Notes under the pieces: generated by a model
Seen by the model: only the letters and a program-made list of their open reading frames with translations
Told to the model about the DNA's origin: nothing
Databases searched by the model: none
Part shown: positions 1-44,849 of the stretch, in pieces
How the letters are laid out: every line of letters begins with the position of its first letter
Numbering within the stretch: the stretch's first letter is position 1
Source: a virus
DNA: 44,849 nt
Reading direction: 5' to 3' (one strand)
Virus record (IMG/VR): IMGVR_UViG_3300005836_000235
Coordinates: 1 to 44,849 of that record
Program-made: the position numbers and the translations under genes

Positions 1-605
1 GGCGGGTCCGTGAACACGAGATCCGCGGCGTCGCCTGCCATCAGCTTCGCAACTTCGGCGTCTTCAGTCGCGTCGCCCACGAGCAGCTTGTGGTCGCCGA
101 GAATCCACAGATCGCCGGTCGTCGATACCGGAACCTGTGGAGGCTCCGGAACCGCGTCCTCATCCGTCAGTCCTTCTGCAGCGTCCTGCGCGGCCAGCAA
201 CCGTGCCAGTTCCTTGTCCTCGAAGCCAATGAGGCGGATATTGAAATCCTCGTCCTGGAGCGCAGCCAACTCGATCCTCAACAGTTCTTCGTCCCAGCCT
301 GCGTTCAGCGCCAGCTGATTGTCCGCAATGATGTACGCTCGCTTCTGCGCGTCCGTGAGGTGATCGAGGACAATTACAGGCACTTCGGTCAGCTGCAACT
401 TCCGCGCGGCAAGCAGTCGACCGTGGCCGGCGATGATTCCGGCCTTTGTATCCACCAGGATCGGATTGTTGAATCCGAACTCCGCGATGCTTGCGGCTAT
501 TTGAGCGATCTGTGCGTCGGAGTGTGTTCGTGGATTGCGGGCGAACGGAATCAATCGCCCGATCGGCCACAGCTCGATACGCCGGACAACGGGGTACGCG
601 GACAT
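1..605 (-). CDS. ParB-domain DNA methyltransferase, N-terminal part (cut by window edge)
   Basis: The frame is open from an ATG at 605 to the left edge, so the 3' part lies outside the window. The first ~100 residues match the ParB/sulfiredoxin-like fold (start MSAYPVVRRIELWPIGRL, then IIAGHGRLLAARK and DHLTDAQKRAYIIADNQ). After a linker comes GDLWILGDHKLLVGDAT, and the last visible residues are LVFTDPP, the beginning of a DPPY methyltransferase motif. This order (ParB domain, then motif IV) is that of phage beta-class N4/N6 methyltransferases. A Shine-Dalgarno GGAGGG lies about 7 bases before the ATG. The gene has the same layout as the complete methyltransferase at 42026-43375 but a clearly different sequence. 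Probable role: modifying phage or host DNA; the target is unknown. Confidence 0.88.
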   Translation of the reverse strand, partial: MSAYPVVRRIELWPIGRLIPFARNPRTHSDAQIAQIAASIAEFGFNNPILVDTKAGIIAGHGRLLAARKLQLTEVPVIVLDHLTDAQKRAYIIADNQLALNAGWDEELLRIELAALQDEDFNIRLIGFEDKELARLLAAQDAAEGLTDEDAVPEPPQVPVSTTGDLWILGDHKLLVGDATEDAEVAKLMAGDAADLVFTDP

Positions 606-637
606 ACACCTACCCTCCAGAACTTGATTTGAAGATT

Positions 638-667
638 CCTTCGGAGGGTGCGCTTTGCGCTGGCCTG
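638..667. repeat. 30-bp element, left copy
   Basis: Begins CCTTCGGAGGGTGCGCTT and continues GCGCTGGCCTG after one variable base. It matches 44069-44098 at 29 of 30 positions in the same orientation. It contains GCGC-TTT-GCGC and lies 33 bases upstream of the minus-strand ATG at 605. Confidence 0.8.
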
Positions 668-820
668 TCGAACCGACTTCTGCTTATGATTCTACGCTCG
701 TACTCAGCGCGTTGCAAAAGCTTTTTTCACGGCTGGCTTACCGCGCTTATGGCGCTTTTAGCGCAACACGCTTACGGTTCGAGTTCAGGGCACTGGGGGG
801 AAACTGGGGGTACCCCAGCG

Positions 821-859
821 GGTAAGGACGAGGAAATTCGGGTAAGGACGGGTAATTCG
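821..859. repeat. Two tandem copies of a 20-bp direct repeat
   Basis: GGTAAGGACGAGGAAATTCG (821-840) is followed directly by GGTAAGGACGGGTAATTCG (841-859), one base shorter. Function unknown; possibly a regulator-binding site upstream of the left methyltransferase. Confidence 0.75.
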
Positions 860-905
860 TTGTGAAGGCCCCGAGCTTCAGCGGAGCGCGGCAAGTGGCG
901 CTATA

Positions 906-1238
906 TCAAACACGTGTGTTGAATATCAAGGACTTGAGTTGGCTCCCCAAGAGCGACATTGCAAGAAAATGGAAACGCTGACTCAACCAGAGACTACCGC
1001 AAGTGATTGCTTCTCCATACCCTTCGGCAAAATCGATTGGCCACTTCAATGTGGGGGCCACTGTGGCTTTCTCCTCAGAAAAGTTCCCGTGCGGACCAGC
1101 GTTAACTATGGGACCAGAAACGCTGACATGGCGACCCGCCGCAACAGGAGTACCGAATTCTCCGGAAGCGATTGCCGGAATCAGGTTGACGTCGAGCGTG
1201 GAAGCGAGCGCCAGCAGCGTGGCATCTCCCCAACGCAA
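906..1238 (-). CDS. Doubtful small ORF after the PLP-enzyme gene
   Basis: This frame continues in phase after the stop of the PLP-enzyme gene. It stays open for about 135 codons but offers only a TTG start (1238) and no good ribosome-binding site. The conceptual product (about 110 residues, containing LLALASTLDVNLIPAIASGE and AAGRHVSVSGPIVNAG) matches no family I recognise, and the C-terminal third looks like random sequence. The opposite strand is also open here, as is common in GC-rich DNA. It could be a real last gene of the operon, a decayed C-terminal extension of the PLP enzyme, or chance. Confidence 0.25.
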   Translation of the reverse strand: MRWGDATLLALASTLDVNLIPAIASGEFGTPVAAGRHVSVSGPIVNAGPHGNFSEEKATVAPTLKWPIDFAEGYGEAITCGSLWLSQRFHFLAMSLLGSQLKSLIFNTRV

Positions 1239-1313
1239 GACTCGTTGGAAGCCTGATCGGGGACCGGATATGTCGGCGACGCCTCCAGCGGACGCTCCGC
1301 GTGGGCGACACTC

Positions 1314-2456
1314 TCAGTCAAAGATGAAGGCTTTCGGTTCATCTTGCCCCAGGAATCGCGAAGCCATCGATCTGCTGTAGGCGCCCGCGTCGCAGAATGC
1401 GAGGAGATCCCCGACTCTCACTGCCGTGCTCAACACGGTCCTCGCCAGGATGTCTTTTGAAAACGTCGTCTTCCCAACGATCGTGCAGGGCGTTTGCTGT
1501 GCCGAGGCCTCGGATTCACGCAACGGAATCACCCGGTGGCACTCCTTGGGATGATGCAGCGGCCTTGGGAAGACGGCCACGCTTCCGTCCACGGCCACGT
1601 AGTTCTGTCCCCGGAGACACTTGATGTCGGTGATTCGCGTTATGAAGACTCCCGCATCGGCGATCAAGCCTCTTCCAGGTTCGAAGATCACGATGATCTC
1701 CCTTGACAGACGCTTGCGGAGCTGCCTCGCCATCCTGTCGATACATTGGCCAAAGCATTTCAGATCGAACTGTCCCTGTTCCCCTGTGTAGTCGATTCCG
1801 ATTCCTCCCCCGATGTTCAGGTAGTTCAGAGTGGGAACCTCGGCGGCAAACTCGAATAGATACTCGAGGCGCCGGACGAGTTCCATCGCATCGAGAAAGT
1901 TTGTTCCGGCATACATGTGCAAACCGGAGATCTGCCGGCCATGCGAGCTCGAAGAACGCACGATTCGCCGCGCTGTTCCTTCATCCATCCCGAGACGGTC
2001 TGATTCCGCTTCCGCCAGACCGGCCAGGGCTCCACAATTGAGCCGCAGTCCGGCTTCCGTGCCTCCCGATGAAAACCACTGCTCTAACTGCGACTCGGAA
2101 TCCAGGTTGCAGGTGATCCCGGCATCAACGAGTTCGCACATCAACTCCTTGGGAATACCGGAAGAAGTGAACTGGATCTCAGGTGGCGAGAACCCGCAAC
2201 TCAGCGCAAGCTGCAAATGCCGGGATGAATTCACACATGCGCCCACTCCTCCGCGGCTGATGGTGCTCAGCACCGCCGGCTCGTCGTTCGCCATGGTCGC
2301 GAAATATAACCGGAAGCCCTCACTCGATATGGCGTCCCTGATCTCTTCAATTCGCTTCCGGATTCTCGACAAGGAGTAAACATACACGGGGGTCCCGGTG
2401 CGTTCGGCAATCTCTGACAACCACACTCTGTCCATCCCCTGCATGATTGACGCCAT
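1314..2456 (-). CDS. Fold-III PLP decarboxylase homologue lacking the catalytic lysine
   Basis: 380 residues, the normal size for the ornithine/diaminopimelate/arginine decarboxylase family (alanine-racemase-type barrel plus beta domain). Family signatures visible: VYVYSLSRIRKRI at the N-terminus, GLHMYAGTNF, the phosphate-binding NIGGGIGIDY, EPGRGLIADAG, VDGS and near the C-terminus DAGAYSRSMASRF. The PLP-lysine motif, normally YAxKAN, reads FATMAN: Met55 replaces the lysine that forms the Schiff base. The cysteine of the conserved CxSxD active-site loop is also absent (VGKTTFSKDIL). The ATG overlaps the upstream radical SAM stop as TGATG, so translation is coupled. With lysine lost, classical decarboxylation is doubtful. 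It may bind PLP or a substrate non-covalently, serve as a partner subunit, or use a different chemistry. Confidence 0.88.
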   Translation of the reverse strand: MASIMQGMDRVWLSEIAERTGTPVYVYSLSRIRKRIEEIRDAISSEGFRLYFATMANDEPAVLSTISRGGVGACVNSSRHLQLALSCGFSPPEIQFTSSGIPKELMCELVDAGITCNLDSESQLEQWFSSGGTEAGLRLNCGALAGLAEAESDRLGMDEGTARRIVRSSSSHGRQISGLHMYAGTNFLDAMELVRRLEYLFEFAAEVPTLNYLNIGGGIGIDYTGEQGQFDLKCFGQCIDRMARQLRKRLSREIIVIFEPGRGLIADAGVFITRITDIKCLRGQNYVAVDGSVAVFPRPLHHPKECHRVIPLRESEASAQQTPCTIVGKTTFSKDILARTVLSTAVRVGDLLAFCDAGAYSRSMASRFLGQDEPKAFIFD

Positions 2457-4537
2457 CACGACGCGTTCACCAGTTCCTCATCCAGAGCGGAATTCAGCGA
2501 CGCCATGATTGTTTCCGCATCGACGCCATTTTCCGCCCCGCCTTTGCCCGTGTAAGCGATCATCCAGTCTGCCACGGTGAGAGGGCCTTCTTGCAGGGAC
2601 TCCAGAATTTCGAAAATGACGTTGTCAACGCTCAACAGTCTAACTTTACCTTCCGTGTTGACGTGCCACACCAGGTAAAACGGCGTTTCGGCATACTCAA
2701 GGGCCGACCGGCCTTCCAGCGCTGGCGAGACGTCAAAGTCCAGGGCCAAGCTGGCCAGAACGGATCCTTTTGCCAATTGCGTCCCCAAGGTCACTGATGC
2801 AGGCCGGTCGAGCGCGTTGGCCGACGCCGTACGGTAACTCGCCATGGCAGTGGCGGCAAGGCCGGGGGAATTCTCCTCGGCAATGCGCAAGTTCGCCCAC
2901 AATGCTTCCGCGGCTGCTAGCGCCGGCCGCGGTGGATTGTTGCCCGCTTTCAATCCTTGTAGGACGAACTCGGCAAAAGCAGCGGGCGAACCATAGGTCC
3001 TTCGAAACGGCGCTGCCGAGCGGGCTTCGTTTCTGGCGCGAATCCAGCTTTGCCAGTCTCGAAAGACGGCCGCCATCCCTCCACTGCGCTCGGCCAACGC
3101 CAATGACGGCGCAAGCACCGACTCGACAAGGGGAGAGAATTCGTCCACCCCTTCCAGCCAGTCCCTTCCTTCGCCCGGAAATGGCGGCCGGTAGTATGCT
3201 CCAAACAGGTCCTGATCTCCGGCGATCAGCTCGCGATTCGCTCCATCCAATGCCGGGTCGAGCGGCAGATCCACGAAATGTCCGGTACAAACCAATCCTG
3301 TGAGCTTCGGATACAGACTGGAAGCGGCAAAAGGGCAGTATCCGAAAATGTGCGCGGGACGCGCTCCTGCCCGCAGAGATCGTTCAAATGCGCCGAGGGT
3401 AGCTTCGAAGCTCCCCGCGTCCTCTGACGGAAAACCAACGATGAATCCCACATTCGGCGAGATCCCAACCTGCCGGCACATCTCGATCACTTCAAACGAT
3501 CGCTCGACCGGTATGTCTTTCCTGATCTCTCGAAGGATGCGCTGAGAACCGCTCTCGAATCCAAAGTAGACCGCAGTGCATCCCCCTTTCGCCATCCGTT
3601 CCAGCAGTTCGAAATCCACCGTGTCCGTGCGCGCGCTGCAGGTCCAGTTCACGGGGCTTCCCACGTCAATGAGCGCATCGCACACGGCCATCACCCAGGC
3701 GCGGTTTGTGGTGAACAGGTCGTGTGTGAAATGAACTCGTTTCGAGGCGTAGGCGCGCTGCACCGTCCTCACCTCCTCAACGATGCGCCGCGGAGACTTG
3801 ACACGGTGCTTTCGCTGCCAGAACGGCGCTGTCGAGCAGAACTCACACTGAAAGGGGCATCCTCGGCCCACCTCTAAAAAAACCTCCTCACCCTCACTGG
3901 GTTGGTACAGGTCGAATGCTGGATAGGCCAAGTCATCCAGATTGTCCACCAAGGCTCTGTCCCGCCCATTCGTGTTGACTTGCCGCGGGAAAACAAGTGG
4001 CGTGGGCTCCCGACGTTTGTCGTACCGTTGAACGACACCCGGAATCGCGCCACCCTCCCCATGCCCCTGGTAGGAGGCCAGCAATTCCCAAAACGCAAAC
4101 TCCCCTTCGCCGACTACAACCGCATCGACCGTCTGGTGTCGACTAAGTGTCTCAGCGGCTACCGCCGAGGCGTGCGGACCGCCGAGGACAATCTTCGCGC
4201 TGGGGATTTCCCGCTTTACCGCAGCGGCGATCTGCAGGACGTGGTGATAGGAATCACATTCGGTCATGATGCCCACAACATCAGGCTTCCGCGAGGCGAT
4301 CTCGCTGCCAAGCGCTTGATAGAAGCGCGTATCCAGCGGAATCTGGCCCGAGGCGATTCGTCGATTCGTATCGAACAAGGCGCAGTGGGCTTCGGGCATC
4401 CGCTCGCGTAGCGTCCCGGCAAGCGAGAGCAGCCCCAGCGGAAGAAACCCGTACATCACTCCCGGGGCGGGCTGAAAGTCGTTCTGCAGCACCGCGGCAT
4501 GCTGCACATGGGGGCTTGTGGCTAGCAATACTTTCAT
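2456..4537 (-). CDS. Cobalamin-binding radical SAM enzyme with C-terminal PqqD-like domain
   Basis: 693 residues. The N-terminal ~200 residues form a B12-binding Rossmann domain (KPDVVGIMTECDSYHHVLQI, then VLGGPHAS and DAVVVGEGE). The radical SAM core follows, with a CX3CX2C cluster motif in GRGCPFQCEFCST (Cys227, 231, 234), as in methyltransferases and related class B enzymes. The last ~80 residues (from about VRLLSVDNVIFEILESLQEG) resemble a PqqD/RRE winged helix, which in RiPP enzymes binds the leader peptide. The start is taken at the ATG at 4537, whose ATGA overlaps the upstream stop; an in-frame extension further upstream looks like antisense of the neighbour. Likely role: C-methylation or another B12-dependent radical modification of a peptide or small-molecule intermediate. 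Substrate unknown. Confidence 0.9.
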   Translation of the reverse strand: MKVLLATSPHVQHAAVLQNDFQPAPGVMYGFLPLGLLSLAGTLRERMPEAHCALFDTNRRIASGQIPLDTRFYQALGSEIASRKPDVVGIMTECDSYHHVLQIAAAVKREIPSAKIVLGGPHASAVAAETLSRHQTVDAVVVGEGEFAFWELLASYQGHGEGGAIPGVVQRYDKRREPTPLVFPRQVNTNGRDRALVDNLDDLAYPAFDLYQPSEGEEVFLEVGRGCPFQCEFCSTAPFWQRKHRVKSPRRIVEEVRTVQRAYASKRVHFTHDLFTTNRAWVMAVCDALIDVGSPVNWTCSARTDTVDFELLERMAKGGCTAVYFGFESGSQRILREIRKDIPVERSFEVIEMCRQVGISPNVGFIVGFPSEDAGSFEATLGAFERSLRAGARPAHIFGYCPFAASSLYPKLTGLVCTGHFVDLPLDPALDGANRELIAGDQDLFGAYYRPPFPGEGRDWLEGVDEFSPLVESVLAPSLALAERSGGMAAVFRDWQSWIRARNEARSAAPFRRTYGSPAAFAEFVLQGLKAGNNPPRPALAAAEALWANLRIAEENSPGLAATAMASYRTASANALDRPASVTLGTQLAKGSVLASLALDFDVSPALEGRSALEYAETPFYLVWHVNTEGKVRLLSVDNVIFEILESLQEGPLTVADWMIAYTGKGGAENGVDAETIMASLNSALDEELVNAS

Positions 4538-5910
4538 GCGGTCTGCTCCATTTCGTGCGTCTTGGTTCGAACCACCGGCATGTTGCTCTGTGTTCCTGTC
4601 GTGGTGGCTTCCAGCAGTTCTGTCCTCTGAATCGTGCTCTTGATTTCGAATTCCGACGCCCCGCATTGAAAGTAGTTGCCATGCCTGGCGTACGACATAG
4701 CGGGACAGCGCGAGGCGCAGTAGTAGCGCTCGTCATTAATTTCGCAGTCCTTGCAAGTGTTCTCGAAGTTCGCCCAACTGTACTGGCGGATCTCCCAATC
4801 GTCTCTCCATACGTCGGGAAACGGCCTCTCGGAAATATTGCCAGAAGGAAACAGGTTCTCGGCCGCGCACATCGTGCAGGGGAACACGGTTCCATCGGCG
4901 GCAACATAGCCGAGAAACCGTCCGCTCGAGCATCGCCGTGTCATGTACGCCAGGCTCAGCCCGTAATTGAAAATCACTCCCACGCACAAGCCCGCCTTTC
5001 GGTGATACTCATGCTCCCATTCGCATTCCTGCAGCCAAAACCGGCCAGCCGCCTCTACGTGTTCTTCGGTGTTTTCCAGATCGGCGCGCTCTTTTCCCCG
5101 GCCGATGGGACTGAACGGAACACTGCGGATCGACACCTGATGCTGTTTGGCCCACACCACGAGCTGCGCGAGTTGGGCGACATTGCCGCTGTGGGTGTTT
5201 GTCATGATGTTGGTCAAGAAACCGTGTTTGTGCGCGCGGACGATCGCTTCGAGCGCGAGCGTCGTGTGAGGTTCGAAAGACCATGCGCCTTGGGCCGGCT
5301 CAATCGAGCACAATTCCGTGTGGGGCAGCTGTTTCAGTCGCGACTGCGCATGCGGATGATGCAGATCATCGACGGAGACGCTGAGGATCACGCCATCGGT
5401 GGGAAGGCTCGATAGTAACTTGTCGCTCAATAGCAGGCCGTGGGTGGCGACACCGACCAACAGGCCTAACTCCCTTGCTCGGCGTACCAGTAGGGCAAAG
5501 TCGGGATGCAGCGTCGGTTCGCCGCCAGTGAAGGCGACGGCCCACACTCCCATCTGCGCCATCTCCCCGAGCACTTCCAGCCACCTTGGAGTAGACATCT
5601 CCGCTGTCCGCGCCTGCCCTCCGTGAATGTAGCAATGCGGGCAGGCCAGATCGCACTTTCGCGTGATCTCGAGCCACACAAGCGGAGGAGTGGTCAGATG
5701 GAAGGGTTCGTGGATCGGGAGCTTTTCGAGCAGGAAGGGTTCCAGTTCCGCGCGTGTGACGCCCGGGCCCAGTACCGTCATCGCCAGCGGGTTCGTCAGT
5801 ACGATCTCTCCGTCCGGAAACCCAGCAATAAATCCGAACTCTTCACGATTGAAACGGACTTTGCGGGTATCTCGACCCCCATCGGGCACGCGGACTGCAC
5901 CATCAGGCAT
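4534..5910 (-). CDS. SPASM-domain radical SAM enzyme (peptide-modifying type)
   Basis: 458 residues. After an N-terminal ~65-residue region that may be a degenerate RRE, the radical SAM motif is ITRKCDLACPHCYIH (Cys86, Cys90, Cys93). GVWAVAFTGGEPTLHPDF follows, the usual SAM-contact motif. The C-terminal SPASM region carries many cysteines (CSSGRFLGYVAADGTVFPCT, then CKDCEI, YYCASRCPAM and FQC), expected to hold two auxiliary 4Fe-4S clusters, as in PqqE and sactipeptide/ranthipeptide synthases. I chose the ATG at 5910: GGAG sits about 9 bases upstream and the gene overlaps the PqqD-like gene by 8 bases. Likely role: radical crosslinking or another modification of a ribosomal peptide. Confidence 0.92.
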   Translation of the reverse strand: MPDGAVRVPDGGRDTRKVRFNREEFGFIAGFPDGEIVLTNPLAMTVLGPGVTRAELEPFLLEKLPIHEPFHLTTPPLVWLEITRKCDLACPHCYIHGGQARTAEMSTPRWLEVLGEMAQMGVWAVAFTGGEPTLHPDFALLVRRARELGLLVGVATHGLLLSDKLLSSLPTDGVILSVSVDDLHHPHAQSRLKQLPHTELCSIEPAQGAWSFEPHTTLALEAIVRAHKHGFLTNIMTNTHSGNVAQLAQLVVWAKQHQVSIRSVPFSPIGRGKERADLENTEEHVEAAGRFWLQECEWEHEYHRKAGLCVGVIFNYGLSLAYMTRRCSSGRFLGYVAADGTVFPCTMCAAENLFPSGNISERPFPDVWRDDWEIRQYSWANFENTCKDCEINDERYYCASRCPAMSYARHGNYFQCGASEFEIKSTIQRTELLEATTTGTQSNMPVVRTKTHEMEQTA

Positions 5911-6247
5911 GCTTTCGCTCCTCGACAAATCCGTGCGCGAATAGTGTTTGTACGATCCCGTGAACCTTCTTTATGTTGGCGACCTTCGATTTCGGGTCCG
6001 CGCCGGCGGATTCGGTGCACCGCGCCACTACTTCATCCACCGTCCTGGCACCATCCAGGTATCCCCACGCTTTGTAGCCCACCTCGTCCAGTTCCAGGAA
6101 GCGCCGCCTGGCAAAGTTGTGCAACAGGATCCCCGGCGGTGCGATCGTCCACAACACGTTGTCACTGCGCTCCAGAACTCGCTCGTCCGCGGACTCGGTA
6201 CGCGCTTTCTTCTCGGGATTATGCTTCGCCGATGCGCTCTGTCTCAT
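5903..6247 (-). CDS. PqqD-like RiPP recognition protein
   Basis: 114 residues. After a charged N-terminus the protein shows the PqqD/RRE pattern: beta strands around NVLWTIAPPGILLHNFARRRFLELD, then GYKAWGYLDGARTVDEVV, and a C-terminal helix pair ending IKKVHGIVQTLFAHGFVEE. PqqD-family domains bind leader peptides and present them to radical SAM partners, here most likely the SPASM enzyme encoded immediately downstream. The start overlaps the QueA-like stop (ATGA), so the genes are translationally coupled. The domain is the strongest sign that the operon acts on a ribosomal peptide. Confidence 0.82.
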   Translation of the reverse strand: MRQSASAKHNPEKKARTESADERVLERSDNVLWTIAPPGILLHNFARRRFLELDEVGYKAWGYLDGARTVDEVVARCTESAGADPKSKVANIKKVHGIVQTLFAHGFVEERKHA

Positions 6248-7272
6248 ATGTACAAAACAGCGTCGCCAAATTCGTAGAACGACAGCCTCCGCGCCGAGGC
6301 TTCGTGATAGGCTTTCATCACCAGCTCGGCGCCGGCAAAGGCCGCATCCAGCACGATCAGACTTGTCTGGTACTGGTGGAAGTTAGTGAAGTACCCGCCT
6401 ACCGCTTTGAACTCGTAGCCCGGTGTGATGTACAAACTGGTCCGCCCGGTTTGCGCGCGGACTGCGCCTTGATGCGGAGCCGCACTCTCCAGTGCCCGCA
6501 GGCTTGTGCTTCCACAAGCAAATACTCGCTTGCCCGTCCGGTGCGCTTCGTTCACTGCTTCCGCAGTCTCCTCCGGAACGACGAACGATTCCTCCCACAT
6601 GACGTGTTCCCCCACGTCTTCTTCAAGGAACGGCAGCCAACTGCCGACCGAGTGCAGAGTTACGAATCGCACGCTGACTCCGCGCGCCTGGAGCGCCGCC
6701 ACCAAGGAAGGGGTAAAGTGGAGGCCGGCCAGTGGACTCTCCACGGTGCCTTCTTGCGTTGCGTAGTATGGATTGAGATGATCGACTGTCCAATTGTTCT
6801 CGTAGAAGAAACCCGGTATCGCCTTCCCTTGCGCTTTTAGCAAATCGCGCAACCCGGTGCCCAGCGACGATACTCTCGCCAGCCTGTATTTTGTGACTCC
6901 CATCTCGTCCACCTGAATCTGGTGGCCGCCGGAGAGTTGTATTCTTGATCCCACCACGACGTCGTGCGTGGGAAAGATCCGGCAAAGGCCCTGGTCCGCA
7001 GTCTCCAACTCGACAAAACGCAATTCGACCAAGCCGCCAACGACCGTCCGGCCCTTCAAGACGCCGGGGATTCTCTTGCTGTTGTTCAGAACGAAAACGT
7101 CCCCAGGGTTGCACCAACCGGGAAGATCCGCCACGCGCGACATCGATGACTTCCCTTTCGCTCGATCGACCACAAGGAGCCTGCCCCGGTCTCGATTCCC
7201 AAGCCGTATCTCACGCGGCGTCCCTTCGATGTTCTCGGGAATCAGTTGATATCTGAGATCGCTGATGTTCAT
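6244..7272 (-). CDS. QueA-family S-adenosylmethionine ribosyltransferase-isomerase homologue
   Basis: 342 residues from the ATG at 7272, the usual length for QueA. Recognisable blocks: MNISDLRYQLIPENI (N-terminus), NPGDVFVLNNSKRIPGVL, YATQEGTVESPLAGLHFTPS (family PTAGLHFT), GSTSLRALES, and the C-terminal ITPGYEFKAVGGYFTNFH followed by RLSFYEFGDAV. QueA transfers and rearranges the ribose of SAM onto 7-aminomethyl-7-deazaguanine in tRNA. No other queuosine gene is present here, and this gene is coupled to PqqD and radical SAM genes, so the acceptor is probably not tRNA. Divergent positions (SPLAGLHF for APTAGLHF, for example) support a specialised paralogue. An in-frame GTG at 7380 would add 36 residues that do not resemble the family. 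Confidence 0.87.
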   Translation of the reverse strand: MNISDLRYQLIPENIEGTPREIRLGNRDRGRLLVVDRAKGKSSMSRVADLPGWCNPGDVFVLNNSKRIPGVLKGRTVVGGLVELRFVELETADQGLCRIFPTHDVVVGSRIQLSGGHQIQVDEMGVTKYRLARVSSLGTGLRDLLKAQGKAIPGFFYENNWTVDHLNPYYATQEGTVESPLAGLHFTPSLVAALQARGVSVRFVTLHSVGSWLPFLEEDVGEHVMWEESFVVPEETAEAVNEAHRTGKRVFACGSTSLRALESAAPHQGAVRAQTGRTSLYITPGYEFKAVGGYFTNFHQYQTSLIVLDAAFAGAELVMKAYHEASARRLSFYEFGDAVLYI

Positions 7273-7413
7273 GAATCGTTCCGGTCTGCTGATTCTCTGG
7301 CTCTTAGTGCCGCCCGGTTGTCCCACTGCGCGTATTTCACGCGCCGGGCAAACTCGCCGCACCGGGATGAAAAACACCAAGGGTGTCGTGGTTGTGGGAT
7401 AGCCCCTGTCGGT

Positions 7414-7884
7414 CTACTGTGCGACGCCGACGGTGGCGGCTACGGTCGCAATCCGCTCGTTCAGCACGCGGACGCCCTTGGCGGTGGTAGCCAACTTGCC
7501 CGAAATCACCGGCTGACCCACCAGGGCGTTGTGGATATGGCTCATCTGCCAGTTCTTATCCTGATCCGAATTCCAGATCACCGTCTGACGGATGGTTGTC
7601 GTGATGCCGTCCACAGTGACCTGCAGAGTTTGCGCGAGCACAGCCTGGTCCCCCGATGGCTGGACGTCGCTGCTGATTACCTGCACTTTCCGTTTTGTGC
7701 GGAACGTCGGCTGAAATGCTTCCTGGAACCGTTTGCGACCGACCATTGGTTCGACCGAGTTGAGGTTGAACACGCGCACGTCCTCTCTTAGATAATCGAA
7801 GAAGCGCGCGTCACCCGAGGCGTAAGCCTTGAGCGAGTCTCTCATTGCACGGTCCAGTTTCGGGTCACCTTTTGCGGATGGCAT
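7414..7884 (-). CDS. NTF2/SnoaL-like protein with C-terminal tail; candidate RiPP precursor
   Basis: 156 residues from the ATG at 7884, which has AAGGGAG nine bases upstream; the ATG at 7893 would sit directly on that site. Residues 1-122 have the pattern of an NTF2-like cone: helix LDRAMRDSLKAYASGDARFF, then LREDVRVFNLN, VGRKRFQEAF, and strands ending IWNSDQDKNWQMSHIHNA. The last ~30 residues (ISGKLATTAKGVRV then LNERIATVAATVGVAQ) extend beyond the fold. This is the first gene after the promoter, just ahead of the modification enzymes. That position suggests a precursor with a folded leader and a C-terminal core, by analogy with nitrile-hydratase-like leaders of proteusins. The alternative is an NTF2-like enzyme or binding protein of the pathway. 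Confidence 0.8.
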   Translation of the reverse strand: MPSAKGDPKLDRAMRDSLKAYASGDARFFDYLREDVRVFNLNSVEPMVGRKRFQEAFQPTFRTKRKVQVISSDVQPSGDQAVLAQTLQVTVDGITTTIRQTVIWNSDQDKNWQMSHIHNALVGQPVISGKLATTAKGVRVLNERIATVAATVGVAQ

Positions 7885-7935
7885 CCTAAACATCTCCCTT
7901 CGAGAAAGATCTATTACCCATTGACCGAGGCATCG

Positions 7936-7949
7936 CATCTAAATAGATG
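7936..7949. promoter_or_regulatory. Perfect palindrome, candidate operator
   Basis: CATCTAAATAGATG is a 6-bp inverted repeat with a 2-base centre. It lies 18 bases downstream of the putative -10 and about 50 bases before the NTF2-like start codon. A repressor there would block transcription. Inferred from position and symmetry only. Confidence 0.5.
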
Positions 7950-7966
7950 TCTCATCGATCTGGCCA

Positions 7967-7995
7967 ACTGTATCATAGGCTAGTTTTTGAGTCAA
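7967..7995 (-). promoter_or_regulatory. Putative sigma70-type promoter of the radical SAM operon
   Basis: On the minus strand TTGACT (7995-7990) and TACAGT (7972-7967) are separated by exactly 17 bases. It faces the NTF2-like gene, and transcription would start near 7960. The segment is more A/T-rich than its surroundings. Confidence 0.5.
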
Positions 7996-8011
7996 AGGCC
8001 CGAATTGAGGC

Positions 8012-8057
8012 TTGAAATCAGGTTTGAATTCAGGTCGACTTAAGGTTGAAGTCAGGT
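8012..8057. repeat. Three copies of TTGAANTCAGGT
   Basis: TTGAAATCAGGT (8012-8023) and TTGAATTCAGGT (8024-8035) abut, and TTGAAGTCAGGT (8046-8057) follows. The copies differ only at the sixth base. They start 12 and 22 bases apart and lie 17-60 bases upstream of the -35 box of the operon, where an activator would bind. A partial relative lies near 7987. Confidence 0.8.
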
Positions 8058-8083
8058 GTCAATGCAACCGCCTTCGCGTTCAT

Positions 8084-11000
8084 TCAATAGATAAAGGAGC
8101 GGTCATCACTCGTGGGCAACGGGATCGTCCATCCGAATACGCAGAGATGGTCGTAAGCCCAGAGCTTGATCGAGGGCAGGCCGAGACGGCTGACGCTCAC
8201 GAACTCCCTCGTCCAGGGCCAAGTACCGTAGTAGAGGCCCATCAGATAACGGCAGTGAGCCTGGTCCCAGGCGAGTTCCGTCCACGGATACCGCGCGCAG
8301 CGTATCGCCTGGTCCAGATTGTGGTTGATCCCCGGATACTGATAGCCCTCGATCAGGAACGTGTCGAAGCCCGAGCCCGCGCGAGTGGTCCATTGCGAGG
8401 GCAGGTTGATGTACCGCGTTAGCTTGCAGTTGTCCGGATCATTCACGTCCATTGGCCACAGGAGCTCGAACACAGCCGACGGGCACTGCGACAGAACGTA
8501 GCTCTGGATGGCGGCCACATAGTTGTAAAGGCGGATCCGAAGAAAGTTGGCATCCGCGTAGCTGTTGATTGATGGATCGTCGTTCGGCGTGTGAAACGTG
8601 GCGAGCGCGCGGCCCAACGCCAATTGTGCCGCGGCCTGCGTGTCGGCATCGTAGAATGCCATCCCGGACGAGTTGGCCTGGAACCACCAGAGGATTTCCC
8701 CGAACTGGAGCTTGGGCGTCAGTCCCGCTGTCAGCATCAAGCCCGCCATCGCGGCGTGAGCCTGCCCGATGTAGCTCTGCGGCCCGGAACTGAAGGCGAT
8801 CTGCGAACTGTTCAGCGTGCCGAAGCCGGTGGCGGTCTCGACCGCCGTGCCGTCAGGAAACCGCTGGAGCCACACCTGGCCGGCGACCGAGGGCTGGCTC
8901 GGGTCTTCAGGCGGTTGCACCAACTCCTGCGAGAATGAGCAGACGGCGCTCATGTTGTTCGCCTTGAGCAGACCGAAGAAGTCCGCGTTCCAGTCGCGGA
9001 ACGCCCGGTTGAGCACTGGCGTCTGGGTCGGATCGATGACCCATTTCGTGCCGTACGTTCCGCCTTGCAGATCGCCAGTCACCGTGGCTTGGCCGCTGCC
9101 GGTATTCGTGCCGGGCAGCGCGGCGTACACGTGATACTGCCACACGCTCGCGAACGAATGCGATGTGATCGTGAGGACGCTGCCGGAGGCCGTGGCCCAG
9201 ACGCCATCGAAGATCGCATTGATGAAGTTGGCGAAATGCCGGGCGATGGTGTCGTTCGTATCCTGCCCGCCGAAGACCGTCTTGCCGATCGCGGAGCCGC
9301 CAACGTGCAACCAGACGACGTCCTGATCGCTCCAGTTGCCCGAGAACGTCACCGTGCATGTGGGGTACGACGGATTTGACGCCACCGATTGCTTCCACCA
9401 GAAGACGCCGCAGTAGTGGTCGATCTCGCCCAGCAGCCCAAGTTTCTGAATGTTCCACACCAGCCTTTGCGGCGACAGCTTGTACGTGTTGTCCGTGTCG
9501 AAGTCGGTGGCCACGGCTACGGCAGTGGTAGTGGTAACCGGATCCGGAACATCGCTCGCCACCGCGCATTCGAGGAAATCGAAATAGAAGTACCAGCCCT
9601 GGCTCGACGCGTTCTTGTTGCCGGATAGCGTGATTACCACCTTGTGCTGCCCTGCCGCGACGCCGGAGAACAAGAGGCGCCGCGTTTGAGACGTGGTGGC
9701 GGCGGGGTAGTAGCAGTCGACCGTTAGCGGCGCGCCGCCATCGACCGTCGCGGTTACCATGCCGCAGTTGGTGTCGAGGCGGGTGCCGACGTAGATATCG
9801 TGCGTGGACTGGCAGTGCGTCTCGACGGTGACGCTGGCACCGGAAGCGGCCGCCCGGATCGCGCGTCCCTGGCTCCAGAAAGCTAACGCACCGTTCACCG
9901 GATCGTTACCGGGAGCGGCCTCCCAGTATCCGGAAGTGCTCACCCATGTGCTGTCTTCTTCGATGCGTACCGAACCCGGCCCAGCGATCTTGAGCGACCG
10001 CTTGCTCGCTGGGTTGCTCGTCACCGTCCAGTTCGTGACCACGAGCTGCCACTCGGTTGACTGGTATGCCTGGCTGTTGGGCAAGGCGGGCGCGATGGTC
10101 CACCAGACTTTGTCGACATTGCTCCAGCCGGACCCATTGGACAAAGCTGTAAAGTCGATGTGAACGTGCCATGATACGTTGTCCGAAGAGCCGCCGGAGA
10201 GGTTCCAGTTGACCGCTGTGAAATACAAGCGGCTGCTGCTGTTGTTGTCCGTCTGATAGAACGCGACGATGTTGCCGTCGGCACCGGGCGCGGCCGTGAT
10301 CACCAACTGGTTCGGCAACACCACGGCGGCCGAGACCACGACGGGACCGTTCTGCACCCAGTTGATGGCGTTGATCTGCTGGGCAATGGACTGGAGGATC
10401 GACGCCGCGGTTGTCTGCGTCAGAGAGTCGGAAGCCGATCCATCAGAACTCGAAACCGCCACCGGCCCGGAGACCCCAGCTTTCAACGTGATGAAAATCT
10501 CGTTGCCGGAGGTGCCGCCCGTGGTGGCCGTGCAGTTCGGATCGGAGGCGTTGATCTGCCCGGCGATGTTGCTCGCGACGCCGGCGCTATTCAGCGAACC
10601 TTCCAGGCAAGAATACGTCGCCGACCCGATCGTGACCCAGTGGTTGTATGCGGCGTTGCCCTGCCACCACATGGCCTGATCGGTTGTCGGGTGGGCCGCC
10701 GAAATCGCGGGGCTGATGAAGGACTGGTTCTGATACCACAGCGTGACCTTGTCGCCGGGCTGCGGATTGTTCAGGTTGAGAACGTAGGTGGCCGAGGCGC
10801 CCGTTCGGCCAGTCGTATTACACGTGACCGTGATGCCAGGCGTGCCGATCCACTTCACATCGTTGTGGCCGACGCCGTTGATGGAGTAATCGAGCGTGTT
10901 CCAGTCGGTCCACGCGTTCTTGAGCGACTCCCAGGATTGAATGCCTTGCCACGTAACATCGAAGTCGAGCACGAGGCCCGTGAGATCGCCGTCTGGAAGA

Positions 11001-11197
11001 TAGGAGAACAGCGGGTGCCCGAATGGATCGTCCTTCTGGAACAGGACCAGCACGACGAAATCCGCCATGTCGCGGAAAACGCCGGAGACGGTGAATCCAG
11101 TATCCGAGGCGCCCCACAGCGCGGCGGCTGCGCCGTAGTCGTCGAAGCCCTGCAGGTGCATCGTGCGATGCGGTTGCAGTTTGTAGATCGGGTCCAT
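8084..11197 (-). CDS. Large tail protein with barrel-like C-terminus (putative tail fibre or virion glycosidase-like)
   Basis: 1037 residues, directly downstream of the tail-tip gene in the phage reading direction, with the ParA/HEPN island between them. The N-terminal ~200 residues are beta-rich (MDPIYKLQPHRTMHLQGFDD, later GLVLDFDVTWQGIQ). The middle (about 420-560) resembles a carbohydrate-binding or jelly-roll module (EAAPGNDPVNGALAFWSQGR; GQHKVVITLSGN). From about 580 the sequence looks like an alpha/beta barrel (LKANNMSAVCSFSQEL, PKLQFGEILWWFQ, FELLWPMDVNDPDNCK, FDTFLIEGYQYPG). I do not recognise a named family. Position and domains suggest a receptor-binding or surface-glycan-acting tail protein. 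It is the last structural gene before the radical SAM operon. Confidence 0.7.
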   Translation of the reverse strand: MDPIYKLQPHRTMHLQGFDDYGAAAALWGASDTGFTVSGVFRDMADFVVLVLFQKDDPFGHPLFSYLPDGDLTGLVLDFDVTWQGIQSWESLKNAWTDWNTLDYSINGVGHNDVKWIGTPGITVTCNTTGRTGASATYVLNLNNPQPGDKVTLWYQNQSFISPAISAAHPTTDQAMWWQGNAAYNHWVTIGSATYSCLEGSLNSAGVASNIAGQINASDPNCTATTGGTSGNEIFITLKAGVSGPVAVSSSDGSASDSLTQTTAASILQSIAQQINAINWVQNGPVVVSAAVVLPNQLVITAAPGADGNIVAFYQTDNNSSSRLYFTAVNWNLSGGSSDNVSWHVHIDFTALSNGSGWSNVDKVWWTIAPALPNSQAYQSTEWQLVVTNWTVTSNPASKRSLKIAGPGSVRIEEDSTWVSTSGYWEAAPGNDPVNGALAFWSQGRAIRAAASGASVTVETHCQSTHDIYVGTRLDTNCGMVTATVDGGAPLTVDCYYPAATTSQTRRLLFSGVAAGQHKVVITLSGNKNASSQGWYFYFDFLECAVASDVPDPVTTTTAVAVATDFDTDNTYKLSPQRLVWNIQKLGLLGEIDHYCGVFWWKQSVASNPSYPTCTVTFSGNWSDQDVVWLHVGGSAIGKTVFGGQDTNDTIARHFANFINAIFDGVWATASGSVLTITSHSFASVWQYHVYAALPGTNTGSGQATVTGDLQGGTYGTKWVIDPTQTPVLNRAFRDWNADFFGLLKANNMSAVCSFSQELVQPPEDPSQPSVAGQVWLQRFPDGTAVETATGFGTLNSSQIAFSSGPQSYIGQAHAAMAGLMLTAGLTPKLQFGEILWWFQANSSGMAFYDADTQAAAQLALGRALATFHTPNDDPSINSYADANFLRIRLYNYVAAIQSYVLSQCPSAVFELLWPMDVNDPDNCKLTRYINLPSQWTTRAGSGFDTFLIEGYQYPGINHNLDQAIRCARYPWTELAWDQAHCRYLMGLYYGTWPWTREFVSVSRLGLPSIKLWAYDHLCVFGWTIPLPTSDDRSFIY

Positions 11198-11533
11198 TGT
11201 TGAAGATTGCCCTTATGATCCGTGGAGAAGCAACAGAGGGCTTCGACGGATACTCTGGCGTAACTGCAGTCGCGTGAGGTCACTTCTACGCATCGCCGAC
11301 TTGAACGAAGCCGCTGGCGCGCCGGACGCTACGCGTGGCCTGCGAGGGACGTGTTTTCCTGCCGTCGGGGCTGCACCGGGAGTCGCAGCGGTGACGGTGG
11401 GACTCGCTACGTCATTCCCTTATTGCATCTATAACTTACGGATTCCATGTTGCCGCCTCAATCACAAGACGCCGCTAATGCCAGGCTCTTCGCTGTGGTT
11501 GTGTTAAACTTCTTGCGATCCATCTACAGTTTT
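11198..11533. other. Non-coding segment upstream of the ParA-like gene
   Basis: About 336 bases without a convincing gene, between the divergent tail-protein and ParA-like genes. An extended -10-like TGTTAAACT ends at 11510, 23 bases before the ParA ATG, but no good -35 is visible. No strong Shine-Dalgarno precedes that ATG, so the transcript may have a very short leader. No repeat marking an insertion edge was found. Confidence 0.4.
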
Positions 11534-12574
11534 ATGGCCAAGATTATCTGTCTGTTCAATCATAAAGGAGGCGTTAGCAAGACCACGACTGCTTTCAACC
11601 TGGGCTGGATGATGGCCCTCAAAGGCAAGCGCGTGATTCTGGCCGACTTTGACCCTCAGTGCAATCTGACAGGGATGGTCATGGGCTTCAAGAAGGTAGA
11701 CGACCTCTCTGCAATCTATAGCAGCGCACCGCCCAACAACGTGAAGGACGGCCTTGCACCGGCGTTCGAATCGCAGCCGCGACAGATCGCGCCTGTAAAA
11801 TGCGTTGAGGTTCAGGGCGTTGAGAATTTGTTTTTGCTGCCCGGTCACATCGAGCTTGCGGAGTATGAAACGACTCTCGGGATTGCGCAAGAACTCAGCG
11901 GATCGCTGCTGGCCCTACGCAATTTGCCCGGCTCTCTTCGTTTTCTGTTGGATGCAACAGCAGTTAAGTATGAGGCTGACTACATTCTCGTAGATATGAG
12001 TCCAAGCCTCGGACCGGTCAATCAGAACTTATTGACAACCTCGGATTTTTTCATTGTTCCGCTGCACCCAGATTATTTTTCGGCGATGGCGCTTAGCTCA
12101 CTTGCCAAAGTCCTGCCGCGCTGGAAGGCTTGGGCTGAAACGGCATTCAGCATCGACGCTTTGGCGAACGCGGACTATCCCTTTCCACGGCCCCAGCCTA
12201 TTTTCATCGGAGCCGTGATTCAGAAGTACAGGCCCCGCATGGGCAAGGCGAGTAAGGCCTTTCAAAATTGGATCGATCAATTGATCACGGGTCTGAAGAG
12301 TACGCTTCTGCCGGTGCTCGAAAAGTCAGGGATGGTCCGGGACAATCTATTTAAAGAACGATTGGGTCTTGAACCTTGGAATCCCATTTTGGAGGTGGCG
12401 GATTTCAATAGCATCATCGCGTTGTCGCAGGAGCATCAAGTCCCTGTGTATGCCCTGACTGCGGAGCACGCAGAACAGCAAGGCGCTGTCTGGGACCAAA
12501 CGAAAAAGAGCATGGACGTCTTCTTTAAAGCCTTTGCCGAATGCGCAGAGAAGGTGTTCGCTCTAACGAATTGA
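11534..12574 (+). CDS. ParA/Soj-type ATPase
   Basis: 346 residues on the strand opposite the phage genes. The deviant Walker A motif KGGVSKTTTA starts at Lys11 and is followed by VILADFDPQCNLTG, as in ParA/MinD ATPases. The Walker B region is DYILVDMSPSLGPVNQNLLT, followed by FIVPLHPDYFSAMALSSL. The C-terminal half (GAVIQKYRPRMGKASKAFQ) has the usual layout of ParA-like proteins in accessory regions. There is no ParB or parS here; the partner is instead a HEPN protein starting seven bases downstream. An ATP-dependent switch controlling the HEPN partner is more likely than plasmid partitioning. Confidence 0.88.
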   Translation: MAKIICLFNHKGGVSKTTTAFNLGWMMALKGKRVILADFDPQCNLTGMVMGFKKVDDLSAIYSSAPPNNVKDGLAPAFESQPRQIAPVKCVEVQGVENLFLLPGHIELAEYETTLGIAQELSGSLLALRNLPGSLRFLLDATAVKYEADYILVDMSPSLGPVNQNLLTTSDFFIVPLHPDYFSAMALSSLAKVLPRWKAWAETAFSIDALANADYPFPRPQPIFIGAVIQKYRPRMGKASKAFQNWIDQLITGLKSTLLPVLEKSGMVRDNLFKERLGLEPWNPILEVADFNSIIALSQEHQVPVYALTAEHAEQQGAVWDQTKKSMDVFFKAFAECAEKVFALTN

Positions 12575-12581
12575 AGCCCGC

Positions 12582-13235
12582 GTGACCCCTATCGCGCATT
12601 TTGAGGCACTCTGGACGCGGTGTAGCGAACTTTCCGCGCTACATGCGTATCTTGCAAACAACGTGACGGGCGCATTACATCCGGAAGAGATCTTGCGCGC
12701 GGAATGGGTCGCCAGAGTTGCCGCTCTGGATCTGTATGTTCACGAATTGACGGCACAGCGAATGGTCGCCATTTTTGAAGGGCGGCTTCCATCGACTGCA
12801 GCTTATCAGCGATTTGTGGTGTCGAACGAAACGCTTGATAGAATCCGGCAGGCGATAGTGGCCAATGTGCCATCCGCCATCATAGCTCCTGCCTCTGCCA
12901 GCGCTGCATTTGATCTGCATGTTCGAACGGATCTCGGCAGGAAGACTCTTCAGTGCCCAGACGATATCGCTGATGCGGTTAGGCTTTGTTCCGGCGTGGA
13001 ATTGTGGAATGAGGTGGCTGCTCGCCTCGGAGCACCACCTGCCAAAAAAAACGATGCTGCCAAGAGCATAAAGAAAACTCTATCTCTCGTGGTCGAACGG
13101 CGCAACAAGATTGCCCATGAAGGCGACCTCCAGCCGCCGCCGCTGCGGGAGCCGTGGCCTATCAGCCAAGCCGACGTTGCCTTTGTTGCGCAACAGATAG
13201 AAAGCATCGTGCGAGCTATCGACGCCATTGTCTAG
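12582..13235 (+). CDS. HEPN-domain protein (RiboL-PSP-HEPN-like), putative RNase toxin
   Basis: 217 residues, GTG start seven bases after the ParA stop, so the two are co-transcribed. The protein is largely helical, with LWTRCSELSALHAYL and EWVARVAALDLYVHELTAQR near the start. It ends with the HEPN signature VVERRNKIAHEGDL, where Arg174-N-K-I-A-His179 fits the RX4-6H active site of HEPN RNases. After it comes the helix DVAFVAQQIESIVRAIDAIV. HEPN domains are common effectors in toxin-antitoxin, abortive infection and other anti-phage systems. I infer that the ATPase upstream senses infection or restrains this effector; the pair is not one I can match to a named system. Confidence 0.8.
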   Translation: MTPIAHFEALWTRCSELSALHAYLANNVTGALHPEEILRAEWVARVAALDLYVHELTAQRMVAIFEGRLPSTAAYQRFVVSNETLDRIRQAIVANVPSAIIAPASASAAFDLHVRTDLGRKTLQCPDDIADAVRLCSGVELWNEVAARLGAPPAKKNDAAKSIKKTLSLVVERRNKIAHEGDLQPPPLREPWPISQADVAFVAQQIESIVRAIDAIV

Positions 13236-13255
13236 TTGACACTGGCAGATTTCAC

Positions 13256-13274
13256 TTGGCCGTCTAACGGCCAA
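13256..13274 (+). terminator. Hairpin after the HEPN gene
   Basis: TTGGCCGT-CTA-ACGGCCAA is a perfect 8-bp stem with a 3-base loop, 20 bases after the HEPN stop. No T-run follows, so termination is not certain. It may simply separate the converging transcripts. Confidence 0.45.
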
Positions 13275-13329
13275 ACCGGACCTGGCCGACTTCGAGCGGA
13301 CAATCCAATCTGAAGCAGTTCGTTTGGAA

Positions 13330-16300
13330 TCACGAGTAAATGAAGACCGAAAGGTTCGCGCCCGGAAACGCGGTGCCCACAGCCGTGATGCCGATGGAGA
13401 CGGGCGTATTGGCCGGGATCTGCGACAGCGCGCTGATCTGCGAAGGCGTGGCGACCACAACGGTCTGGCCGGCGGCTATAGTCAGCGTCAGCCACGCGGT
13501 GCCGCCCACGTAAATCGTGAACGTGATCCCGGAGCCGGTGGGAGCCGCCTGCACGTAGGCCTTCACATCGCCCGCGGTGACCGGGCGATTCAGATACAAA
13601 GGTTGAGCTGCGTTGGACTCTATGCCCAGCGTGCCCTGCATCTGGAAAACGAGACCGGCGACCTTTGAGAGTCCTTCCGCGCCGAACACCCAGTCTTCGC
13701 GGATCGGAGCGTCGCCATCGGGCGATTCGTTGCCGTTCACGTCTACCGTGAAGCCGGCGATCACCAGCGCCGTGTCCACGAAGTTGCTGGTGGGCATGTT
13801 GATCATCGTCGCCGCCAGCGGGTCGCCGTTATCGATCGAGGTCGTGTCGCAGGAGTAGGGCCACGTCGGTTCCTCGATAATCCACACGTCGCCGGGATTG
13901 ACGACCATCGGGAGGTCCCATGTGATGCTGGTCGCCGTGTTCGCGACGATCTTCCGCGGCGGCGTCCCACGCGAGACTCCCTGAATCACGCGGATCAGGT
14001 TGCCGATCTCCGCGCCGGGCGTCATGCCGTTCGGATTACCGTTGTTCTGGACGCCGGAATCCGCGATGGAAGTTGGAGTCGATGCGTTGGAAGCGTCGGC
14101 CTTGAACCTCACAATGAGGGCATCGCCCTCTTGGACGATACCGTTCGGATCTGGAGCGACGCCGATCGTGCCGGTGTTCTGATCCCACGAAGTCACCGTC
14201 GCGCTAAAACACGGCGTGGCGCCTTCCGGCCTGCCGACGATCGAGACGATGCGGCCAACCGGCGTCCACGATGGATTTGTGGATGGCGGCGCTCCCTGCA
14301 GAAATCCTGCGACCAGCGTGCCGGCGGACACGCTATCGATGATCCCGCCGAGGACCCCGCTGTGAATCAGTTGCTTGGCCTTCAGCCGGATCTTCTTCAC
14401 GTACGGTGATGGCAGCGCAAACGTGGAACGCTGTAACGGTCCGGTGAAGGTAACCGATCCCGGCGTATAGGTCGTGCCGCCGCCGGTGGGCGTGAGCGCC
14501 CCGCTGGCGACCACGCCGCCGTAGGGGCTGAGTTGCTGCGCGCAAATGAGGTCGTCCTGTGCCGCCGCGAAGATAACGTAATTCTGTAGCCCCGCTACGG
14601 TGGGCCAGACGATATTGTCCAGCGTGATCGAGTACGTGGTGGTGTTGGCCGGCGTTGTTGTGGGCAACGGCACAATTGCGATGGCCATGGGCACCGACGG
14701 AAGGCCATTCGCGTCCAGAGCGCATAGCGAGAGGCGGATTGTAGTCCCTCCGATGAGCGATCCGCCGGTTGTGTTCACCGCGATGTTGCCCGCCACGGGT
14801 GCACCGACGCCGGGGCTGAACGCATTCGTCGGCAGCTTCCCGGCCACCACGAGATTCGCCAGTACGCTGCCGTCGGCCATCTGCGCGTAGGACTGGTTGG
14901 TGTCGAACGTCCATTCGCCCGGAAACAGCGCGTCGTCCGAGCGGGCCTGAATCTGATACGGCGCCCACGCCGGTCCCAGCGGGATCGGGTAGAAGAGCGC
15001 GGGCAGCGGAGCGGGCGCCAAGTCGAGCGGCTTCGGCCCGACGTCCAGATCGTACATGGACGCGGTCACCGTCTTGCCGGTAATCGTGACGCTCCAATCC
15101 TTGTGTAGCTTCCAGGACTGGATGCGGAAGTCGCCCGTGATGAACTGGAACGTCGCGTTCGCCGAGTCGGCCGGAGCCGGTGACACCACGAAGCCGGTGA
15201 CCGTCTTGTAGTCCGAAGAAGTGAAGATCTGCGTCACAATGCTTTGGATACCGTTGATCAAAACCTCCTTGTTGACGATGAACCTGTCCAGAGGGTCGCC
15301 TGTCAGGTCGCCGCACTGGCCGGCGAGCACTGAACAGGTGCCCTTCATGCCGGGAACGTCGGGATGCGTGATCGACACCACCTGTCCGACTTCGTTGCCC
15401 AGGCCCAGCAGCGTGGTCTTCCAGGTGGCCGTCCTCCCGTTGCGCCACTCAGCCGGATTCACGCCGCCGATCTCCTCGCGCGTGCGCGTGGCCGCCAGGC
15501 GCAATGCCTGTGAGATTGTGGCGCATCCGACCAGATGCTGCCGGGCGGTCAATGGCGTGCCTGCGCGGCCAAAGTAGGCCGCGTGGGTTTTGTCCTGGTA
15601 CTCGGCGGTGTTGGCTTGGTATTGATATGCCTGATCGGCGAAGTCGATAATCAGGTGCTCGAACGAAGCCTCGATGGGTTCGAGGCGCAGGCTCTGGAAC
15701 AACATGTTGCCGAGCGTGAAGGCATCGACGGCGGAAGCGTTAATCCGGCAGCCGAGCTTCAGTTTCCCGAACTCCCATGTGAAGTAGCCGAGGCCGCAGG
15801 CCACAATCTCGGTGAGCCAGTCGCGAAACGGCTTCTGCTGCGCCAGAACGCCTTGGAATCGGAACTGCTTCTCGTTGCCTGGGCCCACGACCGGCATTAC
15901 CAGCGTGTCCGCGATCTCAGCCGCGCCGCTGCTGTCGCCCACAACGAGCGATGACAGTACGAACTTGCTCAGTTGCGCCGCCGAATCGGCGCCAGCCAGG
16001 CCGAGCGCGCGCAGGAGGCTGTTGACCGCAATCCAAAAGGGATTCGTCAGGCCCGTCACGGCGGTGCGGTTACCGTTCTGGTCCCAGGTCCATCCGGTGA
16101 GGCCCTGCGAGATCGGCACCTGCATTTGGTGCTGCTCGGCTGTGCTGGGCTGGATGCCGGACTGGTCGCTGCGCCGGATCTCGACGAACGCCGTGCCCGC
16201 CGCCATCTCCGGAGCCCACGAGGGGCTCCAAGCCTGGCTCTGGCTGAGCGCGAAGAAGTCGTGGGACGGAGTGACCGGGTCTATACCGAATACCTCGCGC

Positions 16301-17730
16301 AAACCCATCGTGGGGTCGTCCGAGATCACGTTGAGCGCGCCGTCCACCTTGAAGCCGTGAGGGGGCTGGCCATCGAGCAGGGGCGCGATGATGTAGCGGT
16401 AGCCGTCGGCATTCTGGTACACGAGCATGCCCGTGTACGCGCCAATGGGTCCGGCGCCCACGATGCCGAGCGCGTCGTAGAAGTCGCCTTCGTCGCGGCC
16501 GGCCGCGATCATGCAGTTCACCCAAAATGCCTTGCCCGGATCGCCGTCGTCGTTGCACCAGATCTCCTGAAGCGCGTTGCCCCAAATCGCGTCGGAGATA
16601 ATCGAAGTCGCCGTAACCGTGCTGCGCCCGAATCCCCACAGTCCCGTCGAGTTGTCCTTGACGGCCACGCCCTGTGGTTTGGCGGGATGGCCGCCGAAGT
16701 ACGGCGTCATGCCGTGCGCCACGCAGCCGTTGGCCGAGTCGAAGTAGTAATCGCAGGAGTTCGGGTCGCCGCCGCTGCCTTGCGTTGCATACGGGCAGTT
16801 GACGCCGTCGTTGAACGTCTTCCAGCACTGCCGCGAGATGGTCTTGGAGGGATACGCCTGCGTGATCTGGTAGAGCCCGTCGCTGCACTGCACGGTAAAG
16901 TGCGGGCTTCCGTCGGCGACGAAGCTGATGATGAATCCCGACCACAACTGGAGCAGGATGCCGGAGTTGACATGGAACAGCGACAGATCGATCTGCGCGT
17001 ACTTCAGATCGGTGTCGTTCGCCAGCTGCGTCATGACGCGGTCGGCATTGCCAAAGGTGAACTGGACGTTGTCCGCGGTGCCTTTGATGTCCTGGGAGAT
17101 CAGAACATCCGAGCCTGGCTCGCCGATGCCGATCAGGCGCGGCAGATAGAGCTGCTCGCCCACCGTGACGCGGCGATCGGAGAGATAGATGTCCGTAACT
17201 GGGGATTCACGCACGCGGATATGGATCAGCGGAACGATCTGCTGTACCTCGGAAAGCAGCGCCGTAGACAGTGCGTTCGAGGGGAACCGCAAACAGGTCG
17301 AGTTGACGGTGTAGCTGGGCGATTGAGTTGGATCAACGACCTCGATGAGATTCAATCCGACCTGGACGGCGTTGCGGAGGTATTCGAACGAAATCGGCGC
17401 CTGCTCGAACGTCACCAGCACACTGGTCGTGCTTCCGTCGGGGTTGGGGACGGTGTAGGTGAACGCCTTCCACGGCCCCTGCATGGACTCCCAGAAGTCT
17501 CTAAGCTGCTTGGACTCTGTCCAGTTGAGGTTCGGCCGCTTGAACTGGAACTTGCGCGGGCCGACCCCGACGTAATACCGCTGCTCCTGCTCGGCGTCGA
17601 GGCTGCCGACACGGTGCACGATCACCGGGCGCTCGGCGGAGAAGCCGAACGGGTACTGCGTCGTAAGCGGAAGTGTCTGACCGGAATTGATCACCGTGGG
17701 GACGGTGATGCGGCCGATGGTGTCGGGCAT
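13330..17730 (-). CDS. Giant tail-tip protein (fused M/L/J-like modules)
   Basis: 1466 residues. Residues ~1-150 resemble the minor tail family that includes DUF2460 (SAERPVIVHRVGSLDAEQE, ESMQGPWKAFTYTVPNPDG). Residues ~150-350 resemble the DUF2163/gpL-like hub, with a four-cysteine set: CWKTFNDGVNCPY, then NSCDYYFDSANGCVAHG. In lambda gpL, comparable cysteines bind an Fe-S cluster. Residues ~600-900 look like a gpJ-type hub (FRDWLTEIVACGLGYFTWEF; EVGQVVSITHPDVPGMKGTC). The remainder is fibronectin-like or beta-rich (SGALTPTGGGTTYTPG; PANTPVSIGITAVG). One polypeptide thus seems to combine tail-tip functions that lambda splits among several genes. It lies between two plus-strand accessory islands. 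Confidence 0.8.
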   Translation of the reverse strand: MPDTIGRITVPTVINSGQTLPLTTQYPFGFSAERPVIVHRVGSLDAEQEQRYYVGVGPRKFQFKRPNLNWTESKQLRDFWESMQGPWKAFTYTVPNPDGSTTSVLVTFEQAPISFEYLRNAVQVGLNLIEVVDPTQSPSYTVNSTCLRFPSNALSTALLSEVQQIVPLIHIRVRESPVTDIYLSDRRVTVGEQLYLPRLIGIGEPGSDVLISQDIKGTADNVQFTFGNADRVMTQLANDTDLKYAQIDLSLFHVNSGILLQLWSGFIISFVADGSPHFTVQCSDGLYQITQAYPSKTISRQCWKTFNDGVNCPYATQGSGGDPNSCDYYFDSANGCVAHGMTPYFGGHPAKPQGVAVKDNSTGLWGFGRSTVTATSIISDAIWGNALQEIWCNDDGDPGKAFWVNCMIAAGRDEGDFYDALGIVGAGPIGAYTGMLVYQNADGYRYIIAPLLDGQPPHGFKVDGALNVISDDPTMGLREVFGIDPVTPSHDFFALSQSQAWSPSWAPEMAAGTAFVEIRRSDQSGIQPSTAEQHQMQVPISQGLTGWTWDQNGNRTAVTGLTNPFWIAVNSLLRALGLAGADSAAQLSKFVLSSLVVGDSSGAAEIADTLVMPVVGPGNEKQFRFQGVLAQQKPFRDWLTEIVACGLGYFTWEFGKLKLGCRINASAVDAFTLGNMLFQSLRLEPIEASFEHLIIDFADQAYQYQANTAEYQDKTHAAYFGRAGTPLTARQHLVGCATISQALRLAATRTREEIGGVNPAEWRNGRTATWKTTLLGLGNEVGQVVSITHPDVPGMKGTCSVLAGQCGDLTGDPLDRFIVNKEVLINGIQSIVTQIFTSSDYKTVTGFVVSPAPADSANATFQFITGDFRIQSWKLHKDWSVTITGKTVTASMYDLDVGPKPLDLAPAPLPALFYPIPLGPAWAPYQIQARSDDALFPGEWTFDTNQSYAQMADGSVLANLVVAGKLPTNAFSPGVGAPVAGNIAVNTTGGSLIGGTTIRLSLCALDANGLPSVPMAIAIVPLPTTTPANTTTYSITLDNIVWPTVAGLQNYVIFAAAQDDLICAQQLSPYGGVVASGALTPTGGGTTYTPGSVTFTGPLQRSTFALPSPYVKKIRLKAKQLIHSGVLGGIIDSVSAGTLVAGFLQGAPPSTNPSWTPVGRIVSIVGRPEGATPCFSATVTSWDQNTGTIGVAPDPNGIVQEGDALIVRFKADASNASTPTSIADSGVQNNGNPNGMTPGAEIGNLIRVIQGVSRGTPPRKIVANTATSITWDLPMVVNPGDVWIIEEPTWPYSCDTTSIDNGDPLAATMINMPTSNFVDTALVIAGFTVDVNGNESPDGDAPIREDWVFGAEGLSKVAGLVFQMQGTLGIESNAAQPLYLNRPVTAGDVKAYVQAAPTGSGITFTIYVGGTAWLTLTIAAGQTVVVATPSQISALSQIPANTPVSIGITAVGTAFPGANLSVFIYS

Positions 17731-17815
17731 AACTTTTCTACGAGGGTGTACGCCGCTTGATCTTCCAGCCGCCGTATAGGCATGTGGACGGTCAAAGAAG
17801 TCTTCGTTTCTTTCC

Positions 17816-17851
17816 TGGTATAAACTGCCAATTGCCGCCGTTTGTTATACT
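17816..17851 (+). promoter_or_regulatory. Putative extended -10 promoters of the TPM-like lipoprotein gene
   Basis: TGG-TATAAA (17816-17824) and TG-T-TATACT (17843-17851) are two extended -10-like elements, both with five of six matches to TATAAT. They lie about 80-110 bases before the ATG at 17928. Neither has a good -35, which extended -10 promoters can lack. Confidence 0.4.
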
Positions 17852-17927
17852 CCCGGAAAGCGTCATTGCCTTGATGCTGCAAACTCCGGCCCGAGGCTGT
17901 CGAGCCGTCCGTATCAAAGGAGATCGA

Positions 17928-19346
17928 ATGGCACTTCGGTTTACCATTCCATTACTAGCCGCTGTGGTGCTCGCCGGGTGTGCGAAACAACAGCCGCCTA
18001 CGACTGTGTCTCTTAGAGATGATGCACACCTGTTCGACAAGAAACGGACCCCGCGTCTGCTAAATCAACTGAACACTCTCAGCAATGAAAAGCAGATCGC
18101 CATTGTGCTTCGGACAATTCCCGAATCGAAAGTTCCCGCGATAGCGTTGTCGTCGTACTTCGACCAGGTCTTTGAAACCGATCCAGAATGGCTCCCTATT
18201 GCAACGCATGCGAGTTGGTGGCAATTTGGACGGAAGACAAATCCGCCAGAGAATGGCCTCGAGGTGATCGTCCTTCGGAAGCCGTCCTTCCTGGCATGGC
18301 GTTTTGGTAAAGAGGCACGCTGGCGGGCCTTCGTTTCGGGAGTGATGATCAGTAATTCAACTTTGCAGATGCAACGGCGAGCCCAAACAGGTGATGTCCA
18401 AGGTGCTCTTGATGCTTTGCTTCAAGACTTCCACAAGGATCTACCCGCGCCGAAAGATCTTTCGCGTCTCCAACGGTTCGCGGTTTCAGAATACGCACCC
18501 GAAGTGCAAGAGTTCATCAATTCAGCCACTGTGAACGGTTGGGAGTGGTACAACAGATACGCGCTTCGGCCAGTATTACAACTTCAGTTTTCGTTGAGCA
18601 AGTATGTCTGGCCCCAACAAGCCCAGCTGCTTGCTGTCGTGGCCAGCCTACTCGCCGCACAAGTCGTCCTTTGGGTGTTCCGGAAAGTGCTTAATGTGCA
18701 TTGGGCCGGCAAGTTTGTTGCTGTTGCGGTGAGCATCGCTGTGGAAGCATTGGCAATCACACCTTCGATTGGCTCCTTACTGCTTCTCGCGCACGGTCGG
18801 CTAGAAGACCAGATGTTTGTCGGGGCGTTGCTGGATCAAAGCGATTCGAAAGTAAGCCAATTTCTCAATTCGGGCAGCGCGCTCAATTTTGTGGGGCAAA
18901 CCGGCATTTGGATCGCGCTGCTTTTGGCAATCGCGGGCGTGATCTCAAGCTTCGTTAATTCCTTTTTTATTTTTTATGCGTCGAGCTTCCCTAATGAGGT
19001 CCAAAAGCGGATGTATGACTCGCTGGATCCGGCTGAAACGGCGTTTCTCTACTTGACCGGGTATGACGAGGATGCAAATGTTGAGAACCTCGGCGAAAAG
19101 CCAGATCCCTATACCGAGGTAGCGGGTGGGCTTTTCATAAAGATGGTGAAGGGCTATTTTGGTCGAATCGTTGTTTTCGCGATCATGCCACTGGGGGCTT
19201 CCCTCGTTCTTGCGAAACGTAGCATTGTGAGCGTTGTAATGAATGCGTGGCCGCTATATAAGACTTACAAGTTATGCAAAGAAATTGATCGGACAGCCGC
19301 TTCATCCGCCGAGTCATCCGCCAAAGCTGACGCTCGTGGGGCGTAG
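17928..19346 (+). CDS. Multi-pass membrane lipoprotein with TPM-like domain
   Basis: 472 residues. The ATG at 17928 has AAAGGAG five bases upstream. The N-terminus MALRFTIPLLAAVVLAGCAK is a lipoprotein signal with Cys18 in the LAGC lipobox. Residues ~27-170 (DDAHLFDKKRTPRLLNQLN, then EKQIAIVLRTIPE) resemble TPM (TLP18.3/Psb32-like) domains, which lie outside the cytoplasmic membrane. At least four hydrophobic segments follow (AQLLAVVASLLAAQVVLWVF, FVAVAVSIAVEALA, GIWIALLLAIAGVISSFV, IVVFAIMPLGASLVLA). It is a single-gene plus-strand island inside the phage tail genes and more A/T-rich by eye. A membrane-located cargo function, such as superinfection exclusion or an envelope effector, is an inference; no specific function can be assigned. 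Confidence 0.75.
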   Translation: MALRFTIPLLAAVVLAGCAKQQPPTTVSLRDDAHLFDKKRTPRLLNQLNTLSNEKQIAIVLRTIPESKVPAIALSSYFDQVFETDPEWLPIATHASWWQFGRKTNPPENGLEVIVLRKPSFLAWRFGKEARWRAFVSGVMISNSTLQMQRRAQTGDVQGALDALLQDFHKDLPAPKDLSRLQRFAVSEYAPEVQEFINSATVNGWEWYNRYALRPVLQLQFSLSKYVWPQQAQLLAVVASLLAAQVVLWVFRKVLNVHWAGKFVAVAVSIAVEALAITPSIGSLLLLAHGRLEDQMFVGALLDQSDSKVSQFLNSGSALNFVGQTGIWIALLLAIAGVISSFVNSFFIFYASSFPNEVQKRMYDSLDPAETAFLYLTGYDEDANVENLGEKPDPYTEVAGGLFIKMVKGYFGRIVVFAIMPLGASLVLAKRSIVSVVMNAWPLYKTYKLCKEIDRTAASSAESSAKADARGA

Positions 19347-19442
19347 CGATTGCATCGACTTACCGGAGAGATCCCGCTATGTACCCGCTGCCTGAGGTTC
19401 CAATGGAAAGGCATGTTGCGCAGTGTAACCATAGGAGACCAT

Positions 19443-19859
19443 CTACGCCACCTCCACGAGTTCCAGTGCCTGTACGTTCGTCCGTGCGATGTCCGTGGCC
19501 TGCGCCCAGTTGCCGCGAAACACCACCGTCACGCGGCCCTGCGTGTTGTTGCCGGTCGGATCGTGGTTGCTGCCGATTTGCTGGCCGGTCGCCACGTCGA
19601 ACGGATTGTAGAAGGCAAACGGGGTCAGACCGCCATTCTGAGAGACCCAGAAGCTGTACAGCGCCGCGAGTGCTGACGCACTCAGGCGCTTGCTGAGCCG
19701 GAACGTCCGGCGCGAGGTCTGCGCGAGTTGCGACCGCTGGATCGTGCCGCCGTGATACTCGTTCTGGAGTTGAGCGTACTCGCGCAGCTCCGTAAACGCG
19801 GTGCACAGCGAGGCGGGCATCACCCCACTGGGCGCGGCGTTCTGAATGTTTCCAGGCAT
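19443..19859 (-). CDS. Minor tail protein
   Basis: 138 residues. It contains LSASALAALYSFWVSQNGGL and the block PFAFYNPFDV, and ends with QGRVTVVFRGNWAQATDIAR before ALELVEV. This pattern (a body taking a dozen residues of the RxF/FW type, then a beta strand ending in LxEV) resembles minor tail proteins of the DUF2460 or lambda gpM neighbourhood and is echoed in the N-terminal part of the tail-tip protein (13330-17730). It is encoded between the beta-helix protein and the tail-tip gene, as expected for the tail tip. A plus-strand lipoprotein gene separates it from the tail-tip gene. Confidence 0.65.
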   Translation of the reverse strand: MPGNIQNAAPSGVMPASLCTAFTELREYAQLQNEYHGGTIQRSQLAQTSRRTFRLSKRLSASALAALYSFWVSQNGGLTPFAFYNPFDVATGQQIGSNHDPTGNNTQGRVTVVFRGNWAQATDIARTNVQALELVEVA

Positions 19860-19874
19860 GAGCGGCAGCGCGGG

Positions 19875-21983
19875 CTAGAACGGGACCGATTCGCTGACGA
19901 TGAACCCCAACAGGTACAGATCGCCCGTGAAGTTCGTCGAACCGCCGGAGTACGTCACGCGCCGCACGCGGACCATGAATCCGCCCGTGCTGCTGATCTG
20001 ATTGAGGCAGCTCGACGCAGCCAGCGTGCTGATCGAGACATTCGTGGCGTTGAGCGAGAACACGCGATTGTCGCCAAAGAAGCTCAGGTTCACGGGGTTG
20101 TCCTGAGCCGTGACGATGTTGGTCCACGTCGGGCTCGCGATCGATGGCAGCGTATTTCCCGAACACGAGAAGTCCCCGGTCATCGCGATGTGAACCGTCC
20201 CGCTTTGGCCACCGGTGTTTCTGAGAAAGAAGACCGGCGCGATGCCGAACGAATGATTGGTAGGAGCGCCCACACTGAGGGCACCCGCTCGATCGGAGAC
20301 CGCGTAGATTCCGTCCACCGGCAGAAGAAGTCCGCCCTCGGCCACGCCCGTCGAGTTGTTGCACAGCGTCGTCGCCGCCGCATCCGTGCTCACGAGCTGT
20401 AAAGGTGACGATCCGTTGCAGGCCACGGCCTTGTAATACTGGGACCTATTATAGAACGTCGGGATGTTCTGCTGAATGTTCGTGGTGCTCGCGCCGTTGG
20501 TCGTTCTGAACATGCTTGCCGTAGTCAGCGCATTCCACATCGCGGAGCCACTCGGTGTCGCACCGCTCCCATCCAGCCCAACAAGATAGATCGCGCTCGC
20601 GCCGTTGTGAAACGTGTAATCGGACTCCTCGTTGAAATGCGTATACACGCCATACACGGGACCGTAGAGGGCCACGTAGGAGTTGTTCGACATCGCGCCT
20701 CCGGCCCCGTTTCGCCGGAACGTGTTCGCAGTGATGAACCAAATGGCACCATTGGCACTCGCGGCGTCCGAGACCACAGCCCCCGCTCCGTTCAGCTCGA
20801 ACGTATTGCTTACGATGTGGATGGAGGTCGCGAGTCTGTCAAAGTTGTTGATGTCGAACGCGGTGCTGTTGATGTAATAGATCGCGGCATCGTGGGCGTT
20901 CGAGAAGCGGTTGTTATAGATGTTCACCAGCGCGCTGTTGGTGACGTTCAGCAGGTAGGACGTCGACGACTGATTTGTGCGGTTGCCGTCGAAATCCACG
21001 CCAGCGAGCCCGCAGAAATTGCACCCGCTAAAAAGGATGAGGTCGTCGTTGAGTCCATTCGCGGCCACGATTTTGCTGGCCCGATTCATCCCGGCGATAA
21101 AGACGCGTTCCGTGCTCACCGTCAGCTTCGCGGAAAACGTGTACGTGCGATCGCTCAGCTCGACCACGCCGCCCGAGGAAAGCTGCGCGACGGCTCCGCC
21201 GATGCAGGTCTGGTCATAGACTCCGGACGTCGTGCACCAGTCATCCGCTTGAATCGTGTTTCCCTTGACCCTTGTGGAGTTGAGCTGATTCTGGATGTCA
21301 CTCGTGACATTGGCTAGGTAACCGAAAGCCGTGTTGCCGACTGCTCCGTTCCCGATGCTGGTGGCCGGAATTCCCGCCGGGAGTTGCCCGACCGAGGCCG
21401 TGCCCGCAAGCTGGTTGAAGTTGTAGTCGTTCATCGCGGGCGAGACTGAGCCGGTCCTTCCGTTAAAGGACCCGACGCCGCTGGCCGGCGGATTACACCA
21501 ACTGGCGGCACCGGCGTCGTCGCAGATCATTTGCCCATTTGTCGCGCCCTGCGCGGAGAGCTGCGAGAGCGCGACCGTCGTCGTCGGGCCGGGCGTGTAA
21601 AGCGTCGTGACCTGCGCAATCGTACAAGTCCCGGACGGGCACTGAGACGACGGCAGTGTCGGCACCGACCACACGCTGGTCGCGGCCAACCCGTTCGAAA
21701 CCGTACTAACTCGATACGCGGAGGCCGGGCTCGCGTGATCGGTTGGCGCAAGCTGAATGTTTACGACGCCATTCCTGATCGGAAATGTACGCGTTCCATG
21801 GGCGATCGGAATGCCGCTGACCGAGAAAGCCGCATTGGTCACGATAATACTGCCGTTCATCAGCGAACCGTCGAGGTTGTAGAGCGTGTCTTGGATCGTG
21901 GTCAGAACCGGCTGCCCGGCACACCGCGTGGCGCAGGCAAGCCAAAGCACAGCACAGGCAATAAAGATAAGCAGTCTCCGCAT
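19875..21983 (-). CDS. Beta-helix protein with N-terminal signal peptide, within the tail module
   Basis: 702 residues. The start MRRLLIFIACAVLWLACATR is a clear Sec-type signal sequence, probably cleaved near CAGQ. An AAGG ribosome-binding site lies upstream. Residues ~250-470 show right-handed parallel beta-helix repeats (VVELSDRTYTFSAKLTVS, LVNIYNNRFSNAHDAAIYYI, IHIVSNTFELNGAGA, IWFITANTFRRNGAGGA), as in pectate-lyase-like proteins and tail spikes. The C-terminal ~150 residues are beta-rich. A phage tail spike normally has no signal peptide because virions assemble in the cytoplasm. It could instead be an exported, host-derived beta-helix protein that joined the phage. Gene order between tape measure and minor tail argues for a tail role; the signal argues for export. 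Confidence 0.7.
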   Translation of the reverse strand: MRRLLIFIACAVLWLACATRCAGQPVLTTIQDTLYNLDGSLMNGSIIVTNAAFSVSGIPIAHGTRTFPIRNGVVNIQLAPTDHASPASAYRVSTVSNGLAATSVWSVPTLPSSQCPSGTCTIAQVTTLYTPGPTTTVALSQLSAQGATNGQMICDDAGAASWCNPPASGVGSFNGRTGSVSPAMNDYNFNQLAGTASVGQLPAGIPATSIGNGAVGNTAFGYLANVTSDIQNQLNSTRVKGNTIQADDWCTTSGVYDQTCIGGAVAQLSSGGVVELSDRTYTFSAKLTVSTERVFIAGMNRASKIVAANGLNDDLILFSGCNFCGLAGVDFDGNRTNQSSTSYLLNVTNSALVNIYNNRFSNAHDAAIYYINSTAFDINNFDRLATSIHIVSNTFELNGAGAVVSDAASANGAIWFITANTFRRNGAGGAMSNNSYVALYGPVYGVYTHFNEESDYTFHNGASAIYLVGLDGSGATPSGSAMWNALTTASMFRTTNGASTTNIQQNIPTFYNRSQYYKAVACNGSSPLQLVSTDAAATTLCNNSTGVAEGGLLLPVDGIYAVSDRAGALSVGAPTNHSFGIAPVFFLRNTGGQSGTVHIAMTGDFSCSGNTLPSIASPTWTNIVTAQDNPVNLSFFGDNRVFSLNATNVSISTLAASSCLNQISSTGGFMVRVRRVTYSGGSTNFTGDLYLLGFIVSESVPF

Positions 21984-22025
21984 AGATCACATCCTTGTTG
22001 TCGGGAATAACGAAACGGGATGTCT

Positions 22026-25000
22026 TTAACTGATGACCAAGCCCGGTTGCTGGATCACGGCCGAATTCTGCAACCGTCCGTTGCTGCCGGCCGCAGCGCT
22101 CGACCATTGCGCCTGGACGAACTCCGGCGTCACGACCTGGCCGGCCACGAACTGCGCGGCGCCCTGTCCCTGTACGTTGACCTGCAGCGTCATGGGGCCG
22201 GGAGTAGGATACGTTCCAGTCGAGTAGCCGCCGAGCACCGGCAGGTTGCTCTGGAAAGTGTACGGCGTTCCGTTCACGTAGGTCGCCTGCTGGTAGAGCC
22301 TGCCGCCCATCTCCGTGAGGCCGGCAGACTGCGGTGTCGTGGCCGACAACGGCATCTTTTGGCCGGTGGCTTCCGAGTACAGCATCACGAGTTGACGGAC
22401 GCTGGGGGAGCGCACAGCCACCGCCATATCGCCGCCGAACTGCGACTGCGCGATCTGCACCACCTGTTTGATCGTGCCGCTGTTCTGCGGGATGTCCACA
22501 CCATAGATGCTCTTGATGTCGTCGTGGGCTTTCTTCTGGGGAGACTTGATGCCGAGGAGCTTCTCGACCGTCCCGGCAGTGAAGCCCGCAGCCGCTCCGA
22601 TCGCGGCTCCCCACGGGCCGCCGATCTGCTCGCCGATCAGTGCGCCTCCGGCGGTATCTTCAAGAGCACCGGTCCACGTCCCGCGATTCGAGCCGAACAG
22701 ACCGCTGGTCGCGAGCATCATGCCGGCGGCACCGGCGGCGGGCGACTTCGCGACGCCCTGCACGCCGCCCCAGAAGTTGCTGTCAGAAGCGTTCCAGGCG
22801 TCCTGGTTCCAGAATGTGCCTTTTAGGTTGGAGAGCGCCTTCGAGAAGCCGTCCTTGGAGAACATCCCGTAAATACCGGATGTGCCGCTCTTAGAGCCGG
22901 AACTAAGAATCGTTCCGAGAGGCCCCATGCCGCCACCAGCGTAGGTGCTCATCGGAAGATTCATCAGATCGCCTACGCTCGGAGCTGCGGCCGGAGCCGC
23001 ACCGGTGGTAACACTTGTCCCTGGGAGCGATGCGCCTTCGCTAGGTCCCGACGAGGTCGGCACGCTCACGCTGACGGACCCGGATACCGGTGCGGGCACC
23101 GAAATCGACGGCATGGAGATACTCGGTACGCCGGAGGTTCCACCAGACACGTGCGGAGCCGCCATCCCCATGCCAGCGGCAAGGATCGCGGTCAAACTGG
23201 CCATCACAGCGCTGTTCTGCATAGTTGCCGACGTGTTCATGTCCGTCGATACGCGAACCGGATCCTTCGATGTGCCGCCGCGCAACAGGCCGTTGATGCC
23301 ACCATGCCCGTCCGACCCGTAGACGATGGGGTGCAGCACATTCGCCACCGCGCCGCCCAGCGTTTCGGCTATGGGCTTTAGCACCGCGGAGTGGATCGTA
23401 TTCAGGAGGTCCTTTCCGAAGTTCGCGGGTTTAGTGAACAAGACGTCGATCAGCTTCTCGGCCTGTTTCTGCAAACCGTCAATCTGCGATTGCAACTCCT
23501 GTTCGCGCTTCTGTTGGATCTGCGCCTGCTTTTCGTCAAACTGATCCTGGGCCTGGGCAATTTCAGTGAACAGATCCTTCTGCGCCTGCGCCGCCAGAAC
23601 AGAACGCTTCGCCGCGTTTTCTTCTTTCGATATCCGCTCTGCTTCGATGTTCGCCAACTGGACCGCGAGATTGAGGCGGGTCTCGTAAGCTTGCTGCGCC
23701 ACTTCCTCGTCGCTCCCGCCGGCCAGCTCTGCCATGCGTGCCGACCGCGACGCGCGCCGCCGCAGTTCCTCGCGCTGCGCCTGAACTCCAATGTCTTCGA
23801 TCCGTTCCTGCGCGGCGAAACCCTCTTCCCACTCCTTCATCTGCTCCTTGGATGGCCCCATGAGCGCGAGCATCTTTTTCTGCTGGTCAGCGCGGCGCTT
23901 CTCGTCGTACTTCTCAAACTCCTCCCACGCCTTCTTCGACAGCACCGCGACTTGTTCGTCGGCGGCCTTGCGGACGGCCGCAATCTCGAATTCTGAAGCC
24001 TTCACCTTCTCTGCCTGCTTAAGAAGCTGGTCGCGTTGATAGTAGATTTTGCCGGTCGCGTCCAGTTCGGCTTCATCGCCCTTCTTCTCAAACTCAGCCG
24101 CCTGGCGACGGAAATCCTTCAGTTGTTCCTCGCCTTTTGTCACCGCATCCAGTGCCGCCTTGCGGCTCGCCTCAGTTGCCTGCGCGCCCCGGAGCTGCTT
24201 GCCCAGATCGAGCGCGTCGGCCTTGGTGAGTGGCTTGTCCGGTTCGAGCAATTGCTTCTGCAAGCGCTCGACATCCTTCTTGGCATCGGAGTACGCCCGC
24301 TCCATGCCATCGTGCGTCCCGAAGAACCGGGCGCGAAGCCGTTCCGTCTCTGCCTTGCCGGCCTGCAGATCACTTCGCTTGGTCGTCACCTCGGCATCCT
24401 CCAGCATCTTCTGCAACTGCTGGACCTGGCCTTGGATGTCCTCTGCGCGTTTGGATCGGGCCTCCTCATCGCGCGTGGGAGCCACCGTTTGGAGAATGCC
24501 GAAACCACCCGTCAGTCGTTCTTGTTCAGCCCGCAAATCCTCGATGCGCTTCAATGTGGCATCGCGATTCTTCATGATGTCCGGCGCCTGCCGTTCCATG
24601 TCAGCGATCTCTTTGCGGTGGCCGCTAATCGACACGCTCGCGCCATAACCGCCCGCCGCCTTGATCTGAGCGGCATCCTGAAGCGCCTGGATCTCTTCGC
24701 GGTGTTGGCGTTCATCATCGCCGACAGTCCCGATGTTGTTAAGGAACCAGTCGACACCCTTCCCGACCCAGGTGACGGTGACGACGAGCCCTTCTTTGAA
24801 TTTGCGGACCAGCGCGTCCCACTTGGTTTCGAGAACGGTCACTTCGCGCTGGTATTCCTGGAACCGGTGCACGTCATCCTCGGTCGGCCCGAAACCCTGC
24901 TCATGGGCGACTCGCAGGTTCTCATTGAGCTCCGTCATGAACGGAATCGCCTCCACCCCCACCTTCTTGAACAGGTCCATGGCGGCGGCGTCCCGCTGAA

Positions 25001-25865
25001 GTCCTGCCGGAAGTTTGTTCAAACCTTCGGAGATTTCAATCAGAATCTCGGAGGTGGGTTTCATCTCTCCGGTGGCGGTGTGAAAATCGATTCCCATCCC
25101 GCGCAAGGTGGCCCGCGCCTTTTCGCCTTCCGTGGAATTGTCATCTGCCGCCCGCGACAGCCCTTTCATGAGCTTCTCGACGATCGATATGTCCTGCCCG
25201 ACCGCGCGTGAGGCGAAGCCGAACTGCCCGACTTCTTTCGCGGTCAACCCGGTGCGCAGTTCCGCGTCCTTCACGCGGGTGCCATACTCGCCGAGACTCT
25301 TAGCTGCCTCGAACGCGGCCGCAGCAATACCGCCGAGGACGGCAGCGCCGGTCGCGACGGCCACACCGAACGGACCCAGAGCGGAAAGCACGGACGACAG
25401 CGCGCCCTTCGCCCCTTGGAGTGGATTCTCCATGGATTGGCTGACACGCTCGCCGAACGCTTTGATGGACTCGGATTGCTTCCGCAAGGCTTCTTCGGCT
25501 TCCTTGGCCGCCTTGACTGCGACCGCTTCGCGCGCGACCCTCTCCTCAGCCGCGATCATCTTTTCGTAGGACTTAGTGATTGCGTCGATGGCCTGCGGCT
25601 CCCGGTTGTACCGCTGCAACAGTTGATCGCGCTGCGTGATCAACCGCTCGACGCCGGACTTACCATAGGTGTCGGCCTGCTTTTCGAGCGACGAAATCAG
25701 CCGCTGGACACTGGTGCGGGTCTGATCCGAAATCCGGATCACGTTTCCGTGGGTATTCGTCGCCTTGTTCTCGAACCCATCGAGCGCGGCGTTGGCCCTC
25801 CCGACCGATTCGAGTACCGGTGTATCCTCGGCTTCGAGGATTACCCGTTCTGCCTGGTCTGCCAT
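22026..25865 (-). CDS. Tail tape measure protein
   Basis: 1279 residues, the longest coiled protein of the tail module. It has long charged helical stretches throughout (SSLEKQADTYGKSGVERL; AEEALRKQSESIKAFGERVS; QEQELQSQ-like regions) and a hydrophobic segment near residue 150-170 (VAVATGAAVLGGIAAAAFEA), as in tape measure proteins. The C-terminal part is Gly/Ala-rich and ends in a beta-rich domain (GGRLYQQATYVNGTPYTFQS). Tape length implies a long, flexible tail, consistent with a siphovirus. The ATG is two bases after the stop of the preceding small tail gene. Confidence 0.9.
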   Translation of the reverse strand: MADQAERVILEAEDTPVLESVGRANAALDGFENKATNTHGNVIRISDQTRTSVQRLISSLEKQADTYGKSGVERLITQRDQLLQRYNREPQAIDAITKSYEKMIAAEERVAREAVAVKAAKEAEEALRKQSESIKAFGERVSQSMENPLQGAKGALSSVLSALGPFGVAVATGAAVLGGIAAAAFEAAKSLGEYGTRVKDAELRTGLTAKEVGQFGFASRAVGQDISIVEKLMKGLSRAADDNSTEGEKARATLRGMGIDFHTATGEMKPTSEILIEISEGLNKLPAGLQRDAAAMDLFKKVGVEAIPFMTELNENLRVAHEQGFGPTEDDVHRFQEYQREVTVLETKWDALVRKFKEGLVVTVTWVGKGVDWFLNNIGTVGDDERQHREEIQALQDAAQIKAAGGYGASVSISGHRKEIADMERQAPDIMKNRDATLKRIEDLRAEQERLTGGFGILQTVAPTRDEEARSKRAEDIQGQVQQLQKMLEDAEVTTKRSDLQAGKAETERLRARFFGTHDGMERAYSDAKKDVERLQKQLLEPDKPLTKADALDLGKQLRGAQATEASRKAALDAVTKGEEQLKDFRRQAAEFEKKGDEAELDATGKIYYQRDQLLKQAEKVKASEFEIAAVRKAADEQVAVLSKKAWEEFEKYDEKRRADQQKKMLALMGPSKEQMKEWEEGFAAQERIEDIGVQAQREELRRRASRSARMAELAGGSDEEVAQQAYETRLNLAVQLANIEAERISKEENAAKRSVLAAQAQKDLFTEIAQAQDQFDEKQAQIQQKREQELQSQIDGLQKQAEKLIDVLFTKPANFGKDLLNTIHSAVLKPIAETLGGAVANVLHPIVYGSDGHGGINGLLRGGTSKDPVRVSTDMNTSATMQNSAVMASLTAILAAGMGMAAPHVSGGTSGVPSISMPSISVPAPVSGSVSVSVPTSSGPSEGASLPGTSVTTGAAPAAAPSVGDLMNLPMSTYAGGGMGPLGTILSSGSKSGTSGIYGMFSKDGFSKALSNLKGTFWNQDAWNASDSNFWGGVQGVAKSPAAGAAGMMLATSGLFGSNRGTWTGALEDTAGGALIGEQIGGPWGAAIGAAAGFTAGTVEKLLGIKSPQKKAHDDIKSIYGVDIPQNSGTIKQVVQIAQSQFGGDMAVAVRSPSVRQLVMLYSEATGQKMPLSATTPQSAGLTEMGGRLYQQATYVNGTPYTFQSNLPVLGGYSTGTYPTPGPMTLQVNVQGQGAAQFVAGQVVTPEFVQAQWSSAAAGSNGRLQNSAVIQQPGLVIS

Positions 25866-25866
25866 T

Positions 25867-26325
25867 TCACGCTGCCTTGGTCATCACGAACGGACGCGCC
25901 TGAAACGCTGCGTGCACGGCCTGGCGGTCGCGCGGTGACACACCCCACTGGGCTTCACGCCGGTTGTTGAAGGCGGCGATCTGCGAGGCTGTCATGCGCC
26001 GGCCAGGAAACGTTTCGTCGAGAAACCCGATCGCCGCGCGATTCTCATTCGCGGTCAGGACCTTCAGGCACCGCAAGGTGTGCCCGCTCCAGGTCCAATC
26101 TCGAATAGGCTTCAGGCCGCGCGCGGATTTGTAGTCAGGATATCCGCGGCGTCCCGCGTGGCCGGGTTTGAGCGGAGCGGCCGCCTGGTCATAGATGTTC
26201 TGCCCGCTCTGGATGCGCGCCCGAATCGAATCCGCCAGCACCTGCCCGAAGCCCTGCATCTCGGTCGCGATGTAGGGCGAATAGACGAAGCGAGCGCGCT
26301 TGATAACGGTTTGGAATCTGGCCAT
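25867..26325 (-). CDS. Tail completion/minor structural protein
   Basis: 152 residues from the ATG at 26325 (MARFQTVIKRARFVYSPYIA), which has GAAGG about five bases upstream. The middle includes ADSIRARIQSGQNIYDQAA, then PLKPGHAGRRGYPDYK, and the end is RQAVHAAFQARPFVMTKAA. Its size, position next to the tape measure gene and C-terminal pattern resemble phage virion morphogenesis or tail completion proteins. The plus-strand WD40 island separates it from the chaperone genes that would normally precede the tape measure. Exact family not certain. Confidence 0.6.
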   Translation of the reverse strand: MARFQTVIKRARFVYSPYIATEMQGFGQVLADSIRARIQSGQNIYDQAAAPLKPGHAGRRGYPDYKSARGLKPIRDWTWSGHTLRCLKVLTANENRAAIGFLDETFPGRRMTASQIAAFNNRREAQWGVSPRDRQAVHAAFQARPFVMTKAA

Positions 26326-26623
26326 GGTTACCTTCGGCGGGGCAGTAGGCGGAGCAGCAACAACGAAAAGCTCCATAACGGGTCAGTTTCTGGAATGGGC
26401 GTTAACCGTACAGTTGACGTGACGCGGACTTCACGGGAGCAATTGTCGAGCCCGCCGTATCCTGGGATCACTTGTCCGATACGCGACTATTCGCCCATTT
26501 GACTCGGCACCACCTGCCAGTCAATCGTCCGCAACCAATGATAAAGTGGCAGGCTCAACTGGGGCGCTTCCACCACGACAATTCTTGAGGGGATACGGAT
26601 GTATCCTAGTGTCGAGGTGGGTC
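26326..26623. other. Left flank of the WD40 island
   Basis: No convincing gene in these ~300 bases between the minus-strand tail gene and the plus-strand pair. It should hold the promoter of the plus-strand pair. I see no strong -35/-10 pair; an extended -10-like TGATAAAGT lies near 26540. No target-site duplication was recognised. Confidence 0.35.
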
Positions 26624-26899
26624 ATGACACTCATTCCATCCCGAGAGCAGTGGCGTAAATGGTCACTGATTAGCAGGGCATCATACGTGGGTGCTGTCGT
26701 CGGAGTTCTTGCTCTCATCCTGACTATCGCGCTCCCGTATTGGAGCAACAATAATGGGGGTTCTTATTCCAAGGTCAACGTTAGACAGACTTCGAGTGGT
26801 CCACAGAGCCCGAATGTCATCGGCATCGGTGGCGATGCAACAGTCACCTACGGGAGTAACGCTGCCGAAAGTCCTAAGCTGCCGCAAGAAAAGAAATGA
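26624..26899 (+). CDS. Small single-pass membrane protein paired with the WD40 protein
   Basis: 91 residues from the ATG at 26624 (GAGGTGG a few bases upstream). A cytoplasmic N-terminus (MTLIPSREQWRKWSLISRAS) precedes one membrane helix (YVGAVVGVLALILTIALPYW). An external segment follows with the motif SGPQSPNVIGIGGDATVTYG. A very similar motif occurs near the N-terminus of the next protein. The TGA overlaps the next ATG (ATGA), so the two are translationally coupled. Function unknown; the shared motif suggests they interact or form similar beta-strand stacks at the membrane. Confidence 0.7.
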   Translation: MTLIPSREQWRKWSLISRASYVGAVVGVLALILTIALPYWSNNNGGSYSKVNVRQTSSGPQSPNVIGIGGDATVTYGSNAAESPKLPQEKK

Positions 26900-29517
26900 A
26901 CGTAGTCATATTAATGGTGTTAGGCGTCTACGGTTTTGCACAGGTTCCGCCTGGAAAGCAGCCCGCAGCAATTCAGACTTCAAATGGCGCTTCGAGTCCG
27001 AATATTTCGGTTGTCAATGGCAATGTGACGGTTCAGTACGGCGTTGACGCCAAAGCGTTTGAAACTGCCGTTCGTAGGCAGATCACAATCGAAGAGGCGT
27101 TGGCCAGAGTCAAGGCCGAGCGGGACTCAATTCAAAAACAACTCGCGACGGAGAAGCAACTATCGACGCAGGAAAGATTGCGCCTTGAGAACACGCTGAT
27201 CGAAAAACAATCCGACCTCGGGCTCAAAACAGCGGAGCTCCTCGAAGTCAATGCGCTGAATCATCAACTCGCAGAAGCACTAAAACTCTCTGATCAATCC
27301 CAAGCCGCGACATTGCTCCGGTTGCGAGACGAAGAGCGACGAGCAACGGCTCTTGAACTCACGGCAGCAGCGGCATCTTTGGATGCAAACCCTGCTGAGT
27401 ATCGCCGGGCTGTGGCACTCAGCCTCCAGGCCATCAGTAAGGACTTTTCGTACACCACAGCGTCTGCTGCACTTAACAAACTCCTCTCGCTCCCTGGGCC
27501 GCCCGTGGGTGACGACGCTTACGCCTGGTTCAGCGCAGATGGCGCGAAGATTGTTGCGGTGACGCGGGCACATAGACTGCATCTCTGGGATGTCACCTCG
27601 GGGCGCCTGTTGCGATCAGCAGAAGGGAACGCCCCGCTTGAACCCAATGCAGGCTCCCTCAAGGCCCCAGGCAGCGATGTGATAGTGACATTCACTCTTT
27701 CAGGTGAAGTCACCGTATGGTCGGCATCCACGCTGGAATCCCTTACCGTATTGCAAGTCCCAGGTATATCAAAGAATGGCACTTGGAAAAAGGCTATCTC
27801 GGGTGATGGGTCGGTCCTAGTCGAGACTTTTCAGCCTTCTTTTTCCGATATTCCGACTCCTATCAATACTTGGGATCTGAAGACTGGGCGCAAAGTGGGA
27901 ACTCTGCTACCTCGCGCCGGCGGTCTATTGCAATATCTCGCTATCTCAGAGCATGGAACGATGGTCGCGAGTGTGGTTGAATCCAAATTGCTGCGCAGCA
28001 CGGTGACGGTGTGGAAGGTCGGAACCTCCAAACCGTTTCGCTCGTATTCGACGAGCGGAGTCGACCACGTACTGGGTGGCTCTGGCGATCAGATCTTTGG
28101 TATCGTTCGCGGTGAGGACGGTAAGGAAATCTGGGATCTGACCACAGGCAAACGGATTCAGGCTATCGAATTGCCAGATACTGCGGTCGCTGAAGAGTAT
28201 CACATTGGTTTGATCTACCCCAACTTCCTGGCGAGTGTTTCTACCAATGGAGTCTGGCTGCGTAGAGTTGGGGACAATCGTGATCTATTTCACCTACCGG
28301 TCGCGCCCAGTAGCCTCGGTATTGATCCTACGGGTCGGTTTGCTGTCATCTCGTTCGGGCCTAGAACGGTGCTGGTGAACCTTGGGTCACAAGAATTCTA
28401 TGACTTAGACGGCGATGCCGTTTTCAGTCCACACTTTTCTCCTTCTGGGGATCTGGTCGTTGGATCAACAAAGACCGGGCTTACGGCATGGAGAACGGCA
28501 GATACTGCTCCCATTTGGAATAGACGATTTCGGCACTCTAACTTTAGCTCCGCGTTTGCTCATCAAGGCTCGGTGGCCCAAGTCCAAGCGTCATTGCCTT
28601 TCACTACTTGGGATCTTGAGTATGCAGGCCAGTGGACGGTTTTGCGGAGCGAAAGCAATAAAGAGTTCCGTTCAGCGACATTTTCAAGCGATGGACGATT
28701 CATCCTTCAATGTGACTTTCGTAGCTCATGCCAAGTAAGCGACTACCGGAGCATGACGGTTGTTGGAACATACAATGGGATCAATTCGTCGGGTAACTAT
28801 TCATTTGTCGCTGATGATGGACGTAGGATTTTGTTAATAGTGTCGAGCGGGGCTGCAAATGATCCACCAGAACTAATGATCTTGACCGATTCCGCACTCT
28901 CCCCCAAAACGGTCTTGCCGCTGCGTAGCAGTCTGGCAGCGATTGCGGCAACTGGCGACTTCCGTTTTGTTGCGATTGCGTATGGCGATGGCACTCTCGA
29001 GTTGATCAATTGTGTAACAGGAGCGCGGGACTCCATATTAGGCACCAGGGCGAAGATCTCCACGCTGGACATCTCCGCCGATGGCAAGCTACTGGCAGGT
29101 GGTGCGGAAGATGGCAGCATAGAGCTCTGGGATATGCCGGCTCGAACGATGCGACGCGCGTTTCAATTGCCGAAACCGATTAACCTCGTACGTCTCTCAC
29201 GTGAAGGACGCATCCTTGCAGTCGGAGCAGGACCTCAGGACGGGATTAGCCGCGGGATTGTAAAGTTGTGGGACACGGAACAATCCGAGCCGATCATAGA
29301 ATTTCCAATGTTCAGTTCTGTCAGGGCTCTCGGCTTTTCTGAAGATGAGCGATCGATAATGGCGGATGACGGGCAAGGCCCAGTTCAGGCTCCATTTTCA
29401 CGCGAGTCGCTGGGTAGAGCTTTGTGTGGATTGCTGGTTCCTGCGCCCAATTCTGGATTTGCGCAAGATGCGGAAGCCTTAGTTAAAGACATCTGTACGA
29501 CTTTTGGGCCAAAGTAA
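26896..29517 (+). CDS. Exported coiled-coil plus WD40-like beta-propeller protein
   Basis: 873 residues. The N-terminus MNVVILMVLGVYGFAQ is a signal peptide. It is followed by ASSPNISVVNGNVTVQYG, the motif shared with the upstream protein. Residues ~55-170 form a long charged coiled coil (EEALARVKAERDSIQKQLAT; RLENTLIEKQSDLGLKTAEL). From ~190 to the end WD40-type blades recur: HLWDVTSGRLL, VTVWSASTLESL, TWDLKTGRKVG, IWDLTTGKRIQA, IELWDMPARTMR and VKLWDTEQSEP. Probably exported, this propeller could be a sensor or scaffold; related propellers occur in bacterial signalling and defence islands. It overlaps the 3' end of the converging phage chaperone gene by 39 bases. The pair is more A/T-rich by eye than the phage genes. 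Confidence 0.8.
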   Translation: MNVVILMVLGVYGFAQVPPGKQPAAIQTSNGASSPNISVVNGNVTVQYGVDAKAFETAVRRQITIEEALARVKAERDSIQKQLATEKQLSTQERLRLENTLIEKQSDLGLKTAELLEVNALNHQLAEALKLSDQSQAATLLRLRDEERRATALELTAAAASLDANPAEYRRAVALSLQAISKDFSYTTASAALNKLLSLPGPPVGDDAYAWFSADGAKIVAVTRAHRLHLWDVTSGRLLRSAEGNAPLEPNAGSLKAPGSDVIVTFTLSGEVTVWSASTLESLTVLQVPGISKNGTWKKAISGDGSVLVETFQPSFSDIPTPINTWDLKTGRKVGTLLPRAGGLLQYLAISEHGTMVASVVESKLLRSTVTVWKVGTSKPFRSYSTSGVDHVLGGSGDQIFGIVRGEDGKEIWDLTTGKRIQAIELPDTAVAEEYHIGLIYPNFLASVSTNGVWLRRVGDNRDLFHLPVAPSSLGIDPTGRFAVISFGPRTVLVNLGSQEFYDLDGDAVFSPHFSPSGDLVVGSTKTGLTAWRTADTAPIWNRRFRHSNFSSAFAHQGSVAQVQASLPFTTWDLEYAGQWTVLRSESNKEFRSATFSSDGRFILQCDFRSSCQVSDYRSMTVVGTYNGINSSGNYSFVADDGRRILLIVSSGAANDPPELMILTDSALSPKTVLPLRSSLAAIAATGDFRFVAIAYGDGTLELINCVTGARDSILGTRAKISTLDISADGKLLAGGAEDGSIELWDMPARTMRRAFQLPKPINLVRLSREGRILAVGAGPQDGISRGIVKLWDTEQSEPIIEFPMFSSVRALGFSEDERSIMADDGQGPVQAPFSRESLGRALCGLLVPAPNSGFAQDAEALVKDICTTFGPK

Positions 29518-29949
29518 CGGCGATTCTGTTCCGCTGGTCCCATCCTTAATCTGCTCCTGGCGCTTAGCTTCGATCAACTCCAGCACCCGGTACTCCTCCT
29601 CCGTGATATCCGCGAGCGTGATCGTCAGCCCGATATTCTTAGCATTGAGAATGCGGAAGCACCGCCGAACCAGAGCGCCGTTCGGCGTGTCCATCGCCTC
29701 TTCGAGCAGATTCTTCGGACAGCTTGGCCCGTGGCTGACGTCGATGGCCTTCCAATCTGCACCACAGGTGGGGCAGCCGTCCAACTCCGTGTGTGCCGAG
29801 TAGCCGCACTTTCGGCAGCGGAAGATGCGGTCCAGACACTCTTCTTCACGCCCGCACAACGTCCATTGGTGCAGCACCGACCGGATTAGGAAGCGGACGC
29901 CCGGCTCTTCCGGCCAGTCGCCGGGCGCGGCTATTCCGGGTCTTCGTCG
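29479..29949 (-). CDS. Second tail assembly chaperone frame, with zinc ribbon
   Basis: This frame is offset by -1 from the upstream chaperone and overlaps its end; it looks coding from about 29945. It encodes EEPGVRFLIRSVLHQW, then a zinc ribbon (CRKCGYSAHTELDGCPTCGA), and a T-like helical end (GLTITLADITEEEYRVLELI). No slippery heptamer is visible, so whether it is made by -1 frameshifting (as lambda gpGT) or from the GTG at 29877 is unresolved. The last 13 codons overlap the 3' end of the converging WD40 gene, so this tail probably changed when that island arrived. Confidence 0.6.
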   Translation of the reverse strand, partial: RRRPGIAAPGDWPEEPGVRFLIRSVLHQWTLCGREEECLDRIFRCRKCGYSAHTELDGCPTCGADWKAIDVSHGPSCPKNLLEEAMDTPNGALVRRCFRILNAKNIGLTITLADITEEEYRVLELIEAKRQEQIKDGTSGTESPLLWPKSRTDVFN

Positions 29950-30539
29950 GCCTCGATGCCCAGTTGTGCGATGACCTCGGAGACCGCCGCCGACTTGTGT
30001 ACGATCGGGACCGCGCCGGCATAGCCAGCGTGTGAAATGTGCAGCTTGTCGTAGAGCGCGCCGCTCGGCTCCAGGAAGGCCCGCGTCTCGACCGAGCGCC
30101 GCGCGGCGACCACGCTGGTCGAACCACGTTCGTGGTCCTGCATCTCCTTGGCGGTCGGCATGCGCAGCACGTGAACCACGCGCGCGCCGGGAACCTTCAT
30201 CTCGATTCGGTAGTTGATACCTTCGCGCTCGACATTGGCCACAGTGCATCGCTCGATGCGGCCAATCACCATCCCAGCCTCAGCGTCATCGAACTCCGGG
30301 CCGTCTTTGTCGGTGCGGATCTTGGCGAAGAGTTCCGCGTTGATCTTCGGTAGCTCAACATCCTCGCTCTGCGACTTCCCGCGACCGAGGAAGCGTCGCA
30401 CCGTGCGCTGTGCCCGTGCCCATGCGCACCACTCCTCATCCGTTGGGAAGCGCACTTCGCAGCTCTTCTCCCCGCCCGACAGGATCGGCACTACGAACGG
30501 CTTCGTTGCGTCGAAGCCCACTCTCTTTTCAGCTTCCAT
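29931..30539 (-). CDS. Tail assembly chaperone (gpG-like)
   Basis: 202 residues, starting MEAEKRVGFDATKPFVVPIL. It contains a conserved-looking block WCAWARAQRTVRRFLGRGKS and FDDAEAGMVIGRIERCTVAN, and ends GIEADEDPE. It lies between the tail tube gene and the next overlapping frame, the place of G/T chaperones that coat the tape measure during tail assembly. The stop TAG at 29931 is followed by the second, -1 frame. I rely on gene order and the overlapping frames, since sequence signatures of this family are weak. Confidence 0.62.
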   Translation of the reverse strand: MEAEKRVGFDATKPFVVPILSGGEKSCEVRFPTDEEWCAWARAQRTVRRFLGRGKSQSEDVELPKINAELFAKIRTDKDGPEFDDAEAGMVIGRIERCTVANVEREGINYRIEMKVPGARVVHVLRMPTAKEMQDHERGSTSVVAARRSVETRAFLEPSGALYDKLHISHAGYAGAVPIVHKSAAVSEVIAQLGIEADEDPE

Positions 30540-30549
30540 ATATGAACTC

Positions 30550-31578
30550 CTATTGGCAGATGGCCTGTAGCGGCGTGATGAGCGTCATCGTCACCAGCCC
30601 GTTGGTGGCGTCGTAGAGTTGAACGCCGGTGATCTGGAGCGTCACGATGCCGTCCGTGTTTCCCAGTTCGGCGACGCTGAACCCCATCTTCTGGATGAGC
30701 ATCGTGAACGAATTGTTGGCATCGCGCGCCATGGTGAACGTGGCCGTTCCGGTACTCAGGTTGATCAGGTTCGAATACTCGGTCGATCCGGACTGGACGC
30801 GCACCACGAACTGCACCGCGAAGGTGCGGTCGCCCCACTCGAAGCGTCCCTGGATCTGGTAGCCATCCTGAGATCCTGAGCCGGGGAAGAAGCCGGGACG
30901 GAAGTTGTTTTCCCACGATGCGTCCATCGATACGAACTGCTTCGCACTGCCGCCCGAAAGGTAGTTGATCCCGTTGAAGGTCAACGCGGTAATCATCCCC
31001 GCATTGAATTCATGCGGCGTCGAGACCGCCGGCAGCGTGATGCCGCTGGGCGAGGTGTACTGTCCGGTGGTCACACATTCCACCGAGCACATCGCGCTGG
31101 CGCGGCCGGGGCTGTTCTTGATCGAAAGCTTCCAGCCCTTGACGGCGCAGCCCACCAGCATTTCATCGAGAACCGCCGAGCCGCCGGGCCGGATCTGCTG
31201 CACGAACGAGAAGTACGGCAACTCGAGGCCGGTCGCGTTCGTGGCTCCCAGCGCGGGAACGATGACGTACGTGTACGGGCCGCTGCCGGTCATGACGACA
31301 TTGCCCAGGGAGAACGCCATCGCCCAAGTGAGAAACTCCGACGAAGCGTACTTCGAAAGCTCGAACGTCGGCATGTTGTAATGCGACCTGAAAAGCTGTG
31401 TCGGGAACTCGTGACCCTTGCCGATTTCAGCGCGGTCGTCCTCGTTCACCGGGACCTTCGCCCACGGCTTGGTATTGAGATTGGTCTGACGCCAGATCGC
31501 CGTCGACGCGTTGGCCGTCCCGATGGCGCTCTGCTTGCCGAAGCCCCAGCCCTCCATCAACTCGTTGATGTTTGCCAT
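30550..31578 (-). CDS. Tail tube protein
   Basis: 342 residues, beginning MANINELMEGWGFGKQSAIG, with PYFSFVQQIRPGGSAVLDEM, the phage tube-like WKLSIKNSPGRASAMCSVEC, and a C-terminal Ig-like part (DATNGLVTMTLITPLQAI). Length and beta-rich pattern fit the tail tube family of long-tailed phages (Phage_tube-type). It sits between the connector genes and the chaperones, as expected for the tail module. Confidence 0.8.
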   Translation of the reverse strand: MANINELMEGWGFGKQSAIGTANASTAIWRQTNLNTKPWAKVPVNEDDRAEIGKGHEFPTQLFRSHYNMPTFELSKYASSEFLTWAMAFSLGNVVMTGSGPYTYVIVPALGATNATGLELPYFSFVQQIRPGGSAVLDEMLVGCAVKGWKLSIKNSPGRASAMCSVECVTTGQYTSPSGITLPAVSTPHEFNAGMITALTFNGINYLSGGSAKQFVSMDASWENNFRPGFFPGSGSQDGYQIQGRFEWGDRTFAVQFVVRVQSGSTEYSNLINLSTGTATFTMARDANNSFTMLIQKMGFSVAELGNTDGIVTLQITGVQLYDATNGLVTMTLITPLQAICQ

Positions 31579-31579
31579 G

Positions 31580-31735
31580 CTACTTTTCCTCCTCAGCCGG
31601 AACTGCCGGCTTCTGGCTTGCCGCCGGTGCGGGAACCTGGTGCCACCCGGCGACCATGAGCGGCGTAAGCGCTGCGGCCGTCGCCTCGACTTCCTTTACT
31701 TCGCCCGCAGGCGATCGCATGTAAACCGAATCCAT
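31580..31735 (-). CDS. Small Ala/Pro-rich phage protein
   Basis: 51 residues, begins MDSVYMRSPAGEVKEVEATA and ends PAVPAEEEK. A GAGGAG ribosome-binding site lies eight bases before the ATG. It fills the gap between the tail terminator and the tail tube genes, and its stop lies two bases before the tube ATG. Small proteins with a VYMRSPxGxxxEVEA-like start are common beside phage tube genes; function unknown. Confidence 0.65.
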   Translation of the reverse strand: MDSVYMRSPAGEVKEVEATAAALTPLMVAGWHQVPAPAASQKPAVPAEEEK

Positions 31736-31745
31736 AACGTTCTCC

Positions 31746-32249
31746 TCATTCCCCGCCGGGATTGCCTTGCTCCACCAGCGTTGCTTGCACCTCGAAGTAG
31801 TCGAGCGTGGCTCCGTCCGCGCTCACCACCACCGTATTTCGCTGCGCGGACGGAAGATCCAAGTCCATCGGGTAGCAGTCGGGATCGATCTGGAAATGCA
31901 GAAGCGACGACCACGATGGAGCGCCCGTTGGTATTGCGCTCACCAGCAGCCAGAACAGATCGGCATACGTGCCGCCGGAATCCTGTTCCGCTGCACGAAC
32001 GTAAAGCGAGAAGCGATGCGCGAAGTGCAGCGCACCGCCCGAGAGGCGCCGCGGCGTGGTGCCGTTCCACGCGACCAGGATCGAGCCGGGCGGCATCTTA
32101 AGGATGGCCAGCCGCAGATTGTTGTCGGTGGCCAGCCCTTCGAGAAAAGCCCGGACGTTGTCGCTGTCGCCGCCGATCGCAGTGACCAAGTCCGCGCAGG
32201 ACTGGAGCGCGGCCACCCACTCGCCGAGGATTGTGTTGGGATTGATCAT
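31746..32249 (-). CDS. Tail terminator/minor tail protein (gpU-like position)
   Basis: 167 residues from the ATG at 32249, whose ATGA overlaps the stop of the upstream connector gene. It starts MINPNTILGEWVAALQSCAD and contains SGGALHFAHRFSLYVRAAE, then YADLFWLLVSAIPTGAP, and ends with a beta-rich part (VVVSADGATLDYFEVQATLV). Size, fold pattern and position between connector and tube genes fit tail terminator proteins, which cap the tube and attach it to the head. Confidence 0.65.
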   Translation of the reverse strand: MINPNTILGEWVAALQSCADLVTAIGGDSDNVRAFLEGLATDNNLRLAILKMPPGSILVAWNGTTPRRLSGGALHFAHRFSLYVRAAEQDSGGTYADLFWLLVSAIPTGAPSWSSLLHFQIDPDCYPMDLDLPSAQRNTVVVSADGATLDYFEVQATLVEQGNPGGE

Positions 32250-32572
32250 GACGAGCGCTGAAGAAGTGTCAAAGCGATCATTCCGTAAGCATCGGGTTGG
32301 CGCAGGGTCGTTACGACGTACTGCGCGCCCCAGGCCGTCACCCAATCACCCTTTGCTGGCGGGATCTGAAAGTCCGCTGGGTTGACCGAGATCTCCTCGA
32401 AGTTCGCCATTGCGCCGGACTCTTCCAGCACGCGAGCGTGTCGGACGACGGTGACGGTTACTGGTCCGCCTGCCGGTGCACCGCCTTGCATGGGCTGGTA
32501 CACCACCGGCTCGCCGAACGTCTGCTGCATGACAGCATTCGCCGCCGCGTCGATGGTGGACCAGTCGGACAT
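32246..32572 (-). CDS. Head-tail connector (gpFII-like)
   Basis: 108 residues. Starts MSDWSTIDAAANAVMQQTFG, then a beta-barrel-like part: VTVTVVRHARVLEESGAMAN, ISVNPADFQIPPAKGDWVTA, QYVVTTLRQPDAYGMIALTL. This is the pattern of the lambda gpFII (Phage_attach) family that sits at the head-tail joint. It is translationally coupled to the next gene. Confidence 0.7.
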   Translation of the reverse strand: MSDWSTIDAAANAVMQQTFGEPVVYQPMQGGAPAGGPVTVTVVRHARVLEESGAMANFEEISVNPADFQIPPAKGDWVTAWGAQYVVTTLRQPDAYGMIALTLLQRSS

Positions 32573-32623
32573 ATCTGAGGATGCGGGTGGCTAGACAGCC
32601 AGCCCGCTTCAAGGCGTGGTCGA

Positions 32624-33370
32624 TTAAGCGTTGGTAGCGAGTTCGTACAGAACCCAGATCTCCACTTGGCCGGCGGTTAGCGGGCCGGTGGCGATGGTTA
32701 CATTGATCTTTCCTGCCGTCGAAGTTTTGAATGGCGTGGCCGTGCAGGAAGGAGCAATTACGGCGTCGAGTCCGAGCGTGGCTTTCCCGGTCGCCGTCAG
32801 GATCGAGGCGCCGGACGACCCGGCCGTCGTGCCCACTGCAAACGTCGCGGCACCCGTCGCTGCAAGCGCCACGGTGCTGTTGATGACACCGCCGAATACG
32901 ACGGCGTTAGCCGGGATCGTGTCGCTGTTCGCCGGCGTGCAGCTCGCACCCCCATCGACGGTGAAGTCGTAGAGCGCGTGTGCCACACGAACTCCCGTGG
33001 ATACACCGGTCGCGCCTGGCAGAAAGCCATTGAGCCGGACACGCACGGTCGCATCGCCGGAGGCGCCGCCGGGAGCGGCCGTACCGCTTGGCTGCGCTAG
33101 TTCGGCCGTGCCGATCACCAGGTTGCCAGCGGAGGTGGACGTCGCCACCTTGTTCGTATCGTCCCAATACACTGCATCGCCCGAAGCGAACGTGCTGGTG
33201 TCCTTGGCGAGATCGAAGACCCCCTCGGCCACAATCTCCAGGGAAGCGCTTTGTGCGGCATCGAACGCCGCGATACCAAAAAGATTCCCCACCTTGACGC
33301 CACCACCGGATTTCGCCGCATAGGGCGCGGTAACGGTGAGGGTTTCCCCTCGATGAACATAGTTCTGCAT
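32624..33370 (-). CDS. Capsid decoration protein (DUF2190-like) with C-terminal extension
   Basis: 248 residues. The N-terminal ~110 residues match the DUF2190 capsid decoration pattern: MQNYVHRGETLTVTAPYAAK, GGVKVGNLFGIAAFDA, ASGDAVYWDDTNKVATSTS. DUF2190 proteins are usually about 100-120 residues, so the second half (GVRVAHALYDFTVDGGAS to IWVLYELATNA) is an extra beta-rich Ala/Thr-rich domain. That may be surface-exposed on the capsid. It lies directly after the capsid gene with a clear AGGAG ribosome-binding site. Confidence 0.78.
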   Translation of the reverse strand: MQNYVHRGETLTVTAPYAAKSGGGVKVGNLFGIAAFDAAQSASLEIVAEGVFDLAKDTSTFASGDAVYWDDTNKVATSTSAGNLVIGTAELAQPSGTAAPGGASGDATVRVRLNGFLPGATGVSTGVRVAHALYDFTVDGGASCTPANSDTIPANAVVFGGVINSTVALAATGAATFAVGTTAGSSGASILTATGKATLGLDAVIAPSCTATPFKTSTAGKINVTIATGPLTAGQVEIWVLYELATNA

Positions 33371-33400
33371 GATAGTTTCTCCTGTTGTTTGGTTTTCCGC

Positions 33401-35539
33401 TTACGCGCCCGCGCTCTTTTGCAGGCCGCGATAATCGATTGCCGCAGCGCCGAAATCCATCCTGGCCTTGATCTCGACGCCATCCACTTCGAAGCCCTGG
33501 CGGGTTTCGATGTACACACCCTGCTGGCCTTCGAGGTAGCAGTATTCGAGCGTGTCGATCAACGCCGGGTCAGTGAACAAGAACCAGTTGGTCGCGGTGC
33601 CGGTGTTGTTATCGAGGCGCGGCTCGACAACCGGGACGAGCGACCGGACCCACTCCGGCACGACCTTGGTCTGATCCGAGGACGCGATGTTGATCGGGTA
33701 GATCAGTTGCAAGGCATACGTTTCGAGCGACGGCGGCACCGCCATGAAGCGCGGAACCAGGTCGAGCGGCGTACCCTGCGGAGCCTTCTGGAGCCGCATC
33801 TGCACGCGAGCTTTAGCAAGCGCCGTCAGCGGAGCCGCGTTGGTCACCGTGGGATCGATGCTGCTCGGAACACCGGTGAGCAGATTGCTGTGCGCGGTGT
33901 GGAAGATCGCCTTGCCGTCGAGCGTCATCACCACGTTCGCCGTGATGAGGCCCCAGACGGTGTTCGATTCGAGCTGCGCGGCCGCCACACCCAGAATCGC
34001 CGGGATGCGAGTCATCGCCTGGAGATCGTCGTTGATGATGACCTTGCGCGTGATGGCCACGACCTCGCCGAAGGTTTGCAGCGAGTAGTTCGTGTTCATG
34101 TCGGTGAGGTTCGCCCGGTGGTATTCGCCCTTTTCGTTCAACTGCTGGAGGGCCGGAGCGTCGCTCAACTGAACGCGATTGATCGGCTTGAAGTCGGGCG
34201 CGGTCACCTGGCGGCAGAAGGGCTGGAAGGTGCGCGGGTATGCTTCGTAAGCCTGGCGCAGCGTCTTGTTGGCGACGTTCGCCAGGATCGCGGGGAAGTC
34301 CGAGGTCGATTCCGCGCCGCCCCCGAAGAACTCCGCGCCCCGGCTGGGCGCCTGCAACGCCAGCTCGGCGATCCGGTTCTTGGTCATTCCCCGGTGGTTG
34401 ATGCCGCGGATCTCCAGGGACTCGCGCGCCATCTCCATGAGCGACAAGCCCACGTACTCGCGCCCCATCTCTTCCGACCGCCGCTGTTGCTCCTGGCCGC
34501 ACCCTGACAGCATCTCGCCGGTCTTCGGATGCTTCGCCAGGAAGAACTTCGGATCGTGGCGCAGCAGCATCGCACACTGCATTGCGGCCAGCCGCGTCTC
34601 CCCGCCGTCGCGCGTGATGCTCAACTCACTGCGCAGCGGCACCTCGCGCCCGCCGACGCCCTGCTGCCCCTTCGCGCGCAGCGCGGCGAATGCCTCGACG
34701 CTGAACTGATCCGGGGTCTTGCCATCGGCGATGGCTTGACGTACAAAGTCATCCCCGAGAATGGATTTGAAACGGCCAGCGCGATGCTCGATTTCGACAA
34801 CGCGCTCCCGCTCTAGTTTCACCGCCTCGCCGCGCGCCGCGACGAGGGCCTGCTCGTTCTGACGGGCCTCTGCGCCCGCCGCCTGCGTAGTGGTTTCCAT
34901 GGCAGGTTTCTCCTTTAGTGGGCTGGCTGCCCGTGCTGCTTGCTGGCCGCTTATTTCGGCTGACAAGAACGTTGTGCTGAAATCGGCCGGGATCGGAACC
35001 ACGGAGATCTCAAAGGGTTCCCAATCGGTCGCCGTGAACATCCCTATCTCATTCGGGTTGCTGTAAGCCGGCATGCCCTCCGTCTGGGCCTGGACTTTCG
35101 TTTTCTCGCGGCTGTAGATCCACGCCCCGAAGCTTAGGTTCTGCACGATCCCGTCGGAGACCTTGCGGAACAACTCCGCGCCGTCTTCGTCACCCATATC
35201 GAATTGAAGCGTGGCCCTCCCGTTCGCGCCGTCCGCCCAGGCTTTCTTCACCACGCCGACTTGCGCCTTGGTGCCGGGCTTCCCAGCTGCCACGGATTTG
35301 TAGTCGTCGCCCGTAAAGTGCGTGTCGAAAATCGGCGCGCCCGCGTTCAGCCGGTCCAGGCGCGCGCCGTCCATGTCGAGCGTGAGCATGTAGGGCTCAC
35401 CCGTATCGGGATCTTTCCTCGGAACCTGCGCGCCGGTGTACCAGACGACGTCGACCGTGCCGTCCTTCTCATTCGCCGTGCTAGCGACGGGCTTGGCGTC
35501 GGTTGCCGCGAAAAACTCAAGCGCCTGATTTTCTGTCAT
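33401..35539 (-). CDS. Prohead protease/scaffold/major capsid fusion (Mu gpT-like)
   Basis: 712 residues from the ATG at 35539 (MTENQALEFFAATDAKP). Residues ~1-210 are a prohead serine protease: GAPIFDTHFTG holds the likely catalytic His, and VQNLSFGAWIY the likely Ser, then EISVVPIPADFS. Residues ~210-330 are charged and coiled-coil-like (AVKLERERVVEIEHRAGRF), as expected for a scaffold. Residues ~390-712 match Mu gpT-type major capsid proteins (TSDFPAILANVANKTLRQAY; RVQLSDAPALQQLNEKGEYH; TLDGKAIFHTAHSNLL). The protease would cleave itself and the scaffold from the capsid domain during maturation. A longer in-frame start near 35950 lies inside the portal gene and does not look coding. Confidence 0.87.
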   Translation of the reverse strand: MTENQALEFFAATDAKPVASTANEKDGTVDVVWYTGAQVPRKDPDTGEPYMLTLDMDGARLDRLNAGAPIFDTHFTGDDYKSVAAGKPGTKAQVGVVKKAWADGANGRATLQFDMGDEDGAELFRKVSDGIVQNLSFGAWIYSREKTKVQAQTEGMPAYSNPNEIGMFTATDWEPFEISVVPIPADFSTTFLSAEISGQQAARAASPLKEKPAMETTTQAAGAEARQNEQALVAARGEAVKLERERVVEIEHRAGRFKSILGDDFVRQAIADGKTPDQFSVEAFAALRAKGQQGVGGREVPLRSELSITRDGGETRLAAMQCAMLLRHDPKFFLAKHPKTGEMLSGCGQEQQRRSEEMGREYVGLSLMEMARESLEIRGINHRGMTKNRIAELALQAPSRGAEFFGGGAESTSDFPAILANVANKTLRQAYEAYPRTFQPFCRQVTAPDFKPINRVQLSDAPALQQLNEKGEYHRANLTDMNTNYSLQTFGEVVAITRKVIINDDLQAMTRIPAILGVAAAQLESNTVWGLITANVVMTLDGKAIFHTAHSNLLTGVPSSIDPTVTNAAPLTALAKARVQMRLQKAPQGTPLDLVPRFMAVPPSLETYALQLIYPINIASSDQTKVVPEWVRSLVPVVEPRLDNNTGTATNWFLFTDPALIDTLEYCYLEGQQGVYIETRQGFEVDGVEIKARMDFGAAAIDYRGLQKSAGA

Positions 35540-35553
35540 GTGAACCTCGGTTT

Positions 35554-37236
35554 CTACGAGCGATAAATTCTGGAGGGCGAATCCCAGGACCTCGAAGCGC
35601 CGACGCCCGCCAGCAGTTCGGTGATGCCTGCGGCGTCGCCAGCCGCGTTCGAACTCCCGGTAGGCTTCGTCGGAGCGCCAACCGCGGGCTTCGAACTCGG
35701 CGTGCGCTCCTCGGTTCCGGCGGGCTGCTGCTGGCCGCGATCGGTTACGTTCCGGGGGTCGCAGTCCAGAATGATTTCGAGCTTGTCCAGAACCTTGTTG
35801 ATGGCCGCGATCTTCTGTAGCCGCTCTTCCGGGTCGTAACCATTGCGCGAGATGGCCTCGAACAGATCGAGCGTCCCGGTGCGGATCATCTTCAGCTCCG
35901 CCATGGAGTCCTTCACCGGATCGACACTCTCGAACTTCGGCGCGGTCCATTGCACGGCATGGATGGCGACTTTCGGATCGTCAAGAACCTTCTGCGGAAT
36001 CTTGCCCTGGAGGACCAGCGTGTCCACGAAGCGCCGCCACACCGGCATGCAGAACAGCGGGATCAGCGTCAGCCAGCGGTAAGCCTCAACGGTGTTGCGA
36101 AACCCCAACATGCCGCCGCGCCAGGACGAGTAATTCACCTGCGACATGTCGCCGGTGCCGAGTTCGTAGGGCAGACCAATGCCGGCCATGATCCCCTGCA
36201 ACTCGGTCATCTTGTAGTCGCGATACCCACCCGCCGCCGGAGGATTGTTGAACTTGATCTCCTGGCCCGGCTTCAAGTACTCGACCATTCCAGGCTGGAA
36301 AGTTTCCACCGGAGCTTTTGTCACAGGATCGGTGCCGGAAATGCCAAGCGGGTCGCCTTCGATGCCTTCCGGCTGCTGCACGAACGCCGTGACGCACGCC
36401 TCCACTTTCTTGCGGACCCGCTCCGCGTCGCAGTAATCGTCGAGGTCCCGCAGCGCCATCATCACGGGCGATAGCCACGGCACGCCTCGTACCTGGCCGG
36501 GCCGGAGGACGCGATAGACGTGCATGATCTGCTCGGCCGGAACCGGCTGGCTGATGATTCCTCCGCGCGGGTTCAGGATCAGCACGCCGCCCGGGTGATA
36601 CGTGAAGAGCCAGTAGGCGACGCGCCGTCCGAGGTCGTCGAACTGCACGCCTTCCATTACGTGGCCGTTGACCAGCCCCATCGTTCGGGCCTGATCTAGA
36701 AAATCAGCTTCGAGCATTTGAAGCTGCAACGGAACGCGCAGACCGGCGGCGGCCAGACGCGGGCGAAACCGCACGAGCGCCTCACCGCTCTCGGCCATCG
36801 TGCGGACCGCCAACGTCTGCATCCCATAAAAGTCCAAGCGCTGGGGCGTGTCGCATTGGTCGGCGAAGAACGGCCACTCGGTGTCGATGATCTTGTCGAT
36901 CGCGGCGTTGCCCGTCTTGGCCCTCGGCACGATGCCCGTTCCGACCACGTTGCCGGCCAACTCCTCAATGGCTCGCGCCGCGTATGGGTTGTTGCGGACA
37001 AGATCGCGGCTCCGGTTGCGAAGCCATATCAACGACCCCATCAGCTCGACGTTGGCGTCCGTCGAGGCGGCGTACCAGCCGTACGCTCGACGGCCCGCAG
37101 TCGCGCCGTCGTAACGGAATCGCTGCGCGTGCCGATCCAGATAATCCTGGGTCAGCTCCAGCGCCACGCGGTTCCGCACGCGTTGCAGTGCGAGCCGTGG
37201 TGCGACCGCGCCGATGGCTCTGTCGAGAAAATTCAT
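35554..37236 (-). CDS. Portal protein (lambda gpB-like)
   Basis: 560 residues: the Phage_portal_2 (lambda gpB) family. Signatures: AYGWYAASTDANVELMGSLI, LVRNNPYAARAIEELAGNVV, LQMLEADFLDQ, AEQIMHVYRVLRPGQVRGVP and YSSWRGGMLGFRNTVEAYRW. The dodecameric ring at the capsid vertex passes DNA and docks the terminase and tail. The C-terminus is Pro/Thr-rich (TKPTGSSNAAGDAAGITELL). No ribosome-binding site precedes the ATG, but a strong hairpin does (37259-37276). The gene is normally next to gpW, but a lipoprotein gene separates them here. Confidence 0.92.
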   Translation of the reverse strand: MNFLDRAIGAVAPRLALQRVRNRVALELTQDYLDRHAQRFRYDGATAGRRAYGWYAASTDANVELMGSLIWLRNRSRDLVRNNPYAARAIEELAGNVVGTGIVPRAKTGNAAIDKIIDTEWPFFADQCDTPQRLDFYGMQTLAVRTMAESGEALVRFRPRLAAAGLRVPLQLQMLEADFLDQARTMGLVNGHVMEGVQFDDLGRRVAYWLFTYHPGGVLILNPRGGIISQPVPAEQIMHVYRVLRPGQVRGVPWLSPVMMALRDLDDYCDAERVRKKVEACVTAFVQQPEGIEGDPLGISGTDPVTKAPVETFQPGMVEYLKPGQEIKFNNPPAAGGYRDYKMTELQGIMAGIGLPYELGTGDMSQVNYSSWRGGMLGFRNTVEAYRWLTLIPLFCMPVWRRFVDTLVLQGKIPQKVLDDPKVAIHAVQWTAPKFESVDPVKDSMAELKMIRTGTLDLFEAISRNGYDPEERLQKIAAINKVLDKLEIILDCDPRNVTDRGQQQPAGTEERTPSSKPAVGAPTKPTGSSNAAGDAAGITELLAGVGASRSWDSPSRIYRS

Positions 37237-37258
37237 TCAGGGATGATGCAGAATTGCG

Positions 37259-37276
37259 GCCGTCGCAGACGACGGC
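37259..37276 (-). promoter_or_regulatory. Hairpin in the portal gene leader
   Basis: GCCGTCG-TCTG-CGACGGC on the minus strand: a perfect 7-bp stem with a 4-base loop, 22 bases before the portal ATG. No T-run follows it. It may control portal translation, since no Shine-Dalgarno is visible, or be a remnant of the accessory insertion upstream. Confidence 0.45.
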
Positions 37277-37484
37277 GTTACCGACAGGTTATTCGTGCGA
37301 AGCCTGCCAACGGATAGATTCCGTGGCTGGCAAATCTACGAGTCGGGCGTGATACGGCCAAGCGCCGGAGAGATAAGATTCAGTGTGATTTGCTCTACGG
37401 TGCCTCGGCGAGTAGGGAATCCTGCCGATCCAGAACATTGGCACCAGTGTGGACTGTAGTCGCCTCCGAAGCAATCTAACGTCA

Positions 37485-38165
37485 CTAGAATCCGAATTTG
37501 CCTCGATGCTTCGCCCCTCTTTTCCGTAACCAGGCGACTACCCCGACAAGTACAGTGCCTACTCCGGCCAGGACGGGCCAATAGTTCCTGGCCCAATCCA
37601 GCGCGTCGGTTATAACGCCCGTGTTTGTCACTGCCACCTTGACGGTCTTCTCGAAACTCGTAACGCGATACGATGTTTCACGGCCGTCCAACACGACTTG
37701 TGCCATAAGCGTCACGGTGAGTCGTGTCGTGCCACGAACATGCGGTGTAACGGACCAACGCCACGTGGTGCCTTGATCGGCAACAACTGCCTGATCTGGC
37801 GGATCCTTGGGTGTAATTGTGCACTCGCGGTCAGCAACGAGAGTCGCGACCATTCGGGACCCAACCTTGATGCTCCCGGATGATCCCACGCTAGGCCGGC
37901 CAGCCAGACGCTCCAATTCTTGCTGGAGTACGTCTGGCTTGATCGTGGGCGGAGTGATCTCAAGTACAGCCTCTGCGGGGTCATCTCGATTGACTGGGGA
38001 GGGCACGACGAAGGCAGCCGAACCGGGCTGCATATAATGCTGCACAAAAAATGCGACTGGATCGCTGGCATCGCTTGTCGGGGAAGCGAGCTTCGAGCGA
38101 GAGCAACTAGAGAGCACAAGCAAAAAAGCACATACGGAAATACTGGCAAACCGGAAACTGACCAC
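37485..38165 (-). CDS. Lipoprotein with C-terminal membrane helix (accessory)
   Basis: 226 residues from the GTG at 38165 (GGCGGGG upstream). The N-terminus MVSFRFASISVCAFLLVLSS ends in a lipobox LSSC (Cys21). A longer ATG start at 38258 would bury this signal behind 31 residues and is less likely. The middle is beta-rich (RMVATLVADRECTITPKDP; TWRWSVTPHVRGTTRLTVTL). A membrane helix (YWPVLAGVGTVLVGVVAWLR) and a basic tail (KRGAKHRGKFGF) close the protein, leaving the body in the periplasm, tethered at both ends. It separates the gpW and portal genes, so it is probably an insertion. Function unknown. Confidence 0.7.
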   Translation of the reverse strand: MVSFRFASISVCAFLLVLSSCSRSKLASPTSDASDPVAFFVQHYMQPGSAAFVVPSPVNRDDPAEAVLEITPPTIKPDVLQQELERLAGRPSVGSSGSIKVGSRMVATLVADRECTITPKDPPDQAVVADQGTTWRWSVTPHVRGTTRLTVTLMAQVVLDGRETSYRVTSFEKTVKVAVTNTGVITDALDWARNYWPVLAGVGTVLVGVVAWLRKRGAKHRGKFGF

Positions 38166-38503
38166 CCCCGCCGAATTGAGATGTCGCCGGCGAAGACAGG
38201 CCAATTCAGTCGCGATCCCAGGCGCTTGAGCAAATTCGGTGGCGATCATGCCGTCCACTGCAAAGTCCTCGCACTTCAGACAAGACGGGTCAACTTTATC
38301 ACAAAAACGTCGAAATGTTCAGGCTTCTACGGTACGGCGTGAATCATCGTCCAATCAGAACCTAGCACTTGGCTGACCTGTCGGCATGTCGTGGAAGTGA
38401 TCCCGCCGCCCTGCTTCCCCGCTTGTAGTCGCCCGGCGTTTAGCTGAACATCGCATCCCGGCACGCCGGAGTTGAAGTACTCCGTGCCCTGCCTTTCAAC
38501 CAG
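38166..38503 (-). other. Segment with a start-less open frame, probably decayed coding sequence
   Basis: From 38503 down to a TAG at 38327 the minus strand is open in the frame that ends the preceding broken gene: LVERQGTEYFNSGVPGCDVQ, then LNAGRLQAGKQGGGITST, and SQVLGSDWTMIHAVP. There is no ATG; the best start is a GTG at 38464. It may be the rest of a gene interrupted by the TAA at 38504. The remaining bases before the lipoprotein gene show nothing convincing. Confidence 0.35.
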
Positions 38504-38625
38504 TTACTTCCGAAGCTCCCCGATGATCAGGTTCACCGCCGTTTCGCTGATGACGACGTACCGCGCGCCCTCGGGTTCATCGGAGCCTGCTCCAGCGAGT
38601 CGATGAGCTCCTGATGCCGCGCCAT
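38504..38625 (-). pseudogene. Frameshifted small phage gene after gpW
   Basis: Begins with ATG three bases after the gpW stop: MARHQELIDSLEQA reads well, then the frame is lost and DEPEGARYVVISETAVNLII followed by GELRK and a TAA reads in the -1 frame. Total 122 bases, one short of 41 codons, which fits a one-base deletion near 38585 (or programmed frameshifting, or a sequence error). Intact, it would be a 40-residue protein. Family unknown. Confidence 0.55.
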
Positions 38626-38627
38626 GT

Positions 38628-38882
38628 TCACCACCGGTCGTCCAGCGTTGGACCCGTAGGGCCGTCTCCGCGCTTGTGCTGTGCGAACGTGACGCGGCTC
38701 CCTGTCTGCCCGCTGGCTTGACGGATGTCCTCTTCGATCTCGGCCTTCGCCTTGCGGAGATCGTCCCCGGAGCGGTACGTCACCTCGCGCCCGTCCGGGA
38801 ACCGCACCTTCAGCGTGGGATTCCCGAGCGCCTGGTTAACCGCGTCCAGGTTCGCTTGCAACTGTTGAATCGTCAGCGCCAC
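38628..38882 (-). CDS. gpW-like head-tail joining protein
   Basis: 84 residues from the GTG at 38882, with GGGAG eight bases upstream; a TTG at 38897 is the alternative. MALTIQQLQANLDAVNQALG, then TLKVRFPDGREVTYRSGDDL and KAKAEIEEDIRQASG: two helices around a beta hairpin, the layout of lambda gpW. gpW closes the portal channel before tail attachment. It overlaps the terminase stop by a few bases. Usually followed directly by the portal gene; here an accessory lipoprotein gene intervenes. Confidence 0.75.
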   Translation of the reverse strand: MALTIQQLQANLDAVNQALGNPTLKVRFPDGREVTYRSGDDLRKAKAEIEEDIRQASGQTGSRVTFAQHKRGDGPTGPTLDDRW

Positions 38883-38883
38883 A

Positions 38884-40785
38884 TCAACTTCTCCCAAACC
38901 AGTTACGCCGTGGGACCCATCCGCCCGCGCGCTCAGAAGTCCGCCCCTCGATGGGTCGTTCGGATTGCTCGGCCTGAGCCACGACCACCGCCGGAGGAAC
39001 CGACTGCATCTCTTTTCGCCGCGACCGCCCCATCTGCGCGAAGCGGTCGCAGTAGACGGTCAACTTCAAACCGCTGGCGTAGAGCGCATGCAGCGCGGCG
39101 TAAGCGTACACGCGGCAATCCAGCGCCTCGTTCCGCGCCGTCGGAGGCTTCCGCCATTCCTGCTTGGGATAGCCGTGGTGGTATCGCGTGTACTTCTTCT
39201 CGGCCGTGAGTTGGTCGAAGTATTCCTGGTCGCGCCCGATCGGGAAGTGGCAATACCCCGGCCCCGGCTCCTGGATCTTCAGCCGGTCATACAGCGCCGT
39301 CTTCGCGGCGTCCACTCCGACCATGAAGAACGGCGTCTGGTTCTTCCGGCTCGGCTTGCGCGGCCAGATCGGAGACTCGCCCGCGCGTCCCTTCACCGCG
39401 TACACGCGGCGCGCATAACGGTCGCGCGTGAATCGCAGCACGGTGGCATCCTTGAATCCGCAATCGATACAAGCCGCGACGATGCGCAGCGATTGACCGG
39501 AGTCGTGCAGGCACTCGGAAAGGAGCAGCCCTTCCAGGTGATCCCACACCTCCTTACGCGTGACGTCGCCAGGGATCACATGATGCGCGATCGACCAGGA
39601 CTCCTCGTCGCGCCCCCAGCCAACGATCTCGACCTCCAGCCGGTCGGCCTGCACGTCCACTCCCGCCGTGATCAGCGCGACACCATCCGGCGCCTCAGCT
39701 TCAAACGGCTCGCAGCGATTCCACAGCGCCCGCGCATCAGTCGGCACTTCGTGGTGCTCTTCCCACAACTCCGCGAGCACCGTGTTCATGAACGCCTTGA
39801 GCGTCTCCGGCGACTTCTTGGCCGCGATGAACTCGGTCGCGATCGAACCCCACGCGCGCTTTAGTGAAACCAACTGCGAGATGCGGAAGCCCGGAATCGG
39901 CGACGCCGGATTCTGCGCCCGGTATTCGCCGCGCTCCACCATCCATGCTTTCTGGTGGTGCGGAATCAACTCGCGGCAGCCGGCGCAGCGATACATCGCA
40001 TCTTCAGGTTTGTCCTCGGGCCACACCAGGCCGGGTCCCGTTCCGTCTCCGAGCACGAGCACCTGGAAGTGGCCGCACTTGGGGCAGGGCACGAAATAAT
40101 CACGCTGGTCGCTTTCGAGCCACGCTTGTTCGATCCGGCTGACGCCCTTGATCGTTGGCGTGGACGCCATGACGATCTTCTTGTTGTGCTGGAACTCCGC
40201 GGTGCGCTGGACGGCCAGCGAGACCGGATCGCCCTCCGTGCCGGCGCTCGCCGGGTAACGGTCCACCTCATCGAGAAGCGCGTAGCGGATCGGCCGCATC
40301 GCAAGCCCCGAGGGTGAGATCGCCCCGGTGAACGTGATGTGCCCCGCGCCGTTGACGAAGACCTTGTGCAGCGTCGTATTGTTGGAGTCGCGCGACTTGA
40401 CGGGAGCGATCTTCCCGCGCAGGCTCGGCGTGCTCTTGAACATGGGCGCCACGCGATCCTTCGAGAGCGCCTTGGCATCTTCGGTGCGCGGCTCGACCAC
40501 CAGCACCGGCCCCGGATCGACGTCGGCGATGAAGCCGAGGAAGTTCAGCAGGACTTCAGTCTTCATCATCTGTGCCGCCGACAGCAACACCACCTGGCGG
40601 CACGGATGGGCAGGGCTGAGCACGTCCATCGGTTCACGCTGGTAATGCCGGGTGCGCCACTGCCCTCGCTCGGCTGCCGCGCCACCGGTGAGGACGCGGT
40701 TCTCGTCGGCCCACTGCGAGACCAGGATGTCTCGCGGGGGCAGCATCGCCGCTGCGCCGACTTCGTGAATGGAGAACGGTTGCAT
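38884..40785 (-). CDS. Terminase large subunit (lambda gpA family)
   Basis: 633 residues. N-terminal ATPase: WRTRHYQREPMDVLSPAHPC, the Walker A-like VVLLSAAQMMKTEVLLNFLG (degenerate, as in gpA), Walker B YALLDEVDRYP, and motif III KKIVMASTPTIKG. A zinc-binding insertion follows (CPKCGHF ... YRCAGCRELI). The C-terminal nuclease domain starts near GVALITAGVDVQADRLEVEI. The enzyme cuts concatemeric DNA and pumps it through the portal. The basic/Gln-rich end (RSRRKEMQSVPPAVVVAQAE) is variable in the family. The ATG lies two bases after the small-subunit stop. Confidence 0.93.
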   Translation of the reverse strand: MQPFSIHEVGAAAMLPPRDILVSQWADENRVLTGGAAAERGQWRTRHYQREPMDVLSPAHPCRQVVLLSAAQMMKTEVLLNFLGFIADVDPGPVLVVEPRTEDAKALSKDRVAPMFKSTPSLRGKIAPVKSRDSNNTTLHKVFVNGAGHITFTGAISPSGLAMRPIRYALLDEVDRYPASAGTEGDPVSLAVQRTAEFQHNKKIVMASTPTIKGVSRIEQAWLESDQRDYFVPCPKCGHFQVLVLGDGTGPGLVWPEDKPEDAMYRCAGCRELIPHHQKAWMVERGEYRAQNPASPIPGFRISQLVSLKRAWGSIATEFIAAKKSPETLKAFMNTVLAELWEEHHEVPTDARALWNRCEPFEAEAPDGVALITAGVDVQADRLEVEIVGWGRDEESWSIAHHVIPGDVTRKEVWDHLEGLLLSECLHDSGQSLRIVAACIDCGFKDATVLRFTRDRYARRVYAVKGRAGESPIWPRKPSRKNQTPFFMVGVDAAKTALYDRLKIQEPGPGYCHFPIGRDQEYFDQLTAEKKYTRYHHGYPKQEWRKPPTARNEALDCRVYAYAALHALYASGLKLTVYCDRFAQMGRSRRKEMQSVPPAVVVAQAEQSERPIEGRTSERAGGWVPRRNWFGRS

Positions 40786-40787
40786 CC

Positions 40788-41309
40788 TTATAAACCCGCG
40801 TCCGCGACTGCCTTGCTCACCTTCCGCAGCGCCGCCGAAACCTCGGCGACCAACATGCGATGAATCGCTTTCTCGTCGTCCACCGCCGCAAGCATCGGCG
40901 ATAGGCGATCCGGCATGGCCATCAGACCGTCCTTTACGATCGAGGAAAAGGTCGCGGCATACTCGGCCGCGCGCGCCGCCGGGATCAGTTTGCCGGCGCG
41001 CTCCTCGTACTCAAGCTGAGCTGTCCGCGCCGCGAAGCTCTCCTTGACCGCCCGCGCCCGCAGATACGCGGTAACCGGATCTCCTGATGCGGCAGGCGAC
41101 TCGTGCATCGGCGGAACCCGATCCGATGTGCTCGGCTTGTGAATCGTCTGGCCCGCGAAGGTATTCTTTGCCCAATCCTGGTTGGCGCGATCGGCGTCGA
41201 TGGTCCCGTCCGGGAGCGTGGTGATCCGCTTGCTGGAGATGGCCTTTTGGACGGCGGTCAAGCTGCATCCACGCATCCGCGCGTAGGCCCGAAGAGAGAC
41301 GCCCATCAT
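40788..41309 (-). CDS. Terminase small subunit (Nu1/DUF1441-like)
   Basis: 173 residues (ATG 41309; the adjacent ATG at 41306 is equally possible; GGGGAA lies upstream). N-terminal winged-helix: GVSLRAYARMRGCSLTAVQK, AISSKRITTLPDGTIDADRA, WAKNT. The C-terminal half is helical (YLRARAVKESFAARTAQLEY; EERAGKLIPAARAAEYAATF), the arrangement of Nu1-type small terminases that bind the packaging site and recruit gpA. Directly upstream of the large subunit, as in lambda. Confidence 0.8.
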   Translation of the reverse strand: MMGVSLRAYARMRGCSLTAVQKAISSKRITTLPDGTIDADRANQDWAKNTFAGQTIHKPSTSDRVPPMHESPAASGDPVTAYLRARAVKESFAARTAQLEYEERAGKLIPAARAAEYAATFSSIVKDGLMAMPDRLSPMLAAVDDEKAIHRMLVAEVSAALRKVSKAVADAGL

Positions 41310-41408
41310 ATTTTCCCCGAAGATTTCACTTGCTTTCCGTTCGAACCGGAGTGATGAATCGTGGTGCGCGAAGACGCGCAAGCGATTGAGTAGAAAGGAT
41401 TAACTCAA

Positions 41409-41834
41409 ATGAAAACCAACAAAGCCACCACTGCCACTGAATCCGCCGCCGTTGCGGAACAGGGCGCGGACGTCGCGCCGGAGAAGGCCCCCTCGAAGAA
41501 GGGTGCCAGCCAGAAGAAGGGCGCGCCCAAGGGCCAGCAAAGGGCCAAGGGTGCCAAAACCCAGGCCGCCGCGCCGAAGAAGGCAGCCAAGAAGGCCGCC
41601 AAACCCGCCCGGGCGAAGAAAACTGCCGCGCCGCGCGCCGAGAGCAAGGGCGCAAAGATCATCGAAATGATCGGGCGGGCCAAGGGCGCTACCCTGGCCG
41701 AGATCATGAAAGCGACCGACTGGCAGGCCCACAGCGTCCGGGGATTCATCTCCACCGCCGGCAAGAAGTATGGCATCAAGATCGAGTCCTCGAAGAACGA
41801 GGCGGGCGACCGCCTCTACAAGGTCACCAAGTAA
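41409..41834 (+). CDS. DUF3489-domain protein with Lys/Ala-rich tail
   Basis: 141 residues on the plus strand, divergent from the small terminase gene; GAAAGGA ribosome-binding site. Residues ~1-80 are Lys/Ala/Pro-rich and histone-H1-like (APKKAAKKAAKPARAKKTAA). Residues ~82-141 match DUF3489: AKIIEMIGRAKGATLAEIMK, ATDWQAHSVRGFISTAGKK, IESSKNEAGDRLYKV. The domain resembles a winged helix, so a DNA-binding role is likely. Such proteins are common in phages of GC-rich bacteria. It is followed by a strong terminator. Confidence 0.85.
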   Translation: MKTNKATTATESAAVAEQGADVAPEKAPSKKGASQKKGAPKGQQRAKGAKTQAAAPKKAAKKAAKPARAKKTAAPRAESKGAKIIEMIGRAKGATLAEIMKATDWQAHSVRGFISTAGKKYGIKIESSKNEAGDRLYKVTK

Positions 41835-41859
41835 GCCTCCCCCACGCTGCCTCACCACG

Positions 41860-41893
41860 CCGCCGCCGGGTTCAACGATCCGGCGGCGGTTTT
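41860..41893 (+). terminator. Rho-independent terminator after the DUF3489 gene
   Basis: CCGCCGCCGG (41860-41869), a 10-base loop, CCGGCGGCGG (41880-41889), then TTTT. The stem is perfect. It also covers the 3' end of the small minus-strand gene ending at 41872. Confidence 0.85.
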
Positions 41894-42039
41894 GCGTCTG
41901 TTCCTTCCAGAATTTTCAGTTCCGCTGACCAATCCGACAGCGCCATGCAGAGGCCCTCGACGTCCGGGTGCCCGGCGAGCAGCAGCCGTTCGATCTCCTC
42001 GATCTCGCGGCGGCACCGTTCGATTTCATGCGATGGCAC
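41872..42039 (-). CDS. Small coiled-coil phage protein
   Basis: 55 residues from a GTG at 42039 that overlaps the methyltransferase stop, so translation is coupled. MPSHEIERCRREIEEIERLL, LAGHPDVEGLCMALSDWSAE, LKILEGTDAKPPPDR: helical, charged N-terminus followed by a DW motif. Not recognised as a named family. Small proteins of this type often sit between early genes and terminase genes. Confidence 0.65.
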   Translation of the reverse strand: MPSHEIERCRREIEEIERLLLAGHPDVEGLCMALSDWSAELKILEGTDAKPPPDR

Positions 42040-43375
42040 TTATCCTTTCGGCTTTCATCTGCTCGAACGTCCGACCATCACCGTCGAGCGTTGCCTGTTC
42101 GCCCGTGAGCCGCTGCCACCGCTCGACGACCACGTCAACGTACTTCGGGTCAAGCTCCAGTCCGTAACAGACGCGCTCGGTTAGTTCAGCCGCGGCGAGT
42201 GTGGTGCCGCTGCCGAGAAACGGCTCGTACACCAACTCGCCTCGCTTGGTGTGATTCAGAATCGGGCGCCGCATCAGCTCGACGGGTTTCTGCGTGGGGG
42301 GATCGAACTTCTCCTCGCCGGAGCCACCCATGATGAACTTCGGGGATGGCGAATCCCAGATCGTCGAGTTCTCGCCCGCCTTCCCAAACCAGGGAGCGTT
42401 CTTTTTGCGGACGTACCAGCACGGCTCATGTTGAAACCAGTAGTGGGTCCGCGTGAGCACCGTGCGCCCTTTGTTCCAGATGATCTGCTGGTGGTGTAGG
42501 AAGCCGATGCGCAGCAAGCCGTCGAGAACCTCGCGGGTGAATTTCGATGCGTGCCACACGTACGCCACCTCGAGACTCGGAACGAGCGCGAACGCCTCGG
42601 ACCAGTCGGCACGCGTGTCGCCGGAGATCGCAGTCTCCGTGTGACCCTCGGTGCGGTGCTTCATGTAGCTGGCTTCCGCGGGTCCGCAGCCGTTCAGCCC
42701 GGCGCGGTCACGCCATTCGGAATCAAGTTCGATCCCGTACGGCGGATCGGTCACCATCAGAAACGGTTTGCGCTCGCCCAGCAACCGAGCCACCGCCTCG
42801 GCGCTGGTGGCGTCCGCGCAAAGTACGCGGTGTTGACGGCGCGGACTGCCGCACAACCACAGGTCCCCGGGTCGGGTGACAGGGTTGGCCGGCGGCTCCG
42901 ACACCACGTCCTCTTCCGCGCTGGCGTCGGCTGCCGGGTACAGGTATGCGTTCAGTTCTTCCTGATCGAACCCGGTCAACGCCAGATCGAAATCGGCGTC
43001 CAACTCCTGGATGCTTTGGAGTTCCGGCCCGATCAGGCCCAGATCCCACGTCGCCTCATCGTGGGAGCGATTGTCCATCAGCCGGTACGCCTTCACCTGG
43101 CCCGGCGTGAGGTCATGCGCGACGTGAACGGGAACCTCCGCCAGCGCCATTGATTGGGCGGCCAGCAGCCGAACGTGGCCAACCACGATTACGCCGTCGG
43201 TATCGACCACGATGGGTTGCCGCCAGCCAAAGGCTCGGATTGAGGAAGCGACTTTCTCGACTGCGGACGGGGGAATCACCCTGGCATTGTTCGGATACGG
43301 CTTCACCCGGCCAATCGGCCACCACTCGACGGCGAATGTCGGGGCTCTAGGTTTGGTCTGCGTCGTGCGGCTCAT
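42026..43375 (-). CDS. ParB-domain DNA methyltransferase (beta class)
   Basis: 449 residues. Residues ~1-110: ParB-like domain (VEWWPIGRVKPYPNNARVIP, VIVVGHVRLLAAQSMALAEV). Then the catalytic motif IV VTDPPYGIELDSEW. The SAM-binding motif I is at the C-terminus (VYEPFLGSGTTLAAAELTER, LELDPKYVDVVVERWQRLTG), so the order is motif IV before I, the beta class. Likely N6-adenine or N4-cytosine methylation; the target is not predictable. A phage-encoded enzyme like this can protect phage DNA from restriction. The same layout starts at the left edge (1-605). Confidence 0.93.
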   Translation of the reverse strand: MSRTTQTKPRAPTFAVEWWPIGRVKPYPNNARVIPPSAVEKVASSIRAFGWRQPIVVDTDGVIVVGHVRLLAAQSMALAEVPVHVAHDLTPGQVKAYRLMDNRSHDEATWDLGLIGPELQSIQELDADFDLALTGFDQEELNAYLYPAADASAEEDVVSEPPANPVTRPGDLWLCGSPRRQHRVLCADATSAEAVARLLGERKPFLMVTDPPYGIELDSEWRDRAGLNGCGPAEASYMKHRTEGHTETAISGDTRADWSEAFALVPSLEVAYVWHASKFTREVLDGLLRIGFLHHQQIIWNKGRTVLTRTHYWFQHEPCWYVRKKNAPWFGKAGENSTIWDSPSPKFIMGGSGEEKFDPPTQKPVELMRRPILNHTKRGELVYEPFLGSGTTLAAAELTERVCYGLELDPKYVDVVVERWQRLTGEQATLDGDGRTFEQMKAERISAIA

Positions 43376-43659
43376 GTGATTAGAGGGGTGACAACCCGGT
43401 GTGACAACCTGCGTAAATCGTACTAACTAAGCAAACTGCGCAACATCTCGACCCGCGGCCGCCGCCTTCAAAGTCAGGTCCCTGTAATGGCCCGCCGCTG
43501 CGCATGGGACGCCACCCGTTCGCGCCCCCGCGCCCCGTGTTGCGCCGTCTGGCTCCGGGTTGGCCACTGGCCCCACCTTCCGGCTCGGGCGTACGTCGCG
43601 GCCACGGAACGCGCCACGCGCCCAGGCGATATGCCGCGCGCCGATTTGTCGCCGAGCTT
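43376..43659. other. Segment between the methyltransferase and the small upstream gene
   Basis: No gene supported. Several frames are open because of GC content. A minus-strand frame down to 43427 ends in GHYRDLTLKAAAAGRDVAQF but is otherwise low in complexity and has no good start. Confidence 0.35.
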
Positions 43660-43998
43660 TCATGGGACCGTGCAATCCGAAATCACTTGGAGAAAGACGC
43701 CGCGCGTGCTGACGGTCGTGCCATCGTCGTCGCGCCCGTCCACCCGGCGAAGCTTCCAGCAGCGCGCGCCGTTGTCGAGCGTTTGAAGGAAGCTGTAACG
43801 GGTGCCCCCTGGAGCGCGTGTCTCAACGGGGGTGCTTCCGTCCTCACGCTGAAGGAAGATCGCCTTGAGATGTCCCTTGCGGCCATAGGCGGGTTTCACA
43901 TAACCACCTGCGATGAGCCGCCTGGCAGCCTCGATCGATCGGAAGCCAAGCGAGCTTCCATCGGATGCGTAGTACGGGATCTGGTCAGCAGGTTTCAT
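43660..43998 (-). CDS. Hypothetical phage protein
   Basis: 112 residues from the ATG at 43998; a TTG at 44022 would add eight residues. MKPADQIPYYASDGSSLGFR, SIEAARRLIAGGYVKPAYGR, KGHLKAIFLQREDG and a beta-rich end (RYSFLQTLDNGARCWKLRRV). It lies between the primase and the methyltransferase, in the early region. Not recognised as a named family. The 30-bp shared element lies about 70 bases upstream. Confidence 0.6.
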   Translation of the reverse strand: MKPADQIPYYASDGSSLGFRSIEAARRLIAGGYVKPAYGRKGHLKAIFLQREDGSTPVETRAPGGTRYSFLQTLDNGARCWKLRRVDGRDDDGTTVSTRGVFLQVISDCTVP

Positions 43999-44068
43999 CG
44001 GGGCACAATTCGGGTACAGCAAGAAAGGGAGAGAGTTTTACGAGAGTCCCATCTCTCGATTGAATTGG

Positions 44069-44098
44069 CCTTCGGAGGGTGCGCTTGGCGCTGGCCTG
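44069..44098. repeat. 30-bp element, right copy
   Basis: Matches 638-667 at 29 of 30 positions in the same orientation. Here it lies 71 bases upstream of a minus-strand start codon. It includes GCGC-TTG-GCGC. Confidence 0.8.
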
Positions 44099-44167
44099 CG
44101 GAACGGCTTCGACACTATATACGCAAGCCGGGCTGATTCTGTCTCAGGCGTGAGCATTTTTCTCGAT

Positions 44168-44292
44168 CACACAGTTCACGCAGTTCACGCGGTTTGCCCT
44201 TACTTGTTTTCGTATTCTTCCGACTTTAAAAACCACATCCTCGCGCGTTAGAACAAGATAGGGTTAACTGCGTGAACCGCGTGAACCGTGTG
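44168..44292. repeat. Large inverted repeat with 9-bp iterons, downstream of the primase
   Basis: Arms at 44168-44194 and 44266-44292 (27 bases each) match at 24 of 27 positions when one is inverted. Each arm contains two copies of GTTCACGC(A/G). The arms extend further inward, since CCCTTACTTGTT pairs with AACAAGATAGGG. The 71-base centre is A/T-rich. It begins 14 bases after the primase stop. Candidates: replication origin, regulator site or long terminator. Confidence 0.8.
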
Positions 44293-44305
44293 AGTCCGCT
44301 CCTGG

Positions 44306-44849
44306 TCATGTTCCGTCGTTTGCGAGCACGGAGATGCCGATGTAACACCAAGACATCACACCGTTTACTGTCCTCTGGTAGTCCGTTACGGTGGGCCGGA
44401 GCTTCTTCATCGCGCGCCCGAAGGCCGTCTTGCTGATGGTCGGACGGCCAGCGTTGGCGCAGTTGCGGCCGTACTCGCGATAGAGTTGATCCTGCGGCGT
44501 CACGGCATCGGGATGCAGGATGGTGGTGCGGTCCAGCCAGACGGCGAGCGGGTCTGTTGCCTGCCGGAACTCGTCCGTCGCGCGGCTGGTCGAGCCGCTC
44601 TCGCTCAATCCGCGCGTCCGGATCGCGGCGATCGCCTCGATTGCCTTGTTGAGCACGCCGCTCAGTTCCGTGGGATCGGAGAGCATCGCATCAAGCTTGT
44701 CGCTCGGGATCGTGCCGGGCGCGCCATCCGCAAACGTGCACTCGAATGGAACGACGAGCCACCTCCGGAAGAACGCAGGCGAGGCGTCCTGGCTCTTGGG
44801 CTGATGGTTGGCCGAAAAAACCAGGCGGGCGTACGGGATGAACTCGAAC
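44306..44849 (-). CDS. D5/P4-type primase-helicase, C-terminal part (cut by window edge)
   Basis: The frame is open from the right edge to the TGA at 44306 (about 180 codons visible). The first residues read FEFIPYARLVFSANHQPKSQ, the SF3 helicase sensor region (FSAN), followed by DASPAFFRRWLVVPFECTF, which includes the arginine finger-like RRW..PF. The C-terminus has a D5-C-type winged helix (YREYGRNCANAGRPTISKTA; GRAMKKLRPTVTDYQRTVNG). These proteins initiate and unwind phage DNA. The N-terminal primase part is outside the window. The iteron-like inverted repeat is just downstream. Confidence 0.9.
   Translation of the reverse strand, partial: FEFIPYARLVFSANHQPKSQDASPAFFRRWLVVPFECTFADGAPGTIPSDKLDAMLSDPTELSGVLNKAIEAIAAIRTRGLSESGSTSRATDEFRQATDPLAVWLDRTTILHPDAVTPQDQLYREYGRNCANAGRPTISKTAFGRAMKKLRPTVTDYQRTVNGVMSWCYIGISVLANDGT

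Follow-up and report, generated by a model that had tools for sequence, protein, structure and literature searches.

A six-gene operon with a divergent QueA-like protein, two radical SAM proteins and an NTF2-like protein in a soil phage record: a candidate mycofactocin-like pathway

In this study, a six-gene operon on the minus strand of a soil phage record (IMG/VR IMGVR_UViG_3300005836_000235; the window is the whole stretch of 44,849 nucleotides analysed) was observed to combine a divergent member of the QueA family with a PqqD-like protein, two radical SAM proteins, a decarboxylase-fold protein and an NTF2-like protein bearing a conserved C-terminal tail. We consider it rather probable that the operon follows a mycofactocin-like route, on an NTF2-fused precursor, to a small molecule or a modified tail, and in the best reading QueA-type chemistry would be one tailoring module of that pathway. 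If true, mycofactocin-like chemistry would extend to folded carrier proteins, SAM ribosyl transfer of the QueA type would have a second substrate class, and a phage would carry a complete radical SAM peptide pathway. In a literature search joining QueA with PqqD, radical SAM and RiPP, from which subscription papers were mostly excluded, none of the 20 papers listed of 30 matched contains 'QueA'. Among mostly open papers, none was found that links NTF2 to both precursor peptides and radical SAM, that concerns a QueA homolog in a biosynthetic gene cluster, or that treats a prophage with ribosomally synthesized radical SAM cargo. One, on Acetobacteraceae, matched NTF2-like with RiPP and leader, and three matched radical SAM and natural product together with ribosyltransferase-isomerase, none under a title suggesting such a pathway.

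Layout of the operon and its occurrence in other genomes

The six genes listed by an earlier note were recovered where it had placed them, on the minus strand in the 1314-8057 region, and their domains were assigned by Pfam. The features, in transcriptional order, are as follows.

8002..8057, no strand assigned: 12-nt degenerate tandem repeat, 4.9 copies, upstream of the operon (repeat analysis)
7967..7995, minus strand: sigma-70-like promoter candidate of the operon (consensus match only)
7414..7938, minus strand: NTF2-like (SnoaL_3/DUF4440) protein, 174 aa, proposed precursor or scaffold (Pfam, AF2 model, Foldseek, tail alignment)
6244..7272, minus strand: QueA-like protein, divergent member of the S-adenosylmethionine ribosyltransferase-isomerase family (Pfam, NCBIfam, tree, residue comparison)
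5903..6247, minus strand: PqqD-like protein, probable peptide-binding RRE (PF05402; each of the five type A loci has a homologue in this position)
4534..5910, minus strand: SPASM radical SAM protein (Pfam Radical_SAM and SPASM, NCBIfam, cysteine motifs)
2456..4537, minus strand: B12-binding radical SAM protein (Pfam B12-binding and Radical_SAM, NCBIfam)
1314..2459, minus strand: decarboxylase-fold (DapDC/BtrK-like) protein with Met in place of the PLP lysine (Pfam, alignment, PDB relatives)

The last five genes overlap as had been noticed, with a range of 4-8 rather than 1-8 bases: 4 nt at the QueA/PqqD, SPASM/B12 and B12/PLP junctions, and 8 nt at PqqD/SPASM, provided that the SPASM gene starts with the ATG at 5910. 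A gap of 141 nt lies between the NTF2 and QueA genes. The promoter and repeats formerly noted before the NTF2-like gene correspond to the 12-nt repeat and to a sigma-70-like consensus match, TTGACT-17-TACAGT at 7995-7967; two such sites occur in 7000-8120 on both strands, against a mean of 0.4 in shuffles.

This operon is not a chance run of open reading frames, because it recurs in other genomes. The same order, here called type A, was observed on two Sinorhizobium plasmids, in Hymenobacter and in a Bacteroidota MAG. Rare co-occurrence of the six genes had been named as a result that would count against the proposal; the first five (NTF2-QueA-PqqD-SPASM-B12) are in order at 5 of 5 loci where this QueA-like protein is encoded, and all six at four of them, the fifth contig stopping within the B12 gene. 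Types B and C retain the NTF2, SPASM and B12 genes in the absence of QueA, and in type B these are accompanied by DegT, transketolase and TldD-like genes. Type C, represented by one locus, has a DHO_dh-family protein and a creatininase directly after the radical SAM genes, and no PqqD-like frame was found in the three forward frames of the ~270 nt between its NTF2 and SPASM genes. With several versions sharing one common core, a shared intermediate may be deducible by comparison. The earlier remark that a protease is missing holds for the window operon and fails for relatives, which carry CPBP (after the type A operon in Sinorhizobium), TldD-related or creatininase-family genes. The loci compared exclude the Mesorhizobium loti record CP050294, and L012 (Omnitrophota, 25% identity), whose radical SAM cluster is of another kind, was left out.

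The whole operon is rare. Among plasmids, an NTF2 homologue was detected in 5 of 72,556 records (E 1e-5), the same five being the best records of the SPASM search, and the NTF2 homologue is operon-specific in plasmids. Single-sequence scans with the QueA-like or SPASM protein disclosed no viral relatives of the operon. The 61 loci retrieved from viruses with a SPASM profile show no more than weak or short similarity (34% over ~120 residues for the best-ranked row; 59% over 34 residues for another). In a phage sequence collection, none of seven SPASM matches covered 80%, and all 15 listed of 21 QueA matches were below 36% identity.

The cargo site and possible roles

The operon lies downstream of a phage tail-sheath gene. 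The stretch beside this gene varies among the 17 phage relatives inspected, which include the near-identical pairs L025/L026 and L052/L053, and harbors McrBC, SNF2 helicase, C5 DNA methylase and integrase genes. Such contents raise the thought that the operon is defence or lysogenic-conversion cargo, directed at phages or competitors or protecting the lysogen, a role that is compatible with the mycofactocin-like route and that we regard as somewhat doubtful. Type A surroundings also fit it: AIPR, CHAT-domain and Phd/YefM genes near some loci, HipA_C, Rep3 and ParA genes at others, as well as REase-like and ABC/AAA ATPase genes. However, plasmid and prophage cargo sites collect many kinds of genes, and no specific PADLOC-DB 2.0.0 model fits the five operon proteins scanned (all except the PqqD-like protein): SPASM matches viperin models, the B12 protein matches one candidate model, in both cases through the radical SAM domain only, and the other three match none.

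The NTF2-like protein and its conserved tail

The best conserved stretch of the NTF2-like protein is its 20-residue C-terminal tail, GVRVLNERIATVAATVGVAQ. Across five sequences of types A and C, mean pairwise identity reaches 66% in the last 20 columns, compared with 36% for the NTF2 domain and 11% for the linker; 0 of 138 other 20-column windows reach the tail (the best has 45%), and 0 of 137 do so after two type B sequences are added. These statistics exclude near-copies from S. medicae and M. qingshengii as well as the NTF2 of Mesorhizobium huakuii 583 (L004), in which a frameshift relative to L005 leaves the annotated frame without the tail and the tail in another frame. The ending is GVAQ in types A and C and GTPK in type B, and the glycine before the last three residues is invariant. 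In the AF2 model the NTF2 domain is confident and the tail is a low-confidence helix with a loose end.

The modified-peptide pathway suggested by the earlier note is supported, as far as sequence can do so, by this conserved tail and by the peptidase-family genes of related operons; its PLP-enzyme component is not. In the proposed pathway, the NTF2-like protein would be the ribosomal precursor, its globular domain serving as carrier of a mobile C-terminal tail that ends in a short core after the invariant glycine (...G-VAQ). Against this pathway stand a VAQ or TPK core without the Tyr on which MftC acts, the unusually large size of a precursor of ~150-174 aa, and the low SPASM and PqqD scores given below.

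Alternatively, the tail might serve as a docking helix. The protein would then be an enzyme or scaffold chaperone to which the radical SAM enzymes dock, and the substrate would be a small molecule or a peptide whose gene lies elsewhere, which we judge unlikely. Genuine enzymes (ketosteroid isomerase, limonene epoxide hydrolase) are among the Foldseek matches of the NTF2 fold, an H-x-H at the domain end is invariant in 7 of 7 aligned sequences, and the helical modelling of the tail agrees with docking. Nevertheless, conservation peaks in the last 20 residues, which follow a linker of low conservation; the ending varies with operon type, as expected of a core and not of a generic dock; and the relatives carry peptidase-family genes.

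The PqqD-like, radical SAM and decarboxylase-fold proteins

The PqqD-like protein matches PF05402 with 23.3 bits, 0.1 bit under the curated Pfam cut-off of 23.4; it matched no NCBIfam model, and no PDB entry at E 1. Additional PqqD-like domains in the SPASM N-terminus or the B12 C-terminus were sought and are unsupported (hhalign probability <3%). The SPASM protein carries CxxxCxxC and C-terminal cysteines, and its best NCBIfam matches are mycofact_rSAM (MftC), at 87.7 bits, and PqqE, at 86.7 bits, far under both cut-offs (265 for MftC). For the B12 enzyme the closest model is ApyD, with 255.9 bits against a cut-off of 750. In the proposed pathway, the PqqD-like protein would present the tail, and the SPASM and B12 enzymes would modify its C-terminal residues by cross-linking, decarboxylation and/or C-methylation.

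Mycofactocin is among the closest known systems, sharing a SPASM enzyme whose best NCBIfam match is MftC, with PqqE one bit behind, and a putative C-terminal core after glycine; the PqqD-like protein, with its borderline Pfam match, is a candidate counterpart of the chaperone MftB. In PMC7491314, the MftA core V-Y is likewise preceded by glycine, and this source and PMC10885120 describe a creatininase homologue, MftE, that frees the core and an LldD2-like enzyme, MftD, that oxidises it. Type C resembles mycofactocin further through its DHO_dh-family protein and creatininase. Neither an MftE-type creatininase nor an MftD-type oxidising enzyme was found by Pfam among the six window proteins. LldD2-like and DHO_dh enzymes both use FMN. 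Unlike mycofactocin, in which MftA is a 31-aa peptide ending in Val-Tyr, the operon has an NTF2-fold precursor candidate, of 174 aa and ending in VAQ in the window; it adds a B12 radical SAM enzyme and, in type A, the QueA-like and decarboxylase-fold proteins, and the window operon is without a glycosyltransferase gene.

Other systems share single features. ApyD methylates the penultimate residue of its own precursor, according to PMC11117315, and so acts near a C-terminus as the B12 enzyme would, whereas the window operon has no MNIO, P450 or methyltransferase gene. Pearlins (3-thiaglutamate, ammosamides), as described in PMC10885120, also build a small product on a scaffold C-terminus with TldD/E-type peptidases, the TldD family serving in RiPP leader removal; in contrast, no PEARL aminoacyl-tRNA-dependent ligase was found by Pfam among the six window proteins, and radical SAM chemistry is present instead.

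The decarboxylase-fold protein has the Orn/DAP/Arg decarboxylase domains of Pfam and shares its fold, over the full length, with diaminopimelate decarboxylase and BtrK. Unlike in these enzymes, Met replaces the PLP lysine in 9 of 9 sequences (FATMAN against the KAN motif), and GPxC is altered to G(K/R/N)(T/S)T; the Schiff-base Lys is present in all five PDB relatives listed, of 37 matched. The His-to-Tyr change in G-x-H-x-Y was not counted as a second loss, because BtrK also has Tyr there. An ordinary PLP decarboxylase was rejected on the Lys-to-Met change, and the protein is probably not a PLP enzyme as had been supposed; it may bind the substrate or assist.

A divergent QueA-like protein

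The QueA-like protein matches Queuosine_synth of Pfam over its full length (E 2e-71) and stays below the equivalog cut-off of the NCBIfam QueA model (242.6 against 324 bits). In an 87-row tree, in which the bootstrap is unsettled and 15 rows have an unusual letter make-up, the five type A proteins form one clade (100/99, stem 1.23) outside ordinary tRNA QueA; a place inside it would have weighed against the earlier proposal. Short fragments (L018, L232, L233) were dropped ahead of the tree, the very long branch L234 was kept in it, and L234, L019 and L020 were excluded from the residue count; matches without a locus were unused, except Hymenobacter's own.

tRNA QueA is the SAM:tRNA ribosyltransferase-isomerase that moves the ribosyl part of SAM to preQ1 in tRNA. 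The SAM chemistry is likely kept, because, of 42 columns with at least 95% conservation among 79 ordinary QueA proteins, the QueA-like protein retains 22. At the same time, type A has 31 invariant positions that are rare (<5%) in ordinary QueA, and some substitutions fall on sites that never vary among the 79 (Q-T to N-P, F to W). We infer that the enzyme may transfer the ribosyl part of SAM to a peptide or intermediate; the acceptor would be an amine or another nucleophile, either on the tail or on the core once released. The product would be freed by a peptidase that either the host or the operon supplies, such as that of the CPBP gene in Sinorhizobium.

That the protein acts on nucleic acid or a nucleoside, in a queuosine-type modification of tRNA or DNA with its presence in the operon incidental, is improbable: the retained columns and the 7-deazaguanine DNA modifications known in phages speak for it, but the separate long-stem clade, the type A-specific positions, the ordinary QueA also encoded in both Bacteroidota hosts of the type A operon, and the fact that all five occurrences found lie in this operon beside radical SAM genes speak against it.

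A wider proposal is offered tentatively. The phage and conjugative plasmids might spread a RiPP-like pathway in which an NTF2 carrier with a three-residue core bears a cofactor- or antibiotic-like scaffold built by radical SAM enzymes, and a repurposed QueA moves the SAM ribosyl part onto this scaffold, as a sugar or carbasugar transfer outside nucleic acids that is interchangeable with the DegT/transketolase module of related operons.

Borders of the cargo site in the phage record

The record is identified as phage by terminase, portal, capsid/protease and tail genes, and two genes border the cargo site.

8084..11197, minus strand: phage non-contractile tail sheath protein, right border (PF23845; 42 viral loci)
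3..605, minus strand: ParB/DNA-methyltransferase gene, N-terminal part, cut by the window end, left border (PF02195)

That the operon is not phage, but comes from a chimeric contig or flanking host DNA in the record, is hardly probable: 0 of 122 phage loci carry it (with flanks of at most 10 kb, many ending before the cargo site), the contig is not circular, and the left-border gene was found only in terminase-side loci and in 0 of 42 tail-sheath loci, yet phage-type genes stand on both sides, homologues of the ParB-methyltransferase gene lie close to the terminase in relatives (stretches 40-62% identical), and the composition is similar (G+C 57-60%, against 52-65% elsewhere). Moreover, four of eight tail-sheath records have a ParB-methyltransferase gene elsewhere in the record, one of these weakly. 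In one 85-kb record, ParB-methyltransferase pairs recur ~59.4 kb apart on the same strand with the tail-sheath gene between them, so that this record shows the order tail sheath, cargo, ParB-methyltransferase.

Operon and phage setting

The six-gene operon that the earlier note described in the window is real, as all its genes, their overlaps, the promoter-like site and the repeat were found. The record (44,849 bases, IMG/VR), to which no host genome is attached, carries these genes:

7414-7938, minus strand: NTF2-like gene
6244-7272, minus strand: QueA-like gene
5903-6247, minus strand: PqqD-like gene
4534-5910, minus strand: SPASM radical SAM gene, ATG start
2456-4537, minus strand: B12 radical SAM gene
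1314-2459, minus strand: decarboxylase-fold gene

The last five genes overlap by 4, 8, 4 and 4 nt, in order, the NTF2 gene sits 141 nt upstream of the QueA-like gene, and a promoter-like site and a 12-nt repeat lie upstream of the operon.

The window can be recognised as tailed-phage DNA from its terminase, portal, capsid/protease and tail-sheath genes, and the operon is most likely phage cargo. In a comparison set of 122 phage loci (42 found by tail sheath and 80 by terminase), whose flanks reach at most 10 kb and many of which stop short of the cargo site, neither a nucleotide match to window positions 650-8000 nor relatives of the six operon proteins were found. In the 17 relatives inspected, the ORFs downstream of the tail-sheath gene had no match to those of the window, and seven of ten proteins from that stretch matched Pfam families, including McrBC, SNF2 helicase, C5 methylase and integrase. 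The other border of the operon is a ParB-methyltransferase fragment; in phage relatives this gene sits close to the terminase. None of the 42 loci found by tail sheath contained it; of the eight tail-sheath records searched whole, four did, one of them only weakly. In an 85-kb record, pairs of the ParB-methyltransferase gene recur at a distance of 59.4 kb and enclose the tail-sheath gene, which reflects either a circular genome assembled beyond its full length or a pair of similar phages. Elsewhere in the window, an 873-aa gene with WD40 beta-propeller repeats lies amid phage structural genes (26896-29517, plus strand), and beside the tail-sheath gene, at 11447-13235, a ParA-like gene precedes a HEPN-like one (RiboL-PSP-HEPN, 26.3 bits against a cut-off of 28.4), the two perhaps forming a second accessory site.

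Distribution and types of the operon

The pathway is rare and mobile: its carriers are bacteria of three phyla and a single phage record, and its type A form includes a QueA paralogue. The type A gene set recurs in the window's order on two plasmids, pRmeGR4a of Sinorhizobium meliloti GR4 and one of S. medicae T10, and in two further bacterial genomes, those of Hymenobacter perfusus and of a Bacteroidota MAG, where the PqqD-like gene is included and the contig stops within the B12 gene. The window QueA-like protein shares 49-65% identity with these four copies. Both Sinorhizobium loci carry a CPBP intramembrane protease gene, which on pRmeGR4a comes after the operon, as do genes for a CHAT-domain protein of 1276 aa and for an AIPR protein (13902-20236 of that locus).

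A profile of SPASM proteins (E 1e-60, known seeds counted) matched at least 2 of 396 Acidobacteriota genomes, at least 1 of 390 and 1 of 397 in the orders of Hymenobacter and Bradyrhizobium, and at least 1 of 345 and 1 of 369 in their respective phyla, all lower bounds with at most 4 or 5 candidates scored per listed genome. The sole new member was an Acidobacteriota genome (G265). Scanning genome contigs with two strict patterns returned six family members and one unrelated locus, and the five plasmid records with an NTF2 match were the same five that ranked top in the SPASM search.

Type B was sampled in six loci: two from plasmids of Mesorhizobium huakuii, strains 583 (L004) and 7653R (L005), and one each from M. 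qingshengii (L009), Bradyrhizobium uaiense (L008), a Reyranella MAG (L011) and a Terriglobia MAG (L010). All six have SPASM and B12 genes (the latter cut by the record start in L005) and none shows a QueA-like gene; the decarboxylase-fold gene occurs wherever the sequence covers that side. Upstream of SPASM lie DegT aminotransferase and split transketolase genes (6/6) and a phosphodiesterase/phosphatase-family gene (5/6; L008 begins within DegT). Downstream, a TldD-related gene was noticed in all five loci covering that side, and DUF3050 in four of these, being absent in Terriglobia. The NTF2 gene was seen in four loci (L004, L005, L009, L010), the other two beginning within the operon. The M. 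huakuii 583 operon may be decaying, because its NTF2-like gene is frameshifted ahead of the conserved tail (3465-3950) and its DegT gene is annotated as two pieces.

Type C, from G265 (L149), has the order NTF2, SPASM, B12, DHO_dh-family protein, creatininase and nucleoside-deoxyribosyltransferase-like gene, with neither QueA nor decarboxylase fold found within 19.9 kb. Nucleoside-deoxyribosyltransferase-like and thymidylate-synthase-like genes lie on either side of this operon (4270-4791 and 11377-12402).

The NTF2-like protein and the likely chemistry

The AF2 model of the NTF2-like protein (5 sequences; mean pLDDT 77.3) displays an NTF2 domain followed by a less certain C-terminal helix and a loose end, and Foldseek matched it with ketosteroid isomerases and CaMKII hubs, among others. 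Among five type A and C sequences, the last 20 columns had a mean pairwise identity of 66%, the domain one of 36% and the linker one of 11%, and none of 138 other 20-column windows equalled the tail; with two type B sequences added, the tail stood at 52% and the best other window at 38% (0/137 equal). The proteins end in GVAQ in all six type A and C loci, and in GTPK in the three type B loci whose reading frame is intact (L005, L009, L010; L005 and L009 proteins identical).

In mycofactocin biosynthesis, MftA is bound by MftB, and its C-terminal Val-Tyr, which comes after glycine, is decarboxylated and cyclised by MftC, with release by MftE and oxidation by MftD (PMC7491314). MftE is a creatininase homologue, and other RiPPs use TldD/E or membrane M50 peptidases (PMC10885120). 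By analogy, the best reading of the operon is that it applies chemistry of the mycofactocin kind to a precursor fused to an NTF2 domain: its SPASM protein is nearest to MftC (87.7 bits; PqqE 86.7, both far below cut-off), type A operons have a PqqD-like protein, and peptidase-type genes occur as creatininase (type C), TldD-related (type B) and CPBP (both Sinorhizobium type A loci). The nearest relative of the B12 enzyme is ApyD, which methylates the C-beta of a Tyr adjoining the precursor's C-terminus (PMC11117315). The SPASM and B12 enzymes would carry out a core step on the NTF2-like tail that the operon types have in common, and QueA or DegT/transketolase would act as alternative tailoring modules. 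The operon is assigned to no existing family, because features that define mycofactocin, QueA and PLP decarboxylases were looked for in its proteins and not found.

The decarboxylase-fold and QueA-like proteins

The proposed PLP-enzyme homologue is indeed homologous, over its full length, to diaminopimelate decarboxylase and BtrK, but Met replaces the PLP lysine in all nine family members, whereas the five displayed PDB relatives have Lys there. The GPxC motif is also altered, and a non-PLP role is likely.

In a reaction that includes isomerisation, QueA moves the SAM ribose moiety onto the preQ1 of tRNA (PMC1282579). Comparison with tRNA QueA, suggested in the earlier note, placed the type A proteins in their own clade outside ordinary QueA: an 87-row tree that covers the QueA family in three phyla sets these five alone on one side of a branch of length 1.23 (support 100/99, the bootstrap not fully settled). 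Each of the six genomes from which the loci come has an ordinary QueA (327.7-453.9 bits, a partial match in Reyranella), and the type A copies scored 250-254 bits in the two hosts carrying them. Of 42 columns with at least 95% conservation in 79 ordinary proteins, type A proteins keep 22, and they have 31 invariant positions that are rare among those 79. From this separate clade, the ordinary QueA also present in the hosts, and the kept and changed positions, we infer that the type A enzyme probably still binds SAM but uses another acceptor.

Further QueA-family proteins were noticed. An Acidobacteriota locus (L234, genome G015) has a second, very divergent one (165.8 bits, end branch 3.15) that falls outside both type A and ordinary QueA. 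The Hymenobacter and Bacteroidota MAG genomes (L019, L020) harbor a third, longer paralogue beside the ordinary and type A copies, with open frames of 433 aa (327 bits) and 444 aa (319 bits), respectively.

Follow-up and report, generated by a model that had tools for sequence, protein, structure and literature searches.

A phage-borne radical SAM operon headed by an NTF2-like protein with a conserved C-terminal tail, a candidate folded-leader precursor of a mycofactocin-like pathway

Introduction

The mycofactocin pathway works on a C-terminal Val-Tyr behind a Gly, by means of a chaperone, a SPASM enzyme, a creatininase-type peptidase and a flavoprotein (PMC7491314; PMC10885120), and other RiPPs are trimmed by TldD-type peptidases (PMC10885120). 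A B12 radical SAM enzyme containing a RiPP recognition element (RRE), ApyD, methylates the beta carbon of Tyr (PMC10635010). Precedent for a large folded leader comes from the nitrile-hydratase-like leader (PMC12455567).

The operon described here lies in a soil phage and combines relatives of several of these proteins with an NTF2-like protein, for which an earlier note on this DNA had proposed the role of RiPP precursor with a folded leader. We find this moderately probable: a RiPP-type, mycofactocin-like pathway in which an NTF2-fold leader precedes a conserved C-terminal core. The proposal gained from conservation of the tail, an RRE match, an RRE-like C-terminus on the B12 enzyme and two types of RiPP-type peptidase in related clusters; one of the modifications suggested with it, ribosylation, did not hold as a general step.

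Results

The operon and its first gene

The window (the whole stretch of 44,849 nucleotides that was analysed) is a virus record that has genes for tail tape measure, head, portal and terminase proteins. Six co-directional minus-strand genes run from 7884 down to 1314, with the NTF2-like gene at their head, as had been claimed, followed by the genes for the QueA-like, PqqD-like, SPASM, B12 radical SAM and LysA-fold proteins (Table 1); no peptidase gene is present in this operon. It is flanked by a non-contractile tail sheath-like gene (8084-11197) and a ParB/methyltransferase gene (3-605). The NTF2-like reading frame opens with an ATG at 7884 behind a ribosome-binding site (AAGGGAG..ATG) and its stop codon occupies 7414-7416.

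Table 1. Features of the operon, with positions in the window
Feature	Position	Strand	Basis
NTF2/SnoaL-like protein with C-terminal tail, 156 aa; proposed precursor	7414..7884	-	Pfam, alignment, AlphaFold, RBS
NTF2-like domain, residues 1 to about 127; proposed folded leader	7504..7884	-	AlphaFold, Foldseek, Pfam
Variable linker, about residues 127-136	7477..7506	-	17% mean pairwise identity, length varies
Conserved tail GVRVLNERIATVAATVGVAQ, residues 137-156; proposed recognition segment and core	7417..7476	-	Alignment
VAQ, last three residues after invariant Gly153; candidate minimal core (inference)	7417..7425	-	Alignment and analogy with the mycofactocin G-VY core
QueA-like SAM ribosyltransferase-isomerase homologue, divergent paralogue	6244..7272	-	PF02547, E 2.8e-71
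PqqD-like protein, RRE	5903..6247	-	PF05402, E 8.5e-5, slightly below cut-off
Radical SAM/SPASM enzyme, CX3CX2C	4534..5928	-	Nearest NCBIfam models MftC, PqqE
B12-binding radical SAM enzyme, ApyD-like, RRE-like C-terminal domain	2456..4537	-	NF050148, E 8.7e-76, below cut-off
LysA/DapDC-fold protein, Met at PLP-binding Lys position (FATMAN)	1314..2459	-	Alignment

Pfam, AlphaFold and Foldseek agree with the division into an NTF2-like domain and a tail of roughly 30 residues that had been read from the letters alone, and place the end of the domain at about residue 125-127. In Pfam the protein matches SnoaL_3 (E 5.7e-9, 36.8 bits against a cut-off of 22) and DUF4440 (E 3e-8, above cut-off), and TIGR02246 covers residues 15-122 under its cut-off. 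AlphaFold, run with eight family members, gave an NTF2-like fold with a pLDDT of about 90 up to residue ~127, beyond which there is a low-confidence, loosely attached helix (135-151) and then a disordered end; the best Foldseek matches are ketosteroid-isomerase/NTF2-like folds. Given the confident fold, the loose, low-confidence end and the nature of the closest solved structures, the domain-plus-tail reading is right. The tail has no Cys, as had been stated, and also no Tyr, Trp or Asp; it is free of aromatic and sulphur residues.

Relatives fall into three cluster types

When plasmids were searched by tblastn, the SPASM enzyme and the NTF2-like protein returned the same five records. Sinorhizobium meliloti GR4 pRmeGR4a and S. 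medicae T10 carry the whole operon in the same gene order, followed by a CPBP-type membrane protease gene. A genome scan with a SPASM alignment added Hymenobacter perfusus, a Bacteroidetes MAG, Mesorhizobium, Bradyrhizobium, Reyranella and a Terriglobia MAG, and a phylum search added one further acidobacterium. The pairing of NTF2-like and radical SAM genes is found in the phage, two Sinorhizobium plasmids, Mesorhizobium, Bradyrhizobium, Reyranella, Hymenobacter, the Bacteroidetes MAG and two Acidobacteriota; the family spans bacteria of three phyla (as plasmids, MAGs and genomes), three gene contexts and about eight independent lineages. Every genome or record searched that carries the SPASM radical SAM gene has exactly one match to the NTF2-like family (9/9). 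The cluster is rare, the SPASM gene being present in 1/385, 2/396, 1/291, 1/298 and 1/247 genomes of the sampled groups with the query genomes themselves counted in. Viral-contig scans with the NTF2-like, SPASM and B12 proteins or alignments detected no other phage copy, nor did a tblastn search of phages with the NTF2-like protein; a plasmid search with the tail only found just the two Sinorhizobium copies.

Three cluster types can be distinguished, all with the NTF2-like protein and the SPASM and B12 enzymes. Type A (phage, Sinorhizobium, Hymenobacter, Bacteroidetes MAG) has the QueA-like and PqqD-like genes. Type B (Mesorhizobium, Bradyrhizobium, Reyranella, Terriglobia) has genes for a phosphodiesterase-like protein, a DegT aminotransferase, a split transketolase, a TldD-like peptidase and others, with the NTF2 end of the cluster on a separate contig in Bradyrhizobium and Reyranella. 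Type C, from one acidobacterium, encodes a dihydroorotate-dehydrogenase-like flavoprotein, a creatininase and a nucleoside-deoxyribosyltransferase-like protein. The creatininase (L027) matches the MftE model with E 8.7e-34, below its cut-off, and exceeds the cut-off of the ordinary creatininase model; together with the TldD-like protein of type B it makes up the RiPP-type peptidases of the family. No stand-alone PqqD-like gene was recognised in types B and C. At L009:3558-19075, L011 and L012, DUF3050, BtrH-like and sulfatase-like genes were also seen in type B.

The QueA-like gene is absent from types B and C, both of which keep the NTF2-like protein and its tail. Since two of three cluster types lack it, ribosylation, which the earlier note had listed among plausible modifications, cannot be a general step. 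The same absence leads us to rate as very improbable the simple scenario in which the tail is incidental and the protein is an ordinary SnoaL-like enzyme, such as a hydrolase for the epoxide formed by a QueA-like enzyme. Limonene-epoxide hydrolase and ketosteroid isomerase do have the same fold, and the QueA-like gene does adjoin in type A, but such an enzyme would also have to be reconciled with a domain that has few invariant polar residues and a tail that is the most conserved part of the protein.

The tail is the best-conserved part of the NTF2-like family

Among 11 aligned sequences, mean pairwise identity is 34% in the domain, 17% in the linker and 54% in the last-20-residue tail, and tail identity exceeds domain identity in 55/55 pairs. 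As the best-conserved 20-residue block of the family, with the domain more variable, the tail is not a chance extension. Permutation of columns reaches the tail value in 0.03% of trials (p 3e-4, with kinship ignored). The tails read GVRVLNERIATVAATVGVAQ in the window, EIRVLNERIATVAATVGVAQ in Hymenobacter, AIDVINEKIASMAAVLGVAQ in the Bacteroidetes MAG, GIRVLNEKIATISAVLGVAQ in Sinorhizobium, [DS]VTLLEERVATAAAAVGTPK in Mesorhizobium, Bradyrhizobium and Reyranella, NISVLEERVASASAMTGTPK in Terriglobia and AIKVLADRIATVSAQVGVAQ in the type C cluster. Window and Hymenobacter tails are identical at 18/20 residues with 14 synonymous codon changes, and those of Mesorhizobium and Bradyrhizobium have the same protein sequence with 12 synonymous changes. 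Because residues are kept despite synonymous codon changes, selection acts on the tail peptide.

All 11 aligned sequences end in GVAQ or GTPK, with the stop exactly three residues past an invariant Gly; a twelfth, Mesorhizobium L006, has a different end, apparently through a frameshift. This case aside, each homologue found carries the tail and comes from a genome or cluster that also has this radical SAM/SPASM gene, two points on which the earlier note had let its proposal depend. The motif also sets the cluster proteins apart from other SnoaL proteins: of 28 SnoaL_3 matches examined in cluster-bearing genomes, it is present in the five cluster proteins and absent from the other 23, and 21/23 of these non-cluster paralogs stop within 17 residues of the domain. 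In 337 genomes from the order of the Mesorhizobium genome, the family profile found no match beyond the cluster member.

Conservation of the tail would suit a docking motif equally well. In that case the NTF2-like protein would be an accessory enzyme or scaffold whose tail docks the PqqD-like protein or a radical SAM enzyme, with some other molecule as the substrate. NTF2 folds are often enzymes, a short conserved segment behind a variable linker is typical of docking motifs, and AlphaFold leaves the tail as a low-confidence helix unpacked from the domain. We nevertheless think this scenario unlikely. Our reasoning for this is that (i) the conservation runs to the last residue in exact register with the stop, which docking motifs rarely need; (ii) no separate small conserved precursor ORF common to the loci was found in the gaps examined; and (iii) invariant positions number only nine in the family alignment, with three in the tail, and the domain has no invariant catalytic acid.

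The other cluster proteins

The PqqD-like family profile matches TbiB1, an RRE protein that binds lasso-peptide leaders, with E 4.4e-6, and matches PqqD itself more weakly. The C-terminus of the B12 enzyme gives 76% with the PqqD-like profile in hhalign, weaker RRE evidence than that for the PqqD-like protein, and the N-terminus of the SPASM enzyme had no match to the RRE profile. Relatives of known structure of the SPASM enzyme include the peptide modifiers SkfB, PqqE and YydG. Three of the enzymes fall short of the models nearest to them: the SPASM enzyme scores 87.7 bits with the MftC equivalog TIGR03962 (cut-off 265), the B12 enzyme 255.7 bits with the ApyD model (cut-off 750) and the QueA-like protein 242 bits with the QueA equivalog (cut-off 324). 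In the QueA-like subfamily (window, L060, L067, L068) ESP[LM]AGLHF and VGSWLPFLE replace AAPTAGLHF and LGTF, and in two Bacteroidota genomes the gene is additional to a canonical QueA.

The LysA-fold protein has Met at the PLP-lysine position in 8/8 aligned homologues, failing the lysine test for a diaminopimelate decarboxylase, and FATMAN is invariant (window, L002, L003, L007, L009-L012). With Met in place of the PLP-binding Lys it probably does not function as a standard decarboxylase. This lysine-less homologue of fold-III PLP enzymes is kept in type A and type B clusters and is related to BtrK, whose substrate is a carrier-bound amino acid.

That relationship, together with the BtrH-like gene, the conserved residues at the C-terminus and the occurrence of a TldD homologue in the ammosamide pearlin cluster as well, would suit a reusable carrier, on whose C-terminus a small molecule is assembled and then cut off, as with pearlins or amino-group carrier proteins. 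We consider this quite unlikely for the NTF2-like protein: the annotated genes of the clusters include no recognised aminoacyl-tRNA-dependent ligase, and RRE and SPASM enzymes are better suited to the modification of encoded residues.

The phage setting

Of 42 phage relatives with the same sheath gene, none carries the operon, and in those that align, similarity to the window ends at about 8084. Behind the sheath gene (8083/8084) some relatives have genes of anti-phage defence type, namely HmaB/HmaC, a DruE-like helicase, PDC-M27C and TIR proteins, a ThsA-like protein with a TIR protein, or a restriction-enzyme match; others have ordinary phage genes or nothing recognised. A variable cargo site behind a tail sheath-like gene was observed in L069, L071-L073, L079, L091 and L107. 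In S. meliloti GR4 pRmeGR4a, MzaD/MzaE-like defence genes follow the type A cluster (L003:14718-24000). Elsewhere in the window, the plus strand has ParA-like and weakly HEPN-like genes (11447-13235) flanked by two tail genes of the minus strand, possibly a second cargo site of the phage.

The Hma-, Druantia-, Thoeris- and TIR-type genes at the same site and the Mza genes beside the Sinorhizobium copy are our reason for raising chemical anti-phage defence. The fuller proposal, in which an NTF2 leader gives rise to a new class of peptide product and the QueA-bearing form is phage and plasmid cargo, perhaps with such a function, is one that we regard as doubtful. Against defence models the operon gave only generic radical SAM core matches (to pVip and PDC-M51A), and the contents of the site are mixed, so that a defence role is a lead, not a result.

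Discussion

We favor, as moderately probable, the possibility that the NTF2-like protein is the substrate of the pathway and not one of its enzymes. Three features expected of a RiPP cluster are present: a candidate precursor encoded next to modifying enzymes, an RRE/PqqD-like domain (as a stand-alone copy recognised in type A and not in types B and C), and separable leader and core segments in the form of domain, variable linker and conserved tail. In the scheme that we infer for substrate, cleavage site, order of steps and product, the NTF2 domain would be the folded leader of a gene-encoded precursor, joined by a flexible linker to the conserved C-terminal segment. The PqqD-like protein and the RRE-like C-terminus of the B12 enzyme would hold this precursor while the SPASM and B12 radical SAM enzymes modify its C-terminal residues. 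By analogy with the mycofactocin Val-Tyr that follows a Gly, the candidate core would be the VAQ or TPK past the invariant Gly. A peptidase, of creatininase type, of TldD type or supplied by the host, might then free a small product, to be elaborated by accessory enzymes: the QueA-like enzyme in one variant, a transketolase, an aminotransferase and a phosphodiesterase-like protein in another, or a flavoprotein and a nucleoside-deoxyribosyltransferase-like protein in the third.

Several observations count against the precursor reading. The proposed core is conserved, although typical RiPP cores vary (those of PQQ and mycofactocin are conserved), and Tyr, Trp, Cys and Asp, on which such enzymes commonly act, are missing from the tail. 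There is no peptidase in the window operon, the type C creatininase passes the cut-off of an ordinary creatininase model, and the family comprises few independent lineages, about eight. Types B and C are also without a recognised stand-alone PqqD-like gene, and the SPASM N-terminus is without an RRE match.

To our knowledge there is no report of an NTF2 fold as the gene-encoded substrate of a peptide-modifying pathway, and a literature search for an NTF2/SnoaL RiPP leader returned nothing relevant among the papers it covered. If the precursor reading is true, a further protein fold would join the few known large RiPP leaders, and a QueA paralogue and a lysine-less LysA-fold protein would enter peptide natural-product biosynthesis; the type B cluster looks like an uncharacterised natural-product pathway. 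It would also offer a handle for genome mining, namely a SnoaL domain with a G-[VT]-[AP]-[QK] C-terminus beside a radical SAM/SPASM gene, a combination that would escape methods geared to short precursor ORFs. The phage copy raises the question of why phages carry such a pathway.

Compared with described systems, the second gene shares family and overall sequence with QueA, the tRNA preQ1 ribosyltransferase-isomerase, but falls under the equivalog cut-offs, has altered motifs and occurs as an extra copy beside canonical QueA. Aminopyruvatide (ApyA-ApyD) shares the ApyD-type B12 radical SAM enzyme with its RRE-like domain; type A differs in having no MNIO, P450 or methyltransferase, a tail without Tyr and an ApyD score of 256 against a cut-off of 750. 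As in pearlins (ammosamide, 3-thiaglutamate), a C-terminal product would be freed from a larger protein or peptide, and TldD homologues occur in some clusters, but no peptide aminoacyl-tRNA ligase was recognised. Proteusins and Nif11-leader RiPPs likewise place a large folded leader ahead of a C-terminal core; here the leader would have a SnoaL/NTF2 fold, with no NHLP or Nif11 leader domain, and the core would be short and conserved instead of hypervariable. With mycofactocin (MftA-MftB-MftC-MftD-MftE) the clusters have in common a precursor (here proposed), a PqqD-like chaperone and a SPASM enzyme whose closest NCBIfam model is MftC, a creatininase and a flavoprotein in type C, and a conserved putative core at the extreme C-terminus after a Gly. 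They differ from it in that the tails end in GVAQ or GTPK and not in an MftA-type Val-Tyr, that scores lie well under the mycofactocin cut-offs, that the proposed precursor is a folded NTF2-like protein where that of mycofactocin is a peptide of ~30 aa, and that a B12 radical SAM enzyme and QueA-like and LysA-like proteins are present in addition.
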